From Omphalotus guepiniiformis (Eukaryota; Basidiomycota; Agaricomycetes; Agaricales; Omphalotaceae): 64,000 nt of DNA. The notes beneath the pieces were generated by a model, which was given only the letters and a program-made list of their open reading frames with translations, searched no databases and was not told the DNA's origin. The position numbers were made by a program, and so were the translations under genes. Location: the NCBI GenBank assembly GCA_028554645.1, contig JAQOOI010000018.1:248001-312000 (forward strand), in the 5' to 3' direction. This document shows positions 1 through 64,000 of the stretch, one piece after another; the first letter of the stretch is position 1; each line of letters opens with the position of its first letter.

Positions 1-327
1 TCATCAATACTTCATCTCACTTCAAGCCAAAACATGAAGTTTCAAGTACCAATGCAATGCTTCACTTCGTGGGTAAACAGGTCAACAGAGGTTAGTGTGG
101 CATGCTAAATTTCTTTCACCGGCATTGACAAGAGCTTCAGATCGGCCTATAGGGGAACATTTGCGTGCCACGGAGCTGTTAAAGATTATCAAGGAGTATG
201 CTGTTTAAAAGTGTCAAAAAATAATTTCAGCACGAACTTCTATAAACATCATATCTCTCTTAGTCTTAGCTGTATACAACCCCTTGATCATATAATAGCA
301 GATGGTGCTCACAATATTGCAGTTGTT

Positions 328-390
328 GCTCGCGCTAGGACAGATAGTGCTTACACAATGGCAAGTAGTGCTTGTGCTATGGCAGATAGT
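328..390 (+). repeat. 21-bp tandem array, left arm (3 units)
   Basis: There are three 21-bp units of the type GCTCGCGCTAGGACAGATAG+T, followed by a partial unit. Units differ mainly by transitions at CG dinucleotides. The matching array in the opposite arm has five units. Confidence 0.75.
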
Positions 391-2511
391 GCGTGCGCGA
401 TCTTATATTGCTAGAGAATAACTTCAGAAAGGTGACTATTAAGTAGTATTCTAATCAAAGCAAGCATTAAGCAAATGTGTAATACCTTGTACAACTTGGC
501 AAGATAAGATAATATTGAGATAAGTGTCAAAGCAAGTATTAAGCAAATGAGTATGGTCAACTATATAGTGCTAAGTAAGCACTTTGCAATAAGAATAATG
601 ATCTGATTATAGAAGAACCTTGTCCTTGCATCAATATCATCAGTAAAACAAGCTCAATATTCTGAATACATATAGGAGAAGGTTGTATTTTTCAACACTG
701 TTTCCAGATCTGCAATTAAGCTTGCTGAGAGCCCTAGCTTGCACATGACAGCAGAAGAATTTGATTGATTCAAGATATGAGTGATGATTCCCACAACGAT
801 ATACCAACCAATTTCTTGGTGTTGGCCTTGGAGGGATGGCATGGTAATCTGCTGCCTAGATGAAGAACCATCATATATGAGATTGTCTCAATAGATTCTG
901 AAACAGATTGTGAGATCAAATATCTTGGTGAAAATATTCTTACCTGCTAGTTCTGTGGATAGATAGAGCTTACCTGTTGAAAATAGTGCCTTCAATGCAG
1001 TAGGTACCCAGTCTAACTGCTTATAGGACAGTTCAAGGACCAGTTTTTGACAAAATACAATGTCATAGAGTGTATGATTTATGGACAAGATCAATTGACT
1101 TTCAAGCATGCATATAATGGACTTCTTGTGGCTGAAGTCCAATAGAATGTTAACCTTTTTTTGGCAATTTTTATATCATATTTTGGGCTCTGAATCAATT
1201 TGTGCAGAGATCAACCTGCCCAGGGAGTCTGACTTAGAGCATGAATCAAGAAAATCTGATGGTGTATACTAGCAATCTCAGATGTGCAAACAAGATCATA
1301 ATATTCCCAACTCTGACTTTGATAGCAAAACTGGTGTGTAGCATCTATAGTTAATTTCATATCATATCAATATGTCTGATTGTAGATTCAGCCCAATTTT
1401 CTGTCTAGATATGAAAGTCGACTTGTTTGGTTAGTATGACTACACTCCATGATAGTATCAAAGATAAACTTGCAAATATCCAGGATGGAATCTCCTGAAA
1501 ATTCTAAATATTACTTAAGCCAACTCTAATGTCATTAATATCACTGATCAGGAATAGAGCATATTCAGACCAATGTAAGACCGGTGATATAACATTTAAA
1601 TGATCTCATAGTGTACAGAAAATTATTATTGGAGCTTGTTGATTTCAATATACAGTGATTAGTACTTGCCGTTAGTACTTCAAGTTCAAGTTCATTAAAT
1701 GAGATAAAATTTCACCCTGCAGAAATCAAATTGACGGTTGCAGAGGATACTGACCACTTTCACTTTACACAGGCTGGCTGTAGAGATAAAACAGAGGGGC
1801 AATGATGAAAGGGAGAACACCAAGCTGGCACTGTTACTTTTGAGAATTCATGTTCACTTACAAGATGTATAATCTATTATACAATCCATAATGAACATAT
1901 TTCATGCGAATCTGTATTTTGTGATAATCATATTCTATGGTCTTACATTGGTTCAAATATGCTCTAATTCAATAACGAAATGGAATTGGATCATGCCACT
2001 AGTACTGGACTTGATTTATGGATAAAAGATAGAGTGTCTGTTTTGATTCACTTTAGTCTCTGCCTTCATCTAGGATACTTGGGATATTCTTATAGCTCAA
2101 CCCACTCATTTGCTTAATATGCTTTGATCTAGAATATCACATTTTAATAGTTGACCACACTTATAAGAGATAATACTAGTTAGTATTATCTGTATATTGA
2201 GTTATAACTTATCTATCATCTGTGAGCACAACACAGATATATTAAGTCTACATATGCTATACAGATGGATACATTTAAGCTACTTTTATAGGACCAGAGC
2301 CCTGTGATGCTAATAAAGACCAACAAAGTGATCATGTGGTCATATAAATGTGATAAGATAATTGAGATAAGCATCACTTATCTCAATATTATCTTATCTG
2401 GCTAAGTTGTATGAGGTGTTACACATTTGCTCAATGCTTGCTTTGATCTAGAACACCACTTAATAGTCACCTTTCTGAAGTTCTTTTCCAGCAATATAAG
2501 ATTGCACACGC

Positions 2512-2616
2512 ACTATCTGCCATAGCGCGAACACTAGCTATTATAGCGCAAGCGCTACTTGCCATAGTGTGAGCACTATCTGTCCTAGCGCGAGCACTAT
2601 CTGCCATAGTGCGAGC
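2512..2616 (-). repeat. 21-bp tandem array, right arm (5 units)
   Basis: Inverted counterpart of the array at 328-390, with five units instead of three. The two extra units show that the arms have diverged by unit gain or loss since the palindrome formed. Confidence 0.75.
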
Positions 2617-4244
2617 AACAACTGCAATATTGTGAGCACCATCTGCTATGATGTGATCAAGGGGTTGTATACAGCTAAGACTAAGAGAGATATAATGTTT
2701 ATAGAAGTTCATGCTGAAATTATTTTTTGACACTTTTAAACAGCATAAAGGAGGATGAAGAATATCAGGTGATTCTCCGAGATGAGGTGAAGATAGCATC
2801 GCTCAAAGAAAATGTTCGGGAGGAGCGGGCAGTAAAAGCTCAGGGTGCTCATAGCTCCAACACTGCTGCTGCAGGAGATGTTCGATGTATCTTCAACAGT
2901 CTTGTTAAAGAGGTACGATGCTGTTTTGGACTTCACGGCTTTAAAATTGACTAACAATATCTTCGTTCTAGATGGTCATCCTTCACTCTTGCACAGAAGC
3001 GTGGTCATTCTTGTTTGTGGTCCATGGGCATAAAGACTGTGTGGTGGAACCTGCATGGGCTGTCTCAGACGACGGGGTGGTTGATTCCATAAGAAATGAA
3101 GTGGGTCTTGAGCCCTGGGATATCCTTGCACTCCTTGAGCTTTGGGCAGTCTCCAAGAGTATAGGTGAGTATTAATGGTTTCTATATTACTTGGCCTTGC
3201 TGATGTTTCCTACCACAGTAAACAAGACTTGGACTGCTCAGGAGATACGTCAGGAATGCTCGTCAATAATACTGAGTGGGCTTCGTACGTTGCAAGTTTT
3301 TTTAGTTGATTTATTTGCTTATATTCATCTAGGTCAAATCGTTTGTGCCCCAAACGCTTCAATGAACTACAAAAACTATCGTATAGCGATCGTTCAGAGG
3401 TACGGTGTTCAGCTGATTGGATGGCCCCTCAGAAAGGATAGAAAAGACGAAACCTCCCTGCTGCTGATCATGAGCCCCTCAAAAATAACTTCAATGGAGG
3501 ACGTGCGTGAGCTACATGCAAAGCTACATGCAAAGCTCAGCTCAGGGTCCTGTCGTTGGGCGACAATGACACGTGCAGAGGTTGAGGCAGACAGGAAAGA
3601 GATAGAGGATGCACAAGAGGCCGGGGTAATTGTTGAGAAGGAAAGAAAGCGCCGGAGTGACATTGGCCAGAAGAGAGCTCGTAGACAGCGCAGGGCCGAC
3701 ATGGGAAGCGATGACAAGATCAGTGGTGACGAGGACAGCAGTATGGACGAACCCGAGCTTGAGGTCTCAGCACGACTGAGGAAGAAGACAAAGCAATCGA
3801 AAAAAGTACACACTGGGAGACGTAAAGCAATCACCAACGCCAAACACCGCTCATCCCGATGTTCCTCTAAGCAGGCTCCCACTACGTTCAAGAGTAGTGA
3901 ATTCGTTGAAACTGACTCCGACTCTGATGAAACTGACTCCGACTCTGATGGAAGCGATGAGGAGTAACCGTGTCGAGGTCGCTAGCTTATGCCCTGACAG
4001 GGATGGTTTTTTTCACAGCCTCCTCTGCACCTCTTACTCTAGTATGACCATACTCACCATTAGACAAGCTTCGTGGTTTCATAGATGTAATTCACTTATA
4101 AATATAGTTCATTCTTAACTTAAGATGAGCTTGAGTGCAAGGAAGATAATCTATTTGAACAAAGGTACAGAGATACATAGAATTGATGTAGCCTGGCTAA
4201 TGAGAACAATGAAGACAGAGGAAGGAAAGGTTATCGAAGTGCTC

Positions 4245-4375
4245 TCCTCTCCTCGTTGTTCTAACCGTGCACTCCCTCCTCTCCTCGTCGTTCTAACCGT
4301 GCACTCCCTCCTCTACTCGTCCTAACTGTGCACTCCCTCCTCTACTCGTCCTAACCATGCACTTCCTCCTCTACT
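4245..4375 (+). repeat. C/T-rich minisatellite, about 29-33 bp unit
   Basis: Four imperfect units share the core CCTCCTCT(A/C)CTCGT..TTCTAACCGTGCACTC. Short ORFs across it are low-complexity. It lies just after the 3' end of the disrupted GWP-family gene. Confidence 0.7.
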
Positions 4376-4911
4376 CGTCATTACGATTCGCGCTGTTCAC
4401 TCCCTCCCACCTCATCACCTTCCTGCTCAAGATGGCGGTGTTAACAAAGTGGAGGAGAGCGGTGGTTAAAGAGGAGGGGAGTGCATTACAAATGAAGAGG
4501 AGGGGAGCTTGTCAGTGGAGCGAAGAGGATAGAGAGCACGGCGGTGAGAGCAGAGAGGTGCGAGTGCGACGTTAAGAACCGAAGTTGAAGCCATCTTGAG
4601 TGGCAGGTACAAAGCAGGTAGTAATGTTGAGAGTAGACGTCGTTTTCAACGACGACGAGCAGGCGGGGTGTGCCGGGACAACAGTCGGGAGGCGGCTAAT
4701 CAGGAAAGACCGAAGGTCACGTTGTCCGACATGTTGTTGTTGTGGACAGTGCTCGGAAGAGCTCTCCAAGAGCTGTGAAAGCCTTAAGTCCAGCAAAATT
4801 GTTGAATAAATATTGAGTTGAGGGGCGGGGCATGATCGTATATCGAACTTGATGTGACTCGGCTACTCGTTGTCTGATCTAATATCTTCGATTAGTTGGG
4901 ATTATCAGGTG
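4376..4911. other. Intergenic, no gene seen
   Basis: This stretch is G/A-rich on the plus strand (about 4440-4570) and otherwise mixed. Short overlapping ORFs on both strands at 4570-4810 have no recognisable domain or codon pattern. I call nothing here. Confidence 0.5.
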
Positions 4912-6631
4912 AAGCAAACATTATTATGGGTAGTATAGGGTCAATAGGTAAATTTCGGAAAATTCTGAAAAATTCCCATGGGTGCGGACCACTAATAGGA
5001 TAGCCTGTGCAAAGTGGCTGTGCAAAACAATCAAAAATGCGGTGGGAAAATGCAAAATACTGGAAAAAAACCCGGCGGTTTCTGCCAGAAAAAATCTCAA
5101 AAAAATCCGAAAAAATTCCCAGGGGTCTGGACCACTAGTAGGATATGATCTGCAAGGTATGGGTGTGATACATGCATAAATACTCACATAAATAGCCAAA
5201 TACTGGTCTGATAAATTTCCCCACACTCAAAATAAAATCCAATAAATCTGAAAGAATTTCCAAGGGTCTGAAAGTTCCATAGGATCTGGTGCACAGAATC
5301 ATCATGTACAATAAGCACAAATATCCCCCACAAATGGCCGAATACTTTTCAATATCTTTTCTTATAATCAAAACAACTTTCTAGTGAATCTAAAAAAGAC
5401 TATGTATAGTGAATGTCATTACATGTGGGTGGTCATCATGTCTTGCCTATTGAATACTCTAGAATATCAAACCAGATTTTAGCTTAGTCCTCACAAAGTT
5501 CTATGTGTCTACTATCTTAGTATCACAATTCACCAAAAGAGAGGCAAGCCATAGTAAGATGAAACAACCACTGTGAGATTTTATCTATTCATACACACTA
5601 TCACACTATGATATCTGCAGTCTATATCATGGCCTCACTCAGTCAGTTAGTCACTGTACTTACTACCTGTGTTACATATCTGTACTCAACAGTCTTACTA
5701 TATGTTCTACACTGTGCATATGATAATATAACTTCATCATCTATTCTCAATTCATGATGCATTAGTGAACATGAGAAGTATTACAGTCACCTACAATATA
5801 CATGTATGATATGAGTCTTAGTAGAATGACATCTCATGACAGATCAGTGTCTGCACATATATTCATATACATTTCAGAACATTGAACTCATGGGCTGTGG
5901 AACTGCCAATTTATCTCACTGTTGTTATTTACCAGTGAATGGGAATGCTCTTCTGTCAAGACTAGCAGCATAGAATAATAAGCAATGATATAAGCAGGAA
6001 TAATATTGTTACATATGATGGACAGAATGTGTTATTATTGTGATCTATATGGAAGTCCTTCCAAGACAGGGTGCTTTGAGTCTAGTATTTATGTCTATTC
6101 TATGCTTTGCTAAAACATAAATATACTAGTACTAACTAAATATCACCTACTACACTTTTTTTCTTTCAGATTCATGGAGCATGAGAAAAATATTAAAACT
6201 ATATTTGGCTATTTGTGGGGATATTTGTGCTTGCTGTACATGATGATTCTGTGCACCAGATCCTATGGAACTTTCAGACCCCTGGAAATTTTTTCAGATT
6301 TATTGGATTTTATTCTGAGTGTGGGAAAATTTATCAGACCAGTATTTGGCTATTTATGTGAGTATTTATGCATGTATCACACCCATACCTTGCAAATCAT
6401 ATCCTACTAGTGGTCCAGACCCCTGGGAATTTTTTCGGTTTTTTTTTTGAGATTTTTTCTGGCAGAAACCGCCGAGTTTTTTCCAGTATTTTGCATTTTC
6501 CCACCGCATTTTTGATTGTTTTGCACAGCCACTTTGCAAAGGCTATCCTATTAGTGGTCCGCACCCGTGGGAATTTTTCAGAATTTTCCGAAATTTACCT
6601 ACTGACCCTATACTACCCATAATGTTTGCTT
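4912..6631. mobile_element. Foldback element with about 450-bp inverted arms
   Basis: The left arm (4912-about 5365) is repeated inverted at about 6180-6631. The outer ends read AAGCAAACATTAT..GGGTAGTATAGGGTCA on both sides, with TTA duplicated in the left copy. The arms contain repeated blocks of the type GGTCCGCACCCGTGGGAATT. The loop (5366-6180) is AT-rich and holds no transposase. ORFs in the two arms mirror each other, which is expected of an inverted repeat and not evidence of a gene. I see no clear target duplication. Probably a non-autonomous TIR element. Confidence 0.75.
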
Positions 6632-7030
6632 TGGCATTTGATGGATTGATGGCTCAAAAAAGCGCCCAAAACACCCTAAAATGCAGATCTAGTGAGTGTG
6701 GGAAAAGGTAACCTAAAGCAGGTCTACTGACCATGGGAAATATATGTACCCAAAGCGGACTGGTGTGTAAGTTGATAGACTGTGGACAAAGTATCCTAAT
6801 GTAGAGCTATAGTCCATGAGAAATGAAAAACCTCTCAAAGCGGTCAAGCAGCCCTCTATACTGATTTCAAACTCAGCTACATGCCGGAGTATGGCAGATT
6901 TATAAACCCTACTTCTAACCCTACCTTGTCCTGCGCTTTTGCAATACAGCTTGTGAGTGACTTCCTTCTTTTTTAAAAAGAACCTACCACATCTGATGAT
7001 TCACGACAAAGATGGGCCAACATCGCGGAA
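6632..7030. other. Intergenic, no gene seen
   Basis: No ORF of note. It holds short A/G-rich repeats of the type CCCAAAGCGG/CATGGGAAAT at about 6690-6850. It lies between a foldback element and the 3' end of a minus-strand gene. Confidence 0.4.
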
Positions 7031-7056
7031 GTACGGGAAAAAGTTCACGGGGCAGT

Positions 7057-8563
7057 TCAAGTATCAGTCACAGACGGCATATCTTTGTCGCCAGTCATAT
7101 CGATAAGGGGGACATTGGTTTTATTAACCAGCTCCTTCTGCTGCGACGCGATGCTCTGATAGCTCTTCATCAGCAAATCCCGCATTTGGAGCTGGAGACT
7201 GATCTGATGGTTGACTGTGATAAGTTTAAAGCGAGTCTCGAACTCCAGCATGGTGAGGCTACGATCGGTAGGCCCACTAACGGATTTGAGCACCGCGAGA
7301 TTGGCACGGTCAATGAGTGACTGCACAACCGAGTAAGATAAAGTGGAGACAGGGTCTAAAGAAAGATAGGTTAGTTGAAAAGTCGCTAGCAGCAGTACAA
7401 AAATGTAACACGTACTAGGAGGTGCCAGAGGTGGATTGAGCATAGAGAAGTTATGCGCCCAAGTAGGAGGGGCCGCCACGACACTAACCACCTCCATCTT
7501 AGACTTCTTGGCAGGAGGATTGATGATACTCTTATCCATCGTGGCAACTGCCTTAAAGGTATTGTCGTGAAGTAATAAGCATGCGTGGTATCTCAGAAAA
7601 GTGGAGATATCTTATGGGGTGATTAGTCAATGCGTGAGGCTATGAAAGGAGCGTTAAGTCAGCATAACATTTGTAGCAAGGGTTGTGGTCTTACTCTTTT
7701 AACTGCCACGACGCTAGGCTCAACCTTTGGAGTAAAGGGAGCAAAGCGTGTAACTACTTCAACTGCCGCGAGGTTGAGAGTCTGAAGTGAAGTACAGAGT
7801 TTTAGCAAGATAGCAAGACTGTTCAGGGTAGTGTTGTGACCTACCGTGGTGTTAGTAGTGGAATCTGCAATAGAGGGGGATTCATTGTCACCCATAGCAA
7901 TATCGCTACCTGCCGCGTCATCATCAACCTCCTCGTCGCTACTATCAATATGAGCTTGGGACACAATATGCTTGCGAATCTAAGAAGAAGTTTAGTACCT
8001 GTTGTTAACCAAGAAAAAGGGATGATTACTTACGTGGCGACTTGTACGAACACGACCTTTGCCTTTGACAGGCACCGGTGTTACAGCAGGTGGAATGGGT
8101 GTAGCCACGGCGACCTTGGGAACCTCCTTGGGTTTACCAAACTGAACACATTTATCGCGGTATGGACCAAGTAAATAATGAGTTGGTGTATACTTCGCAG
8201 TAACTGGGTCCCGCGGCAGTTGTTCAAAGAAGAACAGCATGAACGAGCAGATGTCAGTGTTAGCCAATGTGGCATCAGGATGAGCTTTCCAGAGCTTGAG
8301 CTAAAAAGTGTAAAGTTAGTAGAAGAAAGGAAAAGATGTAAGAGCATCAGAAGACTTGCGAGTTTTTGTGCGCATGACATCACAACACAATTAGCATTGT
8401 CAACACCGTGTTTGGCTCGCCGCTCGCTGAACAATTTGTAAAGAGGGGCTACGTCTTCTACGAGAAACTGGACATCAACAGAAGAAGTATTAGTGGACAT
8501 AAGTGAATCTGATAGGAAGAACTTAGTGTTTGGAGGTCCTTTATACCTGGCCAGGGCAGTCAT
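7057..8563 (-). CDS. Multi-exon gene of unknown function, fungal hypothetical
   Basis: Reading from ATG at 8563, the first exon encodes MTALARYKGPPNTKFF... through FLVEDVAPLYKLFSERRAKHG. Further exons (approximate) are 8302-8034 (LWKAHPDATLANTDICSF..LPRDPVTAKY), 7980-7845 (acidic, SSDEEVDDDAAGSD), 7781-7697, about 7550-7420 (basic PPAKKSK) and about 7365-7057. The last exon has a leucine-rich, probably coiled segment (LQLQMRDLLMKSYQSIASQQKEL) and ends in TGA. Introns are short with GTAAG/GTAGG donors. The first splice is uncertain: a donor near 8383 keeps the frame. No catalytic motif is visible. Acidic and basic patches suggest a nuclear protein, which is inference. Reading frames look undamaged, in contrast to the surrounding transposons. 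Confidence 0.55.
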
Positions 8564-8942
8564 GACTAGGAGGAAACTTGTCAGTGTAGAACTCTAATTC
8601 CGCGATACCTACCGTCTTTCAAAGTTGACGCGGCGGAACATATGGTACTTTACCAAAGTTCACAAGTGCTCAGAACAACTGGGGACAGTTGTAATTTCAA
8701 AGATGGGGAAGGGTTGCAGGATTAGAAAAGTACCACGTACAATTGCGTAAATTTCGAAATTTTGTATAACAAGGAAAAATGTCACACAGCTTAAATTCAC
8801 TCTATGAAACAAGAAGCTAAATAACATTGCCTGGTAATAAAATAAAGAAAACAAGCTTTGCGATACTACAAATACTACGAGACTAAAAGCATTTACTTCC
8901 GCGAAACCAATGCAAGAAAATGGACGAAGAAGGCAGTGACCA

Positions 8943-9360
8943 CTATTTCTGATATGCCTGATGTTCGGAGGATGCATTGATTGATTTGAGCTCCCCAGCC
9001 TCGATGGCGGGAAGGATCTTCTCATCTACAATCAATTGAGCAAGGTCACCACTAAGGCGGACCTGTGTCAAGTAATCACATCTGAAGTTGTAGTATCCCT
9101 ATACTAAAACATCTGCAAGTTTGTCAATTTTGGCTTGAGTCATTTGCTGAATGCCATGCATAGCGGCGACTTGTTCATTCAGGTGATCGGTTAACGAGGA
9201 TGCCTCAATTTGCAATGACATGGCATCTAAAAAGAGGGTAAGACGAAAAGAAGAAGTGGAAGGGAGGAGAACATACAACAAGCAGAAAAGAGTCCACAGT
9301 TGTGGAAAGCTTCATCCTCCAACGCGATCTTGTGAATTCCATAGCAAAAAGTACATGCAG
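8943..9360 (-). pseudogene. 3' end of a second minus-strand gene, cut off by an LTR fragment
   Basis: An exon at about 9360-9297 reads ACTFCYGIHKIALEDEAFHN. The next exon (about 9232-9105) reads DAMSLQIEASSLTDHLNEQ.. and looks like a coiled coil. A short intron (GTATAG..ACACAG) leads to the last exon, which ends ..ASSEHQAYQK and a stop at 8943-8945. Upstream of 9360 the sequence turns into the gypsy LTR fragment at 9372-9730, so the 5' part is missing. The layout (a CxxC piece followed by a coiled tail) recalls the 3' half of the gene at 55.2 kb, but the similarity is weak. Function unknown. Confidence 0.45.
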
Positions 9361-9371
9361 AGTTCTTTTTG

Positions 9372-9730
9372 CTCATGAGGCTATTATGCCAGTGTGTGTA
9401 GTGTCTTCCTTCCTAAGTTCTGTGGATTACACAGATACTTGAATAGCGACTTCCAGACGAAGGGCTCTTTGCCAGGCAGTGTGGATCTGACCATACTGTA
9501 CAGTCTCGCAGCAGGTAGTTATTTCGTCAAAGGTCTAGAGGCATATCAGCCATGAGGTCTTGATGCATACTCGTACATCATAGTCCTTTCACTTCAAGCC
9601 TTTAACTATTCTTGTTCTATGTTCTAGCTAGCACTATGGGACATAGTCTAGCCCTTTATTCCCATCATATTCACAGTAGAAATCGTTTAATTTCAGGCAT
9701 TTCAGATGTGTATGTGTTTTCAGCGCAACA
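9372..9730 (-). repeat. Fragment of gypsy family-A LTR (5' part)
   Basis: It matches the end of the LTR copies at 24059-24417 and 61395-61753, about 95% by eye, and ends at the same CAGCGCAACA terminus (TGTTGCGC on the minus strand). The rest of the LTR is absent. Confidence 0.8.
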
Positions 9731-9803
9731 ACGGCAGATAGACAGAATGTGAGTACACTTTGCACTGCATGAAGAAAAGCTGTGAGCTTACGACACATCA
9801 TGT

Positions 9804-10911
9804 TAATGTGCAAAAATTAGACTGAGAGGGAGTCTCAAGAAACAACCTCTAACTCAATTCTAGAGGGGTTTGTGGAGGTGTGGCTGGCATTGTCAAAGGT
9901 TCCGCACAGTTAAACTCAACAATCAAACTCAATACTGAGCTAGCAAGTGTCTGCAGTCCACTCTGAACAGGGTATAAGTGACAGGGCAACTCAAAAACAC
10001 AGATTCAAGACAGAGGGCAACTAGTTTCTCAGGGGTTCAGGGGGATGATTCAGGGCAATAAGCAGAGTGGGCAACTCAATCAAATGGTCCAAACAGTGAC
10101 AGTATCAATCAGAATAGTAGCAGCAACAGTTTCAGCAGGCAGAACAGCACAGACAAAACAGCAGGGACAGCAACAGTTTCAGTATCTCTCTCAATGTTTG
10201 CCACAAACGACTTTACAGAAGTTTGCACAACTGGTATATTTCTCTATAACTGAACTCCTAAGAGCCAGGCAATTTTTGTCTAGAAGAAGTTCTGCTTTGG
10301 TAGTGAGCCTAGGCAGTCCTAACTTAAGGAAAAATATCAAGTAGGTAGTTCTTATATACAGGTCAGAAAATAAATATAGTAAATCTCAAAATTGTAAGGG
10401 AATCTGAGCAGAGTATATAGAATAGATAACAGAAAGACTAATTGAGCAGGGATTGGTGTCTTTTTAGGTATTTTTGTAGGAATTTTTCAGTTAGATACTG
10501 TCATGTATAGGTATCTTGGTATAAAAATTGTTATTAAAATCACTTTGTCCATATAGTGGCTTGGCAATCAAGTCCAGGATATCTAACCAGGGTGTACAGC
10601 ATGCAATATCAGTCCAGAATGGTGCCATATGACAACATCTTTTATGATTTTGAAATTTGCAACTCTTTTGATTTTCCTAACTGGAGGCTGCTGGTGAGAT
10701 TCCTAGCATATCCAGTGGTTATTTCTTCGTTTCAGAGGTCATCTAGACCCTACTCTGTTGTTACTATCATCCACAAGCTGTACAGTAGCACATGTGTCTA
10801 TCTGGCCAGATCTTGCATCTGATTTGTCTCCAGGAGGTACTTCTCCTTTTAGCTGGTTCTAGCACCAAGCTATGGGCAGTATTATGTCCAATAATTGTTT
10901 ATTCTTCCCTA
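9804..10911 (+). repeat. 1.1-kb inverted repeat, left copy (gypsy 3' end plus probable LTR)
   Basis: It matches 14770-15882 in inverted orientation. It begins with the last codons of a pol gene (AATGTGCAAAAATTAGACTGA, like the integrase end at 15860-15880), then a GGGGTTTGTGGAGG-like purine tract, then a long non-coding block with a TATAAAAAT box near 10520. I read it as integrase end, 3' UTR/polypurine tract and LTR of a gypsy relative of family A. The Gln-rich ORF at 10045-10344 is repeat sequence and not a supported gene. Confidence 0.65.
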
Positions 10912-11233
10912 GCACAATGAGTTTATATCCCTCTACAATAGCATAAAGCTTTTGTCTTGATCCCAGACCTCTGTCTGCAGATTCAGGAAAGTTTTTCATC
11001 AAAGCCTCCTTAAATGCAAGCCAATCTAAATTTCTGACTGCTTCAAGCTGTTGAAATTCTGCTTTAGTATGGAACTCCATATATCTGAGAGCCAACATGA
11101 CCTTTGCAGCATCAGTCTTAGTTCCAGTGGAGACAAAGATGGGTTTCTTCGCTTTACTCTGGGCAATGTCTATTAGCTTAGCCTTGCTGACAAAGAAAGA
11201 TATAAACAATAATGCAAAAAACACATCTTGCAA
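10859..11233 (-). pseudogene. Gypsy gag fragment (element C)
   Basis: The minus-strand reading includes ALRYMEFHTKAEFQQLEAVR, then LDWLAFKEALMKNFPESADRG and SRQKLYAIVEGYKLIVLGKN. This matches the layout of the capsid-like gag of element A (ALKYMTYETRKELATLDAAS..DWEIFRVALLDCYPDSS..SKQRLMSVIEKYM). It starts about 170 bp downstream of repeat C (11404-12416), where gag would follow a 5' LTR. It is cut off inside the inverted repeat at 10911, so no zinc knuckle or pol follows. Partial and certainly non-functional. Confidence 0.7.
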
Positions 11234-11403
11234 GCATTAGAAAGTTGTCTTCCAAGCTCTTCACAAAATATTGTAAATACACTGAAGAGTTCCTGATAGC
11301 AAGTAGATGTAGAATCTATCTCGTCAAGAAATTTCTCCATGAGAGTAGCAAATGCTTAAATTCCAAAGAGCCCTAGACAAATCTTGGTATCTGATATCAA
11401 GGC

Positions 11404-12416
11404 GGTGATGAGAATGAAACAGGAAAATGAACTGCTAACGGACTAATGAACAAAAGCCCAAAAAACAATCAAAACAACCAAGTCACTTGAAAGGTGTGAG
11501 CCCGAGGGGGTGTTGACTTATGGCTTCTTTATTAGAACTTTATTTCTTTATCACAAGAACTTTATAGTTGAGCTTTTGAAATATCTTTATACAATATCGC
11601 AATAAACACCGGACTATAAACAGACCAGGGCAACTTTATGTTTTTGGTAGGATTTCCCTTCACAGGCACGATTCACGTTATAAAGACAATCCCCAGTGAC
11701 CCTGTGCCTCTATGGTACTCTCCTGGATTTTCTCTCTCCAAGTTACTGCCCTTTTATACATACTGCCAGTCCAAAATTAATAAAAACGGAAATTATAGCT
11801 AAACTGTCCTGTTTTATATATATACCTATATCCGTGTATGTAGGTTGTAAGTATCTGTGTCAAGTATGTCCATTATTACTTGTTATAGATCTATTTTATG
11901 AGGCAAACCTCAAAAATGTGTTTTAATTCCATTATTTTTATTGTGAGCAATATTCAGCCCCTTTATTTCATTTTTACAGATTTCCTTGACATTTCTTGGG
12001 CATCTGGGTTCCATAGAATTAATCATCTGATAGAAATTATACCCCTCAATGTTCACATTGTTTCGTCCAAGGAGCTCCTTCAATTCAGTAGTATTCCGAG
12101 AAATTTTACTGATTGAGTTTTTACACCTCCTAACCGGTTTCTTGGCAAGCATTTTACACCGGACATTTAATCGAAGCACATTCCCTCAATCAAACATTTG
12201 TTCCTGGTGATTAATTAAGGAGTGAATACCCCAGAATTATTCTAGATTTATTATTTCGACTTTATTTCATGTTCTGTCTATTTTTAGTTTCTGCTGGGTT
12301 TCTAATTTTTATCGACTGGAGGAAAATGTTCTCCTAATAATCATATGATGCAATTGACATTGTGATGTCAGATTTCTTGTTACAAGATTGGGTGAGTCTG
12401 ATTCAACAGTGGATGG
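11404..12416 (-). repeat. Repeat C, probable gypsy 5' LTR, copy 1
   Basis: Shares about 1 kb with 53278-54441, from CGGTGATGAGAATG to CAACAGTGGATGG. Relative to copy 2 it lacks two blocks: about 22 bp after GAGGGGGTGTTG and about 115 bp before CTTTATACAATATC. The gag remnant at 10859-11233 begins downstream on the minus strand, so I read this as the 5' LTR of element C. The 8 bp shared past TGTTGAATC leave the exact terminus unclear. Confidence 0.6.
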
Positions 12417-13100
12417 TGTTAGCTAAATATCTCTGAGTGTTGTGGGGATGTATCATTAGTTGCCTGCACCCAGTTGTTTGTGAATAAGGGTTTTAAAAGA
12501 GTGAGGAGATAAGATAAGATTGATTGAACTGATATCAGATCAGCCAATCACAGATCAAAGTTTACTGACAGCACTTCCATGTACTGTGAGCAATGGTGAT
12601 GAGTCACTCGGGACTCCTTGATGAATGTTATGGACAAAGTAATTGGTACTTTGTAGTTATACTGATCTTTCTGAGATCAACTGAGAGTATATCTGGGGTG
12701 TATATATATTTTCTATTCATATAAAAACTTGCTTTTATATGTCTTTTCTTTCTAAATTAGAAATTCTTTCTGAATCTCCTAGATTATTTCAAAACATTCT
12801 ACAATGTTCTATAAGTTTCCATCACATTCTATTTCTTTCCCTGATGTTCTCCTAATTTCCTTTTCTTTATATACTAAAATTAATCTCCCCTTTTAAGCAT
12901 GGCTGGCTTATGAGAAAGAGACATCACAGAGTTGAGTGTTTTTCATGGGAAACTTATGACATCACTGACATCTGCAGGGAATGATACACAACCGCCCTCA
13001 GTTGTCCCTTTATTCAGTCATAAGTTTTCTAGGGTCTCATGCACCAAAAGAAAAGGTTCTTTATTTCTCTCTCTGATTATATACACTTCTGCAGTTCATG
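12417..13100. other. AT-rich intergenic, no gene seen
   Basis: No coding or structured feature found. Contains runs such as TATATATATTTTC near 12700 and TTTCTTTCCCTGATG near 12830. Confidence 0.4.
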
Positions 13101-13101
13101 T

Positions 13102-14026
13102 TTAATTTCCCATTGAATATTCACAGGTAATTGTCAAGACCTCCTTCCACCATTTACTAAAAACATTAAAAATTCTGTTTTCAGGTTTTAGTGCATTTGT
13201 GGTGGTCAGAGGATTCTGAAGGTGTGGTGTGACTGTGGGTTGGTGATTGGGGATGCGATGATTAGAAAGAATGATAGTTATGGGTGGTAATTCAGGATAG
13301 GGGTCATGAAGCTCTTTGGGAGATGGTGAAGGCGGCTGTGGGATTGGAGTAGTGGTGGCTGAGGAAGTGGTTGATTCTGTGCTCAAGCTTCGAGCAATAC
13401 TGGATAAGGATTCTTCCAGAAATTTTTGTAAAGGAATTTTGGCTTAACTGTTAACCCAATTTTGTTGTAGGTGTAAGAAGGTCCCAGAGAAGCTGTGTCG
13501 GATTAGTAGGGGTGTGGGTATGTCAGAAGCATCAAAGAGGACTGAAAAAGCAGTATTTTCAAAAATCTCATCTAGTCCTACATTATTCTGTGGCCATTCT
13601 TGTGAAATATATTGACTGGGAACTCGAAGGAAGAATATTCTGTCCAAGTGCTCTAATACTTGATTTGGAAGACCTTGAACAAACGTGAAACAAGGATTGC
13701 ACACCAGGTATACTGAGTAGTTGTCATGTATCGCCCTCAAGTCAGTGGTTCATCAATACTTGGTCCTCAGGTAGAATATATGCAACAACTTGTGTGCTTC
13801 AGACGGGTGGGAAATTGTTCAGGATGCAATTGAACCAAATCCAAGGCTGTAGATTCAAGGTTAGCTCCAATTTCCAATATTGAATTACACAGTGGGAGGC
13901 ACCAATTGGATTGTAGTATGGGTTGCGTGCTGCTGGGGAAGCTGATTGAAGAAAAGAGCGATAATGTTCAAAGGAAATAATCAAATTGCTAGAGGCTATG
14001 AGTGCATGAGATAGATAAAAGAACAC
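13102..14026 (-). pseudogene. Unrecognised coding-like relic
   Basis: Three minus-strand reading frames follow each other. 14026-13799 includes HYRSFLQSASPAARNPYYNP. 13740-13444 includes VQGLPNQVLEHLDRIFFLRV and SFSGTFLHLQQNWVNS. 13386-13102 is Pro/Thr/Ser-rich (SATTTPIPQPPSPSPKE). They are in different frames with stops between them, and I see no convincing introns. They could be exons of a small host gene or the remains of one. I do not recognise a family. Confidence 0.3.
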
Positions 14027-14769
14027 TGCTTCTGAACCCTGGGAGGTTGCGCTTTTATATTTTTTCCTCTTTGGCGGTGTCGCGACTAAAAGCAGTCTAG
14101 GCTTGAAATCATGCAGATTGAGAAAGATTTTGGTTGTTCAAACATTGGAAACTGAACAATAAGAACTAGAGTTTACCCAGACTGCTAGTTGAAACATGGG
14201 AACACACTCAGTTACTCAAGCCTGTGTATAGAGTTAGCTACAGTACATGATAGGGTACTTAGCAACTGTGACCAATGGGATCATGGAGAGAGATACTAGT
14301 TTTGCCTCTCACTTTGTATTGGAGTACCAATGTTCCATGCTAAGTTGAGTTGGTCAGACCCACCCTCTAAAGACTAGAGACTCTCATGAGTGTTGTTTGA
14401 TTGTAATCCAAGGGAATGATGGAAGTTACAATTCAATCTGAGAAACATCTAAGTCCACTGGACTATCTAACTCCAGCTGGTCTTGCTAACTCAGGTTGGC
14501 TGTAAAGACTGAATGCTGAGAGTGCAGACAATCTTGTATTGTTCTGACCAGAGAAATATGTTGTACATTTGATACTATGTTTAGGATGGTGTTACAACTT
14601 GTGAACCACCTCAGTCTGTTGGCTGAAGAGGAAAATTCCTCTAAGTCATTTCTGAAGAATGGAGTTAGATACTCAAGTTATCCTATCATGAAGCTAGATG
14701 TTGATTCTGGAGTATCCCTCTGAAATGTAACATCTAACTGAGTGATACCCTGAACCCAGACACCCAAAT
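14027..14769. other. Intergenic, no gene seen
   Basis: No ORF over 60 codons and no repeat match noticed within the window. Lies between an unrecognised relic and the right 1.1-kb inverted repeat. Confidence 0.4.
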
Positions 14770-15882
14770 AGGGAAGAATAAATGATTATTGGGACATAAT
14801 ACTGCCCATAGCTTGTTGCTAGAACCAGCTAAAAGGAGAAGTACCTCCTGGAGACAAATCAGATGCAAGATCTGGCCAGATAGACACATGTGCTACTGTA
14901 CAGCTTGTGGATGATAGTAACAACAGAGTAGGGTCTAGATGACCTCTGAAACAAAGAAACAACCACTAGGTATGCTAGGAACCTCACCAGCAGCCCCAGT
15001 TAGGAAAACCAAAAGAGTTGCAAATTTCAAAATCATAAAAGATGTTATCATATGGCACTATTCTGGACTGATATTGCATGCTGTACACCCTGGTTAGATA
15101 TCCTGGACTTGATTGCCAAGCCACTATATAGACAAAGTGATTTTAATAACAATTTTATATCCAAGATACCTATACATGACAATATCTAACTGAAAAATAC
15201 CTACAAAAATACCTAAAAAGACACCAATCCCTGCTCAATTAATATTTCTGTTATCTATTCTATTTACTCTGCTCAGATTCCCTTACATTTTCCAGGTTTA
15301 CTATATTTATTTTCTGACCTATATATAAAGAGCTACCTACTTGTAGATATTTTTCCGGGGAAGTTAGGACTGCCTAGGCTCACTACCAAAGCAGAACTTC
15401 TTCTAGACAAAAATTGCCTGGCTCTTAGGAGTTCAGTTATAGAGAAATATACCAGTTGTGCAAACTTCTGTAAAGTCGTTTGTGGCAAATATTGAGAGAG
15501 ATACTGAAACTGTTGCTGTCCCTGCTGTTCTGTCTGTGCTGTTCTGCCTGCTGAAACTGTTGCTGCTGCTGTTCTGATTGATACTGTCACTGTTTGGACC
15601 ATTGGATCGGGTTGCCCACTCTGCTTATTGCCCTGAACCATCCCCTGAACCCCTGAGAAACTAGTTGCCCTCTGTCTTGAACATGTGTTTTTGAGTTGCC
15701 CTGTCACTTATACCCTGTTCAGAGTGGACTGCAGACACTTGCTAGCTCAGTATTGAGTTCAATTGTTGAGTTTAACTGTGCGGAACCTTTGCCAACGCCA
15801 GCCACACCTCCACAAACCCCCCTAGAATTGAGTTAGAGGTTGTTTCTTGAGACTCCCTCTCAGTCTAATTCTTTGCACATTA
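14770..15882 (-). repeat. 1.1-kb inverted repeat, right copy
   Basis: Inverted counterpart of 9804-10911. Here it is continuous with the end of the integrase ORF of element A (stop at 15860), so it contains that element's 3' UTR and purine tract, and probably the 3' LTR or an LTR of another family. It does not match the 1.4-kb LTR at 23027-24417, so element A does not have two identical LTRs. The Gln/Thr-rich ORF at 15333-15707 is the mirror of the one in the left copy. Confidence 0.65.
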
Positions 15883-17206
15883 TCGGAATGGAGTCAAAGA
15901 TGTAATCTCGACTTTGTTCGTCGTAAGTATCCTCATCTTCGTTCACCATATGTTCTAGCTGTTCCACAGTAAGGTCTATGAGGTCTAGCACGTTCGTAGG
16001 TAGGTCTATAGGCTCATATCTTGCAAAATGCGGCAGTACACGAAAAGCAGCAATCTTTTCTTTAAGTACAGAGCCATCCATTTCTGCAATAATGTAGGCA
16101 CCACCCTTAGTTCGTCTGATGACAATCATAGGTCCTCTATATCTTGGATACATCTTCCTGTCCAAGCTCTTCTCAATTTGAGTGTTTCGAACTTGTACTA
16201 GAGTTCCAGGTTTGAAATCATAGTCTTTTATTACATGTTCATAATCTTGTTCAAACTTCTTCATAGTTCTTCTTTTCTCTTCGTCGACCCTGGAAATCAT
16301 GTTCATAACATGAGTTCTATGCTTTGCCAAGGCTCTAGCCCTGTAGCTGATCAATTCTTCGTAAGTAAGGACTCTATCTGGTACCTCTACCAACCAAGTT
16401 GATTCTATAAGGTCTAGAGGCAGTATTGGTTCTGCTCCAGTTACTAAGAAGTAAGGAGAACATCCAAATCCTCTTCTAGTTGTTACTCTGTCTGCCCAAA
16501 GCACATGTTTGAGAAACCAGTACCAACGTTTAAGATCACCTCCCGTTGCTTTTACTAAAGCTTGACGGATATCAAAGTGTGCTCTTTCAATCTTTCCATT
16601 AGCTTGAGAATTATAGGCTGAGATACAAATCCCTTTAATCCCATACTTCTCTTCCAGCCATTTCAACATTGCAATCATGCTTCTAGCATTATCAATTACC
16701 ACTTCTTGAGGGCAACCCCATCTATGTATTATATCTTCAAAGAACCACTCGCCTAAGGCTCGAGCTGTCTCATCTCTGATTGCTCGTCCCTCTGACCAGG
16801 AAGATAAAGCACATTGACCATGTACAATGTTCTTACAGTCATTACTAGCCGGAGATACTTTGAATACATCCACATGTACCTTCTGGAACAGAGAAGGGAT
16901 GTGAGTAAGGGTAGGTGGGATTTTCAATAGCGCTAGAGCCTGATCTTGACATGTCTGACACGTTTTCACGAACCAGTTGACATCTCGCTCCAGTTCTGGC
17001 CACCAGAACCTCTTTTCTATCACAGCCTTCGTAGCATACATTTCTTTGTGTCCCAAATGATCATGAGCACTATGCAGGATATACATACAATGTTCTTTCT
17101 CAACTATTAGCTGATATTGTCCACCAATTTCCTCATTTCTTCGATACATATGTCCTTTCTTGTTGATGAAGTATCGAGACGCCTTCGAAAGAAATTTCTT
17201 TTGAGC
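15860..17206 (-). pseudogene. Gypsy A integrase
   Basis: This is the open stretch of pol downstream of the last premature stop (17207-17209). It has an HHCC zinc finger (HSAHDHLGHKEM..CQTCQ), then the DDE core: D in VHVDVFKVSP, D in EVVIDNARSM and E in NSQANGKIERAHFDI. A GPY/F-like C-terminal domain follows (KMYPRYRGPMIVIRRTKGG) and an acidic tail ending IPIMCKELD. All three catalytic acidic residues are present, so the integrase domain itself looks complete at about 449 codons. It is only a downstream part of a broken polyprotein. A second subfamily (B) with the same layout is at 59314-60262. Confidence 0.85.
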
Positions 17207-17584
17207 TCAAGCATCCATCCCATCCAGCATATCCAATTCAGGATGCATTAAGAACTCTTTTATTCTCAGTAGCAATCAATCTAGCTCAATCCCTATGGTA
17301 GTTTTATGTTCCTCCATATAAGGATGATCATGTTTCCATTCTTCTGTTGATTCAGGAGCTACTAGAACCTGTGCAAACTGGTCTAGAGTCTTTCCTTGTT
17401 CAAATAGTATGTGTTCTCGCCAGTAGGCGAATCTTTGTTCTTCTTCAATTAATTCTTGAACATCATCTTTGAAGTCTTCCACTGACAAGGCTAGACCCTG
17501 TAATTATCCATCTCTAGAGTCTATCTTATGCTTAAAGTCTTCAAAGTCATAAGGGCCCTGCTCATTCTCATCTTTCTGACGAAA

Positions 17585-19447
17585 TCACAATGGTTCCCCA
17601 TCATCTTCATCTAGATAATCTTCTTCTTCGGCAGGTAATCTCTCTGTTGGTTCACTACCAGGTGGTGGTCTAGATAGTCCATCAGGTCCATGTATAGATC
17701 TCTTGATATGTACCAATTCAAAGTGATACTTTCTTATTTCTTCAATCCAATGATCAATAGTTGCATTTGGGTCACTACTTAGGTTATCTAACATTCCTTT
17801 TATGTAGCTAGCATCTGTTTCTACAGTTAGATCCCTACAACCATAAGTTTGGTAGTAAGTATGGGCTAGCACGAGCTTGAGCCCATATAACTCTCTCTTA
17901 GGCTGTGAGAACCTTGCTTCATGTTCATTTGATGTTATAGATCCAAAGTAGTTATAAAACTTCTTTTTAGGATCATTAGGATCTCTTTGGTATAAATAAT
18001 ATCCTACAGCCATTCATGATGTATCCACTGCTAGAGTAATGCCGCTAGACAACAAATAATCAATTGATTTCAATGCAGGAGCATTTCTAATGCCTTCTTT
18101 TAATAGCTCGACAGCTTCTAACTCTTTTTCTCTTATCTCAAAGGGAACTTGTGAACTAGTCAACCTCGTGAGGGGTCTAGCCTTCTCTGCATAGTCTTTA
18201 ATGAACATCCTGAGTTGTCCTGCAGTCCCTAAGAATGATTTAACATGTGTACGCTTCGTCCATTGAGTTGCATCCCATGACAAAATGGTCTTAGCCATCT
18301 TTTCTTCAGGTAATTCACCCTCATACGGGACTCTATGTCCCACAACATTTTCTTCTGTGCAGCAAATGAATGCTTTAGGTCCTGAGAAGGTTCCTCCAGC
18401 ATGTTTCATTTGTTGAACAACTCTATTCATATTCTGCATGTGTTCCCATACAAATCTTCTAATTCCACTGTTCTCAGGAATTGTTTTGTATCCTCCACCT
18501 TCAAGCTCATACCTAGTAGACGGTCCTTTCACTGGAACATTATCTATATAGGGTCTCGTTATGTGTGGAATTTCTTCTTTCAATATATAAGTGATATCAT
18601 CATGATAGATTGGCACTGAGTTAGTCCAACCCATTGGCAGTTTCACAAGTTGGTGAGGGCCAAAAGGGGTTTGAAACATCGTCAAATCCCTAGATCCCTC
18701 ATCTACAAGCCTTTCATCATAGCCTACAAATACATCTAGCAGTCCAATACAAGATCTGCCTGCAAAGCTTCTAGCTATGTCAGCTGTAGTAGAAGGTATG
18801 CCTGAATGTTGAATTGTGACCTTATTTAACGGTTCTAGACTGTGTACTAGCCGCAAACTTTTGCCATCTTTCTTCAACACACAGAACCATCTTGATCTGT
18901 AAGAGGAGCTTGAGGGTTCGTAGACCCCAGAATCAATCTTATCTTTAATTATTTTGCATACATCTCCATAAATCCCGGGTGGAATAGGTATATTCCTCTC
19001 AACCCATGGAGTATGTGGTATAACAGGAAATTTAACCGGTGGAAGGAACTCTGTCTTGAAAGTTCCTCCTTCTGAAGCTTCCCATGTGAAAGCTTTTTCT
19101 TGTACCTTCATTAAGTGATGTACTAGCTTCATTTCTTCAGGCCATAAGAAGTCTTCATCATGATTCTTCTCAATAATAGCTTTTCTTTCTTCATTATAAT
19201 GTTCCCCAGGTGTGAAGTCCGGTGGATTCGGTAACAAGGTCGGCATCCCTTCTAGCGGGTCACCAGTTATGTGCCTTTCTATCCTGAACTCCTCTGGAAG
19301 CGTAGTTTTTACTGGTTTCACTTTTATTGCCACAGGTTTATACTTACTGCCGAATACTGCAAACAGTTTTCGAAATCTAGCCTTACTTCCACGAGGTAGG
19401 ACCCTACAGTGTAAGTTTGACATTCGCCAAACCATTTTCTCAGTTCA
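17585..19447 (-). pseudogene. Gypsy A reverse transcriptase and RNase H
   Basis: RT runs from 19435 to 18014 and includes IIKDKIDSGVYEPSSSSYRS, WFCVLKKDGKSLRLVHSLEP, FGPHQLVKLPMGWTNSVPIY and the catalytic box RPYIDNVPVKGP. The second Asp of the usual YxDD box is Asn here. The codon before the next segment is TGA (18014-18016) between AVDTS and MAVGYYLY. RNase H follows in the same frame (18013-17585): the SQPKRELYGLKLVLAHTYYQ segment with catalytic Glu, DLTVETDASYIKG with Asp, and PDGLSRPPPG near the end. A TGA at 19445-19447 interrupts the N-terminal side. No indels are needed inside this block, so decay here is by point mutation. Confidence 0.85.
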
Positions 19448-19885
19448 AGCAGCCGTATTGAATACAGTAGCTGCCTCAAGACCCTCATATGCAGGTCTCG
19501 AAGGTACTTTCTCATCCTGTACCTTAGCTTCACGCCAAGTATAATATACCTTGCAATTATCTTCAGTTATTTCTTTATTCATGTAGCTTTTAAGCATAAT
19601 GGCAGCCTTGGGATCACTCTCTTCAATGCTAGCTCGAGATGCATATACATATGCCTCAGCCTTCTCATTATCAGAGAATGTCTCCTTATCAGGCAGTCTA
19701 TACCCAGTTATTTCATATCTACCATCTTTTCCTAGGCCAATACTTACAGCAACCTCTCCCTGATGGCCTGTCAGATCTTCGAGGACTGAAAATTTCCATC
19801 TTGTGGACTTCTTTCCTCTTCTGCAGCTTTGGGTAGCTGGTGTAAGTTTTTCATCTTCTTCAGGCTTCGGTCCAATGCCTCTGCC

Positions 19886-21122
19886 TCATTTATATGTTCA
19901 CATTGTGCAGGTCATGCCAGAATTAGGGTCTCGAATTGTTAATTCTTGATTTCCATCCTTATTTGTCTTAATATTACTTTCTGTTAAAACATTAAAGGGT
20001 CTTCCCAACAGAACTTTATATGGAGCTTTATCCATCACATGAATCTGCATATAAACAACTATTTCACCAAAGGTAAACAGTACGTTCCTAGCTAGACCCC
20101 TGGTTGGGCTTAGCTGTCCACTAGCACTTTGCATATGGATAACAGTCTTCGGATCCCAGGCTAGACCTAGTCCCATTGCTATATCCGTGTCCATTGATAC
20201 TATTTGAGACTCACTATCAAGTATACACTCGACTGGCCCTTGTTTATTTAATATCAGGAAAGATAACTCGCAGACTATCACTTGGTCTGGCTACAATGAT
20301 AATCTTCCCTCGTTCAGACGGCAGAACATCTTCGAGATATTGTTCTACAACATCTACATAGACTAAAAATCATGTTTGCAAGCCACTCAAGCCTTCGAGG
20401 ACCTGTACAAAGCAGTCTCCCCATGCTAGATCATCAATATCCACCACTTGGGTGTCATATGGCAAAGAGATAGAATTCTCAGGTAGATTAGTGTCTTCTG
20501 GGTTCTCCTCATCTCTAATCTCTTGTACAAATGCCTTTAGAGGCCTCTTATATACTCGACTATTCTTAGTCTTTCTATTCAATATTTTCTGCAAAGTAGG
20601 GGAAGTAGCAATTACTTCTTCCATACTTATAGGTATTTCACTCTTTAAAATCTTCGTTGCAACTTCTTCAGCAACTCCCGGCCTGTACACACCACTTTGT
20701 AGTTTGTATTCAGGTCCCTTAGGCAAATCAAATGTTACTTTCTTCTTCGCCAAGCCTCGAGACTCTTCTATATCCACACTAGGTGTTCTAGCAGTCACTG
20801 GGGACGTTTCTAGACCCTCTTTTGGTGGTTGGATCTGTCTCTCAATAGGCTTTATGTTATCAAATGGTCTTTTATTTAAGTTTTTTGTTTCCAGAACGTT
20901 ATGCGTGGGCACCTCTTTGCCTAAATCAGGCTCAGGGGTTTCCAACGACTTATCCATCATGTTTATGGGTTTATACAAGTGTCGATTAAAGTTCTTATGA
21001 CACTCTAGCACCACTTCAAGGCATCTAGACGTCTTTCTAGCATTATCTTCCTCTAGAGCTTTGCTGAGAACAGGGCTAGGTAACTTCTTTGCACCAACTA
21101 GCACCTGTTTAAGCTCCTTCAT
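19886..21122 (-). pseudogene. Gypsy A linker and retropepsin-like protease
   Basis: The frame 21122-20370 encodes a Lys/Glu-rich linker (..DNARKTSRCLEVVLECHKNF..). It continues past a TGA at 20370-20372 into YVDVVEQYLEDVLPSERGKI and VARPSDSLRV. A one-base shift near 20240-20280 leads into the protease: GPVECILDSESQIVSMDTDI, then VLLGRPFNVLTE. The usual catalytic Asp-Ser/Thr-Gly is Asp-Ser-Glu here (DSES), so the domain is probably inactive even without the stops. TGA codons at 19898 and 19886 follow. The linker role is inferred from position. Confidence 0.7.
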
Positions 21123-22866
21123 CGAAAGTATTAGTTTTTCCTCCAGGAGTCTTTATAGACACTTGTCCATCAGACAAGGCCTTATACTCAACTCCCATCC
21201 TTTCTAGCTGTTCAAGCTCTTGTACAGCCAATGTATCAACTTCATTATTCCCCATTCCAAGGGGGCTAGCTTCGTGTAGCTGCACCTGGTATACATTTGG
21301 CATGGATTCTACTTCATATAAGAACTGATCTGTGTGGACTTCTATATCCCATCCCTTCTCTTTTGCAATTTTCTCAATCTTTTCCTTTCTAGTTTCTTTA
21401 TCACCTTCACTTATCCAAGGAAGTAGTGAACCATCCTTTAGTTCCCATCTATTCCTTGCATTTCGCTTCATCCATCTCTTACTTACAAAGTGATGTTGAG
21501 CTGAACAGTCTTGTGAACCATGTCCTCTGCCTCCACACATGAAACAAGCTAGATCACAGGCAGGCATAACTCTACTCATGTCCAGAAGTCCTCTGGTAGG
21601 CATAGAAGACATACCAACATTCGTCGAAGACGCTAGACCCATATTTCCAGTGTTTCTACTTGACATTTGTACCATCCTTATCAAGGACTTCATCATCTCT
21701 TGATTCTGGTTTGTCATAGTGTCTAGCTTCTGGTGAATGGTCTTAATTTTTGTCTCGTTATCATCTACTATGTACGAAATCTTCTGTTCCCACTCATTCT
21801 GGGCTTCTTCCTGCTTTATAGCAGTTAACCTGTCAGTCATAGATGGTCAGCTCGAGAGGGGTCTAGCTCCAGTGTTTATGACACCTGGTAGGCTTCAACT
21901 CACTCCTACATTGTATAATTTCTCAGGGGGAATAGCACATACAGCTTTTGCAGCTTTTACCACTTGCTCTAGAGTCCAAGGATCATCTCTTTGATGAACC
22001 CCTTCTCCAGTACCATTAGTTGATAATTTCCGAATAACTCTCTTTCTAAACTGTTCTTCTAGAGTAGCTAGATATCCTTGTACTGCCTCAAAGTTTGAGA
22101 TGACAGCATGTCCACTTATTAACTTCTTTGCTTCAATCTGATACGCCCTCGAGAAGGCCAAAAGCTTCTCTAGTTGACCAGATGGCACTAGCATGTACTT
22201 CTCAATTACACTCATGAGCCTCTGCTTCGAGCCATATCTGTCCTTAACACTAGAATCCGGATAGCAGTCAAGCAGGGCAACTCTAAATATTTCCCAATCA
22301 TTTCCTGAAGCTGCATCAAGTGTAGCTAGCTCTTTTCTCGTCTCATAAGTCATGTATTTCAAGGCTAGATGGATCTTTGCTATCTCAGATCTGATATTCA
22401 AAGTCCTAAAGATTTCCTCTAAGTCCTCAAGCCATCCTGCAAGTTTCTCAGGACGATCTCTATCAAATATGAGTGCCTTTGAGACTTTCGGTAACTGCTC
22501 AGTTTGTACAGGATTTCGATTTGCTGCAGCCTCATCAATATTTGGTTGTCTCTGCTGCTGTGGGTTTTGCCCTTGACCAGCAGGTCTAGCAGTAGCATTA
22601 TTTCCTTCATCAGGCATGTTTGTATAATCAGAGAATTCAGGACTTGGTAGTCTTATATCTCCTATAACTTCGTTTGTTCCTCTATACCTCTCTCTAGACA
22701 GAGGCAAGTTGTTTCGAACAGGGATTCTACTACGACGAGGGGGTCTAGACTCGAATATTAATTCTTCTTGTCCAGCCTCATGGGAATTTTGTGTAGTTCT
22801 AGGTTTTCCACGATGGCTAGAGTCACTAATCTTTGCAAGTAACTCGGATTTGAAGTAGAATTCCTT
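21109..22866 (-). pseudogene. Gypsy A gag
   Basis: The open frame begins around 22866 with no clear ATG, so the start codon may be lost. It reads through an Arg-rich segment (SRPPRRSRIPVRNNLP) and a capsid-like helical domain (WLEDLEEIFRTLNIRSEIAK..LLDCYPDSSVKDRYGSKQRL). Two TGA codons at 21895-21897 and 21847-21849 interrupt the frame. The second half has a CCHC zinc knuckle, CFMCGGRGHGSQDC (C-x2-C-x4-H-x4-C), near 21545-21504. It ends with TAA at 21109-21111. The next frame overlaps it by 14 bp (+1), which could be the original gag-pol frameshift site or a later indel. Confidence 0.8.
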
Positions 22867-23007
22867 GAAGTGTTATGCAAATGTACAATTTACACTTCGA
22901 GAGGCAAATCAAATTGTCAATTCAATTTGCTGAGGTCAAAAGACAGCGATATTTAGACACAGGGGTCTTTCAAGAGTAAAACTCGATATAATTGTTTTCT
23001 GAAACTA

Positions 23008-23026
23008 CCCCTCGCGGTGGGCTCCA
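23008..23026 (-). other. Candidate primer binding site of gypsy A
   Basis: On the minus strand, TGGAGCCCACCGCGAGGGG begins with TGG, complementary to a tRNA CCA end. It lies directly downstream of the LTR end (23027) and upstream of gag, where a PBS is expected. The plus strand reads like a tRNA 3' end, CCCCTCGCGGTGGGCTCCA. I cannot assign the tRNA without a search. Confidence 0.6.
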
Positions 23027-24417
23027 GATAATAGCAGCGAAATGAGCACTCTAAGACGTAGGAACTCGTCTTAACTCAAAGGTTGCCTTGTAAAAGTGAG
23101 TGTAGTCTGGTGTTGGCAAAGATTCTGCATGCAGAAAACTAACTAAAGTTGAGCTAGACTGTTGGAAAGACTAACTGAGCTGAAAGATCACCGTCTAGAC
23201 CCTTCGACGAGTACCAGAAACAGCAAAACAGACAGACACAGACAGACAGACACAAACAGACAGACACAGACAGACAGACAGACAGACAGTTCAAACACAA
23301 CAGATGTTCAGATATTTAGCACTCTATCAAAGCACTGCAATTCCTAATAGTCTGCCTCTACCAGCTCAAAGAACCGGGGCCTGACGTTCACAATCAAGAG
23401 GCCTTCTGTGATTTAACACTCTAGAAGATATGTAAAGTTCTCCAATTTGGCGGGCAGTCGTAACCTGGGGCGCTCAACCCTATACATGACAGTATAGAAA
23501 CAATATGACTGAGTTGGGTAAGTAGGCACGTCTAGAGGGTAATTATGTGCAGTTCTTGGGTATATATGTATAAGTATTATGTTTTAGTGATGTTTTTGAT
23601 ACATCTAGACCCTTCTTGTCATGCGCTCGAGCCATCCTAAACGAGCTACTCCTATGCATTTTGTCATTATTCATCTTCGTAACTGTTTTACAGTGTACTT
23701 ATAGAGGTGCCAAGGGCAGTTTCTAGTCATTTATCCCGTCGGGCTTCCGTATTTCCTCCTATTTCGACATCTAGACCCCATAGCACCTTGTAGATATGCA
23801 AGTATCCAGCGCTCGAAGGCCAATTCTGTCATTACTTTACTAACAAGTTATTACACAGTCATCGAGACTGATCATTTTCATAGCTTTGACCATCTGGTAT
23901 CTCGGAACGGGCATCGTCAATCATATATTTCCGATCATAAAGTGTTATCTCCAGTATATCATTAATCTGCAGGTTCTAGGAGGTCGACTAAGTTCAAATA
24001 AACCAATTTGATGGCTCGGCGATACCTCTAGCTTTGTCCTTTCGACATTATTCAGGCTCATGAGGCTATTACGCCCATGTGTGTGTAGTTTCTTCCTTCC
24101 TAAGTCCCGTGGATTACACAGATACTTGAATAGCGACTTCCAGACGAAGGGCTCTTTGCCAGGCAGGGTGGATCTGACCATACTGTACAGTCCCGCAGCA
24201 GGTAGTTACTTTGTCGAAGGTCTAGAGGCATATCAGCCATAAGGTCTTAATGCATACTCGTACATTGTAGTCCTTTCACTTTGAGCCTTTAACTATTCTT
24301 GTTCTATGTTTTGGCTAGCACTATGGGACATAGTCTACCCCTTTATTCCCATCATATTCACAGTATAAATTGTTTAATTTCAGGTATTTCAGGTGTGTAT
24401 GCGTTTTCAGTGCAACA
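23027..24417 (-). repeat. 5' LTR of gypsy A, about 1.39 kb
   Basis: On the minus strand it starts TGTTGCACTGAAAACGC and ends ..CGCTGCTATTATC just before the PBS. The copy at 60261-61753 matches along its whole length by eye. The copy at 60.7 kb has about 105 bp extra after CATGACAGTATA (60732), which is missing here at 23490. A (CAGA)n tract lies at 23228-23289. The small ORFs inside, such as 23945-24181, occur in all copies but have no recognisable domain. Confidence 0.75.
23228..23289 (+). repeat. (CAGA)n microsatellite in LTR
   Basis: CAGACAGACACAGACAG-type repeat within the LTR. The same tract in the other LTR copy (60459-60524) differs slightly in length and in CACAGA interruptions. Confidence 0.85.
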
Positions 24418-24502
24418 ATGCCAGACTACACTCACTTTTACAAGGCAACCTTTGAGTTTAGACGAGTTTTTACATCTTAGAGTGCTCATTTTCCTGCTAT
24501 TA
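24418..24502 (+). repeat. Inverted copy of the LTR 3' terminus, abutting the LTR start
   Basis: The reverse complement of this stretch matches 23029-23112 (TAATAGCAG..AATGAGCACTCTAAG..GTGAGTGTAGTCTGG), about 92% by eye. It sits directly next to the other end of the same LTR, so the 1.4-kb block is bounded by inverted 85-bp sequences. It is likely a piece of a second, oppositely oriented LTR copy. Confidence 0.75.
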
Positions 24503-24503
24503 C

Positions 24504-25440
24504 CATGTCCCAGCCTCACATCTCCAATGATGAAAGTGATCTATCACTGTGGTCTATCTAGCAAAAATGTGTTTCTAATTACTCTGTAATGATTATATCA
24601 CTCACTAGCTAAATAGCCCCAGGTACCATAGAGGAATACATCTAAGATGTATTTGTTTGAACTCATATTAATTTTCTTTCAATGCTGATAGGTGCTTGGA
24701 TATGTCAGGGTGGGAATAGTGCCTCAAAGAGCCAGAATACCAGAAGAAGTGCTTGACAGAATAGCACCTGTAACAACAAGACTTCAAAATCTAGCATGTA
24801 GCTAACTCTTTCTATATGGTCTCTCTTATATATAGTCTCAAATGTGTATTACAGTGAAACTTGATCTGTACACTACTCTATTGCTTCATGAATCTGGCAG
24901 CACTTGGGTAAGCATTGCAGATGCAATAGGAGTAACCAGACCTACACTTTATTGTCATCTTCAAAGAGAGGATATCTTAGAGGAAGGTAAGCCTGTGTAA
25001 AACATATATGCCATTTGATTACTTATAATGTCTAGATCCACCCAAAACATCTGTGTGGAGTGTTGCTGGATAGATGTCCACAAAGATAGCCTTGAAGTCT
25101 TTCACCAAGTATTCTTTTATATGTAATGTCAGCTGATTTTTTATATGGAGAATGACATTGTATTTGCCTGTATCTTGTCTTCCATCACTGCACTCTTGCC
25201 TCATGGAATTTGCATAAATTACGGACTGAAAAAAACCAACTTAGCAAGGCTGAAGCCATAAACAGGGGGTATTAAGATGCTGATTCAGGTGATAGCTTGG
25301 AAATTGCTTCAGATCCAGAATATGGTAAAGACGACACAGGTATACAACCACCAGTTGATAAGCTGGCAGAGGATCCAGTAGCTCCCACATTTTCAGGAAA
25401 TATACTAAAGAAGCAGGAGCGCCTATCTGGGGTATTTGTC
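24504..25440 (+). pseudogene. Exon-like fragments with a helix-turn-helix segment
   Basis: Pieces that look coding are separated by intron-like sequence. ATG at 24507 gives SQPHISNDESDLSLWSI. About 24692-24800 gives LGYVRVGIVPQRARIPEEVL. About 24855-24986 gives KLDLYTTLLLHESGSTWVSI followed by ADAIGVTRPTLYCHLQRED, a helix-turn-helix-like pattern, and then a GTAAGC donor. About 25270-25435 gives an acidic segment (DSGDSLEIASDPEYGKDDTG) and IQPPVDKLAEDPVAP. It could be the N-terminal part of a transposase. I do not recognise the family, and exon joins are not certain. Confidence 0.35.
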
Positions 25441-25827
25441 CATGAGAATGAAGAGCTAAGATGAGATGCAGAGCTGCTGAAGAACAGTAACTGGTATTAA
25501 CATATGTTGCCAGGCAGTTTTTCTTATGGGATTAAGACAAGTGTAGTTAAGTTAATTGTAAATACATTGTGCTTGCAATGGTAGATATGTATATACTGTA
25601 TCGACATGTATGGAGGCAACCGACGCTTTGACCGTCACAGCGGAACAATAGCGACAGACCCAGTTTTGACCATGACATGACACAAAGGTGGCAACCATTG
25701 GATTTAGGCTCTTGTTGTCCATTGTCTGTTTAGAATAGTAATTGAGTGTGCCACAAATCTACTATTTTATTCGTGAATACTCTATGCCAGTTGGATACCA
25801 TCTACAAACTTGAACTTTGAAGTCACC

Positions 25828-28351
25828 ATGGAGTCTTTGGGCCAGAAAGGAAAATCTACAGGCCCCCCGCAACACTTGATTGAGCAGATTGAGCTCCTTC
25901 AAATCTATCTCAAACATCTCCCTGAACATCTACCCTTAGATCCTCCTGCATCTGAATCCTCCTATCATTTTGCATTGTCTCCCGAGGACGTTGAAGAGAG
26001 AGGGATGTTCAGTGCTGTGTCTCAATGTCTCGAGATCTGTCTTGGTCAGCAAAGAGATGAGGTGATCCATTTCAAAGAAAGAGGAGTGCGACTAGAGGCA
26101 TTGGTGAAGATGTTGAAAATTGCAGTGAAGAACATGTCGGGCAATGACAGAGAGGCATTTGAGGATGCCTGGCTCAACAGATTGATTCAATCAGCCAAGG
26201 ATAGTGGGGCGAGGATATCAAAACGGAAGAAGCCCGGGCCTGATACAACTCACCACAGTGAGCCTCCTGCTGCAAAAAGGACGAGAATACTATCGAGACC
26301 TGTGATCACCATTGAAGACAGTGACGACGAGTCTCAGACTCACCAAAATTCCTCTAAATCACCTTCTTGTTTGACTTCAACTTCTGAATCGAGTCAGTCA
26401 AGCTCTCCTGTCCAAATGTCTCCGACATCTGCCCAGCCGATAAAACTGTTTCCGATGTTTCAAGTTCCAAAACTGACACAAGCGAAGCTGTCATTCACCA
26501 AAGATACACGGACTGAGGAAGAGAAGCAGATAGCACATCGGGAAAGAATGCGGAAAGCGGATAAGGAGCAGGCAAAGGTTGTGGCCAAGGCTGCATTAGA
26601 GACAGAGGTGAAGAAGGCCCATGAACGAGAATTGGCTCGAGCTCGTCAACAGCGCCATCGTGCACGAATGAAAGCTGAAAAAGAAGCTGAGTGTTCTGAG
26701 GAGGAGAGTGAGGCTAGTACAGCATCAACCCACCTGCCCAACTCTGTCAGTGTCTTATCACAGCGAGACATTGCCACAGCTTCACGCGCAGGCCATGAGG
26801 ATTGGCGCAAGATGAGGAATGGCACTCAGGGTGGTGCTGTCCATGACCGTCCTTCACGAACAAACTGGTGGCATCCTTTTCTCTGGCCAGCAATTGATGA
26901 TGCAATGAGGAGAGCTCATTGGAGTGCAAACAATGCTGTGAATATCTTGCATAGGGACCATCCAGAGCTCTATAAACATCTCCACCAGGGAACGATTCAT
27001 AAGTGGAAGAAGAAGGACTTGAATGAATGGACAGAGAAAACACTTCTTTCTGCTACCCAACAGTTCCAAAACCTATCATCCAACAGGTGATCGACAGGTT
27101 GATATTGTAGCCAACACTGCAAACAATTCAACGTAAATCCCGTGGGAAAATGCTAAAGATGTCGTAAAACAACATGAAAAAGTTTAATTTTTCATGTTAT
27201 TTCACCATATTTTTAACATTTTCCCATGGAATTTATGATGAATTGCTTGCAGTGCAAAGATGAGAAGCGAGCATTTACACTTCTTGTTGCTAGTACTGCT
27301 GCTGGTGACTTCCTTCCTCTTCAATGTGTATGTCCTGGCAAAACACGCAACTCCTTACCGAAACACACTGCACCTGGGATGAATGAAGCACTTGACCATG
27401 GCTTTCACTTCACAGTTGCAGCAAGTGAGAGTAGCCCTTGCAGCCACTTCAGCACACTGAAGACGATGAAAGAATGGATCCAGGAGATCCTGATGCCTTA
27501 CATCAAGAGTATAATTGAGGCAGATCCAGACCTCGACAATGATCAGAAAGCCATTCTCTACATTGATGTGTACCCTGTTCACACCAGCGAACCTTTCCGT
27601 GCATTCATATTCACTGAATATCCTACTCTCATCATCATATTTGTACCTGCCAACTGTACTGGCAAGTTTCAGCCTGCAGATGTTGGTATTCAACGCCCAC
27701 TCAAGCATCGAATCAAGGGTAGTCTTTTCAATTGGATGACCAGTGAGCATCGCAAACAGCTTGCCGCAGGTTCCAAACCTGAGGAAATTCAAATCACTAC
27801 ATCTTTGCCTAAGCTGCGGGATGCTTCTGTGAAACCACTTGTCGAAGCATACAGTTTTATGAAAGGCCCAGAAGGACGAGATTTAATCAACAAGGTTTAT
27901 ACAGTTCTTTCACTTCTGGAAGCTGACATCTGACTTCATACTTGCTCAGGCATGGGCAAAGTCAACGGCAAAGAATTACAACCTTTCAGCAGATTGTCTC
28001 ACAAGTAAGCAGTCCCACTTGGCTCTCAATGCTTATTTAAAAGAGGATCCCACCCTTCGAGATGAGATTGATGCTAGGTGTGGTAAGGTGTTTGGAGTTT
28101 CTGATGATTCTGTGTTGGTGGAGTCAAACACAGACAGGAATGAAGAGATTTATGATGATGTTGATGTCTCATTCAATGAGGTAGTTGCAGAAACATTCAA
28201 CGAGCGCTCTGCAGAGCAATCTACTGCAGCTGTGTCTGAAAATGGACTTGTTAGTGCAGCAGAGGGCGAAGATGTTTGGGCATATGATGATAATGGTAAT
28301 TTATGGTCAGATACTGGTTCATTGCCTGTAACATCCATGAAGACCACTTAG
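25828..28351 (+). pseudogene. DDE_1-type (pogo-like) transposase, broken
   Basis: ATG at 25828 has good context (TCACCATGG). Codons to 27090 encode an N-terminal segment, a Ser-rich and a Lys/Glu-rich coiled region, and a helix-turn-helix-like part (MRRAHWSANNAVNILHRDHP). Here a stretch of the protein is missing, and in a different frame VDIVA resumes at about 27092-27114. The MITE interrupts next. Then KDEKRAFTLLVASTAAGD follows to ILYIDVYPVHTS (catalytic Asp) and CTGKFQPADVGIQRPLKHRI (third acidic residue, Asp). A likely 55-bp intron (27895-27949, GTTTAT..GCTCAG) joins INK to AWAKSTAKNYNLSADCLTSK. The C-terminus ends at 28351. The missing part includes the first catalytic Asp of this family (established for DDE transposases). 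Widespread family in Agaricomycetes, from recognition only. Confidence 0.8.
27115..27254. mobile_element. Palindromic 140-bp MITE with CACTGC termini and 3-bp target duplication
   Basis: Inverted arms of about 67 bp meet in a loop of about 6 bp (GTTTAA). The ends are CACTGC and GCAGTG. CAA flanks both sides (27112-27114 and 27255-27257). Removing the element and one CAA joins GTA GCC AAA GAT GAG as an open frame (VAKDEKR). CACT(A/G) ends with a 3-bp duplication are typical of CACTA/EnSpm elements, so I assign it there provisionally. Confidence 0.8.
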
Positions 28352-28769
28352 TTTACAATCTCCATTCACTGCATTCAGTTTTAACTTTCAATGTCCTTTT
28401 GAAGGAGGGCAATTTGTGAGCCCTTCAGAAAAAGGGCGTGAGATAGAGTAACACAAAATAGAAAGGAAGTTCACATGATCATTACACAGTGTCATGGTCC
28501 TACAATAGCAACTGGCCCAGAAATCACTGTGACATCACGGTATTTTGGCAACGCAACAAGGTCGTCATGACCATGACCGTTGCCTCCATACATGTCGGTA
28601 CAGTACCTACTAGCTTGTAGTGATCCAATAACATGTAGAACTTTGTTGAACTTTGCTTGTTGGTGGTGGCTGTGCTCACTAAACCTTTTGATCTGCTTCT
28701 TTCATCTGGTCAAATAACAGTAAGTCAAATCTTGAGGCCTGGCATGATCTGGGCTTAGAGAGTGGATGT

Positions 28770-29540
28770 ACAGCAAAATATCCATCACATCAATGCTCTA
28801 TGTGGTAGGAGGAATTGTGGTAGCAGGGAGAGAGGAGTATCACAGGTCAGTCAGATTCTCCTGCTTCAGGGTCATTGAGGGCTCAAAATGTTTTGTTTTG
28901 ATTGTTTTGAATGTAGATTTATGGGTATATCATCAGAATATCTATCACTTCAACACTGCTTCTTATAGGAGGGCTTGCGGTGGAAGGGGAAGGATGCATC
29001 ACAGGTAGGTCAGATTCTTGTGCTCCAGGGTCATTGAGAGCTCAAAAAGTTTTGTTTCTGATGCAGAATGAAGGGCAAATCCAGAACATCCATCACTTCA
29101 ATGCTGCTTGCTGTAGGGGAGGTTGTAGTAGGAAGAGGCAGGTGTATCACAGGTACTTCAGATTCTTGTGCTTCAGGGTCATTGAGGGCCCAAGAAGTTT
29201 TGTTTCTGATGTAGAATGAAGGGCAAATCATTGGAACATCCATTGCTTCAATGCTGCTTGCTGTAGAAGAGCTTCAGAGTCATTGAGGGCTCAAATTTTT
29301 TGTTTCTAATGCAGAATGAAGGGCAAATCATTGGATCACCCATCACTTCAATGCTGTTCAGTGTAGAAGAAGTTGTAGTAGGAGGGGGCAGGTGTATCAC
29401 ATATACATCAGTTTCTTCAGGATCATTCAGGGCTCAAAAAGTTTCATTTCTCATTTATATTCATGGGTATATCATCAGAATATCCATCACTTCAACACTG
29501 CTTTTTGTAGGAGGAGTTTTAGGAGGAGTTGTAGTACCAG
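28770..29540 (+). repeat. Degenerate tandem repeat, about 110-190 bp unit, six copies
   Basis: Six imperfect units each contain ATCCATCACTTCAATGCTG, a GGAGG..GTAG block, GTGTATCACAGGT, TTCTTGTGCTTCAGGGTC and TTTTGTTTCTGATGCAGAAT. ORFs through it come from the repeat. It ends in a GATA tract at 29551-29590. Confidence 0.75.
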
Positions 29541-29550
29541 GGGAAGTTAT

Positions 29551-29590
29551 AAATAGATAGATAGATAGAAGTCCTAGATAGATAGATATT
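29551..29590 (+). repeat. (GATA)n tract
   Basis: ATAGATAGATAGATAGA and TAGATAGATAGAT separated by GTCCTAG, at the end of the 28.8-29.5 kb tandem repeat. Confidence 0.85.
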
Positions 29591-30314
29591 ATACAGATCC
29601 ATGATGTGGGCCAGACCTCTAGGGTGCAGACATGATGTCATTAATAGTGCAATGCTTAAGCAGTGTACATTTAATGACCTCATAGCAATGTCATGTAAGC
29701 TGAAGAAAAGGCTTTATATTGCAGACTGCCCACAAGATTGATTTTGATAATCTACCATCATGTCCTCTACCTTTCTGCCAAAGGATAGAACAGACTGGCT
29801 CACCCCATTGCAAATATTGGATAGTTCTGTTTCTAATGGTAGAAGAGTAAAGTTTGATGATTCTTGTGACTCCTACCTTCCTATATTCTTTGAAGTTCCT
29901 ACCCATCCACTTGTTCCATCTGAGCTTGTGGATCATCTTGGCCATATTCTGGTCATGCCTATTGACACTAGTAATGTTGTTTATACTTCTTTTCTATATG
30001 TATATGCAAAGGAGCAGCTCTCTGTTCCAAAGGACTCTAATGAAAGTATGAAAGATCTTGGTAGGTTTCTAGTTTTGCACACTCTATTATCATTGACTAA
30101 TAGGTCTTGGGGAGTTGAATGAAGGAGATATAGTATTTGCAAGAGATATTGCAAAAGGTTCTCAGGATGGTTCCCAGAATATCATTCAAGCATTTTGTGT
30201 CAATATGTAGGCTATTTGTGTTGGGAATCAAGAGCTCCATGTAAACAAGGCCAAATTAATGGCAGCAACTTGCTTATGGTCAAGTGACCACATAACAAAG
30301 TAGGGGTAATGTAT

Positions 30315-30388
30315 TGGCATGAGCTGGGATTGAACCAGCAACACCCAGCACACATACCTGGTGCTCTAACCAACTGAGCTATCATGCC
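30315..30388 (-). tRNA. tRNA-like sequence (pseudo-tRNA or SINE head)
   Basis: The minus strand folds into a 74-nt cloverleaf. The acceptor pairs GGCATGA with TCATGCC (7/7), the D-stem GCTC with GAGC, and the T-stem GCTGG with CCAGC around TTCAATC. A-box- and B-box-like elements are present (TAGCTCAGTTGGTTAGAGC and GGTTCAATCC). The anticodon stem has a G.G mismatch at 31:39. The loop TATGTGT lacks the conserved U33, so the anticodon (formally UGU) is doubtful. I call it tRNA-like, not a confident functional tRNA. Confidence 0.5.
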
Positions 30389-30429
30389 GTTGGTAGAGTA
30401 TGGAGGTTAGTCCATCTCGCTATGAGTGG

Positions 30430-30482
30430 TGTTAACACTCAATGGTGGAGTTAGCACCAGGTCTTCTATTGCTCATCCAACA
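30430..30482 (+). repeat. Short LTR-like remnant
   Basis: TGTTAACACTCAATGGTGG..GCTCATCCAACA, with TG..CA ends. Shared with 36515-36566 and, in part, inverted at about 37047-37095. Upstream TTAGTCCATC(T/C)(T/C)GCTATGAGT is shared with the 37-kb copy, so the full LTR was probably somewhat longer. Confidence 0.55.
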
Positions 30483-31799
30483 ATTTGTGTTCTGAACTTG
30501 CTTTAATCAATCTAATTAATTCCATAAAACTTCAGAGGATGGAGCAGAAGTCATTGCTTATCTTTGGGAGATAATTGCATTGCTACACAGACAGCATTTG
30601 AATCCTCTCCAAGAGCTATACCAATCCAGGGTGGCCATTGCTACTCTATTGGCATCAACACCCAGAAGCCTAGGGATTTGGCTGCACCTTCTGCATATGG
30701 CAAGAATCCCAATAATGACTACTATTGTGAATTGCAAAAGGATCTAGTACAGGTAAAAGATGATCTTTTAAATCTTCAATTTGTTGATTTAGAGTTTCAC
30801 AGGCTGGTACAGAGTTGGCTGTTAAGGCTATGAAATCCAGGGCTCCTGAGATGTATAAGATTTTGGAGGATACTGCAGAGCTTTTCAACACACCTCAAAT
30901 AGGCTGTGCAAACCAGGTTAACATAGCCAGACTAGTATTGTATATTGAGATTGAAAGTAGGTGCTTTTCTTCAGAGCTTTCAGACTCTTTAGTGAATACT
31001 TCATTAGCTGCAGAGTGATCAGATGGCTGAGTTTGGAGCAAAACATAGAGACAAGAAGGATTCTAAAGCTCCACTCACAGTGATGCTTTCATATCCTAGA
31101 CTACCTCAGATCAGGAGGAAGATTTCATCTTGTGGAGTATGGTTTAGTTGTAGTGGGATTTTCAGGATTAAGATTCCATGGAGGTACCCCTCCCATAGCT
31201 CCTTGGAGCATCCTGTCTGCAGAAGACATACCTGCTTCTGCCTATAGATTACACCATTACAGAAATAGTCCATCACTTCATTCTGAAGTGAATTTTGCAC
31301 AGGCCATGCATATTGATCCTGCCTCACGTTTCTCCCCAGACAACAAGTCCAATATGCATCTTTTGCAGAAAGAATCAGATGTAGAACATAGCATGCTGAA
31401 AACTGTATGGAAGACCTTTGAAAATGTATGGAGATTAACTTGCCAAGCTCCAGGTATAATATGTTAAAGTTGTTTGTTTATTCCCTTTGAAAGAATCATC
31501 TTGCTTTAACCATTCGTCAACTGGAAACTAGGCTTTACTCAAGACAACCAAGGGCAGTTGTATAATTGCTCCCCACAGATGTCAGGCATTGATATGGTTT
31601 GAAGTAAAATCCAGTTAATATCATAATTCTCTATATAGTAAGTATAACATACTATGATTATTTTTGATTCATGTAAAAGTGAACATCACTGTAGTATGTA
31701 CTCTACATAGACAGTTATTGTTCCCATGTACATAGATATACAATGGAGAAAACCCATGTAGGATACCTGAACTGGATGATTCATTTGCTGCCAAGGTCA

Positions 31800-32450
31800 G
31801 CTCCAACTAATTGATAAGTGGATCAACTTGCACTCTTGGTGGTGGATGGTAGGAGAGGTTTTGGGAGCACCCAGAATCACTATTCATTTGCAATTGTTTC
31901 TCATGTTGTGTTGGTTCATTTTCCATCTCCCTGTGTTCCTCCCCCAGATCTGCAGCACCTTCACAGCCCACAGGACCTGCAACCACACCCTGCACAGTCA
32001 GCTCATCTATCATGTTCTTACATGTACCAGTTGTCTGAAGTGTCTGCTGTACCAAATGTTCATCTATGCAATACAAACCCCCAGTCACTCCTATATCCTG
32101 TCCATCCACCTCTTCCTGTCTCTTGTCTGTGGTCAATTGTGCTACGGGAAGCACCATAATGGACAATCAGTCTAAGATTGGCATAGCCGTAACCAGAGCT
32201 GAGGTAGCTTGTTACATGCTTCCATCTTCTAAGCACTGATTCTTGCTTTGTCCGTCAGATCAGCAGTGCAGCATTCACAGTCCAGACATTTAGCCAAATC
32301 TTGATCTCTGGCTTCATTTAACCCTGCTGCTTCCTTCCTGGTGGAAATTGCAGTCCTGGGAACTGGGAAGGGCGATGAGCTGTGTGTGGTAGGGCCCATG
32401 TATTTTTTGGTGCAGTGGATAGTAGCTAAAGCAGTTGCCAAAGGCGAGAG
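31800..32450 (-). pseudogene. Unrecognised coding-like frames
   Basis: Minus-strand frames 32166-31807 (TTDKRQEEVDGQDIGVTGGL..CEGAADLGEEHREMENE) and 32441-32229 (ARDQDLAKCLDCECCTADLT) have a plausible amino-acid mix. ORFs on the other strand overlap and are equally long. No domain recognised, so this is a weak call. Confidence 0.2.
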
Positions 32451-32689
32451 GAGATGGGGGATGAAAAGAAAAAAGATGGAGCTGCAAAAGCAGGGGAAAG
32501 GTAGCAGCTAAAGGGTATTAATCAATTATTTCTTTATTTTTATTAATAGTATATAAGGACACTTATTTTAGGATATTATAGATTTTTCAAACAATCTCTC
32601 TTATTTTCTTTTTCTGTTTTTCATATTTCTCTAAGTTGCTTTAAGTATTGATGGTGAGATGAAGCCTCTGAGGTGATGGAGTGTCTGCT

Positions 32690-32941
32690 AGAACACTTAT
32701 ACCATGTATGTAGGGTCATTCTGGAGTGTTTAGAGCACACGCAGAGATGTGGACACTCATTTTCATGCCTCATGCATGGCCTGACCTGGTACAATTAATA
32801 GAGCTCAATTACAGTTCACTGAGATCACTCAAGCATTGTAATAGTAGCTTAATGCACAAGAATTGCTTTCCAAGTGTCCTGTTGTGATCAGTGTATCACT
32901 GGTGCATTGTCTTAGATTCTAACAGTGAGATATAATTGAAG
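32690..32941 (+). repeat. Rearranged copy of the 390-bp copia-type LTR
   Basis: Starts with the LTR part TTATACCATGTATGTAGGGTCA and ends GCATTGTCTTAGATTCTAACA. The middle (about 32785-32880, from AATAGAGCTCAATTACAG to GCTTTCCAAGTGTC) is in the opposite orientation to every other copy, so an internal inversion has occurred. Confidence 0.7.
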
Positions 32942-35120
32942 TGATACATAAAATTACTCAATGTTTGATATAATTAACAGCACAACAACCCTATCCAGAA
33001 GACATACAGTGTCTCCATGACTTGGAGTGGCTAATCAGAGAGCTTCTATGATGTGCTGAAATGGATGAAACATTGAGGAGGTAACAAGGGAAAAGATAAC
33101 AAATGTACTCACCTAAAGTCGTGTTTGGAATGATTGCACATGGGCTTTTGACAATTGCAGAGACTCAGGTTATATCATGATGATTGCAAAACTAGTGAAG
33201 TATAGAGCTATGTCCTTTATGCTCAAAGGCAAAGAAGATATTTTCATTTTGTGTGTCCCTACCTCTGCCCTAGCATTGGGATGGCCAGTTAACACAAGCA
33301 GTTTGTTCAGCATCTTTTCTGCCACACCTTTTTAGCTGCCTTTTTAGCATTGTCAATCCTTCCATGGCAGGATTCTATTCCACACATCCTATTCACTTGA
33401 CCTCACTTTTGATGGGATCCATGACCAAGCAAGGATCTACTTGTTTGGAGCTCAATATTTTGACTCAATCCAGCTAGACTATGCAAAATTTGCAGAGCCT
33501 TTACAGCACTTCATGGCCACTAGCTCCTGATGGCTCCAAGTGGGAGGATGTAACTGAAGATTCAGGTAAGCAAAACTCATCCTAATCAGAATTTGTAGAT
33601 TAAGCAATAGCAAGGCTTGGAAGATCTGTCTGCTCGTCAAAAGGTTCTGATGTCTTGGGATCTACTACTCCAGCATATAGAATGGTTGAAACAATACCTG
33701 CTGAAGTATTTCAGCTTGTGAAGAAAGAAGCAAGCAAAGGCCAAATAATATAGTGAAAGCAAGAAATATGCAAGCTAAGAAGGACAAGCAAGCTGGTAAG
33801 TTCATGGCGTCTGGCTCCTCAGGTCAAAAAGGTACATGATGAAATGCTCAAATCGACAACATTTCACAGTCTAAATAGATAAACCTGCATTCTTGGTTGT
33901 GAATCAAGAGCATATCAATAAGAGGCAGAAGAAAATGCAAAGAGAGGCTAATAATATTAAAATCCTTTTGCTTATGATCAGTTTTAGATGATGACTCTGA
34001 CAATGATATATCTGATGTAGAAAGGTTTTCTACCTCAAATGAGATTGAATCAGAAGAGGATCTGTCAGAGATCTGAAAGAATAGAAACAGGTAGAATCTT
34101 TTTTATGGCAAATGTGTTCACTAGATCTAATACTTCCATAGATATATTATTTTTGAAGTCTCTCACTACCATGTCTGTGCCCCATAGTGTCGCAATTTTA
34201 GAGCATGGAGCAGATGCTCTTTGCCAGACAGGCAACTCTGATCAGAGCCTGAACAGGAGCACTCAAATTATCTAGCTATTCAGAAATATCCTCTGGATTC
34301 TGACACCTTGAAAACACTAGCTAAAATCTGGCCAACACCAATATCACAGATGCAGAGAGTCCTATCTACCCATTGGCATATTTATCAATGGTCCAAGTTA
34401 CACTTGGAATCTAAAGCAGATTCATCCTCTTGGATTATGAGGCTAGTTAGAGGTTCAACAGCAGATCAAAATCATTCTTTTTGCTCCAAAGGCCATCACA
34501 CTTATCATTACAAAAGAAAGTTCAGATATGGAGATGACAGACTAGACACAGCTGGTCTAGCTACAGCTATCATATACTGTTGGCTAGATTTCCCCACCAG
34601 CAAGCATCATTATATATATACAAACTTGCTTCCTTTGTATTCTGATGAAGATGTCTCCCTCAGAGTCTGTCTTCCTGCTAGATGAAGTTTGGCAGGCATA
34701 CAATGATCTCAGAAGAAAGAGGAGACTCCCTGTGACTAGTGATTGGACTGCTTTGGAAAAGCAGATGAAGCAACACTGATGAATTCACCAGGGGCAGATA
34801 TCTGGATGCTCTCAAGCAATATCTCTCTCCCTCAGATCAGCAATTGCCTGTTTCCATGGAGCTAGTACAAACAGGTAGTCAGGCTTCTATGGAAATCTTT
34901 TATCAGTGGCTATTACAGGTCTTAAAAATGTGGTTACACCCACTGTCTAGGCCAACATTGGAGAGACAGATTAGAAAGAACCCAGATCATCTTCCATCCA
35001 GACAGAAAATCAGTAGCACAGATGGACCCTTTGCCCCTCACACCTGTTCAGTGCTATTGTGTTTAGAGGAATCATCTTTGACACTCATTCAGGATATTTT
35101 GTGGACCTTGAAATGATACT
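32942..35120 (+). pseudogene. Unrecognised degenerate coding region
   Basis: Plus-strand frames 34039-34275 and 34308-34685 are close together and may be one former protein. They include MSVPHSVAILEHGADALCQT, IWPTPISQMQRVLSTHWHIY, SWIMRLVRGSTADQNHSF and RYGDDRLDTAGLATAIIYC. Further pieces lie at 34844-35116, and acidic stretches near 33985-34070 (DDDSDNDISDV). Numerous stops occur. I find no hallmark motif of RT, integrase or transposase. It may be a gag or accessory frame of the copia elements around it, or an old host gene. Confidence 0.25.
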
Positions 35121-35440
35121 GAGGAAGAGCTTATAGAAGAACAAAAGGAAGAAGTACTGAAAATGCTCAATACTACTGGGAAATAACAGCACCTGCCTTG
35201 CTGGAAAAATTGGATACTGTTCCAGCACCTGCCTTTTCAGATCTAGTGAATTGGATCATGGGCTTCAAAAGCTTGGCCTTCCAGCAAATTTTAAACCAGA
35301 AATGTGTTCCAGCTTCCTAATGTGTTGCAGAAGTCAAATAGCAGATGTGTTTTGATGCCTTCATGGTAGAACATGGACTATGTAAATATTCTCGCTTGGA
35401 AAAGTGATGGAAACATCTATTCTGAAGAAGAGGAACCATA

Positions 35441-35703
35441 AGAGGCTTAGATTTCTCCAGACATGTAAGGATTTACATATTGCTTGGTCCTGTTGTGTCA
35501 GGCCATACATGAGGCATGAAAATGAGTGTCCACATTTCCGCATGCGCTCTAAACACTCCAGAATGACCCTACATACATGGTATAACTATCTACAATAGGT
35601 ATTAAAAAGTCATTAGTATAGTATTTTATGTACTTAAAGGACTTTCTAATGATATGTACAGTATTTGTATAGTATGTACAAGTATGCTAGCACTTCATTC
35701 AAC
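35441..35703 (-). repeat. Partial copia-type LTR
   Basis: Inverted relative to the solo LTRs. Begins in CTTAGATTTCTCCAGACATG and ends at GCACTTCATTCAACA (TGTTGAATG start on the minus strand). The outer U5-like end is missing. Confidence 0.75.
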
Positions 35704-35989
35704 ACTCAGTTGGTGCCTGTGTTGATAGCTGAAATAAATATATGTAAAGTAGAAATCAAATACATGATAGCCTGTGTTGCTTAAATAAATATGTAAAGTA
35801 AAAATCAAATACATGATAGGAAAAGAGATATTGAATGGCTGTCTCCCCTACTACAGGAGTCATCCAACCATAGATGATCTGCATAAATGTTGGTCATCCC
35901 ATATTTACTCCTAACATAGCATTAATGCATCAGCAAACACAATGCCAGACAGGTAGAATATATAACTTTACCTTACTTAGCTGTTCCAA

Positions 35990-36510
35990 AGTGGACTGAC
36001 TTGATGTTACGGAGACTCAGAGCAGTAGATGCCAGAGTGCCCAGTATGTTGAGGTTGGCTGGTTGTTAGACTCCTGAGAGACTGTCCTGTTGAAAGAAGT
36101 GCTAGATATATACTATACAATGATAGTGGGTACATGGTCAAACTTGGACCAGGTGTGGTTAGCTGGAGCAGTAAGCCTTTTGTGACACTCTACAGAAGCA
36201 GAATATGTGGCAGGTGTTGCTGCTGGCAAAGGGATTTGTACCATGAACACCCTGTTTCAAGATTTGGGTATCAGACTCAGCCAGGTTGTTAATGGACAAT
36301 CAATCTACAATTGAGGGTACTAAGAATCCTGAACATCATGGGAGGATGAAGCATCTTGACCAGCACTACTACTGGCTGAGAGATCAAGTTGAATACAAGG
36401 TCATGGCTCCTGCCTAATGATGAGAATGCAGCTGATTTGCTCACCCAGCCTCTCAGTAAGCCCAAGGTGGAGAAGTTGAAGATGATGGGATTTCATATAA
36501 TACAGAACCC
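35990..36510 (+). pseudogene. Ty1/copia RNase H and pol C-terminus, degenerate
   Basis: The reading contains STEAEYVAGVAAGKGICTMN with the copia signature S(T)EAEY, then, after a frameshift, KNPEHHGRMKHLDQHYYWLR, DQVEYK, and NAADLLTQPLSKPKVEKLKM near the end. This is the standard end of copia pol. The preceding RT is not readable nearby. The LTR-like remnant at 36515-36566 follows directly, as a 3' LTR would. Confidence 0.7.
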
Positions 36511-36659
36511 TAGGTTGAACACTCAATGGTGGGGTTAGCACCAGGTCCTCTATTGCTCATCCAACACTGCCTCTATCTCTCCTTTTCCCTGCCTGTTGCA
36601 TCATAGACTTCTAGAACTATAGAGAGTTCTGGGCTGAAACCTCATTCCTAGCCAGAAAT

Positions 36660-37122
36660 TTTTTTACTTTCTCAGCCTCGAGCTTGGCTAGATATCAAGA
36701 TCCATAAGAGTGTGAATTGTCTTACTTTTGTCATAGACATGTACTAGCCACCAAGACTTCTCCTTGATCAGCTTGTTGTATCTGGCCAATTTTTGTTCAC
36801 TCTCTGGGTTGGTTGCAGCATGCAGCGCACTTTGTGCCTGGTGCACTGCAGTATCCTGCTCCTGCAACTTTACTATAAGGATGTGGGCTTGAATCATAGC
36901 CAAATGATGATGCCCATCAGCTAGGGCTCACACTCCCAATTTGGCAGAGGCAGCAGATGTGAGAGACCCAAGATTCAGTGATCAATATGTGATCAACATA
37001 TTTGGCCTCAATGAGGGCCACCAGAGTACATTGATGTTGTTGATGAGCAATAGAAGACAATCCCACCATTGAGTATTAACACTACTCATAGCAAGATGGA
37101 CTAATTGCCAACAACATGATAG
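36660..37122 (-). pseudogene. Truncated copy of an unrecognised protein relic (also at 41.6 kb)
   Basis: The minus frame 36903-36688 encodes IQAHILIVKLQEQDTAVHQA, SALHAATNPESEQKLARYN and SKTIHTLMDL. It is clearly related to the longer copy at 41654-42388. Its upstream part (about 36920-37040) is more degraded, and a copia LTR begins next to it at 37123. Confidence 0.5.
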
Positions 37123-37907
37123 TGTTGAATGAAGTGCTAGAACACTTGTACATACTATACAAATACTGTACTTATCATCAGGAAGTCCTTCAAGTACATA
37201 GAATATGTTGAATGAAGTGCTAGAACACTTGTAGATACTATACAAATACTGTACATATCATTAGAAAGTCCTTCAAGTACATATAATACTATACTAATGA
37301 CTTTAATACCTATTGTAGATAGTTATACCATGTATGTAGGGTCATTCTGGAGTGTTTAGAGCGCGCGCGAAAATGTGGACCCTCATTTTCACGCCTCATG
37401 CGCGGCCTGACACAACAGGACCAAACAATATGTAAATCCTTACATGTCTGGAGAAATCTAAGACACTTGGAAAGCAATTCTTGTGCATTAAGCTACTATT
37501 ACAACACTTTAGTGATCTCAGTGAACTGTAATTGAACTCTATTCATTGTGTCTGATCAGTGTATCACTGGTAGTGCATTGTCTTAGATTCTAACAGAATA
37601 TACCATAGTAATGACTTTAATACTTATTGTAGATAGTTATACCTATATAGCATTCTGGAGTGCTTAGAGCACATGTAAAAATGTGGACACTCATTTTCTT
37701 GCCTGCAGCCTGACACAACAGGACCAAGCAATATGTAAATCCTTACATGTCTGGAGAAATCTAAGACACTTGGAAAGCAATTCTTGTGCATTAAGTTACT
37801 ATTACAATGCTCTTCATGCTTTAGTGATCTCAGTGAACTGTATGTAATTGAACTCTATTCATTGTTTCTGATCAGTGTATCACTTGTAGTACATTGTCTT
37901 CGATTCT
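37123..37907 (+). repeat. Copia-type LTR split by a second, nested LTR
   Basis: The outer copy begins TGTTGAATGAAGTGC at 37123, is interrupted at 37205 and resumes at about 37596 (GAATATACCATAGTAATGAC). It ends near GATTCTATGCA. It is more diverged than the inner copy and has lost nearly all of its CpG sites. Confidence 0.8.
37206..37595 (+). repeat. Nested solo LTR, 390 bp, with 5-bp target duplication
   Basis: TGTTGAATG..TTCTAACA with GAATA at 37201-37205 and 37596-37600. It lies inside another copy of the same LTR and retains a GCGCGCGCG core. Confidence 0.9.
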
Positions 37908-38004
37908 ATGCATTTACCAGTAAGGGAACAGAGTTAACTTGGATGCCAAACATGCTGCATAGATATAACTGATGTTAGAGTGTCTCCTCTAATATTGATA
38001 GTGC

Positions 38005-38460
38005 TCAAGTGGGTGTAAGTGACTTCCCAGTGCTAGTGCCACACCAGCTCAATCCAAGAGTATATCTTTTGACAGACCTAGTGTCAGCTCTCAACAGGAA
38101 TCTATCAATCTCACTATTGATGAATGCATGGATATCCATAGAGCGCAAATGTAAGTTCTCAATTGCAGCCAGAGCAAGAATAGTGTAAATTGTGGTCTGT
38201 CTCATAGTAGATGAGAATGTCTCTAGATAGTCAAAGTCAGTTTGGCTGACTCCTTTGGCAGCTCTAGCCTTGAACCCTTTCAATGGATGGACCAATGACA
38301 ATCCATTTAATTGCCTCAGTTTTTGGTAAAGCCTTGATGGCTGCTTTCACTTGATCTATCACCTGAACTTCTGCCACGTGATAACTTGTCTGAAGAACAT
38401 GTTGGCAAATGCTATCAGGTGGAGGAAGGTCATCCATTATTCCCCCTTGAAGCCATAAGG
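38005..38460 (-). pseudogene. Ty1/copia reverse transcriptase fragment
   Basis: The minus strand reads VIDQVKAAIKALPKTEAIKW, then after a frame change KGFKARAAKGVSQTDFDYLE, TFSSTMRQTTIYTILALAAI and ENLHLRSMDIHAFINSEID. This is the RVT_2 start (KAR.VAKG..Q..D..ETF.P) with the first catalytic Asp region (R.MDI.HAF). The part with YVDD is missing, and stops and frameshifts are present. It is on the opposite strand to the RNase H at 36 kb, so the two do not form one intact element. Confidence 0.7.
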
Positions 38461-38989
38461 CTCCCCCTGCTCCTAAGTGACCAATGCCACAATTGAGAAT
38501 GGTCCTGCAGAGCCCAAGAAAAGTGCACTTGCAGCCATGTCACAAATTTGTGGAAGTGTAGTTCTTCCAAAAGTAGTCCATATGTACATTCGGCACTGTT
38601 CACATTGTCATGAGTTGCAAGGAACAACAACTCATGAAGGTAAGCCAGCTGGTCATCATTCTGAATACTTGTCAGATATTTAGTGCATAGAAGAGTCCAC
38701 CTGCATTATCTAAACAATCATCAGCTTGATCAGGCAATTGAAAAGAGGGAGGACAAGGCGAAAGATGATTTCCAGGCAGGTACGTGTATGTGCTCACTAA
38801 CTCTCTGTGTACTTACTAACTGCTGGCCACTTTTACCCCGCAAAACCTACAGATGGCAAGAAATGAATGTATTTGTGTTTTGTCAATGTAATGTAAACTT
38901 AGAAATAAACAGTCATTTATCAATTACCTTTGAGTGAGGATCCCTTGAGGTCCCCTTTCTGGCTGACTTGTTTGCTCCAATTGACTCAG

Positions 38990-39620
38990 AGGGCCTGCTG
39001 AGGGTTTAGCTGTGGATTGGAAGCTATCAAGCTTGAAGAGCTGGTGATAGATTAGCCCCAAAGAGAGGAAGCGGGCCTTTTCGAGCATTGTAGATGAGCC
39101 CTGTACTACTACCCCATAGCGGTCCATTCCAGTTTGAACAGTATGTCCTACCATGGTTTCCACCACAAGCATGTGCCTCTGGCGGTCCGCAACTTGATCA
39201 GAAAGTTGAAGTTCCTGCCTCAGGAAATGTATAATCACCTGCCTATACAGGCACACACTGACACCATCAACTCCAAGATACCACCTGAAGAACTTTGAGA
39301 GACTGTGCAACATCATGTTGGGATTCCACACCTGCCCCATACTGGTGAAAACCATGGTATGGTATGTGCTCTTCCAGTGGGAAAAGATACTCTGAGTCTC
39401 CTTAGCTCAATGGGACGGATGAGCTGCACAAGGACATAAAGGAGCCTGCCGATCCAGTAGGGAAGAGAGGGCAGACAATATGCTTGAATTTGCCAGTGCA
39501 CATGGCCGTCTTGTCCCAGTCAGCGTTAAACACAAACATATATGGGTAAACACCATCCTTAGCATTATAATATTCCAAGACCAAATTCCGAGGGGTGGAG
39601 AGATTGACTAGTTGGAACAT
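38990..39620 (-). pseudogene. Relic of a basidiomycete RecQ-associated (telomere-linked helicase type) domain
   Basis: The minus strand reads LVNLSTPRNLVLEYYNAKDG and CTGKFKHIVCPLFP, then after a frame change YWIGRLLYVLVQLIRPIELR. Then, after another change, SLSKFFRWYLGVDGVSVCLY RQVI.. and GHTVQTGMDRYGVV. The order (..GRLL...L..IRP.E.., a tail resembling an R..AI..R segment, then GH...TA...YG) matches a domain I know from subtelomeric RecQ-like helicase genes of mushrooms. Helicase motifs are not in the window. At least two frame changes make it a pseudogene. The assignment is from pattern memory only. Confidence 0.4.
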
Positions 39621-39804
39621 AGCTTGCTCTGTGCCTCTACCTGCCCTGCATGATATGGAGGAGGGGAAATAGCTGTTTCCAGGCTTCTTCTTTCCTGATA
39701 ATCCATTCCACTACTTTCATCCTTGACATATGAATGGTGTTGCCAGTCCTTGAAGCCCGCAGATGTTGACAGGCAACAAACAGGTCATTATTATACAATG
39801 TAGT

Positions 39805-40160
39805 TGTTGAATGAAGTGCTAGAACACTTGTAGATACTATACAAATACTGTACATATCATTAGAAAGTCCTTCAAGTACATATAATACTATACTAAGGAC
39901 TTTAATACCTATTGTAGATAGTTATACCATGTTTAGAGCATGCGCAAAAGTGTGGACCCTCATTTTCACTACACAACAGGACCAATTGATATGTAAATCC
40001 TTACATGTCTGGAGAAATCTAAGACACTTGGAAAGCAATTCTTTCTTGTGCATTAAGCTACTATTACAATGCTTTAGTGATCTCAGTGAACTGTAATTGA
40101 ACTCTATCCATTGTGTCTGATCAGTGTATCACTGGTAGTGCATTGTCTTAGATTCTAACA
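39805..40160 (+). repeat. Solo copia-type LTR with target duplication GTAGT
   Basis: 356 bp, flanked by GTAGT at 39800-39804 and 40161-40165. Shorter than its relatives because of two internal deletions around the CpG-rich core. Confidence 0.9.
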
Positions 40161-40391
40161 GTAGTAGCAACAAAGTTCATTCATACTCAATGTTCAACTG
40201 CCAAACGGTAAATTAGGTTGAGGTGAGTCAGAGTCAGAATGGGAGTTATCATAGAGAGGGACATAGGAAGTAGCATTGGGTGGTGTACTAGTTGAATACC
40301 ATGACACACATGAGTGGTCAGTGTGTTTCCACTGCTGCCCTGCTCTGACTGTGATTGTGAAGCTGCAGCATTTATGTCCCTGTACTTTATC

Positions 40392-40781
40392 TGTTGAATG
40401 AAGTGCTAGAACACTTGTAGATACTATACAAATACTGTACATATCATTAGAAAGTCCTTCAAGTACATATAATACCATAGTAATGACTTTAATAGCTATT
40501 GTAGATAGTTATACCATGTATGTAGGGTCATTCTGGAGTGTTTAGAGCGTGCGCAAAAATGTGGACGCTCATTTTCACACCTCATGCGCGGCCTCACACA
40601 ACAGGACCAAACGGTATGTAAATCCTTACATGTCTGGAGAAATCTAAGACACTTGGAAAGCAATTCTTGTGCATTAAGCTACTAATACAACGCTTTAGTG
40701 ATCTCAGTGAACTGTAATTGAACTCTATTCATTGTGTCTGATCAGTGTATCACTGGTAGTGCATTGTCTTGGATTCTAACA
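40392..40781 (+). repeat. Solo copia-type LTR with target duplication TTATC
   Basis: 390 bp, TGTTGAATG..ATTCTAACA, flanked by TTATC at 40387-40391 and 40782-40786. Confidence 0.9.
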
Positions 40782-41033
40782 TTATCTTGATCAGCCTTGA
40801 TTCCAGCTTAATGAGCATGAAGTGCACATCAAAGTACTGTGTGATGCAGCTGTTGTATTTCTCAACCTGGGAAGTTTCCAACAGTTTGGTAGAGCCAAAT
40901 GCATCAAATACACCAGTTCTTTGAATATGGTTGGTGTATGAAGTCTCCAAAAGATCATAAAAAGCTGGTCACAAACAGTCAAAGTCTGTTTGTAGCTGGC
41001 CAGTCTGTTTCAAGGAGACAAAGGAGTTTTCTA

Positions 41034-41165
41034 TGTTAGAGTCTAAGACAATGCACTACCAGTGATACACTGATCAGATACAATAAATAAAGTTGGTATT
41101 ATATGTACTTCAGAAACTTTCTAATGATATGTACAGTATTTGTATAGTAAGTACACGTGTTGTAG
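41034..41165 (-). repeat. Internally deleted copia-type LTR fragment
   Basis: TGTTAGAGTCTAAGACAATG at the left and CTTTCTAATGATATGTACAG at the right, with the middle two thirds missing. Inverted relative to the neighbouring solo LTRs. Confidence 0.7.
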
Positions 41166-41193
41166 CACTAGATGCCAGTATCTAGCAAAAGAT

Positions 41194-41583
41194 TGTTGAA
41201 TGAAGTGCTAGAACACTTGTAGATACTATACAAATACTGTACATATCATTAGAAAGTCCTTCAAGTACATATAATACTATACTAATGACTTTAATACCTA
41301 TTGTAGATAGTTATACCATGTATGTAGGGTCATTCTGGAGTGTTTAGAGCGCGCGCGAAAATGTGGACCCTCATTTTCACGCCTCATGCGCGGCCTGACA
41401 CAACAGGACCAAACGATATGTAAATCCTTACATGTCTGGAGAAATCTAAGACACTTGGAAAGCAATTCTTGTGCATTAAGCTACTATTACAACACTTTAG
41501 TGATCTCAGTGAACTGTAATTGAACTCTATTCATTGTGTCTGATCAGTGTATCACTGGTAGTGCATTGTCTTAGATTCTAACA
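41194..41583 (+). repeat. Solo copia-type LTR with target duplication AAGAT
   Basis: 390 bp, flanked by AAGAT at 41189-41193 and 41584-41588. The CpG-rich core (GCGCGCGCGAAAATG, CATGCGCGGCC) is preserved. With the nested copy at 37.2 kb it is one of the best-preserved copies. Confidence 0.92.
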
Positions 41584-41599
41584 AAGATAAGTATTTCTA

Positions 41600-42388
41600 C
41601 CTCTGCAGTTTGATTTGACATCACCTCCTGAAGCTGTGTGGAGTTGAATATCCCTACAACATCAGCCACTGATTGACCAGGGGAGGGCAAGCCAAGCACT
41701 TTTGACACAAGATTTTTGGTTTTTTGAGTTGAATGAGATTAATTAGATCCTCCTTAAATGAAGGTTGCCCAAGAGAGGGCAGGAGCTGGGTGGCTGAGGA
41801 AGTGAGCATGGTCTGATTGCTATCAGCAATCTGAAAGATAGCCTCATTTCTAGCAAGAAAATGTTTTATTTTCTCAGCCATAGGATGAGCTTTGAGCTTG
41901 GCTAAATTCAAATTAGAGTTAAAATTCATAAGAGTGTGAATTGTCTTACTTTTGTTATACACACATACTAGCCACCAAGACTTTTTCTCAACCAGCTTGT
42001 TGTACTTGCCAGTTTTTCTTCAGTGTCAAGATTGGTTGCAACATGCAGTGCACTTTGTGCCTGGTGCACTGCAGTGTACTGATCCTGCACCTTTACAATT
42101 AGTCCAAGGATGTGGGCTTGACCCATAGCCAACTGATGATGCCCATCAGCCAGGGCCCACACTCCCAATTTGGCAGAGACAGTAGATGTAAGAAATTCAT
42201 ATTTTGGAAAGGGAGATCCAACATCCATGGTAAGCTTGCTATGATCAATATATTCTTCCTCAATGACAACTGTTAACACATGTTGAGGATCACCAGAGTA
42301 CATGGATGTGCCATTCCAAGTTCTCTGATAGAGTTTTTTGACCTGAGCTGATGTAGGCCAATTGTTCCCATAGTGGAGCACAATTTTT
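41600..42388 (-). pseudogene. Unrecognised protein relic, longer copy
   Basis: The minus strand reads HYGNNWPTSAQVKKLYQRTW, DPQHVLTVVIEEEYIDHSKL, LGVWALADGHHQLAMGQAHI, then, after a frameshift near 41970, CVYNKSKTIHTLMNFNSNLN and EKIKHFLARNEAIFQIADSN. A related piece is at 36660-36903. No catalytic motif seen. Repetition beside copia LTRs suggests part of a retroelement (gag region) or a duplicated host gene. Confidence 0.45.
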
Positions 42389-42762
42389 TGTAAGAATCTA
42401 AGACAATGTACTACCAGTGATACACTGATCAGACACAATGAATAGAGTTCAATTACAGTTCACTGAGATCACTAAAGCGTTGTAATAGTAGCTTAATGCA
42501 CAAGAATTGCTTTCCAAGTGTCTTAGATTTCTCCAGACATGTAAGGATTTACATATTGTTTGGTCCTGATGAGGCATGAAAATGAGTGTCCACATTTTTG
42601 CGCATGCTCTAAACACTCCAGAATGACCCTACATACATGGTATAACTATCTACAATAGGTATCAAAGTCATTACTATGGTATTCTATGTACTGGAGGGAC
42701 TTTCTAATGATATGTACAGTATTTGTATAGTATCTACAAGTGTTCTAGCACTTCATTCAACA
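42389..42762 (-). repeat. Copia-type LTR, inverted, older
   Basis: Nearly full length in the minus orientation (starts TGTTGAATGAAG at 42762). The end is mutated (GATTCTTACA), no 5-bp duplication is visible, and there are few CpGs left. Confidence 0.8.
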
Positions 42763-43580
42763 GAGACTGCCATTACCAATTCTTTCTCACACCTCATAAT
42801 TCCTCCTCACTATATCACACTATTGCAAAAGAAATGGGTATACATCAGAAAACAATAGCAGAAGAAAACATTCATTTCTGGTTCCGCTCCGGAAATCCTA
42901 AACCACCCTTATCTTGTCCTGATATTGCAGCAGCATGCCTTCACTACCAGCCTTACATTGCCAATCAGGTGGAACATTTCAAAATTATCATCTGTACCTC
43001 ACATTAACGTGAAGCGACTTGGAAGTATGGGATCTCACATTCAGAGTCTGTGCTGTTCATATTCTCTGTGTTGTTCTTATGACACTTAAACCAGACCAGA
43101 GTGTTATAGATGAAATGCTACCTAGACTCAAGTTCTAGATCAGTCCCAAGATCAAGGCAGCACTAACAGAGAGCTCAATCATACCTGAAGACACTTGATA
43201 CAAAAGTATTATATGTTGAAGAACCTAAAAGAGTGGTGCCACTAGAATTTGTTAGATTTGAACCTGGCATCAAGGAGAAACAAAAGCAGTTGTACATAGA
43301 CTAGACTTAGTAGATATCAACAGTAATTCAAGAATACTTCAGAACATGACATATTATCATTTAATAAACAATCTACTGAAAAAGTTGTAAGCATCAATAG
43401 TAAAATGAGAATTGAGAACACGTACCATTGCACTACACTGCTTCACCTCCTACATAGGCAAGGCATGTTGTTTCGTCATGATTGGTATTGCCATGCATGA
43501 AGCGTGAAAATTGGTGTCCACAATTTCATGCGCACACCCAGTGCTGTGGCCCCTTACCACATTCAGACTCCAATTGGAAC
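42763..43580. other. No supported gene
   Basis: A plus frame at about 42765-42985 (FLTPHNSSSLYHTIAKEMGI..FWFRSGNPKPPLSCPDIAAA) looks faintly coding but has no recognised domain. The rest shows only short frames with many stops. Confidence 0.3.
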
Positions 43581-45070
43581 TCTGCTTTTGCAGGGGCAGG
43601 TTTCACTACACCTGGGCCACTCTTTCCAGCCTGAGAAAGTGCTTGAGAAAGAGTAAAAAAAAGGAAAAGGAATTCTATTTGAAATAAAACTGATATTTAG
43701 ATGGGAAAATTAATAGTATTTGTGTCCAGATACAATGTTGTTTTGGTGTGGGAAAGTATAAGTATTTCCCAGAAAATTTTTACAAAATTTCAAAAATAAA
43801 ATAAATAATCTTTTATTTTGAATTTTCAACTGGAAAATAAGATGCCTGACTTATCCTGACTTATCCTGACTTATCCTGATTTTTTTACTATATGTGGCAC
43901 ATTCTAAAAAAGCTATATATACTAAATCATAAAATCAAACATATATCTCGAAATTAAAAGAGTAATTTGAACAGTAAATGAGTCAAAAGTAAGTAAGTAT
44001 CAATTGAGCAGAGATTGGATTCTTTTTAGGTAGTTTTCTAGGTAATTTTCCAGTCAGACAGTCAAAATGTAGGAACTTTGGGTATAGATTGGTATAAAAA
44101 CAGAAATATATTGCTTTGTCCGCATTCTAGGTGTGTTAGGGCGTACCCAGGGTATTTAAATAAAGGTTCAGAACATGTAAATAGCAACCAGTATCATGAC
44201 AGTTGACATTCTCCTCAGTGCATTGCAAATCAGGTTCCCTATAAGTTTCTCCAAAATTGGCACATTCTCCTCTACTAGGGCAGCATTAGGAGTTGTGTAG
44301 AAGCTCTAGAGCTTATCTAGACCATGCTTCATCATTTATATCAGCCACATTAAGGTACAGTAGCTGTTTATTTTAAGTCTTACCCCTGTACATCTCTTTT
44401 TGGTCAGATTTCACTGGGCCCAGTAAAGCACCACAGCATTATATAAGAAATATGCTGAGCGTGTCCAGTTCACACCAAGAATTGGTAAGCTGATTCAGCA
44501 GATCGCTGAAAGCTATCTTCGAAAGCGCATGTGCTGGTCGATTTCAATCTCGGCCAGTAACCGTGGCATGTGGACTTGTTTGGCAAGCTGGTCACAGCTT
44601 GAATGTAACGCCAATATCTCTCAAATATATTTCATGAAGAATCCGGTTCAAAATTGGGGTGTACCAGGGTGTACCTGGAAGGCCTGGATGTAGGATCAGC
44701 GCTTCTGTCTGGGCGTCAATCGATAAGGCTTCCACGGCCTATGTTTTTGAAGTGCTCTCCGTGTAAAACTGGAACTCAAGGATACAAGTATGGGGTCAAT
44801 TAGTAGCGGAAACTCTGAAAAAAAAACCAGCTGTACCGTTTTCGTGAAGCGTTAAAATAGTGGTTGAGTTGAGTTCTCTCTGATCATACCAATTGATCAA
44901 ACCGGGTGGTTCTTGCCTGTACTGCTCCTTGTCAAGGCTATCGGTCAATCTATGCCTTTTTAGAAACAGATTTACCTGTAACGTCCAAGAAGATTGGACC
45001 GCATGATTCAAGGTAGAAGGTACAGGGAGAGCTCACCAGCCTTTGGGATTACCCTTCTTTTTCATCTCAA
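43581..45070. other. AT-rich intergenic with a diverged repeat copy
   Basis: No gene seen. About 43990-44240 resembles 10440-10640 of the 1.1-kb inverted repeat (AATTGAGCAG.GATTGG.TTCTTTTTAGGTA, then GGTATAAAAA, CTTTGTCC), so a third, diverged copy is present. A 10-bp tandem CCTGACTTAT occurs three times at 43845-43874. Confidence 0.5.
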
Positions 45071-45103
45071 TTGCAGTTTCAAACTTTCGTCTCTGACCAG
45101 TCT

Positions 45104-48100
45104 ATGTCGGCTTCAACTTCTCCCACTTCTCCTGGTTCATGGGTTGCCAAAGGCAAACAGTTACCGGCCTTACCGGCTGCTCCAATCCGCACTCGAAAGA
45201 ACAAAGAGCCTTCCGAACACGGAGGTAAGTTCTCTTTCAGGTACATATTCCAGGTGATTCTTATATTTGATTGTATTCTACCCCCTACCGGTATGAAGGC
45301 AGATGAATTGAACCTTCCAACGATTGGAGGAAGCGGCTGGATACAAGCGGGAATTTCACTCCCTTCTACTCCCTTACCAATGCAGTCAAAGGTATTCTGT
45401 ATATTTGTAGAAGAAAGTAGAAAGGCTAGCCACTTACTACATGTTTTATTGAAGATCAGCTTAAAACATTTGCAATTAATGAAAACTCAGCGAACTGAAA
45501 TTGAAGTCTACTACGCTTCAACACACTATACTTCTCTGATGTTTGAGAATGATGAGGAGGGACAGAAGAAAGCTTGAGCACAACTTCTTGATATTGCGCT
45601 AGATACTGAGTCTCGACTAGCTTTAGAAAGCTGCTGGACTATTCAATGGTCTATGACTTGGAGCTGGAAAGATTCCACTATCAAGCGGACCTTGTATCAA
45701 TGGTGAGATTTACTATCTATTGGGCCCCTTGAGATATCGAACCAATTCTACCTTAAGCTCTTGCGGATATTCAGAGAGTGCTAGGCAAGAGCGTGAATCC
45801 AAGACAAGGCGGGCTCAGGAAAGCACTTTGGAAGCCACACAGTGGAAACATCGAGTTCCCTACCCCTTTACCGGCTGTCTAGCTCATGTTGAGACTGTGG
45901 AGAATCTCAACAGCGGAGTAGTTTCTCAAATTACTTGACTTCTGACCCACAACAACCCTTGTCAAACTGCTGTTTTGCAACATCTTCCTCCTGTACCTCT
46001 GCATGAGCATGTATATGAGGTAGCCCTTGCTCAACTGGAAGATGGAGCAAGGTAATATCCGTCTTCTTCAACCCCGCCTTAATATTCACCCTTTATTAGC
46101 CTTAGTGCAATCCAGGAATGAAACCAAAAGATGATACTGCAAAAACAGTACCGAGACATGGCAAACTACCATAGTCAGACTGCAAATCTTCGCTATGTCT
46201 TTCTTCCCTCAGATAGCCCCACTCTTTACTCCAAGTTCAGTCGCAAATTAGGTGTTGATGTTCGCAAAGCGCCTCAGTATAATCTCGATGATTGGCTCAA
46301 TCCTGCTATGCCCAGCTTCAAGCCATCAATTCGTGAAGCTATATTCCACTATTCAGCTCAGGCAGAAGCTGGAGAAAGGTTGGAAGTTTGTATCTCAACC
46401 CCAGAAATGGACGAAAAGGCTTGAAAGTATGCTCACCAGTCGCAATTAGTCCTAGACAGGACTTTTGGCGTTTGTAGCACTCAACTGCTGCTTTTTATTG
46501 CTCTTGCAGTTGATAATGATCGCAAGGGGCTCCCTATAGCCTTGTTTCTGTTCTCTGCACCTTCAGGAAGCCGGGCTACTCACGCTAGATACAATACCGC
46601 TATTCTCAAAAAGCTACTCAGGAGTTGGAATAAGCACCTCAATAGTACTAGGAAACTACCTATTGATAAAGCCCTCCTTAAACCCACCGCAGCAGATTTT
46701 TTCTCCCCGTACTCTGCCATCACAGACACCGATACCAAGGAGCGTGGTGCTCTATTGCAGGTCTGGCCCCATATTATCCTTCTTATATGCAAGTTCCATC
46801 TGCGACAATCCTGGGGAAATCACCGCAAGAAAGTAATAGGAGTAGGAGATTCCTCAAAGCCTAATTTCTGGAAGAATCATGTTCGCGATCAGTTAAGAGG
46901 GTTAGAGGTTCTGTGAGGGTATAAATTTTCAGATTCGTTTTCCAATTGCTAACTTGAATTTAGGCTAATCAGCACCGTTGAGCATTCTGCCGCCGCTGCA
47001 CTGGTCCAAGAAAAGAGCAGCTATTTCACTATGATAGGCAAAGGAAGTTCTGAAGCTTTACAAGCTGCTAAAGCTGGCCACACGCACCTCGACTATCTCA
47101 CCAAAAATTGGATGCCGGTCAACATGTGGAGAAGCTGGTCTGAATTTGGACGTTTAGCTGCTGCTGCTGCCATTGGAATCCCCGTAACAGGTATTATTCC
47201 GACCACCAACCATTTATAATCGTTCAACGGGATTCTCAAGAGGAAGCATTTGGCACGCTGGCTTCATTCTGGTCATCGCCTTCGGTTCGACGTTCTCATC
47301 TTTTTACTGATAACCCAAATTCTACCGAGCATCTATAATTGTTACAAAATTCAGTTGCAGCACAGTCAGTGGCTCTCTGAACGCTTTCGAGATCAGGCTG
47401 GAGGGCAAAACTTGGTTGAACTTTCTAAGAGGTTGGTATCTGACAAGCAGAAACAGGCTCAGATAGCTCGAGCAATTTGTTGGTGGCACCCTGATCAATC
47501 CCGAGACGAAAAAGCCCAGACCATTGTAACACTACAGCACATTCTCGTACAACCAGGCCCTGATTCGGCGAGTTTCACAGCCACTTGTTGGTCTTCAGAG
47601 ACCCATACCATTCGCTACAATCTCTCTATGCACTGCTCTGGACAAGCTAATTGTAACTGTGAGGATTATCTGAACCAGGGGGGAGCCTGCAAACATCTAT
47701 GTGCCATGTGCCTATACATGGACTTGTGGGTTTCGAAATGCGGCTCTGCACCCTTTTTTTACCCTGTTTCACTAGCTGAAGCTCGAGCCCTACCAGCTAT
47801 TTTATCTCCAAACTCTTCCAATTCTTCGCCTGCAGCTACCTCAAGCATCTTGGTTGCCGCGGTCAACTTCTCTGTTATTCAAGCCTTTGGAAATGATCCT
47901 ACTACGCTTGGTGCTAAGGACGACACTGTATTACTAGCGGAGGATCAGAAAGAAGATTGTTCCTCTTCTGAAGGGGAGCAATCTGAGGAAGAGGTCGAGA
48001 CCTCACCGTCTACTTTAAGAGTCACAGCAAATGCAGTGAGTATCCTGCCTTTAATAACCTTTATCCTGCTGACCTCGGAAAGGGACGTTCAAACAAGGGT

Positions 48101-48472
48101 CAATGGGCCGCAGTTCAAACTCAAATTTCGGGGCAAATACTTCATGAAACAACCCAATTGCTTCCTCGACTTCACGGATTGGATAATTTATTGGCTGATT
48201 TGAAGATTTCATTCGAACCGGGACAAGCTGCAGTCAAAGAACTGGATCTAGTACTCCGGAGTATAACCTTGCGTCTTTCTGAGCTCAAGCTTCCGCCGCC
48301 AATGTCTGGGATGAAAGCTTCTGTTTCTAACCCTGGTTCCGCTACTTCGAAACACTCTCTGTCGTCCTTGCTGAACGCCGAAGTTGCGGGTACTTCATCA
48401 TCCCGGAAACGACTTCGAGCTCCATCTCCTGAGAAGAAACAGGCCCGGAAAACTTCTTACTCAATCAGTTGA
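45104..48472 (+). pseudogene. MULE transposase with SWIM zinc finger, several premature stops
   Basis: Exon 1 starts MSASTSPTSPGSWVAKGKQL. Later exons carry VDVRKAPQYNLDDWLNPAMP, QLVLDRTFGVCSTQLLLFIA (first catalytic Asp), AITDTDTKERGALLQVWPHI (second Asp) and a helical region. The SWIM zinc finger CNCEDYLNQGGACKH (CxC..CxH) and a basic tail (RAPSPEKKQARKTSYSIS) follow. Likely introns are about 45227-45290, 45700-45775, 46052-46100, 46908-46963 and 48034-48080. In-frame stops are TGA at 45575, 45936, 46119 and 46422, and TAA at 47217-47219 between TNHL and SFNGILKRKH. The last is where this family has the catalytic Glu (TNHLESFN). No other disabling change is obvious, so inactivation looks recent. 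Confidence 0.85.
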
Positions 48473-49170
48473 ATGAAAGAAGGACGCATTTGCAAGATTA
48501 GTAGGATAGAAAGCCATACAGGTAGAGATAGGGCTAAAACATGTAGCTATACGCTCGTGCAGACCTTGATGATATAGATACAGATACAAAGGCAAAATGA
48601 GAGGAAATTGAGCCCGAAAACAAAACGAAACAGAAAACCTAAACGGAAGCGACCCCTTCCTCTCTTTATACTGAAAAACAGGTTCCAAAAACAGCGTAAC
48701 CCTCCCTTGTAAACCCTTCTCAGTTATCTCTAAACCACACACTTGAGCGGTAAGACTGATGGGGCTGAATCGGCAAACCACGGCCAAGAGACGGTTGGAA
48801 AGCTCAATGAGGCAGAGGGAGAAAATCTCACGTTGGGGAGACGAAGTGGAAAGTGTCTCTCCCTCTGCTTTCAGCAGCAGATAACCCAATGACTTTGCGG
48901 TAGTGCGTCAAGCGATGCTTCAAAGCCTCTATGAAGCAGAGGGGGCGGTATGAACAGAACAAACACGAGAGAAGAGAACACGAAGAGGCGGCAGAGAATG
49001 CGGCGGCTAACGTGGGGCAGAGATACGCTCAGGTTTTCAGGGCAAGTTCGACCTTGAATCACGAAGGAAGACAAGTAGCAGGTGAGCTGGACAATACCCT
49101 CTGCTGTGTCCTATACGGAAACTTCGTCAGTTATGTTACCCAGTGTATTTCCGATGGAATAGACGTACCT
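48473..49170. other. Intergenic, no gene supported
   Basis: Overlapping ORFs on both strands (for example 48889-48461 minus and 48931-49287 plus) have no recognisable domain. The region lies between the MULE gene end and the Brr2-like fragment. Confidence 0.35.
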
Positions 49171-49545
49171 TCGAAGCGACCAACACCTGTACAGCACCAC
49201 TCTCAAACAACCTCTGCACGATCCTCTTATCCTGCTTATCCAGTGCTTTGTGGTAATGACCAATCCCTCGTCACTAAGATGATCTAAATGTACCTCGAGA
49301 TCCTTCACATCAACATTAAGAAACCTATCAGGATCTTCATCCGCAGAGCAATGTATAAGCAAGTCGTCGACGGTAAGTCAGCATTGTTTCCACGAAGGAA
49401 CAAAGAAGACGACTGGTTTGTGCGGCACGTATTCGTTTATTGCAAGGTAAGTGGGTTTGGACATTGCGATCATGAGTGAGGGGAAGTGGGGGATTGTGAA
49501 GGATTGGAGATGGATGTCCATGTCTAATGGGCGGGCACTGTAGGG
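49171..49545 (-). pseudogene. Fragment of a Brr2-type (U5 snRNP 200 kDa) helicase gene
   Basis: The minus strand reads LDMDIHLQSFTIPHFPSLMI, AMSKPTYLAINEYVPHKPVV, FFVPSWKQC, a TGA, LTVDDLLIHCSADEDPDRFL, NVDVKDLEVHLDHLSDEGLV and, after a short deletion and frame change, LDKQDKRIVQRLFESGAVQV LVASK followed by a GTACGT donor. This is the helicase domain-2 region of Brr2-like ASCE helicases (FTIPHFPSLM..AMSKP.Y.AI..VPSRKQC). The TGA replaces the Arg of the conserved Arg-Lys-Gln-Cys-Arg context, which fits CGA to TGA. About seven codons between TTKH and ALDKQ are missing. It is a duplicated or captured fragment. The active gene must be elsewhere. Confidence 0.75.
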
Positions 49546-49935
49546 AGAATTAGAGGCAATGAAGGTAGGGGAGTAGATGGTACTCACCTAGGAGAGAAAT
49601 GTGAAGGTGCACCTATCCATTCCCCGAGATCTCATGCATTGGCTAAAGAGACACCGAGTCTTGATCTCTGTCTGCGCTGAGACATATCGTGTACGAGATA
49701 GAATGACTTCGTACGTTTAGGAAAGCGTACACTTTCGTTTCTAGAAATCCTGGCGCGTGAGTGGGAGAAAGAGAACAAAAGGAATGCGGTTGTGGCTGAA
49801 CATGTGACCGTGTTCGAGTTCAGATAAAGCAGTTTGTTGATTTCCGATTCTTCCTCTCTTCCTCTCTCTCATTCCTTGACAACCAGGTTCGTGCCCTTTC
49901 TCCCTTTCCGGCGTTGAGTCAGAGGTTCGTAGGGC

Positions 49936-50072
49936 GCCTCAGGTAGCGGATTCGACCCCCCGGCTGGATCTAACTGCAGGTGCTTGCTTACCTCTGGCTC
50001 ATCAGGGCTGTTCCTGTCCTTCGGAGTGCCTCAGGTAGCGGATTCGACCCCCGTTGGATCTAACTGAGGCAC
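49936..50072 (+). repeat. Two copies of a 40-bp motif with B-box-like core
   Basis: GCCTCAGGTAGCGGATTCGA.. occurs at 49936-49976 and 50028-50066, both ending TGGATCTAACTG. The second is closed by an 8-bp stem (GTGCCTCA..TGAGGCAC, 50026-50072). The inverse contains GGGTCGAATCC, close to a pol III B box. Confidence 0.7.
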
Positions 50073-50237
50073 CCGGATACAGAGCTTCTCCAAGTGCTTC
50101 GTGCTTTCTTTGATTGAACCCGCCGCTGATTGGTTTGGAATTTAGCTTCCTATTGGGCTGAATGGGCTATTACTTACGTTCCGTACGTGCTGGGTGGCTA
50201 TTACCTTGAACAAAGCCTAACCCTTTGATTCCTACAG

Positions 50238-52005
50238 AGCAAATGCGTGCTCTCTGATGCCGCAACAGCGCTTCCCCCGCCTGGAACCTCTGCTGGTAAA
50301 GCTTTAGCTAGGGAGGAAGGGCTGGACCCGGTTTCTCCCCTCTTTCTTCCCTCGTCTTTTGACTTTTTGGAGCAGGTATCTGCGGCTTTGGAGGAGGCCC
50401 CCTCTCTGACTGTGGAAGAAGACTTGGGAGCTGGAATGGCCGCGAGCCCAGCAGAGGGCGACACGACGGACAAGGCAGACAACGACAACGACAGCGACGA
50501 CAACGACAGCGGCAAAAGTGAGGACGGTGTCAGCTTTGTAGACGAAGGAGGACCACCCGGAGAAAATTCCCGTCACGTTGCCGCACCGAACAGCGTGGTG
50601 GAAGGGGGCTCCAGTGCTCCCCAAAGCAATCGTAACCGAAAGCGTTGTCGGCGTCGCCAGCTGAAACACCTGAAAGGCAAAACCCCCCAGTTGGACGCAC
50701 CCTCTGATTCCAAGCTCTGTGGTTCGAAGCCCGGTTCCAAAACCAGCGGTTCGAAGGCCAAGAAGTGTTTGCTTACACGGCTCTTTGGCTCATCTGAGCC
50801 TATTCGATTGACCACCGACACAGCAGAGTTGGGGGCTGCTAAGGGGGCCCATACCGGCAAGCGAGGAACCGCAGAGGAGCTTGGCAAAACTGAGGAGCGA
50901 AGAGGAGCTTGGCAAAACTGAGGAGCGAAGAGGAGCTTGGCAAAACTGAGGAGCGAAGAGCGGTGGGATGTTCCCAAGCTTCTGGAAAGAGGGTTTCAAC
51001 ATGTAGAATGGGGAGGAGAGTGGGTGTCTGCCTTGGTCTAAACCCTTTATTAAGCTGATATCTTTCCGTAGTCAACCCGTACCAGTGATAGACTGCAAGG
51101 GGAGGGTTTGTGGCGGTTTCTTTGGTTGGCCTAACGACCCCACTTACGTTGAGGATGCCTACGCCTTCTTCGACTTGTTGATGGAAGAAGGAGAAGCTGC
51201 AATGACTGGGCCCCATAATCACGGTGCTTTTCCAGCGTTCAACCGGGGTGTATTGATGGACATGGGGAATAACTCGCTGGTCTGCCTGAACAACCGCGAC
51301 ATGAACCCTGTTCTTGACCGGCTGGTGGAGCACAAGGCAGTACGTCGTGTAGCTCAGTATCAAAACTGTAGGTGTTTAGACCTACCCGTTCGGCCGCATC
51401 TGACCGTATAGCAGCTATCTTCAAACTTTGGGCCCCTCGTGTTTATGCCAAGTATGAAAAGACGGTCGAAGCGATGTATGAAGCCAAACCAACCCTCCGG
51501 GGCCCCAACTTTGACGGTGTCATGTTTACGGCTGCAGCCTTCAATTTTGGAGGCAAGGTTCATTCCTATATCCACCGTGATCATATGAATTGGGCTTTTG
51601 GCCTCTGCGCTATAACTGCCCTAGGGCACTTTGACCCTACTCGAAGTGCCCGGTTAATACTCTGGGAATGGAAATTGGTGGTGGATTTTCCTCACGCTGC
51701 TTCCACTTTGATTCCTTCCTCCATAGTCACTCATTCTAACACACGGTTAGCCCCCGGTAAGTTTTTTTGGGCTTATGGTTTTGCTGGAAGCTAACCTTTG
51801 TTCAGGAGACCAGCGCTGTTCGTTTACCCAATACTCTGCAGGTGCTATCTTTCGATGGGTGGAGAACGGCTGCATGACAGAAGAGACACTGAAGAACGTC
51901 GATCCTCGTAAGTGGAAGGAGGTACAGGAAAAGAAGGAGACAGCTTACCTTGAGTGTGTGGAGAGTTTCTCCCATCTTGATGAGCTTGTAGCCTATATTG
52001 ACTAG
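50238..52005 (+). CDS. TET/JBP-like 2-oxoglutarate/Fe(II) dioxygenase
   Basis: The domain spans VIDCKGRVCGGFFGWPNDPT, AFNRGVLMDMGNNSLVCLNN and LRGPNFDGVMFTAAAFNFGG. The Fe-binding HxD is in YIHRDHMNWAFG, the distal His in SIVTHSNTRLAP and the 2-oxoglutarate Arg in DQRCSFTQYSAGAIFRWVEN. Exons with preserved frame are about 50238-51019, 51072-51367, 51412-51756 and 51806-52005, with introns of 44-52 bp (GTGGGT..CGTAG, GTAGGT..TATAG, GTAAGT..TTCAG). The N-terminal exon is Ser/Asp-rich then basic (NRNRKRCRRRQLKHLKG). A 28-bp repeat array puts a TGA at 50919-50921 just before ERWDVPKLLERGFQHVEW, so the full-length reading is interrupted. The first exon is not found. Known chemistry for the family is oxidation of 5-methylpyrimidines in DNA, and the basidiomycete expansion is established. 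Activity of this copy is inferred only. Confidence 0.8.
50874..50957 (+). repeat. 28-bp tandem repeat (3 units) inside the dioxygenase gene
   Basis: Three identical units of GAGGAGCTTGGCAAAACTGA plus GGAGCGAA. Because 28 is not a multiple of three, each unit is read in a new frame, and the second unit reads into TGA at 50919-50921. After three units the original frame returns. Confidence 0.9.
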
Positions 52006-52170
52006 AGAGGCTGTTTTTTTTCTTTTAATCCAAAATTCTTTGTAACTGTAAACTGGATTGTATTCATTCTGTTGCTAAGTACAATTTTTTCTTAATCTAA
52101 CATAATTCACGTATCATAGCAGGTCTTAGACTATCAGGAGCAGGCAACCAGAAAACGATAAGGGTCTATT

Positions 52171-53255
52171 CTAGCTTGGAGAGGTCACAGACGTGCTTGA
52201 AACAGAATTTGAGTTTGCTGCAAACCTTGCAGGGGCAGCCAATGGCGCCGTCTGAGCCCAGAAATCAGAGGTGACAGTGAAAAAGAATTCAGAAAGAGTA
52301 CTTACCGATAGTAACACACCCCTTCAAGGTTAGATCAATAGGGTCTTTTTGGGTCCCTTTATTGGTGAAGACTAACACTTTGTCATCTTCGTCCTCTAAA
52401 GCAGAGTGTTAAAATAGCTAAGGAGAGGGATTTCCCTAACGTTACCTATGTCCTTGAACTGGCCGGTTCGGTCGTAGACGATTTGGCCTGAGGATCCGCG
52501 TCGAGTGTCAGCCTCAAACCTGTTGAGGTGTGCAATAAGGGAGGACACATTCTTTGCAGCCCCATCCTCCGATGCATTGGGTGCCTCAAGGGCTTTAAAA
52601 AACCAGAGATTAGCTACAGAATGAATCCAAGGGAAGGGTTTACCTTCGCTATCAGTAACGGGACTAGGACAGGGTGTAGTTACAATCCTATACAATTCTG
52701 TAAAGGGGGGGGGTCAAAAGAATATAGCTTGCAAGGAAAGGGAGTTGCCTACCATCCACACTGGGGCTGGGGTAATACAAAGTTAGAATGGTTCCCGCTC
52801 CACGGGCCCGCACATCATTGAAACAGACTAAAAGATAAGGTCAGTCAAGGGGAAACTCTGAGGTTAGAAACAGCTTACTGTGATAGGCGCAACGTTGGGT
52901 TGGACGAGTCTGTCCGCACCCTGCGAACGACTTGCCAGCGTAAACACTTTTTGAGGCGCTGGAAACCTGCCAGGTACGGGCCTGGATCTCGCAAAAGCAC
53001 CGTAATTCTATGGTGTTGTCCTCAACCAAGGTCCATATCTGGTTTGCAGGTAACAACCTTCCAATGTAGTCGGTTGGGCTGCGCAGTGTTCAGTGGAAAT
53101 CTGGGCAGGCACACTGCTGAAAACTTACTAGGGAACGTTCTGTAACTCCCGCTGGATTGTGGTAGTGATGTTCGGGGCCTTCTTTTGCTGAGCTCGGAGA
53201 ATTTGGTGATAAAAGAAGGGGTAAGGGCTAGAGCCTCATTTGCGGGCGCTCTCAC
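52171..53255 (-). CDS. Gene with GRF-like zinc finger, convergent with the TET/JBP-like gene
   Basis: Reading from ATG at 53255: MRAPANEALALTPSFITKFS, then, after an uncertain splice near 53050, ELRCFCEIQARTWQVSSASK and KSFAGCGQTRPTQRCAYH. The spacing C-x-C..GK-x-F..C..C recalls GRF-type zinc fingers. Next exons read VCFNDVRARGAGTILTLYYP SPSVD, then VTTPCPSPVTDSEGKPFPWI HSVANLWFFKAL.., IVYDRTGQFKDI, EDEDDKVLVFTNKGTQKDPI DLTLKGC and a Ser/Thr-rich end stopping at 52171. Introns are about 50-70 bp with GTAAC/GTAAG/GTAGG donors. The body has no family I can name. Its 3' end lies about 165 bp from that of the dioxygenase gene. A joint role is inference from position. No premature stop is evident. 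Confidence 0.5.
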
Positions 53256-53277
53256 GAGTGGAGGTTGCTCGTTTCAC

Positions 53278-54441
53278 GGTGATGAGAATGATACGGGGAA
53301 ATGAACTGCTAAAGGGCTAATGAACAAAAACCCAAAAACAACCAAAACAACCAAGTCACTCAAAAGGTGTGAGTCTGAGGGGGCGTTGTCGAAGGTTCTG
53401 CACGACCAAACTTATGGCTTCTTTATTAGAACTTTATTTCTTTATCACAAGAACTTTATAGTTGAGCTTTTGAAATGCACTAAGGCAAAAAGTAGCACAA
53501 GACGGTTTTGAACAAGACAGGTATTCACTGCACAATCACAACCAATTGACCACAAGATCAAACAACCAATTCCAATAACACAACCAGTTCAATTCAACCA
53601 ACAATGATCTTTATACAATATCACAATAAACACCGGACTATAAACAGACCAGGGCAACTTTATGTTTTTGGTAGGATTTCCCTTCACAGGCATGATTCAC
53701 GTTATAAAGACAATTCCCAGTGACCCTGTGACTCTATGGTACTCTCCTGGATTTTCTCTCTCCAAGTTACTGCCCTTTTATACATACTGCCAGTCCAAAA
53801 TTAATAAAAACGGAAATTATAGCTAAACTGTCCTGTTTTATATATATACCTATATCCGTGTATGTAGGTTGTAAGTATCTGTGTCAAGTATGTCCATTAT
53901 TACTTGTTATAGATCTATTTTATGAGGCAAACCTCAAAAATGCGTTTTAATTCCATTATTTTTATTGTAGGCAATATCCAGCCCCTTTATTTCATTTTTA
54001 CGGATTTCCTTGACATTTCTCAGGCATCCGGGTTCCATAGGATGAATCACCTGATAGAAATTATACCCCTCAAAGTATCACATTGTTTTGTCAAAGGAAC
54101 TCCTTCAATTCAGTAGTATTCCGAGAAATTTTACTGATCGAGTTTTTACACCTCCTAACCGGTTTCTTGTCAAGCCATTTTTCACTGGACAATTAATTGA
54201 AGCAAATTTCCTCGATCAACTTTTGTTCCTGGCGATTAATTAAGGAGTAAATACCCCAAAACTATTCTAGATCCATTATTTCGACTCTATTTCGCGTTCC
54301 ACCCATTTTTAGTTTCCACCAGGTTTTTATTCTTTATTGACTGGAGGAAGATGTTCCCCTAATAGTTATATGATGCAATTGACGTTGTGATGTCAGAGTT
54401 CTCGTTACGAGATTGGGTGAGTCTGATTCAACAGTGGATGG
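53278..54441 (-). repeat. Repeat C, copy 2 (probable gypsy LTR)
   Basis: Matches 11404-12416 and is the longer version, with TCGAAGGTTCTGCACGACC near 53387 and about 115 bp at 53477-53610 that copy 1 lacks. No gag follows on the left, so here it stands alone. It abuts the LTR-like block at 54442-54657. Confidence 0.65.
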
Positions 54442-54657
54442 CTATTGAACAATTCTCTACATCACAACTGTACTGACTAGCCTAGAACCTTGATACACAT
54501 ATTGTACCGTAGGTAATAGAACATGCTTTATTACTCAAATCACAACACATTTTGATTGACAAGGCGGACACTTTCAACCCTCTACATCCCTCACTGCAAA
54601 TGCCTAAAATGATTAATCACCTGGCTTTTAATGCAGGTGCCAAAAATCAGCGCATCA
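54442..54657 (-). repeat. Probable LTR start of the element carrying the gene at 55.2 kb
   Basis: On the minus strand it starts TGATGCGCTGATTTTTGG directly after the purine motif at 54658-54671, the position of a 3' LTR. It resembles the start of the family-A LTR (TGTTGCGCTGAAAACG). The rest is cut off by repeat C at 54441. Confidence 0.5.
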
Positions 54658-54671
54658 TCTCCCCCAAACTA
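54658..54671 (-). other. Polypurine-tract-like motif 1
   Basis: Plus strand TCTCCCCCAAACTA, minus strand TAGTTTGGGGGAGA followed by TGATGCGC. Same motif as at 57637 and 61754. Confidence 0.6.
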
Positions 54672-55224
54672 AAATCTTGACCGTTCCCGGTCAATTCTTC
54701 AGCCAATCTACTGACTTTATTTTATAGTACAGCAGTTGTTAAGAGTTCAATAAAATTTTCCTTCAACATTATTCACCTGGTCAATATCCCATTATCCAAA
54801 CACCGGATCGAAAGCCGCTATGGCACGATCACGTGACTTTTTGCCGAACTGCTGGAACTGAATACAAACAGCTTTGGCCTCATGAACTCAGAAGTGTGTT
54901 TTCCTAACTCGCTCATTTTAAAGTTTTTTCTGGAATATCGGCCCTCAACACGAGCTGTTTCCCATCATAGGTGAGTCATTATTACCTTATACGTTGTCAT
55001 ATCTTTTTATTCACATCTTTTTGCTTTTCACATTCGTCACTTCATTATATATGGCTTCAACTTTGTTTTTTCTTTCTTCATATGATTCCTATCCCTCCGA
55101 CTCTCAGAATTTACAGAACGAGCAGGAACTTGGTTCTCTCCCTTCTGACCTTCATTCTACTGCTTTCAATTGTTCTATCCTTCTTCTTTGTTGGTTGTAT
55201 TCTCTCCCTACTTCGTTTGCTCCA

Positions 55225-57243
55225 ATGGCTCCCAAGAAAGATGGCTCAGGTAACAAGAAGAAATGTGACTCTGGGCGAACGACTTCCACAGGGACGTCCA
55301 CTATAGCTCCTCGTAAGAAAGCTCCCCCCGTCTTTTCACCGGTTTCTCTTCCTCGCGTGCAGCACATCGCGCTCCAAGAGGCTATGGTTGCGATCCAGCG
55401 CCATGTCTCAGAGGTTTATATCCGCCTCTTCAAAAAAGACAATGATCCTAGCTTCCGAGTTGCTCATCTAATCACGCCCTTGGATAACGCTTATACCGCC
55501 TGGGTAAGATTCATTATGTTTTATTCAATATATTTCCTTACTAAGGTCTTTATCACTTTCTAGCACACATTCTATGGAGACTGGACTTCTGACAATGATT
55601 TTCCTTACTACGCGAGATGTTTTTGGTGGTCAATCTCTCGTCTAGCTTGGCGTCTACAAGATACCAGCCTTTCTGACTTCGAAACTCTCGAACCGATGGT
55701 AATTCCCAAGGCAATGCTTCGTGAGCTAAAAGCGCTCAAGTTCAAGGTTCGTTTTTCTCATATCCTTCTTTTTGTATCGTTACTTACGACTCTTTTTCAG
55801 CCTTTTCCTTTATCTCGTCAACTCCCTCCCGTCGAATCCTATCGTTTTCAAAACAAGAACTCCTTTGACTTCTCCTCCCTTCTGAAATTCGATGTCTCGG
55901 CGCTTCCTGAACTTCCGTCCAAAGCCTCTCCAAAAAAACTCAAAGAGTCGCCTCCCATTGAAGAATCTTCTGACGACGATGACAATTTTGACGACGAAGA
56001 AGAGGAAGAGGACAAGTTGGAGTCTCTGCCAAAGAAAAAGGTGAAGCGTGTTTCTTCCCCAGCACTTCGATTGCAGATTCAAACTTGGTCGATGACTTCG
56101 ATTCCTACATTGACTCGTTCCGGTGTTTCACGTGGTCGAGGTCATCCCAAAAAGGTCAAACCCGAGGTAGGTATATTTATTCAATCCTTTCATTAACATT
56201 ATGTTTACTAACTAATCCCATTTCTAGCTAGGAAACGGTTGAGGTTAGCGCTGGCAAAGACGACGAGGTAGTCGAAACCATTACTGTCAACCCCTACAGA
56301 ATTACATACACTACCAATGCAGTAAGTTCCACATTATATCTTTATTTTTGTTTCTTAACTGTTTTCTTTAGCCAACCGGCAGCAAGAAATCCTTTATTAG
56401 AGATTCACGCCTCGCCACCTCCGCAGCTACGATTCCCTTCAATTTCGTTGATCCTACTGGCTTACGACACAAGTTCAAGGACCTCGTCACCGTCAATCGG
56501 TCTCTCCAAGGTTACAGCTTGAACCCCATCTGTGCTGGATGCCTAGCCGGCAATCTCAGTCAGCCGTGTGTATGGCGTGGAGAGGACAACAAATGTAGCA
56601 TCTGCGAGAAATGGAAACGACCTTGTTCTTTTCAATATCCGCTCGACAGTATCACAAAGGTGCGCGACCTTGCTTTCCAGGAAGGACGTCAACACCCTGC
56701 TGGTACGTAGTCCATTTTTAATCTTTTTTGTTCCTTCTAATTTCGTTTTATTAGCGATCAACACACACATTTCGAATTTACTACAACTTCACGCTGAGTT
56801 CGACAACCTCATTCGACAATCAAATCAAACTCGCAAGTCCGCCAAACGTTTGAGTTCATTGATTCAAACTGAACAACAGCGTCTTCGCGAATCGTGTGTA
56901 GATGCTCACAGCGTTCTTCGTTCTCTTGAGCCGGATGCGGAATTCTTAGTGAATAAAGGCCAGATGGAAATGTTAGCCGCGGCTCTCGGGTGGCAAGTCG
57001 ACGACTTTCGGCTTCATAGTGCAATCAGCACCAACGACCAAGGCGAACCGATAGCCGTAGATCCCGCGTTTTTAGACAAGGCTAGAGAAACTGCAAATCA
57101 AAGTGCAGGAGTTGGGGAATTGCAGGAGGTAAGTCCAGAAGCTTAGGCACTGGACTTACACTTTCTATTCATTCTATTCACCCCAGCTCCTTCTTTTGAA
57201 CACATTTATCTCTGCTTTTCTTGACGGTCTTATTTCGTTGTAG
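55225..57243 (+). CDS. Seven-exon gene with Zn2Cys6-like cysteine cluster, antisense-type accessory gene
   Basis: Exons are 55225-55503, 55564-55746, 55801-56166, 56232-56321, 56372-56702, 56755-57128 and 57187-57243 (1680 nt, 559 codons plus stop). All introns are GT-AG and 50-65 bp, and the frame stays open throughout. N-terminus basic and Ser/Thr-rich (MAPKKDGSGNKKK), then a conserved globular part (RVQHIALQEAMVAIQRHVSE..HTFYGDWTSDNDFPYYARCF). Then an acidic stretch (EESSDDDDNFDDEEEEEDK) and basic KKKVKR, and cysteines CAGC..QPC..NKCSICEKWKRPC around residues 358-392 (C-x2-C-x8-C-x8-C-x2-C-x6-C). A coiled tail follows. It is a paralog of the gene at 62262. The spacing is near Zn2Cys6 (C-x2-C-x6-C..) but with 8 in the first gap. 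Probably nuclear and DNA-binding, inferred. A polypurine-like motif lies about 550 bp upstream. Confidence 0.7.
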
Positions 57244-57636
57244 GTCGCCACTCATCAAAACAAACACTTTATACGAACATTATCTTTACCATACCGCTGT
57301 TTGTACCTAAGTTTAAGTTCTACCTCTTGCTTGTAGACACTTAGGGTACTAAAATTATCATTGTTCTTGTGTCTTCTTTTGCTTATTATGAGTGAATTTA
57401 AAACCTTAAGATTCTAAGAGATCGAAGTTGCAGCTGACTTTCTGAAGTCCGGCTGAAATTCAAAATCAAAGATTGACGCTCAGCGCTTAAATTCCATATT
57501 AAGAAATGACCACAACATTCAATATTACATTCTTTTTACTTCGTTTTTCCTTCTATTCTTTATGTTTCTTTTAATTTGAGGGACGAATATACACCGGATA
57601 ATAAATATATTCATAATTTTCCGTAACTTGTCACCC
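57244..57636. other. AT-rich block, probable 3' LTR region of gypsy B
   Basis: No gene seen. On the minus strand TGACAAGTTACGG begins directly after the purine motif at 57637, where the 3' LTR of element B should start. I cannot see the other LTR boundary because no second copy is in the window. Confidence 0.4.
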
Positions 57637-57650
57637 TCTCCCCCAAACCA
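57637..57650 (-). other. Polypurine-tract-like motif 2 (gypsy B)
   Basis: Plus TCTCCCCCAAACCA, minus TGGTTTGGGGGAGA followed by GGGTGACAAG. It lies at the 3' side of the gypsy B integrase with the antisense gene in between. Confidence 0.65.
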
Positions 57651-57840
57651 AAAATTTCAGCGCCCCCACTGAACATTATACTCCTAAGAGAATTTGAAGA
57701 CAATTTTTCGACCTCAAAAATTTTCAGCCAGGTACAATACATTTTTCAGCTATAAAAGAACAAATGTAAGGATCATAAATTGCATCGAACCAACATTCAT
57801 TCATTCTATAACTCGTTATCACAAGCTCTTACTTTCTCAA

Positions 57841-59157
57841 TGGCCCCTACTCCCTCGTTTATCAAAGAAGACTGGCTTGCTTTGCTGGAACTTCGTCGCG
57901 GCACCTTTGACCGTGCTCGTGCTCATAACGTTCCCGATGGAGAGATGTTCCAATTTGCTAAGACACTTTGTGGCTTCTTGGTACGTTATTTCATTTTTAA
58001 TAATCGTCCGGCGTTTAATAATAAATCGAGTTTAAGGTTAAACCCCTCAATATGGCTACTACAGCTGCTGACGACGAACTCTTCAAGAAGTTTGAAGACA
58101 ACGTCACTGCCCTTCAGGTGGTTATGGCGGCTCATCCTCAAATGTCGCCTCTTCGTTCTGTAGCCGGACTTCAGAAACACCTTGACCGTATGGTTCAAGA
58201 ATGTCTCAAGAATGCCGCTGCTGCTGCTGAAGCAGTCGCTAAGGCTAAGGAAGAAGGTAACAATTGAAAATGCAAGGTACAAATATCTATCGGACTTATA
58301 TTCATTATCTAACTTTATTCCAGGGCAAGGAAACTCCCAAGTCAAAGGCTGTTTGTGACGACGACGACAATGTTGAAGTCATTATTACCCCTCCTCTCGA
58401 CAAAACTGTCGGTGAAGCACTTGTAAGTAATTTCCACCCGGTAATTAATACTTTGTACTAACATTTTGTACACTTTGTTCTTACAGATGACTGACGGTAC
58501 CAAGGACTCTAGCAGCGCTAAAGAAGCTAGTGCCATCAAGGATCTTACTGTAAGTCACTCATTATTTTCAACCGGACATATATTAATTCATTACTAGTTC
58601 CGTAAGGCAGAACTTATCGCGAACCAACACGCCGTTGTAAGCATGCCATACTCAGCAGTTCCTGAATTGGATCAATCCTCTGGCGCGTACAGGAAGGCTA
58701 ACCACTACATTTTGAAGGGCTTTGCGATATCCGGCCAAAAACGACTTAAGTTGGAAACAGCTGTTTCAAATCTTAGTGAAGAAACTGACTGTAAGTACAC
58801 ACTTAATAGTATTCAATATACCTTCTGACATTATTCTTTATAGTTGAGAAGGCCCTACGTGATATGGCTCACACCAGTGTTCTTAAGACACTTGTGTTCG
58901 TTCCATACTACGATTACGACCAACTCACGCTCGAATCTCTTAAGGCTATACACAATTGCCTTCGTACCGAGTGTTCTACCCTCGCACACATTGTTCAAAC
59001 CAACAGCGCTCGTTATCGTGACATGCAGAAGCTAGCAGACAATCTTTCCTTAGTTATTAAGAAGAAGTCCATTAAAGGTAGTTCCGATGTTGATGTTGAT
59101 GACTCCATGGACTCTGTAGATTCTACCTCTACCACTGACATGACTACTGATGAGTAG
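57841..59157 (+). CDS. Six-exon gene lying antisense in gypsy element B
   Basis: Exons are 57841-57980, 58037-58256, 58324-58422, 58487-58549, 58598-58790 and 58844-59157 (1029 nt, 342 codons plus stop). All junctions are GT-AG and keep the frame. It starts MAPTPSFIKEDWLALLELRR. The middle is Ala- and Lys-rich (CLKNAAAAAEAVAKAKEE), then comes an acidic piece (DDDDNVEVIITPP). The second half (YSAVPELDQSSGAYRKANHY ILKGF..) ends in helices (ALRDMAHTSVLKTLVFVPYY..LESLKAIHNCLRTECSTL) and a Ser/Asp/Thr-rich tail. No cysteine cluster and no known domain. It lies between the integrase stop (59314, minus) and the purine motif at 57650. Transcription would oppose gag-pol. No inactivating change seen. 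Function unknown. Confidence 0.7.
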
Positions 59158-59313
59158 TTCCCCTGGTACCACTTTATTTACAATGTTCTTTTAAATGTCC
59201 GGCATATATTATATATATCTAAACACTGTCCTTACTATACATTATGTTCATACTCAGAGTCGTGTAGTGACTAGATGACTTTGTAATGAAGGATACTAGT
59301 TGCAACTTCAAGT

Positions 59314-60262
59314 TCAAGTCTGTCTTTTTGACCTGGTTTTGACTCCTTTGTCCCAATCTGGTTCCTCATTGTCTCCTAAGTTGTCTCCAAGATCCGAATC
59401 ACTGTCTTCTTCATCAGAATCGTCCCCTTCAAGCCTAAGATTGGGTATGGCATCAAAAATATAGTCTGTATTTTTGACCAAGTCTTTATCTTCATCCTCA
59501 ATCATAGCTTCCAATTGCTTACTATCCAAGTCTATTAGTTCATGAATATTGTCTGGCAATTGTATAGGTTCGTATCTGGCTGCATGTGGTAGGACTCTAA
59601 ATGCTGCAACTTTTTCTTTGAGCACTGATCCATCCATTTCTGCAATAACATATGATCCACCTTTTGTCCTTCTAATGACAATCATGGGACCCTTATATCT
59701 TGGATACATCTTTCTGTCTAAACTCTTCTCAATCTGAGTATTCCTGACTTGAACCAGAGTTCCTGGTTTAAAGTCATAATTCTTTATAGTATTTCCATAT
59801 TCTTGTTCAAACTTTATCAATGCTTTTCTTTTGTTTTCATCTACTCTTTCCCTCATTTCATTCACATGAGTTCTATGCTTAGCTAGAGCTTGTGCTCTAA
59901 ATCCAAGTAATTCTTCATGAGTCAGAACTCTGTCTGGAGGTTTAACCAACCAAGTTGATTCCACAATATCCAAAGGTAGTATTGGCTCTGCCCCAGTAAC
60001 TATGAAGTATGGAGAACATCCAAGACCGCTTCTAACAGTCACTTTATCTGCCCAAAAGACATGTTTCAGAAACCAGTACCATCTCTTCAAATCTCCACCA
60101 GTTGCTTTTGCCAAAGCAGTTCTGATATCAAAATGAGCTCTTTCTATCTTCCCATTGGCTTGAGAATTGTATGGAGATATAGTAATACCCTTTATACCAT
60201 ACTTCTCTTCCAACCATCTCAACATTGTTCTCATAGCTGGGGCATTATCAGTGATAACGTTA
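59314..60262 (-). pseudogene. Gypsy B integrase, C-terminal two thirds
   Basis: The minus strand opens with INVITDNAPAMRTMLRWLEE, containing the second catalytic Asp (TDN), then SPYNSQANGKIERAHFDIRT with the Glu, and GPMIVIRRTKGGSYVIAEMD of the C-terminal domain. It ends in an acidic tail (DDSDEEDSDSDLGDN) and KTRSKRQT. It has no stops or frameshifts over about 316 codons. It is closely similar to the integrase of element A but a distinct subfamily. Upstream of 60262 the gene is replaced by the LTR at 60261-61753, so zinc finger, first Asp and the rest of pol are missing. Confidence 0.85.
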
Positions 60263-61753
60263 ATAGCAGCGTAATGAGTACTCTAAGACGTAGGAACTCG
60301 TCTAAACTCAAAGGTTGCCTTGTAAAAGCGAGTGTAGTCTGGCGTTGGCAAAGATTCCGCACGCAGAAAACTGACTAAAGTCGAGCTAGACTGTTGGAAA
60401 GACTAACTGAACTGTAAGATCACCGTCTAGACCCTTCGACGAGTACCAGAAACAGCAAACAGACAGACACAGACAGACAGACACAGACAGACAGACACAG
60501 ACAGACAGACAGACAGACAGACAGTTCAAACACAACAGATGTTCAGATATTTAGCACTCTATTAAAGCACTGCAATTCCTAATAGTCCGCCTCTACCAGC
60601 TCGAAGAACCGGGGCCTGACGTTCACAATCAAGAGGCCTTCTGCGATTTAACGCTCTAGAAGATACGTAAAGTTCTCCAATTTGGCGGGCAGTCGTAACC
60701 TGGGGCGCTCGACCCTATACATGACAGTATATGTACTCTACTGCTTGTAAGTATTTCATAAATAGATAGAAAACTGAGTGGAGTAATTAAAAGGAACAGA
60801 GGGATAACATCGAGTATAAAATGGATATAAACAGAAACAATATGACTGAGTTGGGTAAGTAGGCACGTCTAGAGGGTAATTATGTGCAGTTCTTGGGTAT
60901 ATATGTGTAAGTATTATGTTTTAGTGATGTTTTTGGTACATCTAGACCCTTCTTATCATGCGCTCGAGCCATTCTAAACGAACTACTCCTATGCATTTCG
61001 TTATTATTCATCTTCGTAACTGTTTTACAGTGTACTTATAGGGGCGCCGAGGGCAGTTTCTAGTCATTTATCCCGTCGGGCTTCCGTATTTTCTCCTATT
61101 TCGACATCTAGACCCCATAGCACCTCGTAGATATACCAATATCCAGCGCTCGAAGGTCAATTCTGTCATTACTTTACTAATAAGTTATTATACAGTCATC
61201 GAGACTGATCATTTTCATAGCTTTGACCATCTAGTATCTCGGAACGGAATCGTCGATCATATATTTCCGATCATAAAGCGTTATCTCCAGTATATCATCA
61301 ATCTGCAGGTTCTAGGAGGTCGGCTAAGTTCGAACAAACCATTTTGATGGCTCGGCGATACCTCTAGCTTTGTCCTTTCGACATTATCGAGGCTCATGAG
61401 GCTATTACGCCTGTGTGTGTGTAGTTTCTTCCTTCCTAAGTCCCGTGGATTACACAGATACTTAAATAGCGACTTCCAGACGAAGGGCTCTTTGCCAGGC
61501 AGGGTGGGTCTGACCATACTGTACAGTCTCGCAGCAGGTAGTTACTTCGCCGAAGGTCTAGAGGCATATCAGCCATAAGGTCTTGATGCATACTCGTACA
61601 TCGTAGTCCTTTCACTTCGAGCCTTTAACTATTCGTGTTCTATGTTTTAGCTAGCACTATGGGACATAGCCTAGCCCTTTATTCCCATCATATTCACAGT
61701 AGAAATCGTTTAATTTCAGGTATTTCAGGTGTGTATGCGTTTTCAGCGCAACA
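60261..61753 (-). repeat. Family-A LTR (about 1.49 kb), inserted in gypsy B integrase
   Basis: Matches 23027-24417 over its length, with an extra block of about 105 bp at about 60732-60836. On the minus strand it starts TGTTGCGCTGAAAACG at 61753. The purine motif lies directly upstream (61754-61767), so this is probably a 3' LTR whose element body extends to the right. Its other end falls within the integrase B codons next to INVITDN. Confidence 0.75.
60459..60524 (+). repeat. (CAGA)n microsatellite in LTR
   Basis: The same CAGA/CACAGA tract as at 23228-23289, in the second LTR copy, with one more interruption. Confidence 0.85.
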
Positions 61754-61767
61754 TCTCCCCCAAACCA
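61754..61767 (-). other. Polypurine-tract-like motif 3
   Basis: Plus TCTCCCCCAAACCA, minus TGGTTTGGGGGAGA, directly followed by the LTR start TGTTGCGC. This junction is the best evidence in the window that the motif is a retroelement polypurine tract. Confidence 0.75.
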
Positions 61768-62261
61768 AATCTAGACCGTCCCCGGTCTGGTGATCGGTCA
61801 GTCATACACCCAAAGATACATTCTAAAGCTTCGCAGACAGCCTGTTGATTATATAATACTTATTCACACACATCTCAGAGTTCGCCGAAGCAGTGGTACA
61901 CTGTTCATTGCTTTTTGCCGGTCTATGCCGATCATCAAACTTCAAACTCCGACCAAAATACTCTCGGCCAGTTGTTTGCCTTCGGCAATTGCCGTAGGTT
62001 CTTTTCAGGCAAGTGACTTTCCGTCTCTTTTCCTCTTTCACATTTCTTATTCAGTTTCTTGCTTCTCTATTCTTTCTTTTCACGCATCTCTCAGCCTTTC
62101 ACTGGTCCGTGCGCCGTGGGAACGTGGTCAGGTGAGTCGTTCCATAAGTAAACGGACTTCAACTTTTTCACGCCCATTCTTCCTTTCTCTCTATTTTTCA
62201 CTCAGAGTGGCTCTAGCCTTCTGTTTTTCTCTATACATACTTGTTCTTTTCTTTTCTTCTA

Positions 62262-64000
62262 ATGGCGCGAACTACCGGCAAAGCTTCCAAAGGGAAGGGC
62301 AAAGCAGCCTCTTCTTCTCAAATTTCGGCAGTGGCCAAGAAAACTCGAGCCGGTCGAAAGACCGCGCAGATCAACCCTCACGAACAAGCCAATGAAGTCA
62401 TCGCATGTATTGTCGACGTCTATCGTCGTTACTTTGATAAACCACGAAAGAATCCCCCCAAGGTCTCAGAAATGACCAAGGCCGTGGAAAGTGCCACTCC
62501 CTTCATGGTATGTTGTATTTCTTATAGTTTTAATCTTTCATTCTTACATTTTCTCTTCTAGGATACTCTCTTTGAGCACGTCGACTTCGACATCGAGGAT
62601 TTCTGTCCGCATGTGCGCCCGGTGTGGCTAGCTTTAGTGCGACTTTGCAACCCCCTCGAATCTCGACTCCCATCTCTTCACAAGACTGGTTGGTATATCT
62701 CGAAGGACGATCGACAGGAGAAACATAGTCTCGAGCCTGTAAGTCCTTATTCCACCGTAATCTTTTTAATCTTATTCAATATAATTTCCTAGTTTCACGA
62801 CTTCGATACCATCCTCGGCGACGATTGTGGCGACGACGATACCGTTCTTAGCAACTCAGAGGATGAGGTCCTCGAGTCTGACGACGAGTCCGTCCAAGTC
62901 AAGCCTGAGGTTCGTTTTCTTCTTCCTATTCCCTTCAAATTTCTTTCTTATATCCTTTCATATTCTAGCCTGTTCTGACTTCGAAAAAGCGAGCGCTCGA
63001 GCTGCTAGAAGACGACGACGACATGGATCTCTTCTCTTTTAAGAAGCCTCGCGCGTCCACTCCTTCCAAAACACTCAAGACTGGTCCACCCGTTCGCGCA
63101 GTGAAGCCCAAACCGAAGCCCAAGCCTAAGGCAAAGGCCCCGACTCCCAAAGAGCCATCTCCTGTTGCTAGCGAAAGGTCGCCGACCCCTGCTCCTGCTT
63201 CATCAGCGAGGGCTGGTCCTTCTCATCAGGTCTCCGAGGCCGGCCTCTTCACACATCCTGCTAGCGACACGGTCTTCAACCTTGCCGACTTGCTCCATGC
63301 AACTCGAACCATCGACGCAGTAAGTCTCTTTCTTATTTATTTTATTACTCTTTCATTTATCTTTTATAGCTCACTGGCAGCTTGCCATGTACGCGATGTA
63401 CCGCAGCTCACGCAGCAGAGAAGTGTGTCCCGCCCGAAATACAGAGCACCTCCTACAAATGCGCCGTCTGCTTCAAAAGCAGGCAACCTTGTTCATGGAC
63501 CCTGACGCCGGCTCGTGCCCTCGAGATGCGAAATACGATCTACGGGTTGGCTCGTCAAGGTTCTCATAGTAAGTTTAATCATTTATTTCTTTTTATTTAA
63601 CATCTTTTCTCATTTCCTCCTTATTCAGACCTCGGCGCAGAAGTTATTGGTCTCGTCGAGAAGATCTCTGTATACGACCAACTTCGCCGCAGCGTCTTGG
63701 ACCTCGCCGACAACGCCAACAAGCTTCGCGAGTCCATCGAGCGGGACCAGGAGCACCTTCGTGGTTCAGTCACCGATCCTACCCTTCTTTTCAACATTCT
63801 TCATCGTAACGACCCTTCATTCAAGGACGAAATCGAAGATTTGAAGATGATAGGCGCGGGCTTGGGCTGGGACATGTCGGTTTTGGATCGAGACTCGAGC
63901 TTGGTGAAAACGGAGACTGGTTTTCAGATCCAACCGAGTTCGTCGCGCCTTCCCCTCGACTTCTCTAAATCCGACACTCGCAGCACCATCGAGCGCATGG
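62262..64000 (+). CDS. Multi-exon gene with six-cysteine cluster, paralog of the 55.2-kb gene, runs off the window
   Basis: Exons are 62262-62507, 62562-62738, 62793-62909, 62969-63319, 63370-63568 and 63629 to beyond the window edge, with introns of 50-60 bp and an open frame. It starts MARTTGKASKGKGKAA, then a globular part (QANEVIACIVDVYRRYFDKP..DTLFEHVDFDIEDFCPHVRP) and an acidic region (DDCGDDDTVLSNSEDEVLES). Next come a KPKPKPKPKAK stretch, cysteines CTRCTAAHAAEKC..YKCAVCFKSRQPC (C-x2-C-x8-C-x11-C-x2-C-x6-C) and a coiled tail (KISVYDQLRRSVLDLADNAN). The intron phases 0,0,0,0,1 equal those of the gene at 55225. It lies about 500 bp downstream of polypurine-like motif 3. By analogy with gypsy B the integrase of its host element should lie to the right. 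Confidence 0.7.

What the first reader, a model, noticed from the sequence alone, without database searches (positions are those of the whole stretch)
57637..60262. Intact multi-intron gene carried antisense inside a Ty3/gypsy element
Seen: the minus-strand integrase gene ends at 59314. Next to it lies an undamaged six-exon plus-strand gene (57841-59157), and then a purine tract on the minus strand (57637-57650) followed by a TG start. So the order in element direction is pol, antisense gene, polypurine tract, LTR. Known: some plant gypsy elements carry antisense ORFs between pol and the 3' LTR. Inference: antisense placement lets introns survive, because splicing of the element's own RNA does not remove them. 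All five introns keep the frame, so the gene is or was recently under selection.
Basis: partly seen in the sequence, partly recalled or inferred. Interest (0 to 1): 0.88.

Follow-up and report, generated by a model that had tools for sequence, protein, structure and literature searches.

The report
Retrotransposon with two backwards intron-bearing genes
A family of large fungal retrotransposons carries two genes written backwards and still full of introns, one of them lying between two copies of the signal that starts second-strand DNA synthesis, which suggests how an element copied through RNA can keep and reshuffle genes with introns.

Summary
The antisense multi-exon gene is real and belongs to the element, but the boundaries given are wrong. 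Element E1 (Ty3/Gypsy, 14.7 kb without its insert) ends at an LTR 3 kb further on (53280-54657); a young relative, E2, is nested in its pol from 60261. Between integrase and 3' LTR lie TWO antisense genes: B (57840-59157) and A (55225-57146, open, six cysteines conserved in E2), six exons each. The window's B has an in-frame stop; 15 of 18 best-matching full-span copies are open. B lies beside integrase in 24 of 26 E1-family copies; recognisable B genes occur in three families, and a fourth has an unrelated-looking antisense gene there. dN/dS of B is about 0.15. The polypurine tract at 57637 is an internal copy of the true 3' PPT, paired with it at near-constant spacing in three families and beside a covarying hairpin. 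Gene A has been exchanged between E1 copies, with one breakpoint near the internal PPT. Antisense ORFs (Retand, Grande, Boty) and extra PPTs (Sirevirus, Athila4, Calypso) are known; this combination, with 5-6 introns per gene, I found in no listing: a new variant. One genome, no expression data.

The parts
53280..54657 (-). 3' LTR of element E1 (the element reads on the minus strand)
   Evidence: 97.75% identical to 81725-83102 (window numbering, L038), 29 mismatches and 2 gaps; TSD ACGG on both sides
54658..54671 (-). true 3' polypurine tract (TAGTTTGGGGGAGA), abuts the LTR
54677..54694 (-). hairpin next to the 3' PPT (7-bp stem, loop GGAA in the sense strand)
55225..57146 (+). antisense gene A: exons 55225-55503, 55564-55746, 55801-56166, 56232-56321, 56372-56702, 56755-57146; 546 aa, open; C-x2-C-x8-C-x8-C-x2-C-x6-C
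57637..57652 (-). internal polypurine tract (TTTGGTTTGGGGGAGA), not followed by an LTR
   Evidence: identical over 16 nt to the 3' PPT of E2; paired with a 3' PPT at near-constant spacing in three families
57656..57673 (-). hairpin next to the internal PPT (7-bp stem with one G-U, loop GGGG in the sense strand)
57751..57758 (+). TATA box (TATAAAAG) 89 nt before the ATG of antisense gene B
57840..59157 (+). antisense gene B: exons 57840-57980, 58037-58276, 58324-58422, 58487-58549, 58598-58790, 58844-59157; this copy has an in-frame stop in exon 2
59314..60260 (-). integrase part of E1 pol, cut by the nested element
60261..64000 (-). nested element E2 (60261-75353 in window numbering, 15,093 bp): here its 3' LTR 60261-61753, PPT 61754-61769, hairpin 61772-61789 and the start of its antisense gene A2
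62262..64000 (+). antisense gene A2 of E2: exons 62262-62507, 62562-62738, 62793-62909, 62969-63319, 63370-63568, 63629 on past the window end; 547 aa, open

Best explanation
SHOWN: E1 is a 14.7-kb Ty3/Gypsy element with, in element direction, 5' LTR - PBS - gag - protease - pol (RT, RNase H, integrase) - antisense gene B - hairpin and internal PPT - antisense gene A - hairpin and 3' PPT - 3' LTR. E2 (15.1 kb) has the same order. In family F3 integrase, B and the internal PPT were read and a 3' PPT was found by pattern; its A was not read. In F4 two antisense genes stand in these places, but the last exon of the first shows no likeness to B. INFERRED: A and B are transcribed from their own promoters on the opposite strand, spliced, and translated into nuclear accessory proteins (basic and acidic stretches; in A a six-cysteine, zinc-type motif) that regulate the element's transcription or replication, as is argued for the antisense proteins of Retand and known for HTLV HBZ. 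Their introns survive because the RNA that is reverse transcribed is the sense RNA, in which those introns read backwards and cannot be spliced. The internal PPT is kept as a second start site for plus-strand DNA.
For: LTRs, TSDs, PBS and PPTs of E1 and E2. Uninterrupted sense frames in E2 against 27 introns in five antisense genes. Intron phases 0,0,0,0,1 in A of both E1 and E2 (worked out from the exon lengths) although the proteins are 25% identical; phases 0,0,0,0,0,1 in B2 and B3. dN/dS of B averages 0.153 over 61 pairs with dS above 0.05 among 14 copies, the window's included; A 0.11-0.24 in four of six same-type pairs and pol 0.09-0.12 in four of five pairs. TATA-type boxes 46-111 nt before the ATG of the integrase-side gene in four of four families. 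Six cysteines invariant among the three A exons aligned, from E1 and E2. Internal plus 3' PPT at 13 of 20 E1, 19 of 24 E2 and 26 of 34 F3 copies; spacing 2.90-2.99 kb (E1, E2) or 3.43-3.48 kb (F3) apart from three outliers.
Against: No RNA data: transcription and splicing are read from sequence only. No Pfam family reaches its cut-off for A1, A2 or B1 (B2 and B3 not scanned). The fold of the cysteine exon was poor (pLDDT 46), so 'nuclear regulator' rests on composition and cysteines. dN/dS is higher in some close pairs: A 0.76 (window-L017) and 0.44 (L020-L025), pol 0.32 (L022-L023). F3b (10 copies) shows no internal PPT with these motifs, and the 601-base piece of one copy has no run of five G. 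The F4 gene's last exon does not match the B profile (probability 0.1%).
Confidence: 0.6

Rival explanations
1. The antisense genes matter as RNA, not protein: opposite-strand transcription across the 3' part of the element makes double-stranded RNA that tunes silencing, and the open frames are a by-product.
For: Antisense transcription with a silencing role is discussed for LTR retrotransposons (PMC7264820, passages).
Against: dN/dS near 0.15 for B; 15 of 18 full-span copies open, in a sample biased towards good copies; six invariant cysteines in A.
Confidence: 0.12
2. The internal PPT is not a primer but part of a duplicated antisense promoter: the pyrimidine tract and dyad upstream of both A and B are binding sites, perhaps of protein A.
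For: Each module lies upstream of an antisense gene: 188-203 nt before the B ATG in E1, and with its PPT edge 567 (E1) and 508 nt (E2) before the A ATG (positions). Six-cysteine fungal proteins often bind DNA dyads (recalled).
Against: Within one element the arms of the two hairpins differ while pairing is kept (E1 TTCAGTG and TTGACCG), unlike two sites for one protein. Five of the six main modules have a GNRA-type loop (GGGA or GGAA) in the sense strand; the sixth is GGGG. The internal copy matches the 3' PPT of E2 over 16 nt up to its LTR-side end.
Confidence: 0.3
3. Ordinary gene capture: host genes were picked up, are passengers, and have no role for the element.
For: Multi-exon structure like host genes; no known sequence family; F4 has an unrelated-looking gene in the same place.
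Against: B beside integrase in 24 of 26 E1-family copies and recognisable in three families; purifying selection.
Confidence: 0.06

Closest known systems
Plant Ty3/Gypsy elements with antisense ORFs between pol and 3' LTR (Retand lineage, Grande gene23, RIRE2)
   Same: Place and orientation of the extra genes; proposed nuclear or DNA-binding accessory role (PMC11963269 and PMC7264820, passages)
   Different: Plants. The word 'intron' occurs 0 times in the main text of both papers. Retand ORFs carry TRP28, which A1, A2 and B1 do not reach. Here two multi-intron genes, with a PPT beside each.
Botrytis cinerea Boty-like elements with antisense gene brtn
   Same: A fungal LTR element with an additional antisense gene (Zhao et al. 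2011, seen only as cited in PMC7264820, PMC8365987 and PMC4227169; passages)
   Different: One extra gene is described in what I saw. The original paper was not read, so its exon structure is not compared; Botrytis is an ascomycete (recalled).
HTLV-1 HBZ and related retroviral antisense genes
   Same: An antisense gene whose product is nuclear (PMC11963269, passage); HBZ splicing is recalled
   Different: HBZ has a bZIP domain (recalled) and HTLV an antisense promoter inside the 3' LTR (PMC7264820, passage); A and B have 5-6 introns and no bZIP hit, and B has a TATA box inside the element.
Multiple or internal PPTs: Sireviruses; Athila4 and Calypso; Ty1 and HIV-1
   Same: Extra copies of the PPT upstream of the terminal one; Athila4 and Calypso have one extra PPT in the pol-LTR linker (PMC2829016, passages)
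   Different: 83% of Sirevirus PPTs lie within 0.5 kb of the LTR and the upstream ones lack the inverted repeat. Here one extra PPT lies 2.9-3.5 kb upstream, between two antisense genes, with a hairpin like that of the terminal one. No central PPT is identified in yeast Ty3 (PMC5371799, passage).

Membership tests
Ty3/Gypsy LTR retrotransposon | Two LTRs, TSD, PBS, PPT | tested here: met
Ty3/Gypsy LTR retrotransposon | Domain order protease - RT/RNase H - integrase | tested here: met
   E2 frames in order give Asp_protease_2, RT_RNaseH, Integrase_H2C2; RVT_1 is not listed for E2 at E up to 1, but is precomputed for two close relatives, P0108 and P0118; gag is named by position (zf-CCHC only at E 0.14)
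Retand-type antisense ORF | TRP28 domain PF04195 in the antisense protein | tested here: not met
   no hit for A1, A2 or B1 at E up to 1; B2 and B3 not scanned
Retand-type antisense ORF | Antisense coding region between pol and 3' LTR | tested here: met
Zn2Cys6 fungal transcription factor (PF00172) | Pfam match, and C-x2-C-x6-C-x5-12-C-x2-C-x6-8-C spacing (spacing recalled) | tested here: not met
   no PF00172 hit for A1 or A2 at E up to 1; the second spacing is 8, not 6
Boty brtn antisense gene | Sequence homology to brtn | not testable with these tools
   brtn sequence and Zhao 2011 not seen
Central/internal PPT (Ty1 PPT2, lentiviral cPPT) | Sequence identity with the terminal PPT | tested here: met
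   E1 and E2 internal PPTs share 16 nt with the E2 3' PPT and 12 nt with the E1 3' PPT; the F3 internal tract has one G more than its 3' tract
Central/internal PPT (Ty1 PPT2, lentiviral cPPT) | Plus-strand DNA initiates there | not testable with these tools
   needs mapping of cDNA ends
HBZ-type retroviral antisense gene | bZIP domain (recalled) | tested here: not met
   no bZIP hit for A1, A2 or B1

The most novel reading that the evidence does not exclude
The internal PPT with its hairpin is a second plus-strand start that makes antisense gene A an exchangeable cassette: plus strands started at the internal PPT on one packaged genome are assimilated into another, so that the intron-bearing accessory gene is swapped between element lineages while pol and B stay. 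This would be an intron-preserving, DNA-level gene-shuffling system inside an element that copies through RNA.
Probability: 0.2. Interest if true: 0.88.

Novelty: new variant of a known kind. Interest (0 to 1): 0.7.

Why it matters
Retroelements are expected to lose introns when they copy through spliced RNA. Here two genes with 5-6 introns each are carried by several element families, with the intron phases of A kept between proteins only 25% identical. This is a natural test of the antisense-shelter idea, gives fungi a counterpart to plant and retroviral antisense accessory genes, and ties an accessory gene to an internal PPT and to cassette exchange, all of which can be tested directly.

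Tried and rejected
Considered and rejected or left open: (a) LTR start at 57637: the aligned copies continue past it. (b) A and B as tandem paralogues, suggested by equal intron phases in A1 and B1: profile comparison gives probability 0.5%; not claimed. (c) The F4 gene as a member of B: its last exon gives probability 0.1% against the B profile; its exons were read by eye only. (d) Zn2Cys6 membership of A: no Pfam hit, spacing differs. (e) Relatives elsewhere: A1 and an alignment of three B proteins found nothing at E 0.001 among 7992 and 7998 scored candidates, although the same library holds fungal pol relatives (420 proteins, 120 listed, named ones from Moniliophthora perniciosa and Lentinula edodes). 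A pol alignment found no relative in viral contigs. No Rfam family at gathering score in 53000-64000. PDB hits at E 0.27 or worse. That the host is a basidiomycete is inferred from these pol relatives; no other fungal genome could be searched. (f) Cysteine-exon fold: pLDDT 46, no fold search made. (g) Results that weaken the hairpin: its register was chosen by best pairing; folding energies are ordinary against shuffles (z -0.4 to -2.6 in six of seven, +1.0 in the seventh), and it is in the minimum-energy fold of 5 of 7 modules, not of the E2 3' module nor of L046; in the F3 3' copies the unbroken stem is 4 bp (L046) or 1 bp (L044). The F4 purine tract was picked by eye and is not shown to be a PPT. 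E1 and F3 internal regions share no long exact stretch at the PPT. (h) Literature: ten searches, judged from their listings plus passages of seven papers (also 86), showed no multi-intron antisense gene in an LTR retrotransposon; most subscription papers are not held.

Full report
WHAT IS THERE. The window is C18:248001-312000 of a 42.5-Mb, 80-contig genome. Comparing the region with 20 fetched integrase-bearing loci and with the DNA beyond the window's end gives two nested elements. E1, the element of the finding, reads on the minus strand. Its 3' LTR is 53280-54657 and its 5' LTR 81725-83102 (97.75% identical), flanked by ACGG on both sides; without the insert it is 14,726 bp. E2 (60261-75353, 15,093 bp) sits inside E1 pol; its LTRs differ by one 4-base gap and no substitution, with ACGT on both sides. 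Both have TGGAGCCCACCGCGAGGG after the 5' LTR and TTTGGGGGAGA abutting the 3' LTR. E2 has uninterrupted sense frames of 610, 467 and 1379 aa with protease-, RNase H- and integrase-type Pfam hits; the 610-aa frame is taken as gag by position.

THE ANTISENSE GENES. Between integrase and 3' LTR lie two plus-strand genes. A (55225-57146) was not in the finding; it is open, 546 aa, six exons. E2 has its own A2 (547 aa, six exons) and B2 (337 aa, seven exons). A third family, F3 (integrase about 74% identical; L041), has B3 (342 aa, seven exons). B1, B2 and B3 are 25-28% identical to B1, and a B1 query finds the B of E2-type and F3-type elements at E 1e-7 to 5e-4. A fourth family, F4 (integrase 55%; L043/L048), has a multi-exon antisense gene in the same place and the end of another upstream (by eye), but its last exon does not match the B profile, so it is B by place only. 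The 27 introns of A1, B1, A2, B2 and B3 are all GT-AG, 47-68 nt; 25 of 27 have YTNAY 8-35 nt from the 3' end. Intron phases are 0,0,0,0,1 in A1, A2 and B1 (from exon lengths) and 0,0,0,0,0,1 in B2 and B3. The window's B1 is broken by an in-frame stop in exon 2; of 18 distinct full-span copies read, 15 are open (L029 is the same place as L018; L010, L016, L024 and L028 were left out as interrupted or partial; copies were mostly picked by integrase score).

SELECTION AND LINKAGE. Of 26 E1-family integrases (at least 91% identical) among the 124 matches scored, 24 have B within 1.2 kb. Of 29 E1-type B matches typed, five have no adjacent E1 integrase of that class; one of these lies beside an 87%-identical integrase, four were not inspected, and two short C19 pieces were left out. 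Pairwise dN/dS of B is 0.153 on average (61 pairs with dS above 0.05, from 14 copies of equal length, the window's included). Gene A gives 0.11-0.24 in four of six same-type pairs, 0.44 and 0.76 in the other two; pol gives 0.09-0.12 in four of five pairs, 0.32 in one very close pair.

THE INTERNAL PPT. Between the E1 and E2 intergenic regions the longest shared exact stretch is this tract (19 nt; 20 shuffles reach at most 12), and each shares 16 nt with the E2 3' PPT. Genome counts, with reversed-pattern controls: TRGTTTGGGGGAGA 126 against 0, CTTGGGGGGAGA 41 against 3, TTGGGGGAGATG 127 against 1. For 97 of the 124 integrase matches (those on contigs C1-C71; 27 were dropped because the pattern lists were cut at 100 places), an internal and a 3' site in the right order were found at 13 of 20 E1, 19 of 24 E2, 26 of 34 F3, 0 of 10 F3b, 0 of 4 F4 and 0 of 5 decayed or unplaced copies. 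Integrase-to-internal distances are 1659-1681, 1777-1801 and 1835-1859 bp in E1, E2 and F3 (family labels given by hand from identity and pol length).

THE HAIRPIN. Just 5' of each PPT in the sense strand is a short hairpin whose stem changes while pairing is mostly kept. Six modules (E1 and E2 internal and 3', F3 and F4 internal) pair at 39 of 42 positions against 28.5 when arms are swapped between modules (1 of 719 swaps reaches it); with L046 and L047, 50 of 56 (3 of 40,319); with all ten modules read, 61 of 70 (2 of 100,000 random swaps). Unbroken stems are 5-7 bp in the six (6 or more in five). Random 45-mers of the window hold a stem of at least 5 bp with such a loop in 577 of 40,000 cases, of at least 6 in 231. 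Against this: the register was chosen by best pairing, energies are ordinary, two of seven modules prefer another fold, and the F3 3' stems are weak.

CASSETTE EXCHANGE. Among E1 copies gene A exists in two forms. Window against L020 is 46-77% identical in 150-base bins across A, and 91-99% across B and integrase. Identity rises from 0.80 (57284-57433) through 0.87 to 0.95 at 57584-57733, the bin that holds the internal PPT, and drops at the other end at about the A start codon. The two A proteins are 63% identical with saturated dS; L020 against L022 has dS 2.9 in A, while L012 (same type as L020) against L022 has dS 0.069 in B and 0.044 in pol. So A was replaced as a unit, most simply by recombination, with one breakpoint near the internal PPT.

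HOW IT MOST LIKELY WORKS. Shown: the anatomy, linkage, constraint, paired PPTs and exchange. Inferred: A and B are expressed from opposite-strand promoters (TATA-type box 46-111 nt before the ATG of the integrase-side gene in four of four families), spliced, and make nuclear accessory proteins; A has six cysteines invariant between E1 and E2. Introns persist because only the sense RNA is reverse transcribed. The internal PPT most likely starts plus-strand DNA a second time; a promoter role is the main rival. The boldest reading is that internal priming drives the exchange of the A cassette.

COMPARISON. [quoted passage not shown] multiple PPTs in Sireviruses and one extra PPT in Athila4 and Calypso. 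Papers were seen as passages only. Ten searches listed no LTR retrotransposon with multi-intron antisense genes, or with an internal PPT tied to one. Hence: new variant of a known kind. On re-checking, F4 was moved from 'fourth B family' to 'similar layout'; the confidence was lowered from 0.62 to 0.60 and the interest from 0.72 to 0.70 for that reason.

Noticed in passing
window 55235-57600 against L018-L021 and L025: Gene A exists in two strongly diverged forms in E1 copies that are otherwise 91-99% identical; a cassette exchange.
   Followed up: yes
window 60261-61753 and 73857-75353 (L038): E2 is a very young insertion: its LTRs differ by one 4-base gap only; the LTR holds a CAGACAGA-type tandem repeat near 60460-60525 (by eye).
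   Followed up: partly
window 7060-8593 (minus): Frames that resemble, by eye, the antisense gene of family F4 (L043/L048), so a remnant of another family lies near the window's left end.
   Followed up: no
window 15863-22872 (minus), with 9804-10911 and 14769-15882 as a 95% inverted repeat: Decayed copy that resembles E2 pol and gag by eye; other repeats lie where its antisense genes would be expected.
   Followed up: no
L042 (C38:186350-186950): F3b subfamily: no run of five G where F3 has its internal PPT, although a B-like frame lies beside integrase; one copy read.
   Followed up: partly
L043 and L048 (C14:417380-419700): Family F4: an antisense multi-exon gene in the place of B with no detectable likeness to it, behind a TATA box, with a hairpin of the same kind; possibly another gene in the same slot.
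   Followed up: partly
window 54922-55563: The frame of gene A exon 1 is open upstream, with an in-frame ATG at about 55051, so the A start codon is uncertain.
   Followed up: no
window 30315-30388 (minus): tRNA-Thr, anticodon TGT.
   Followed up: no
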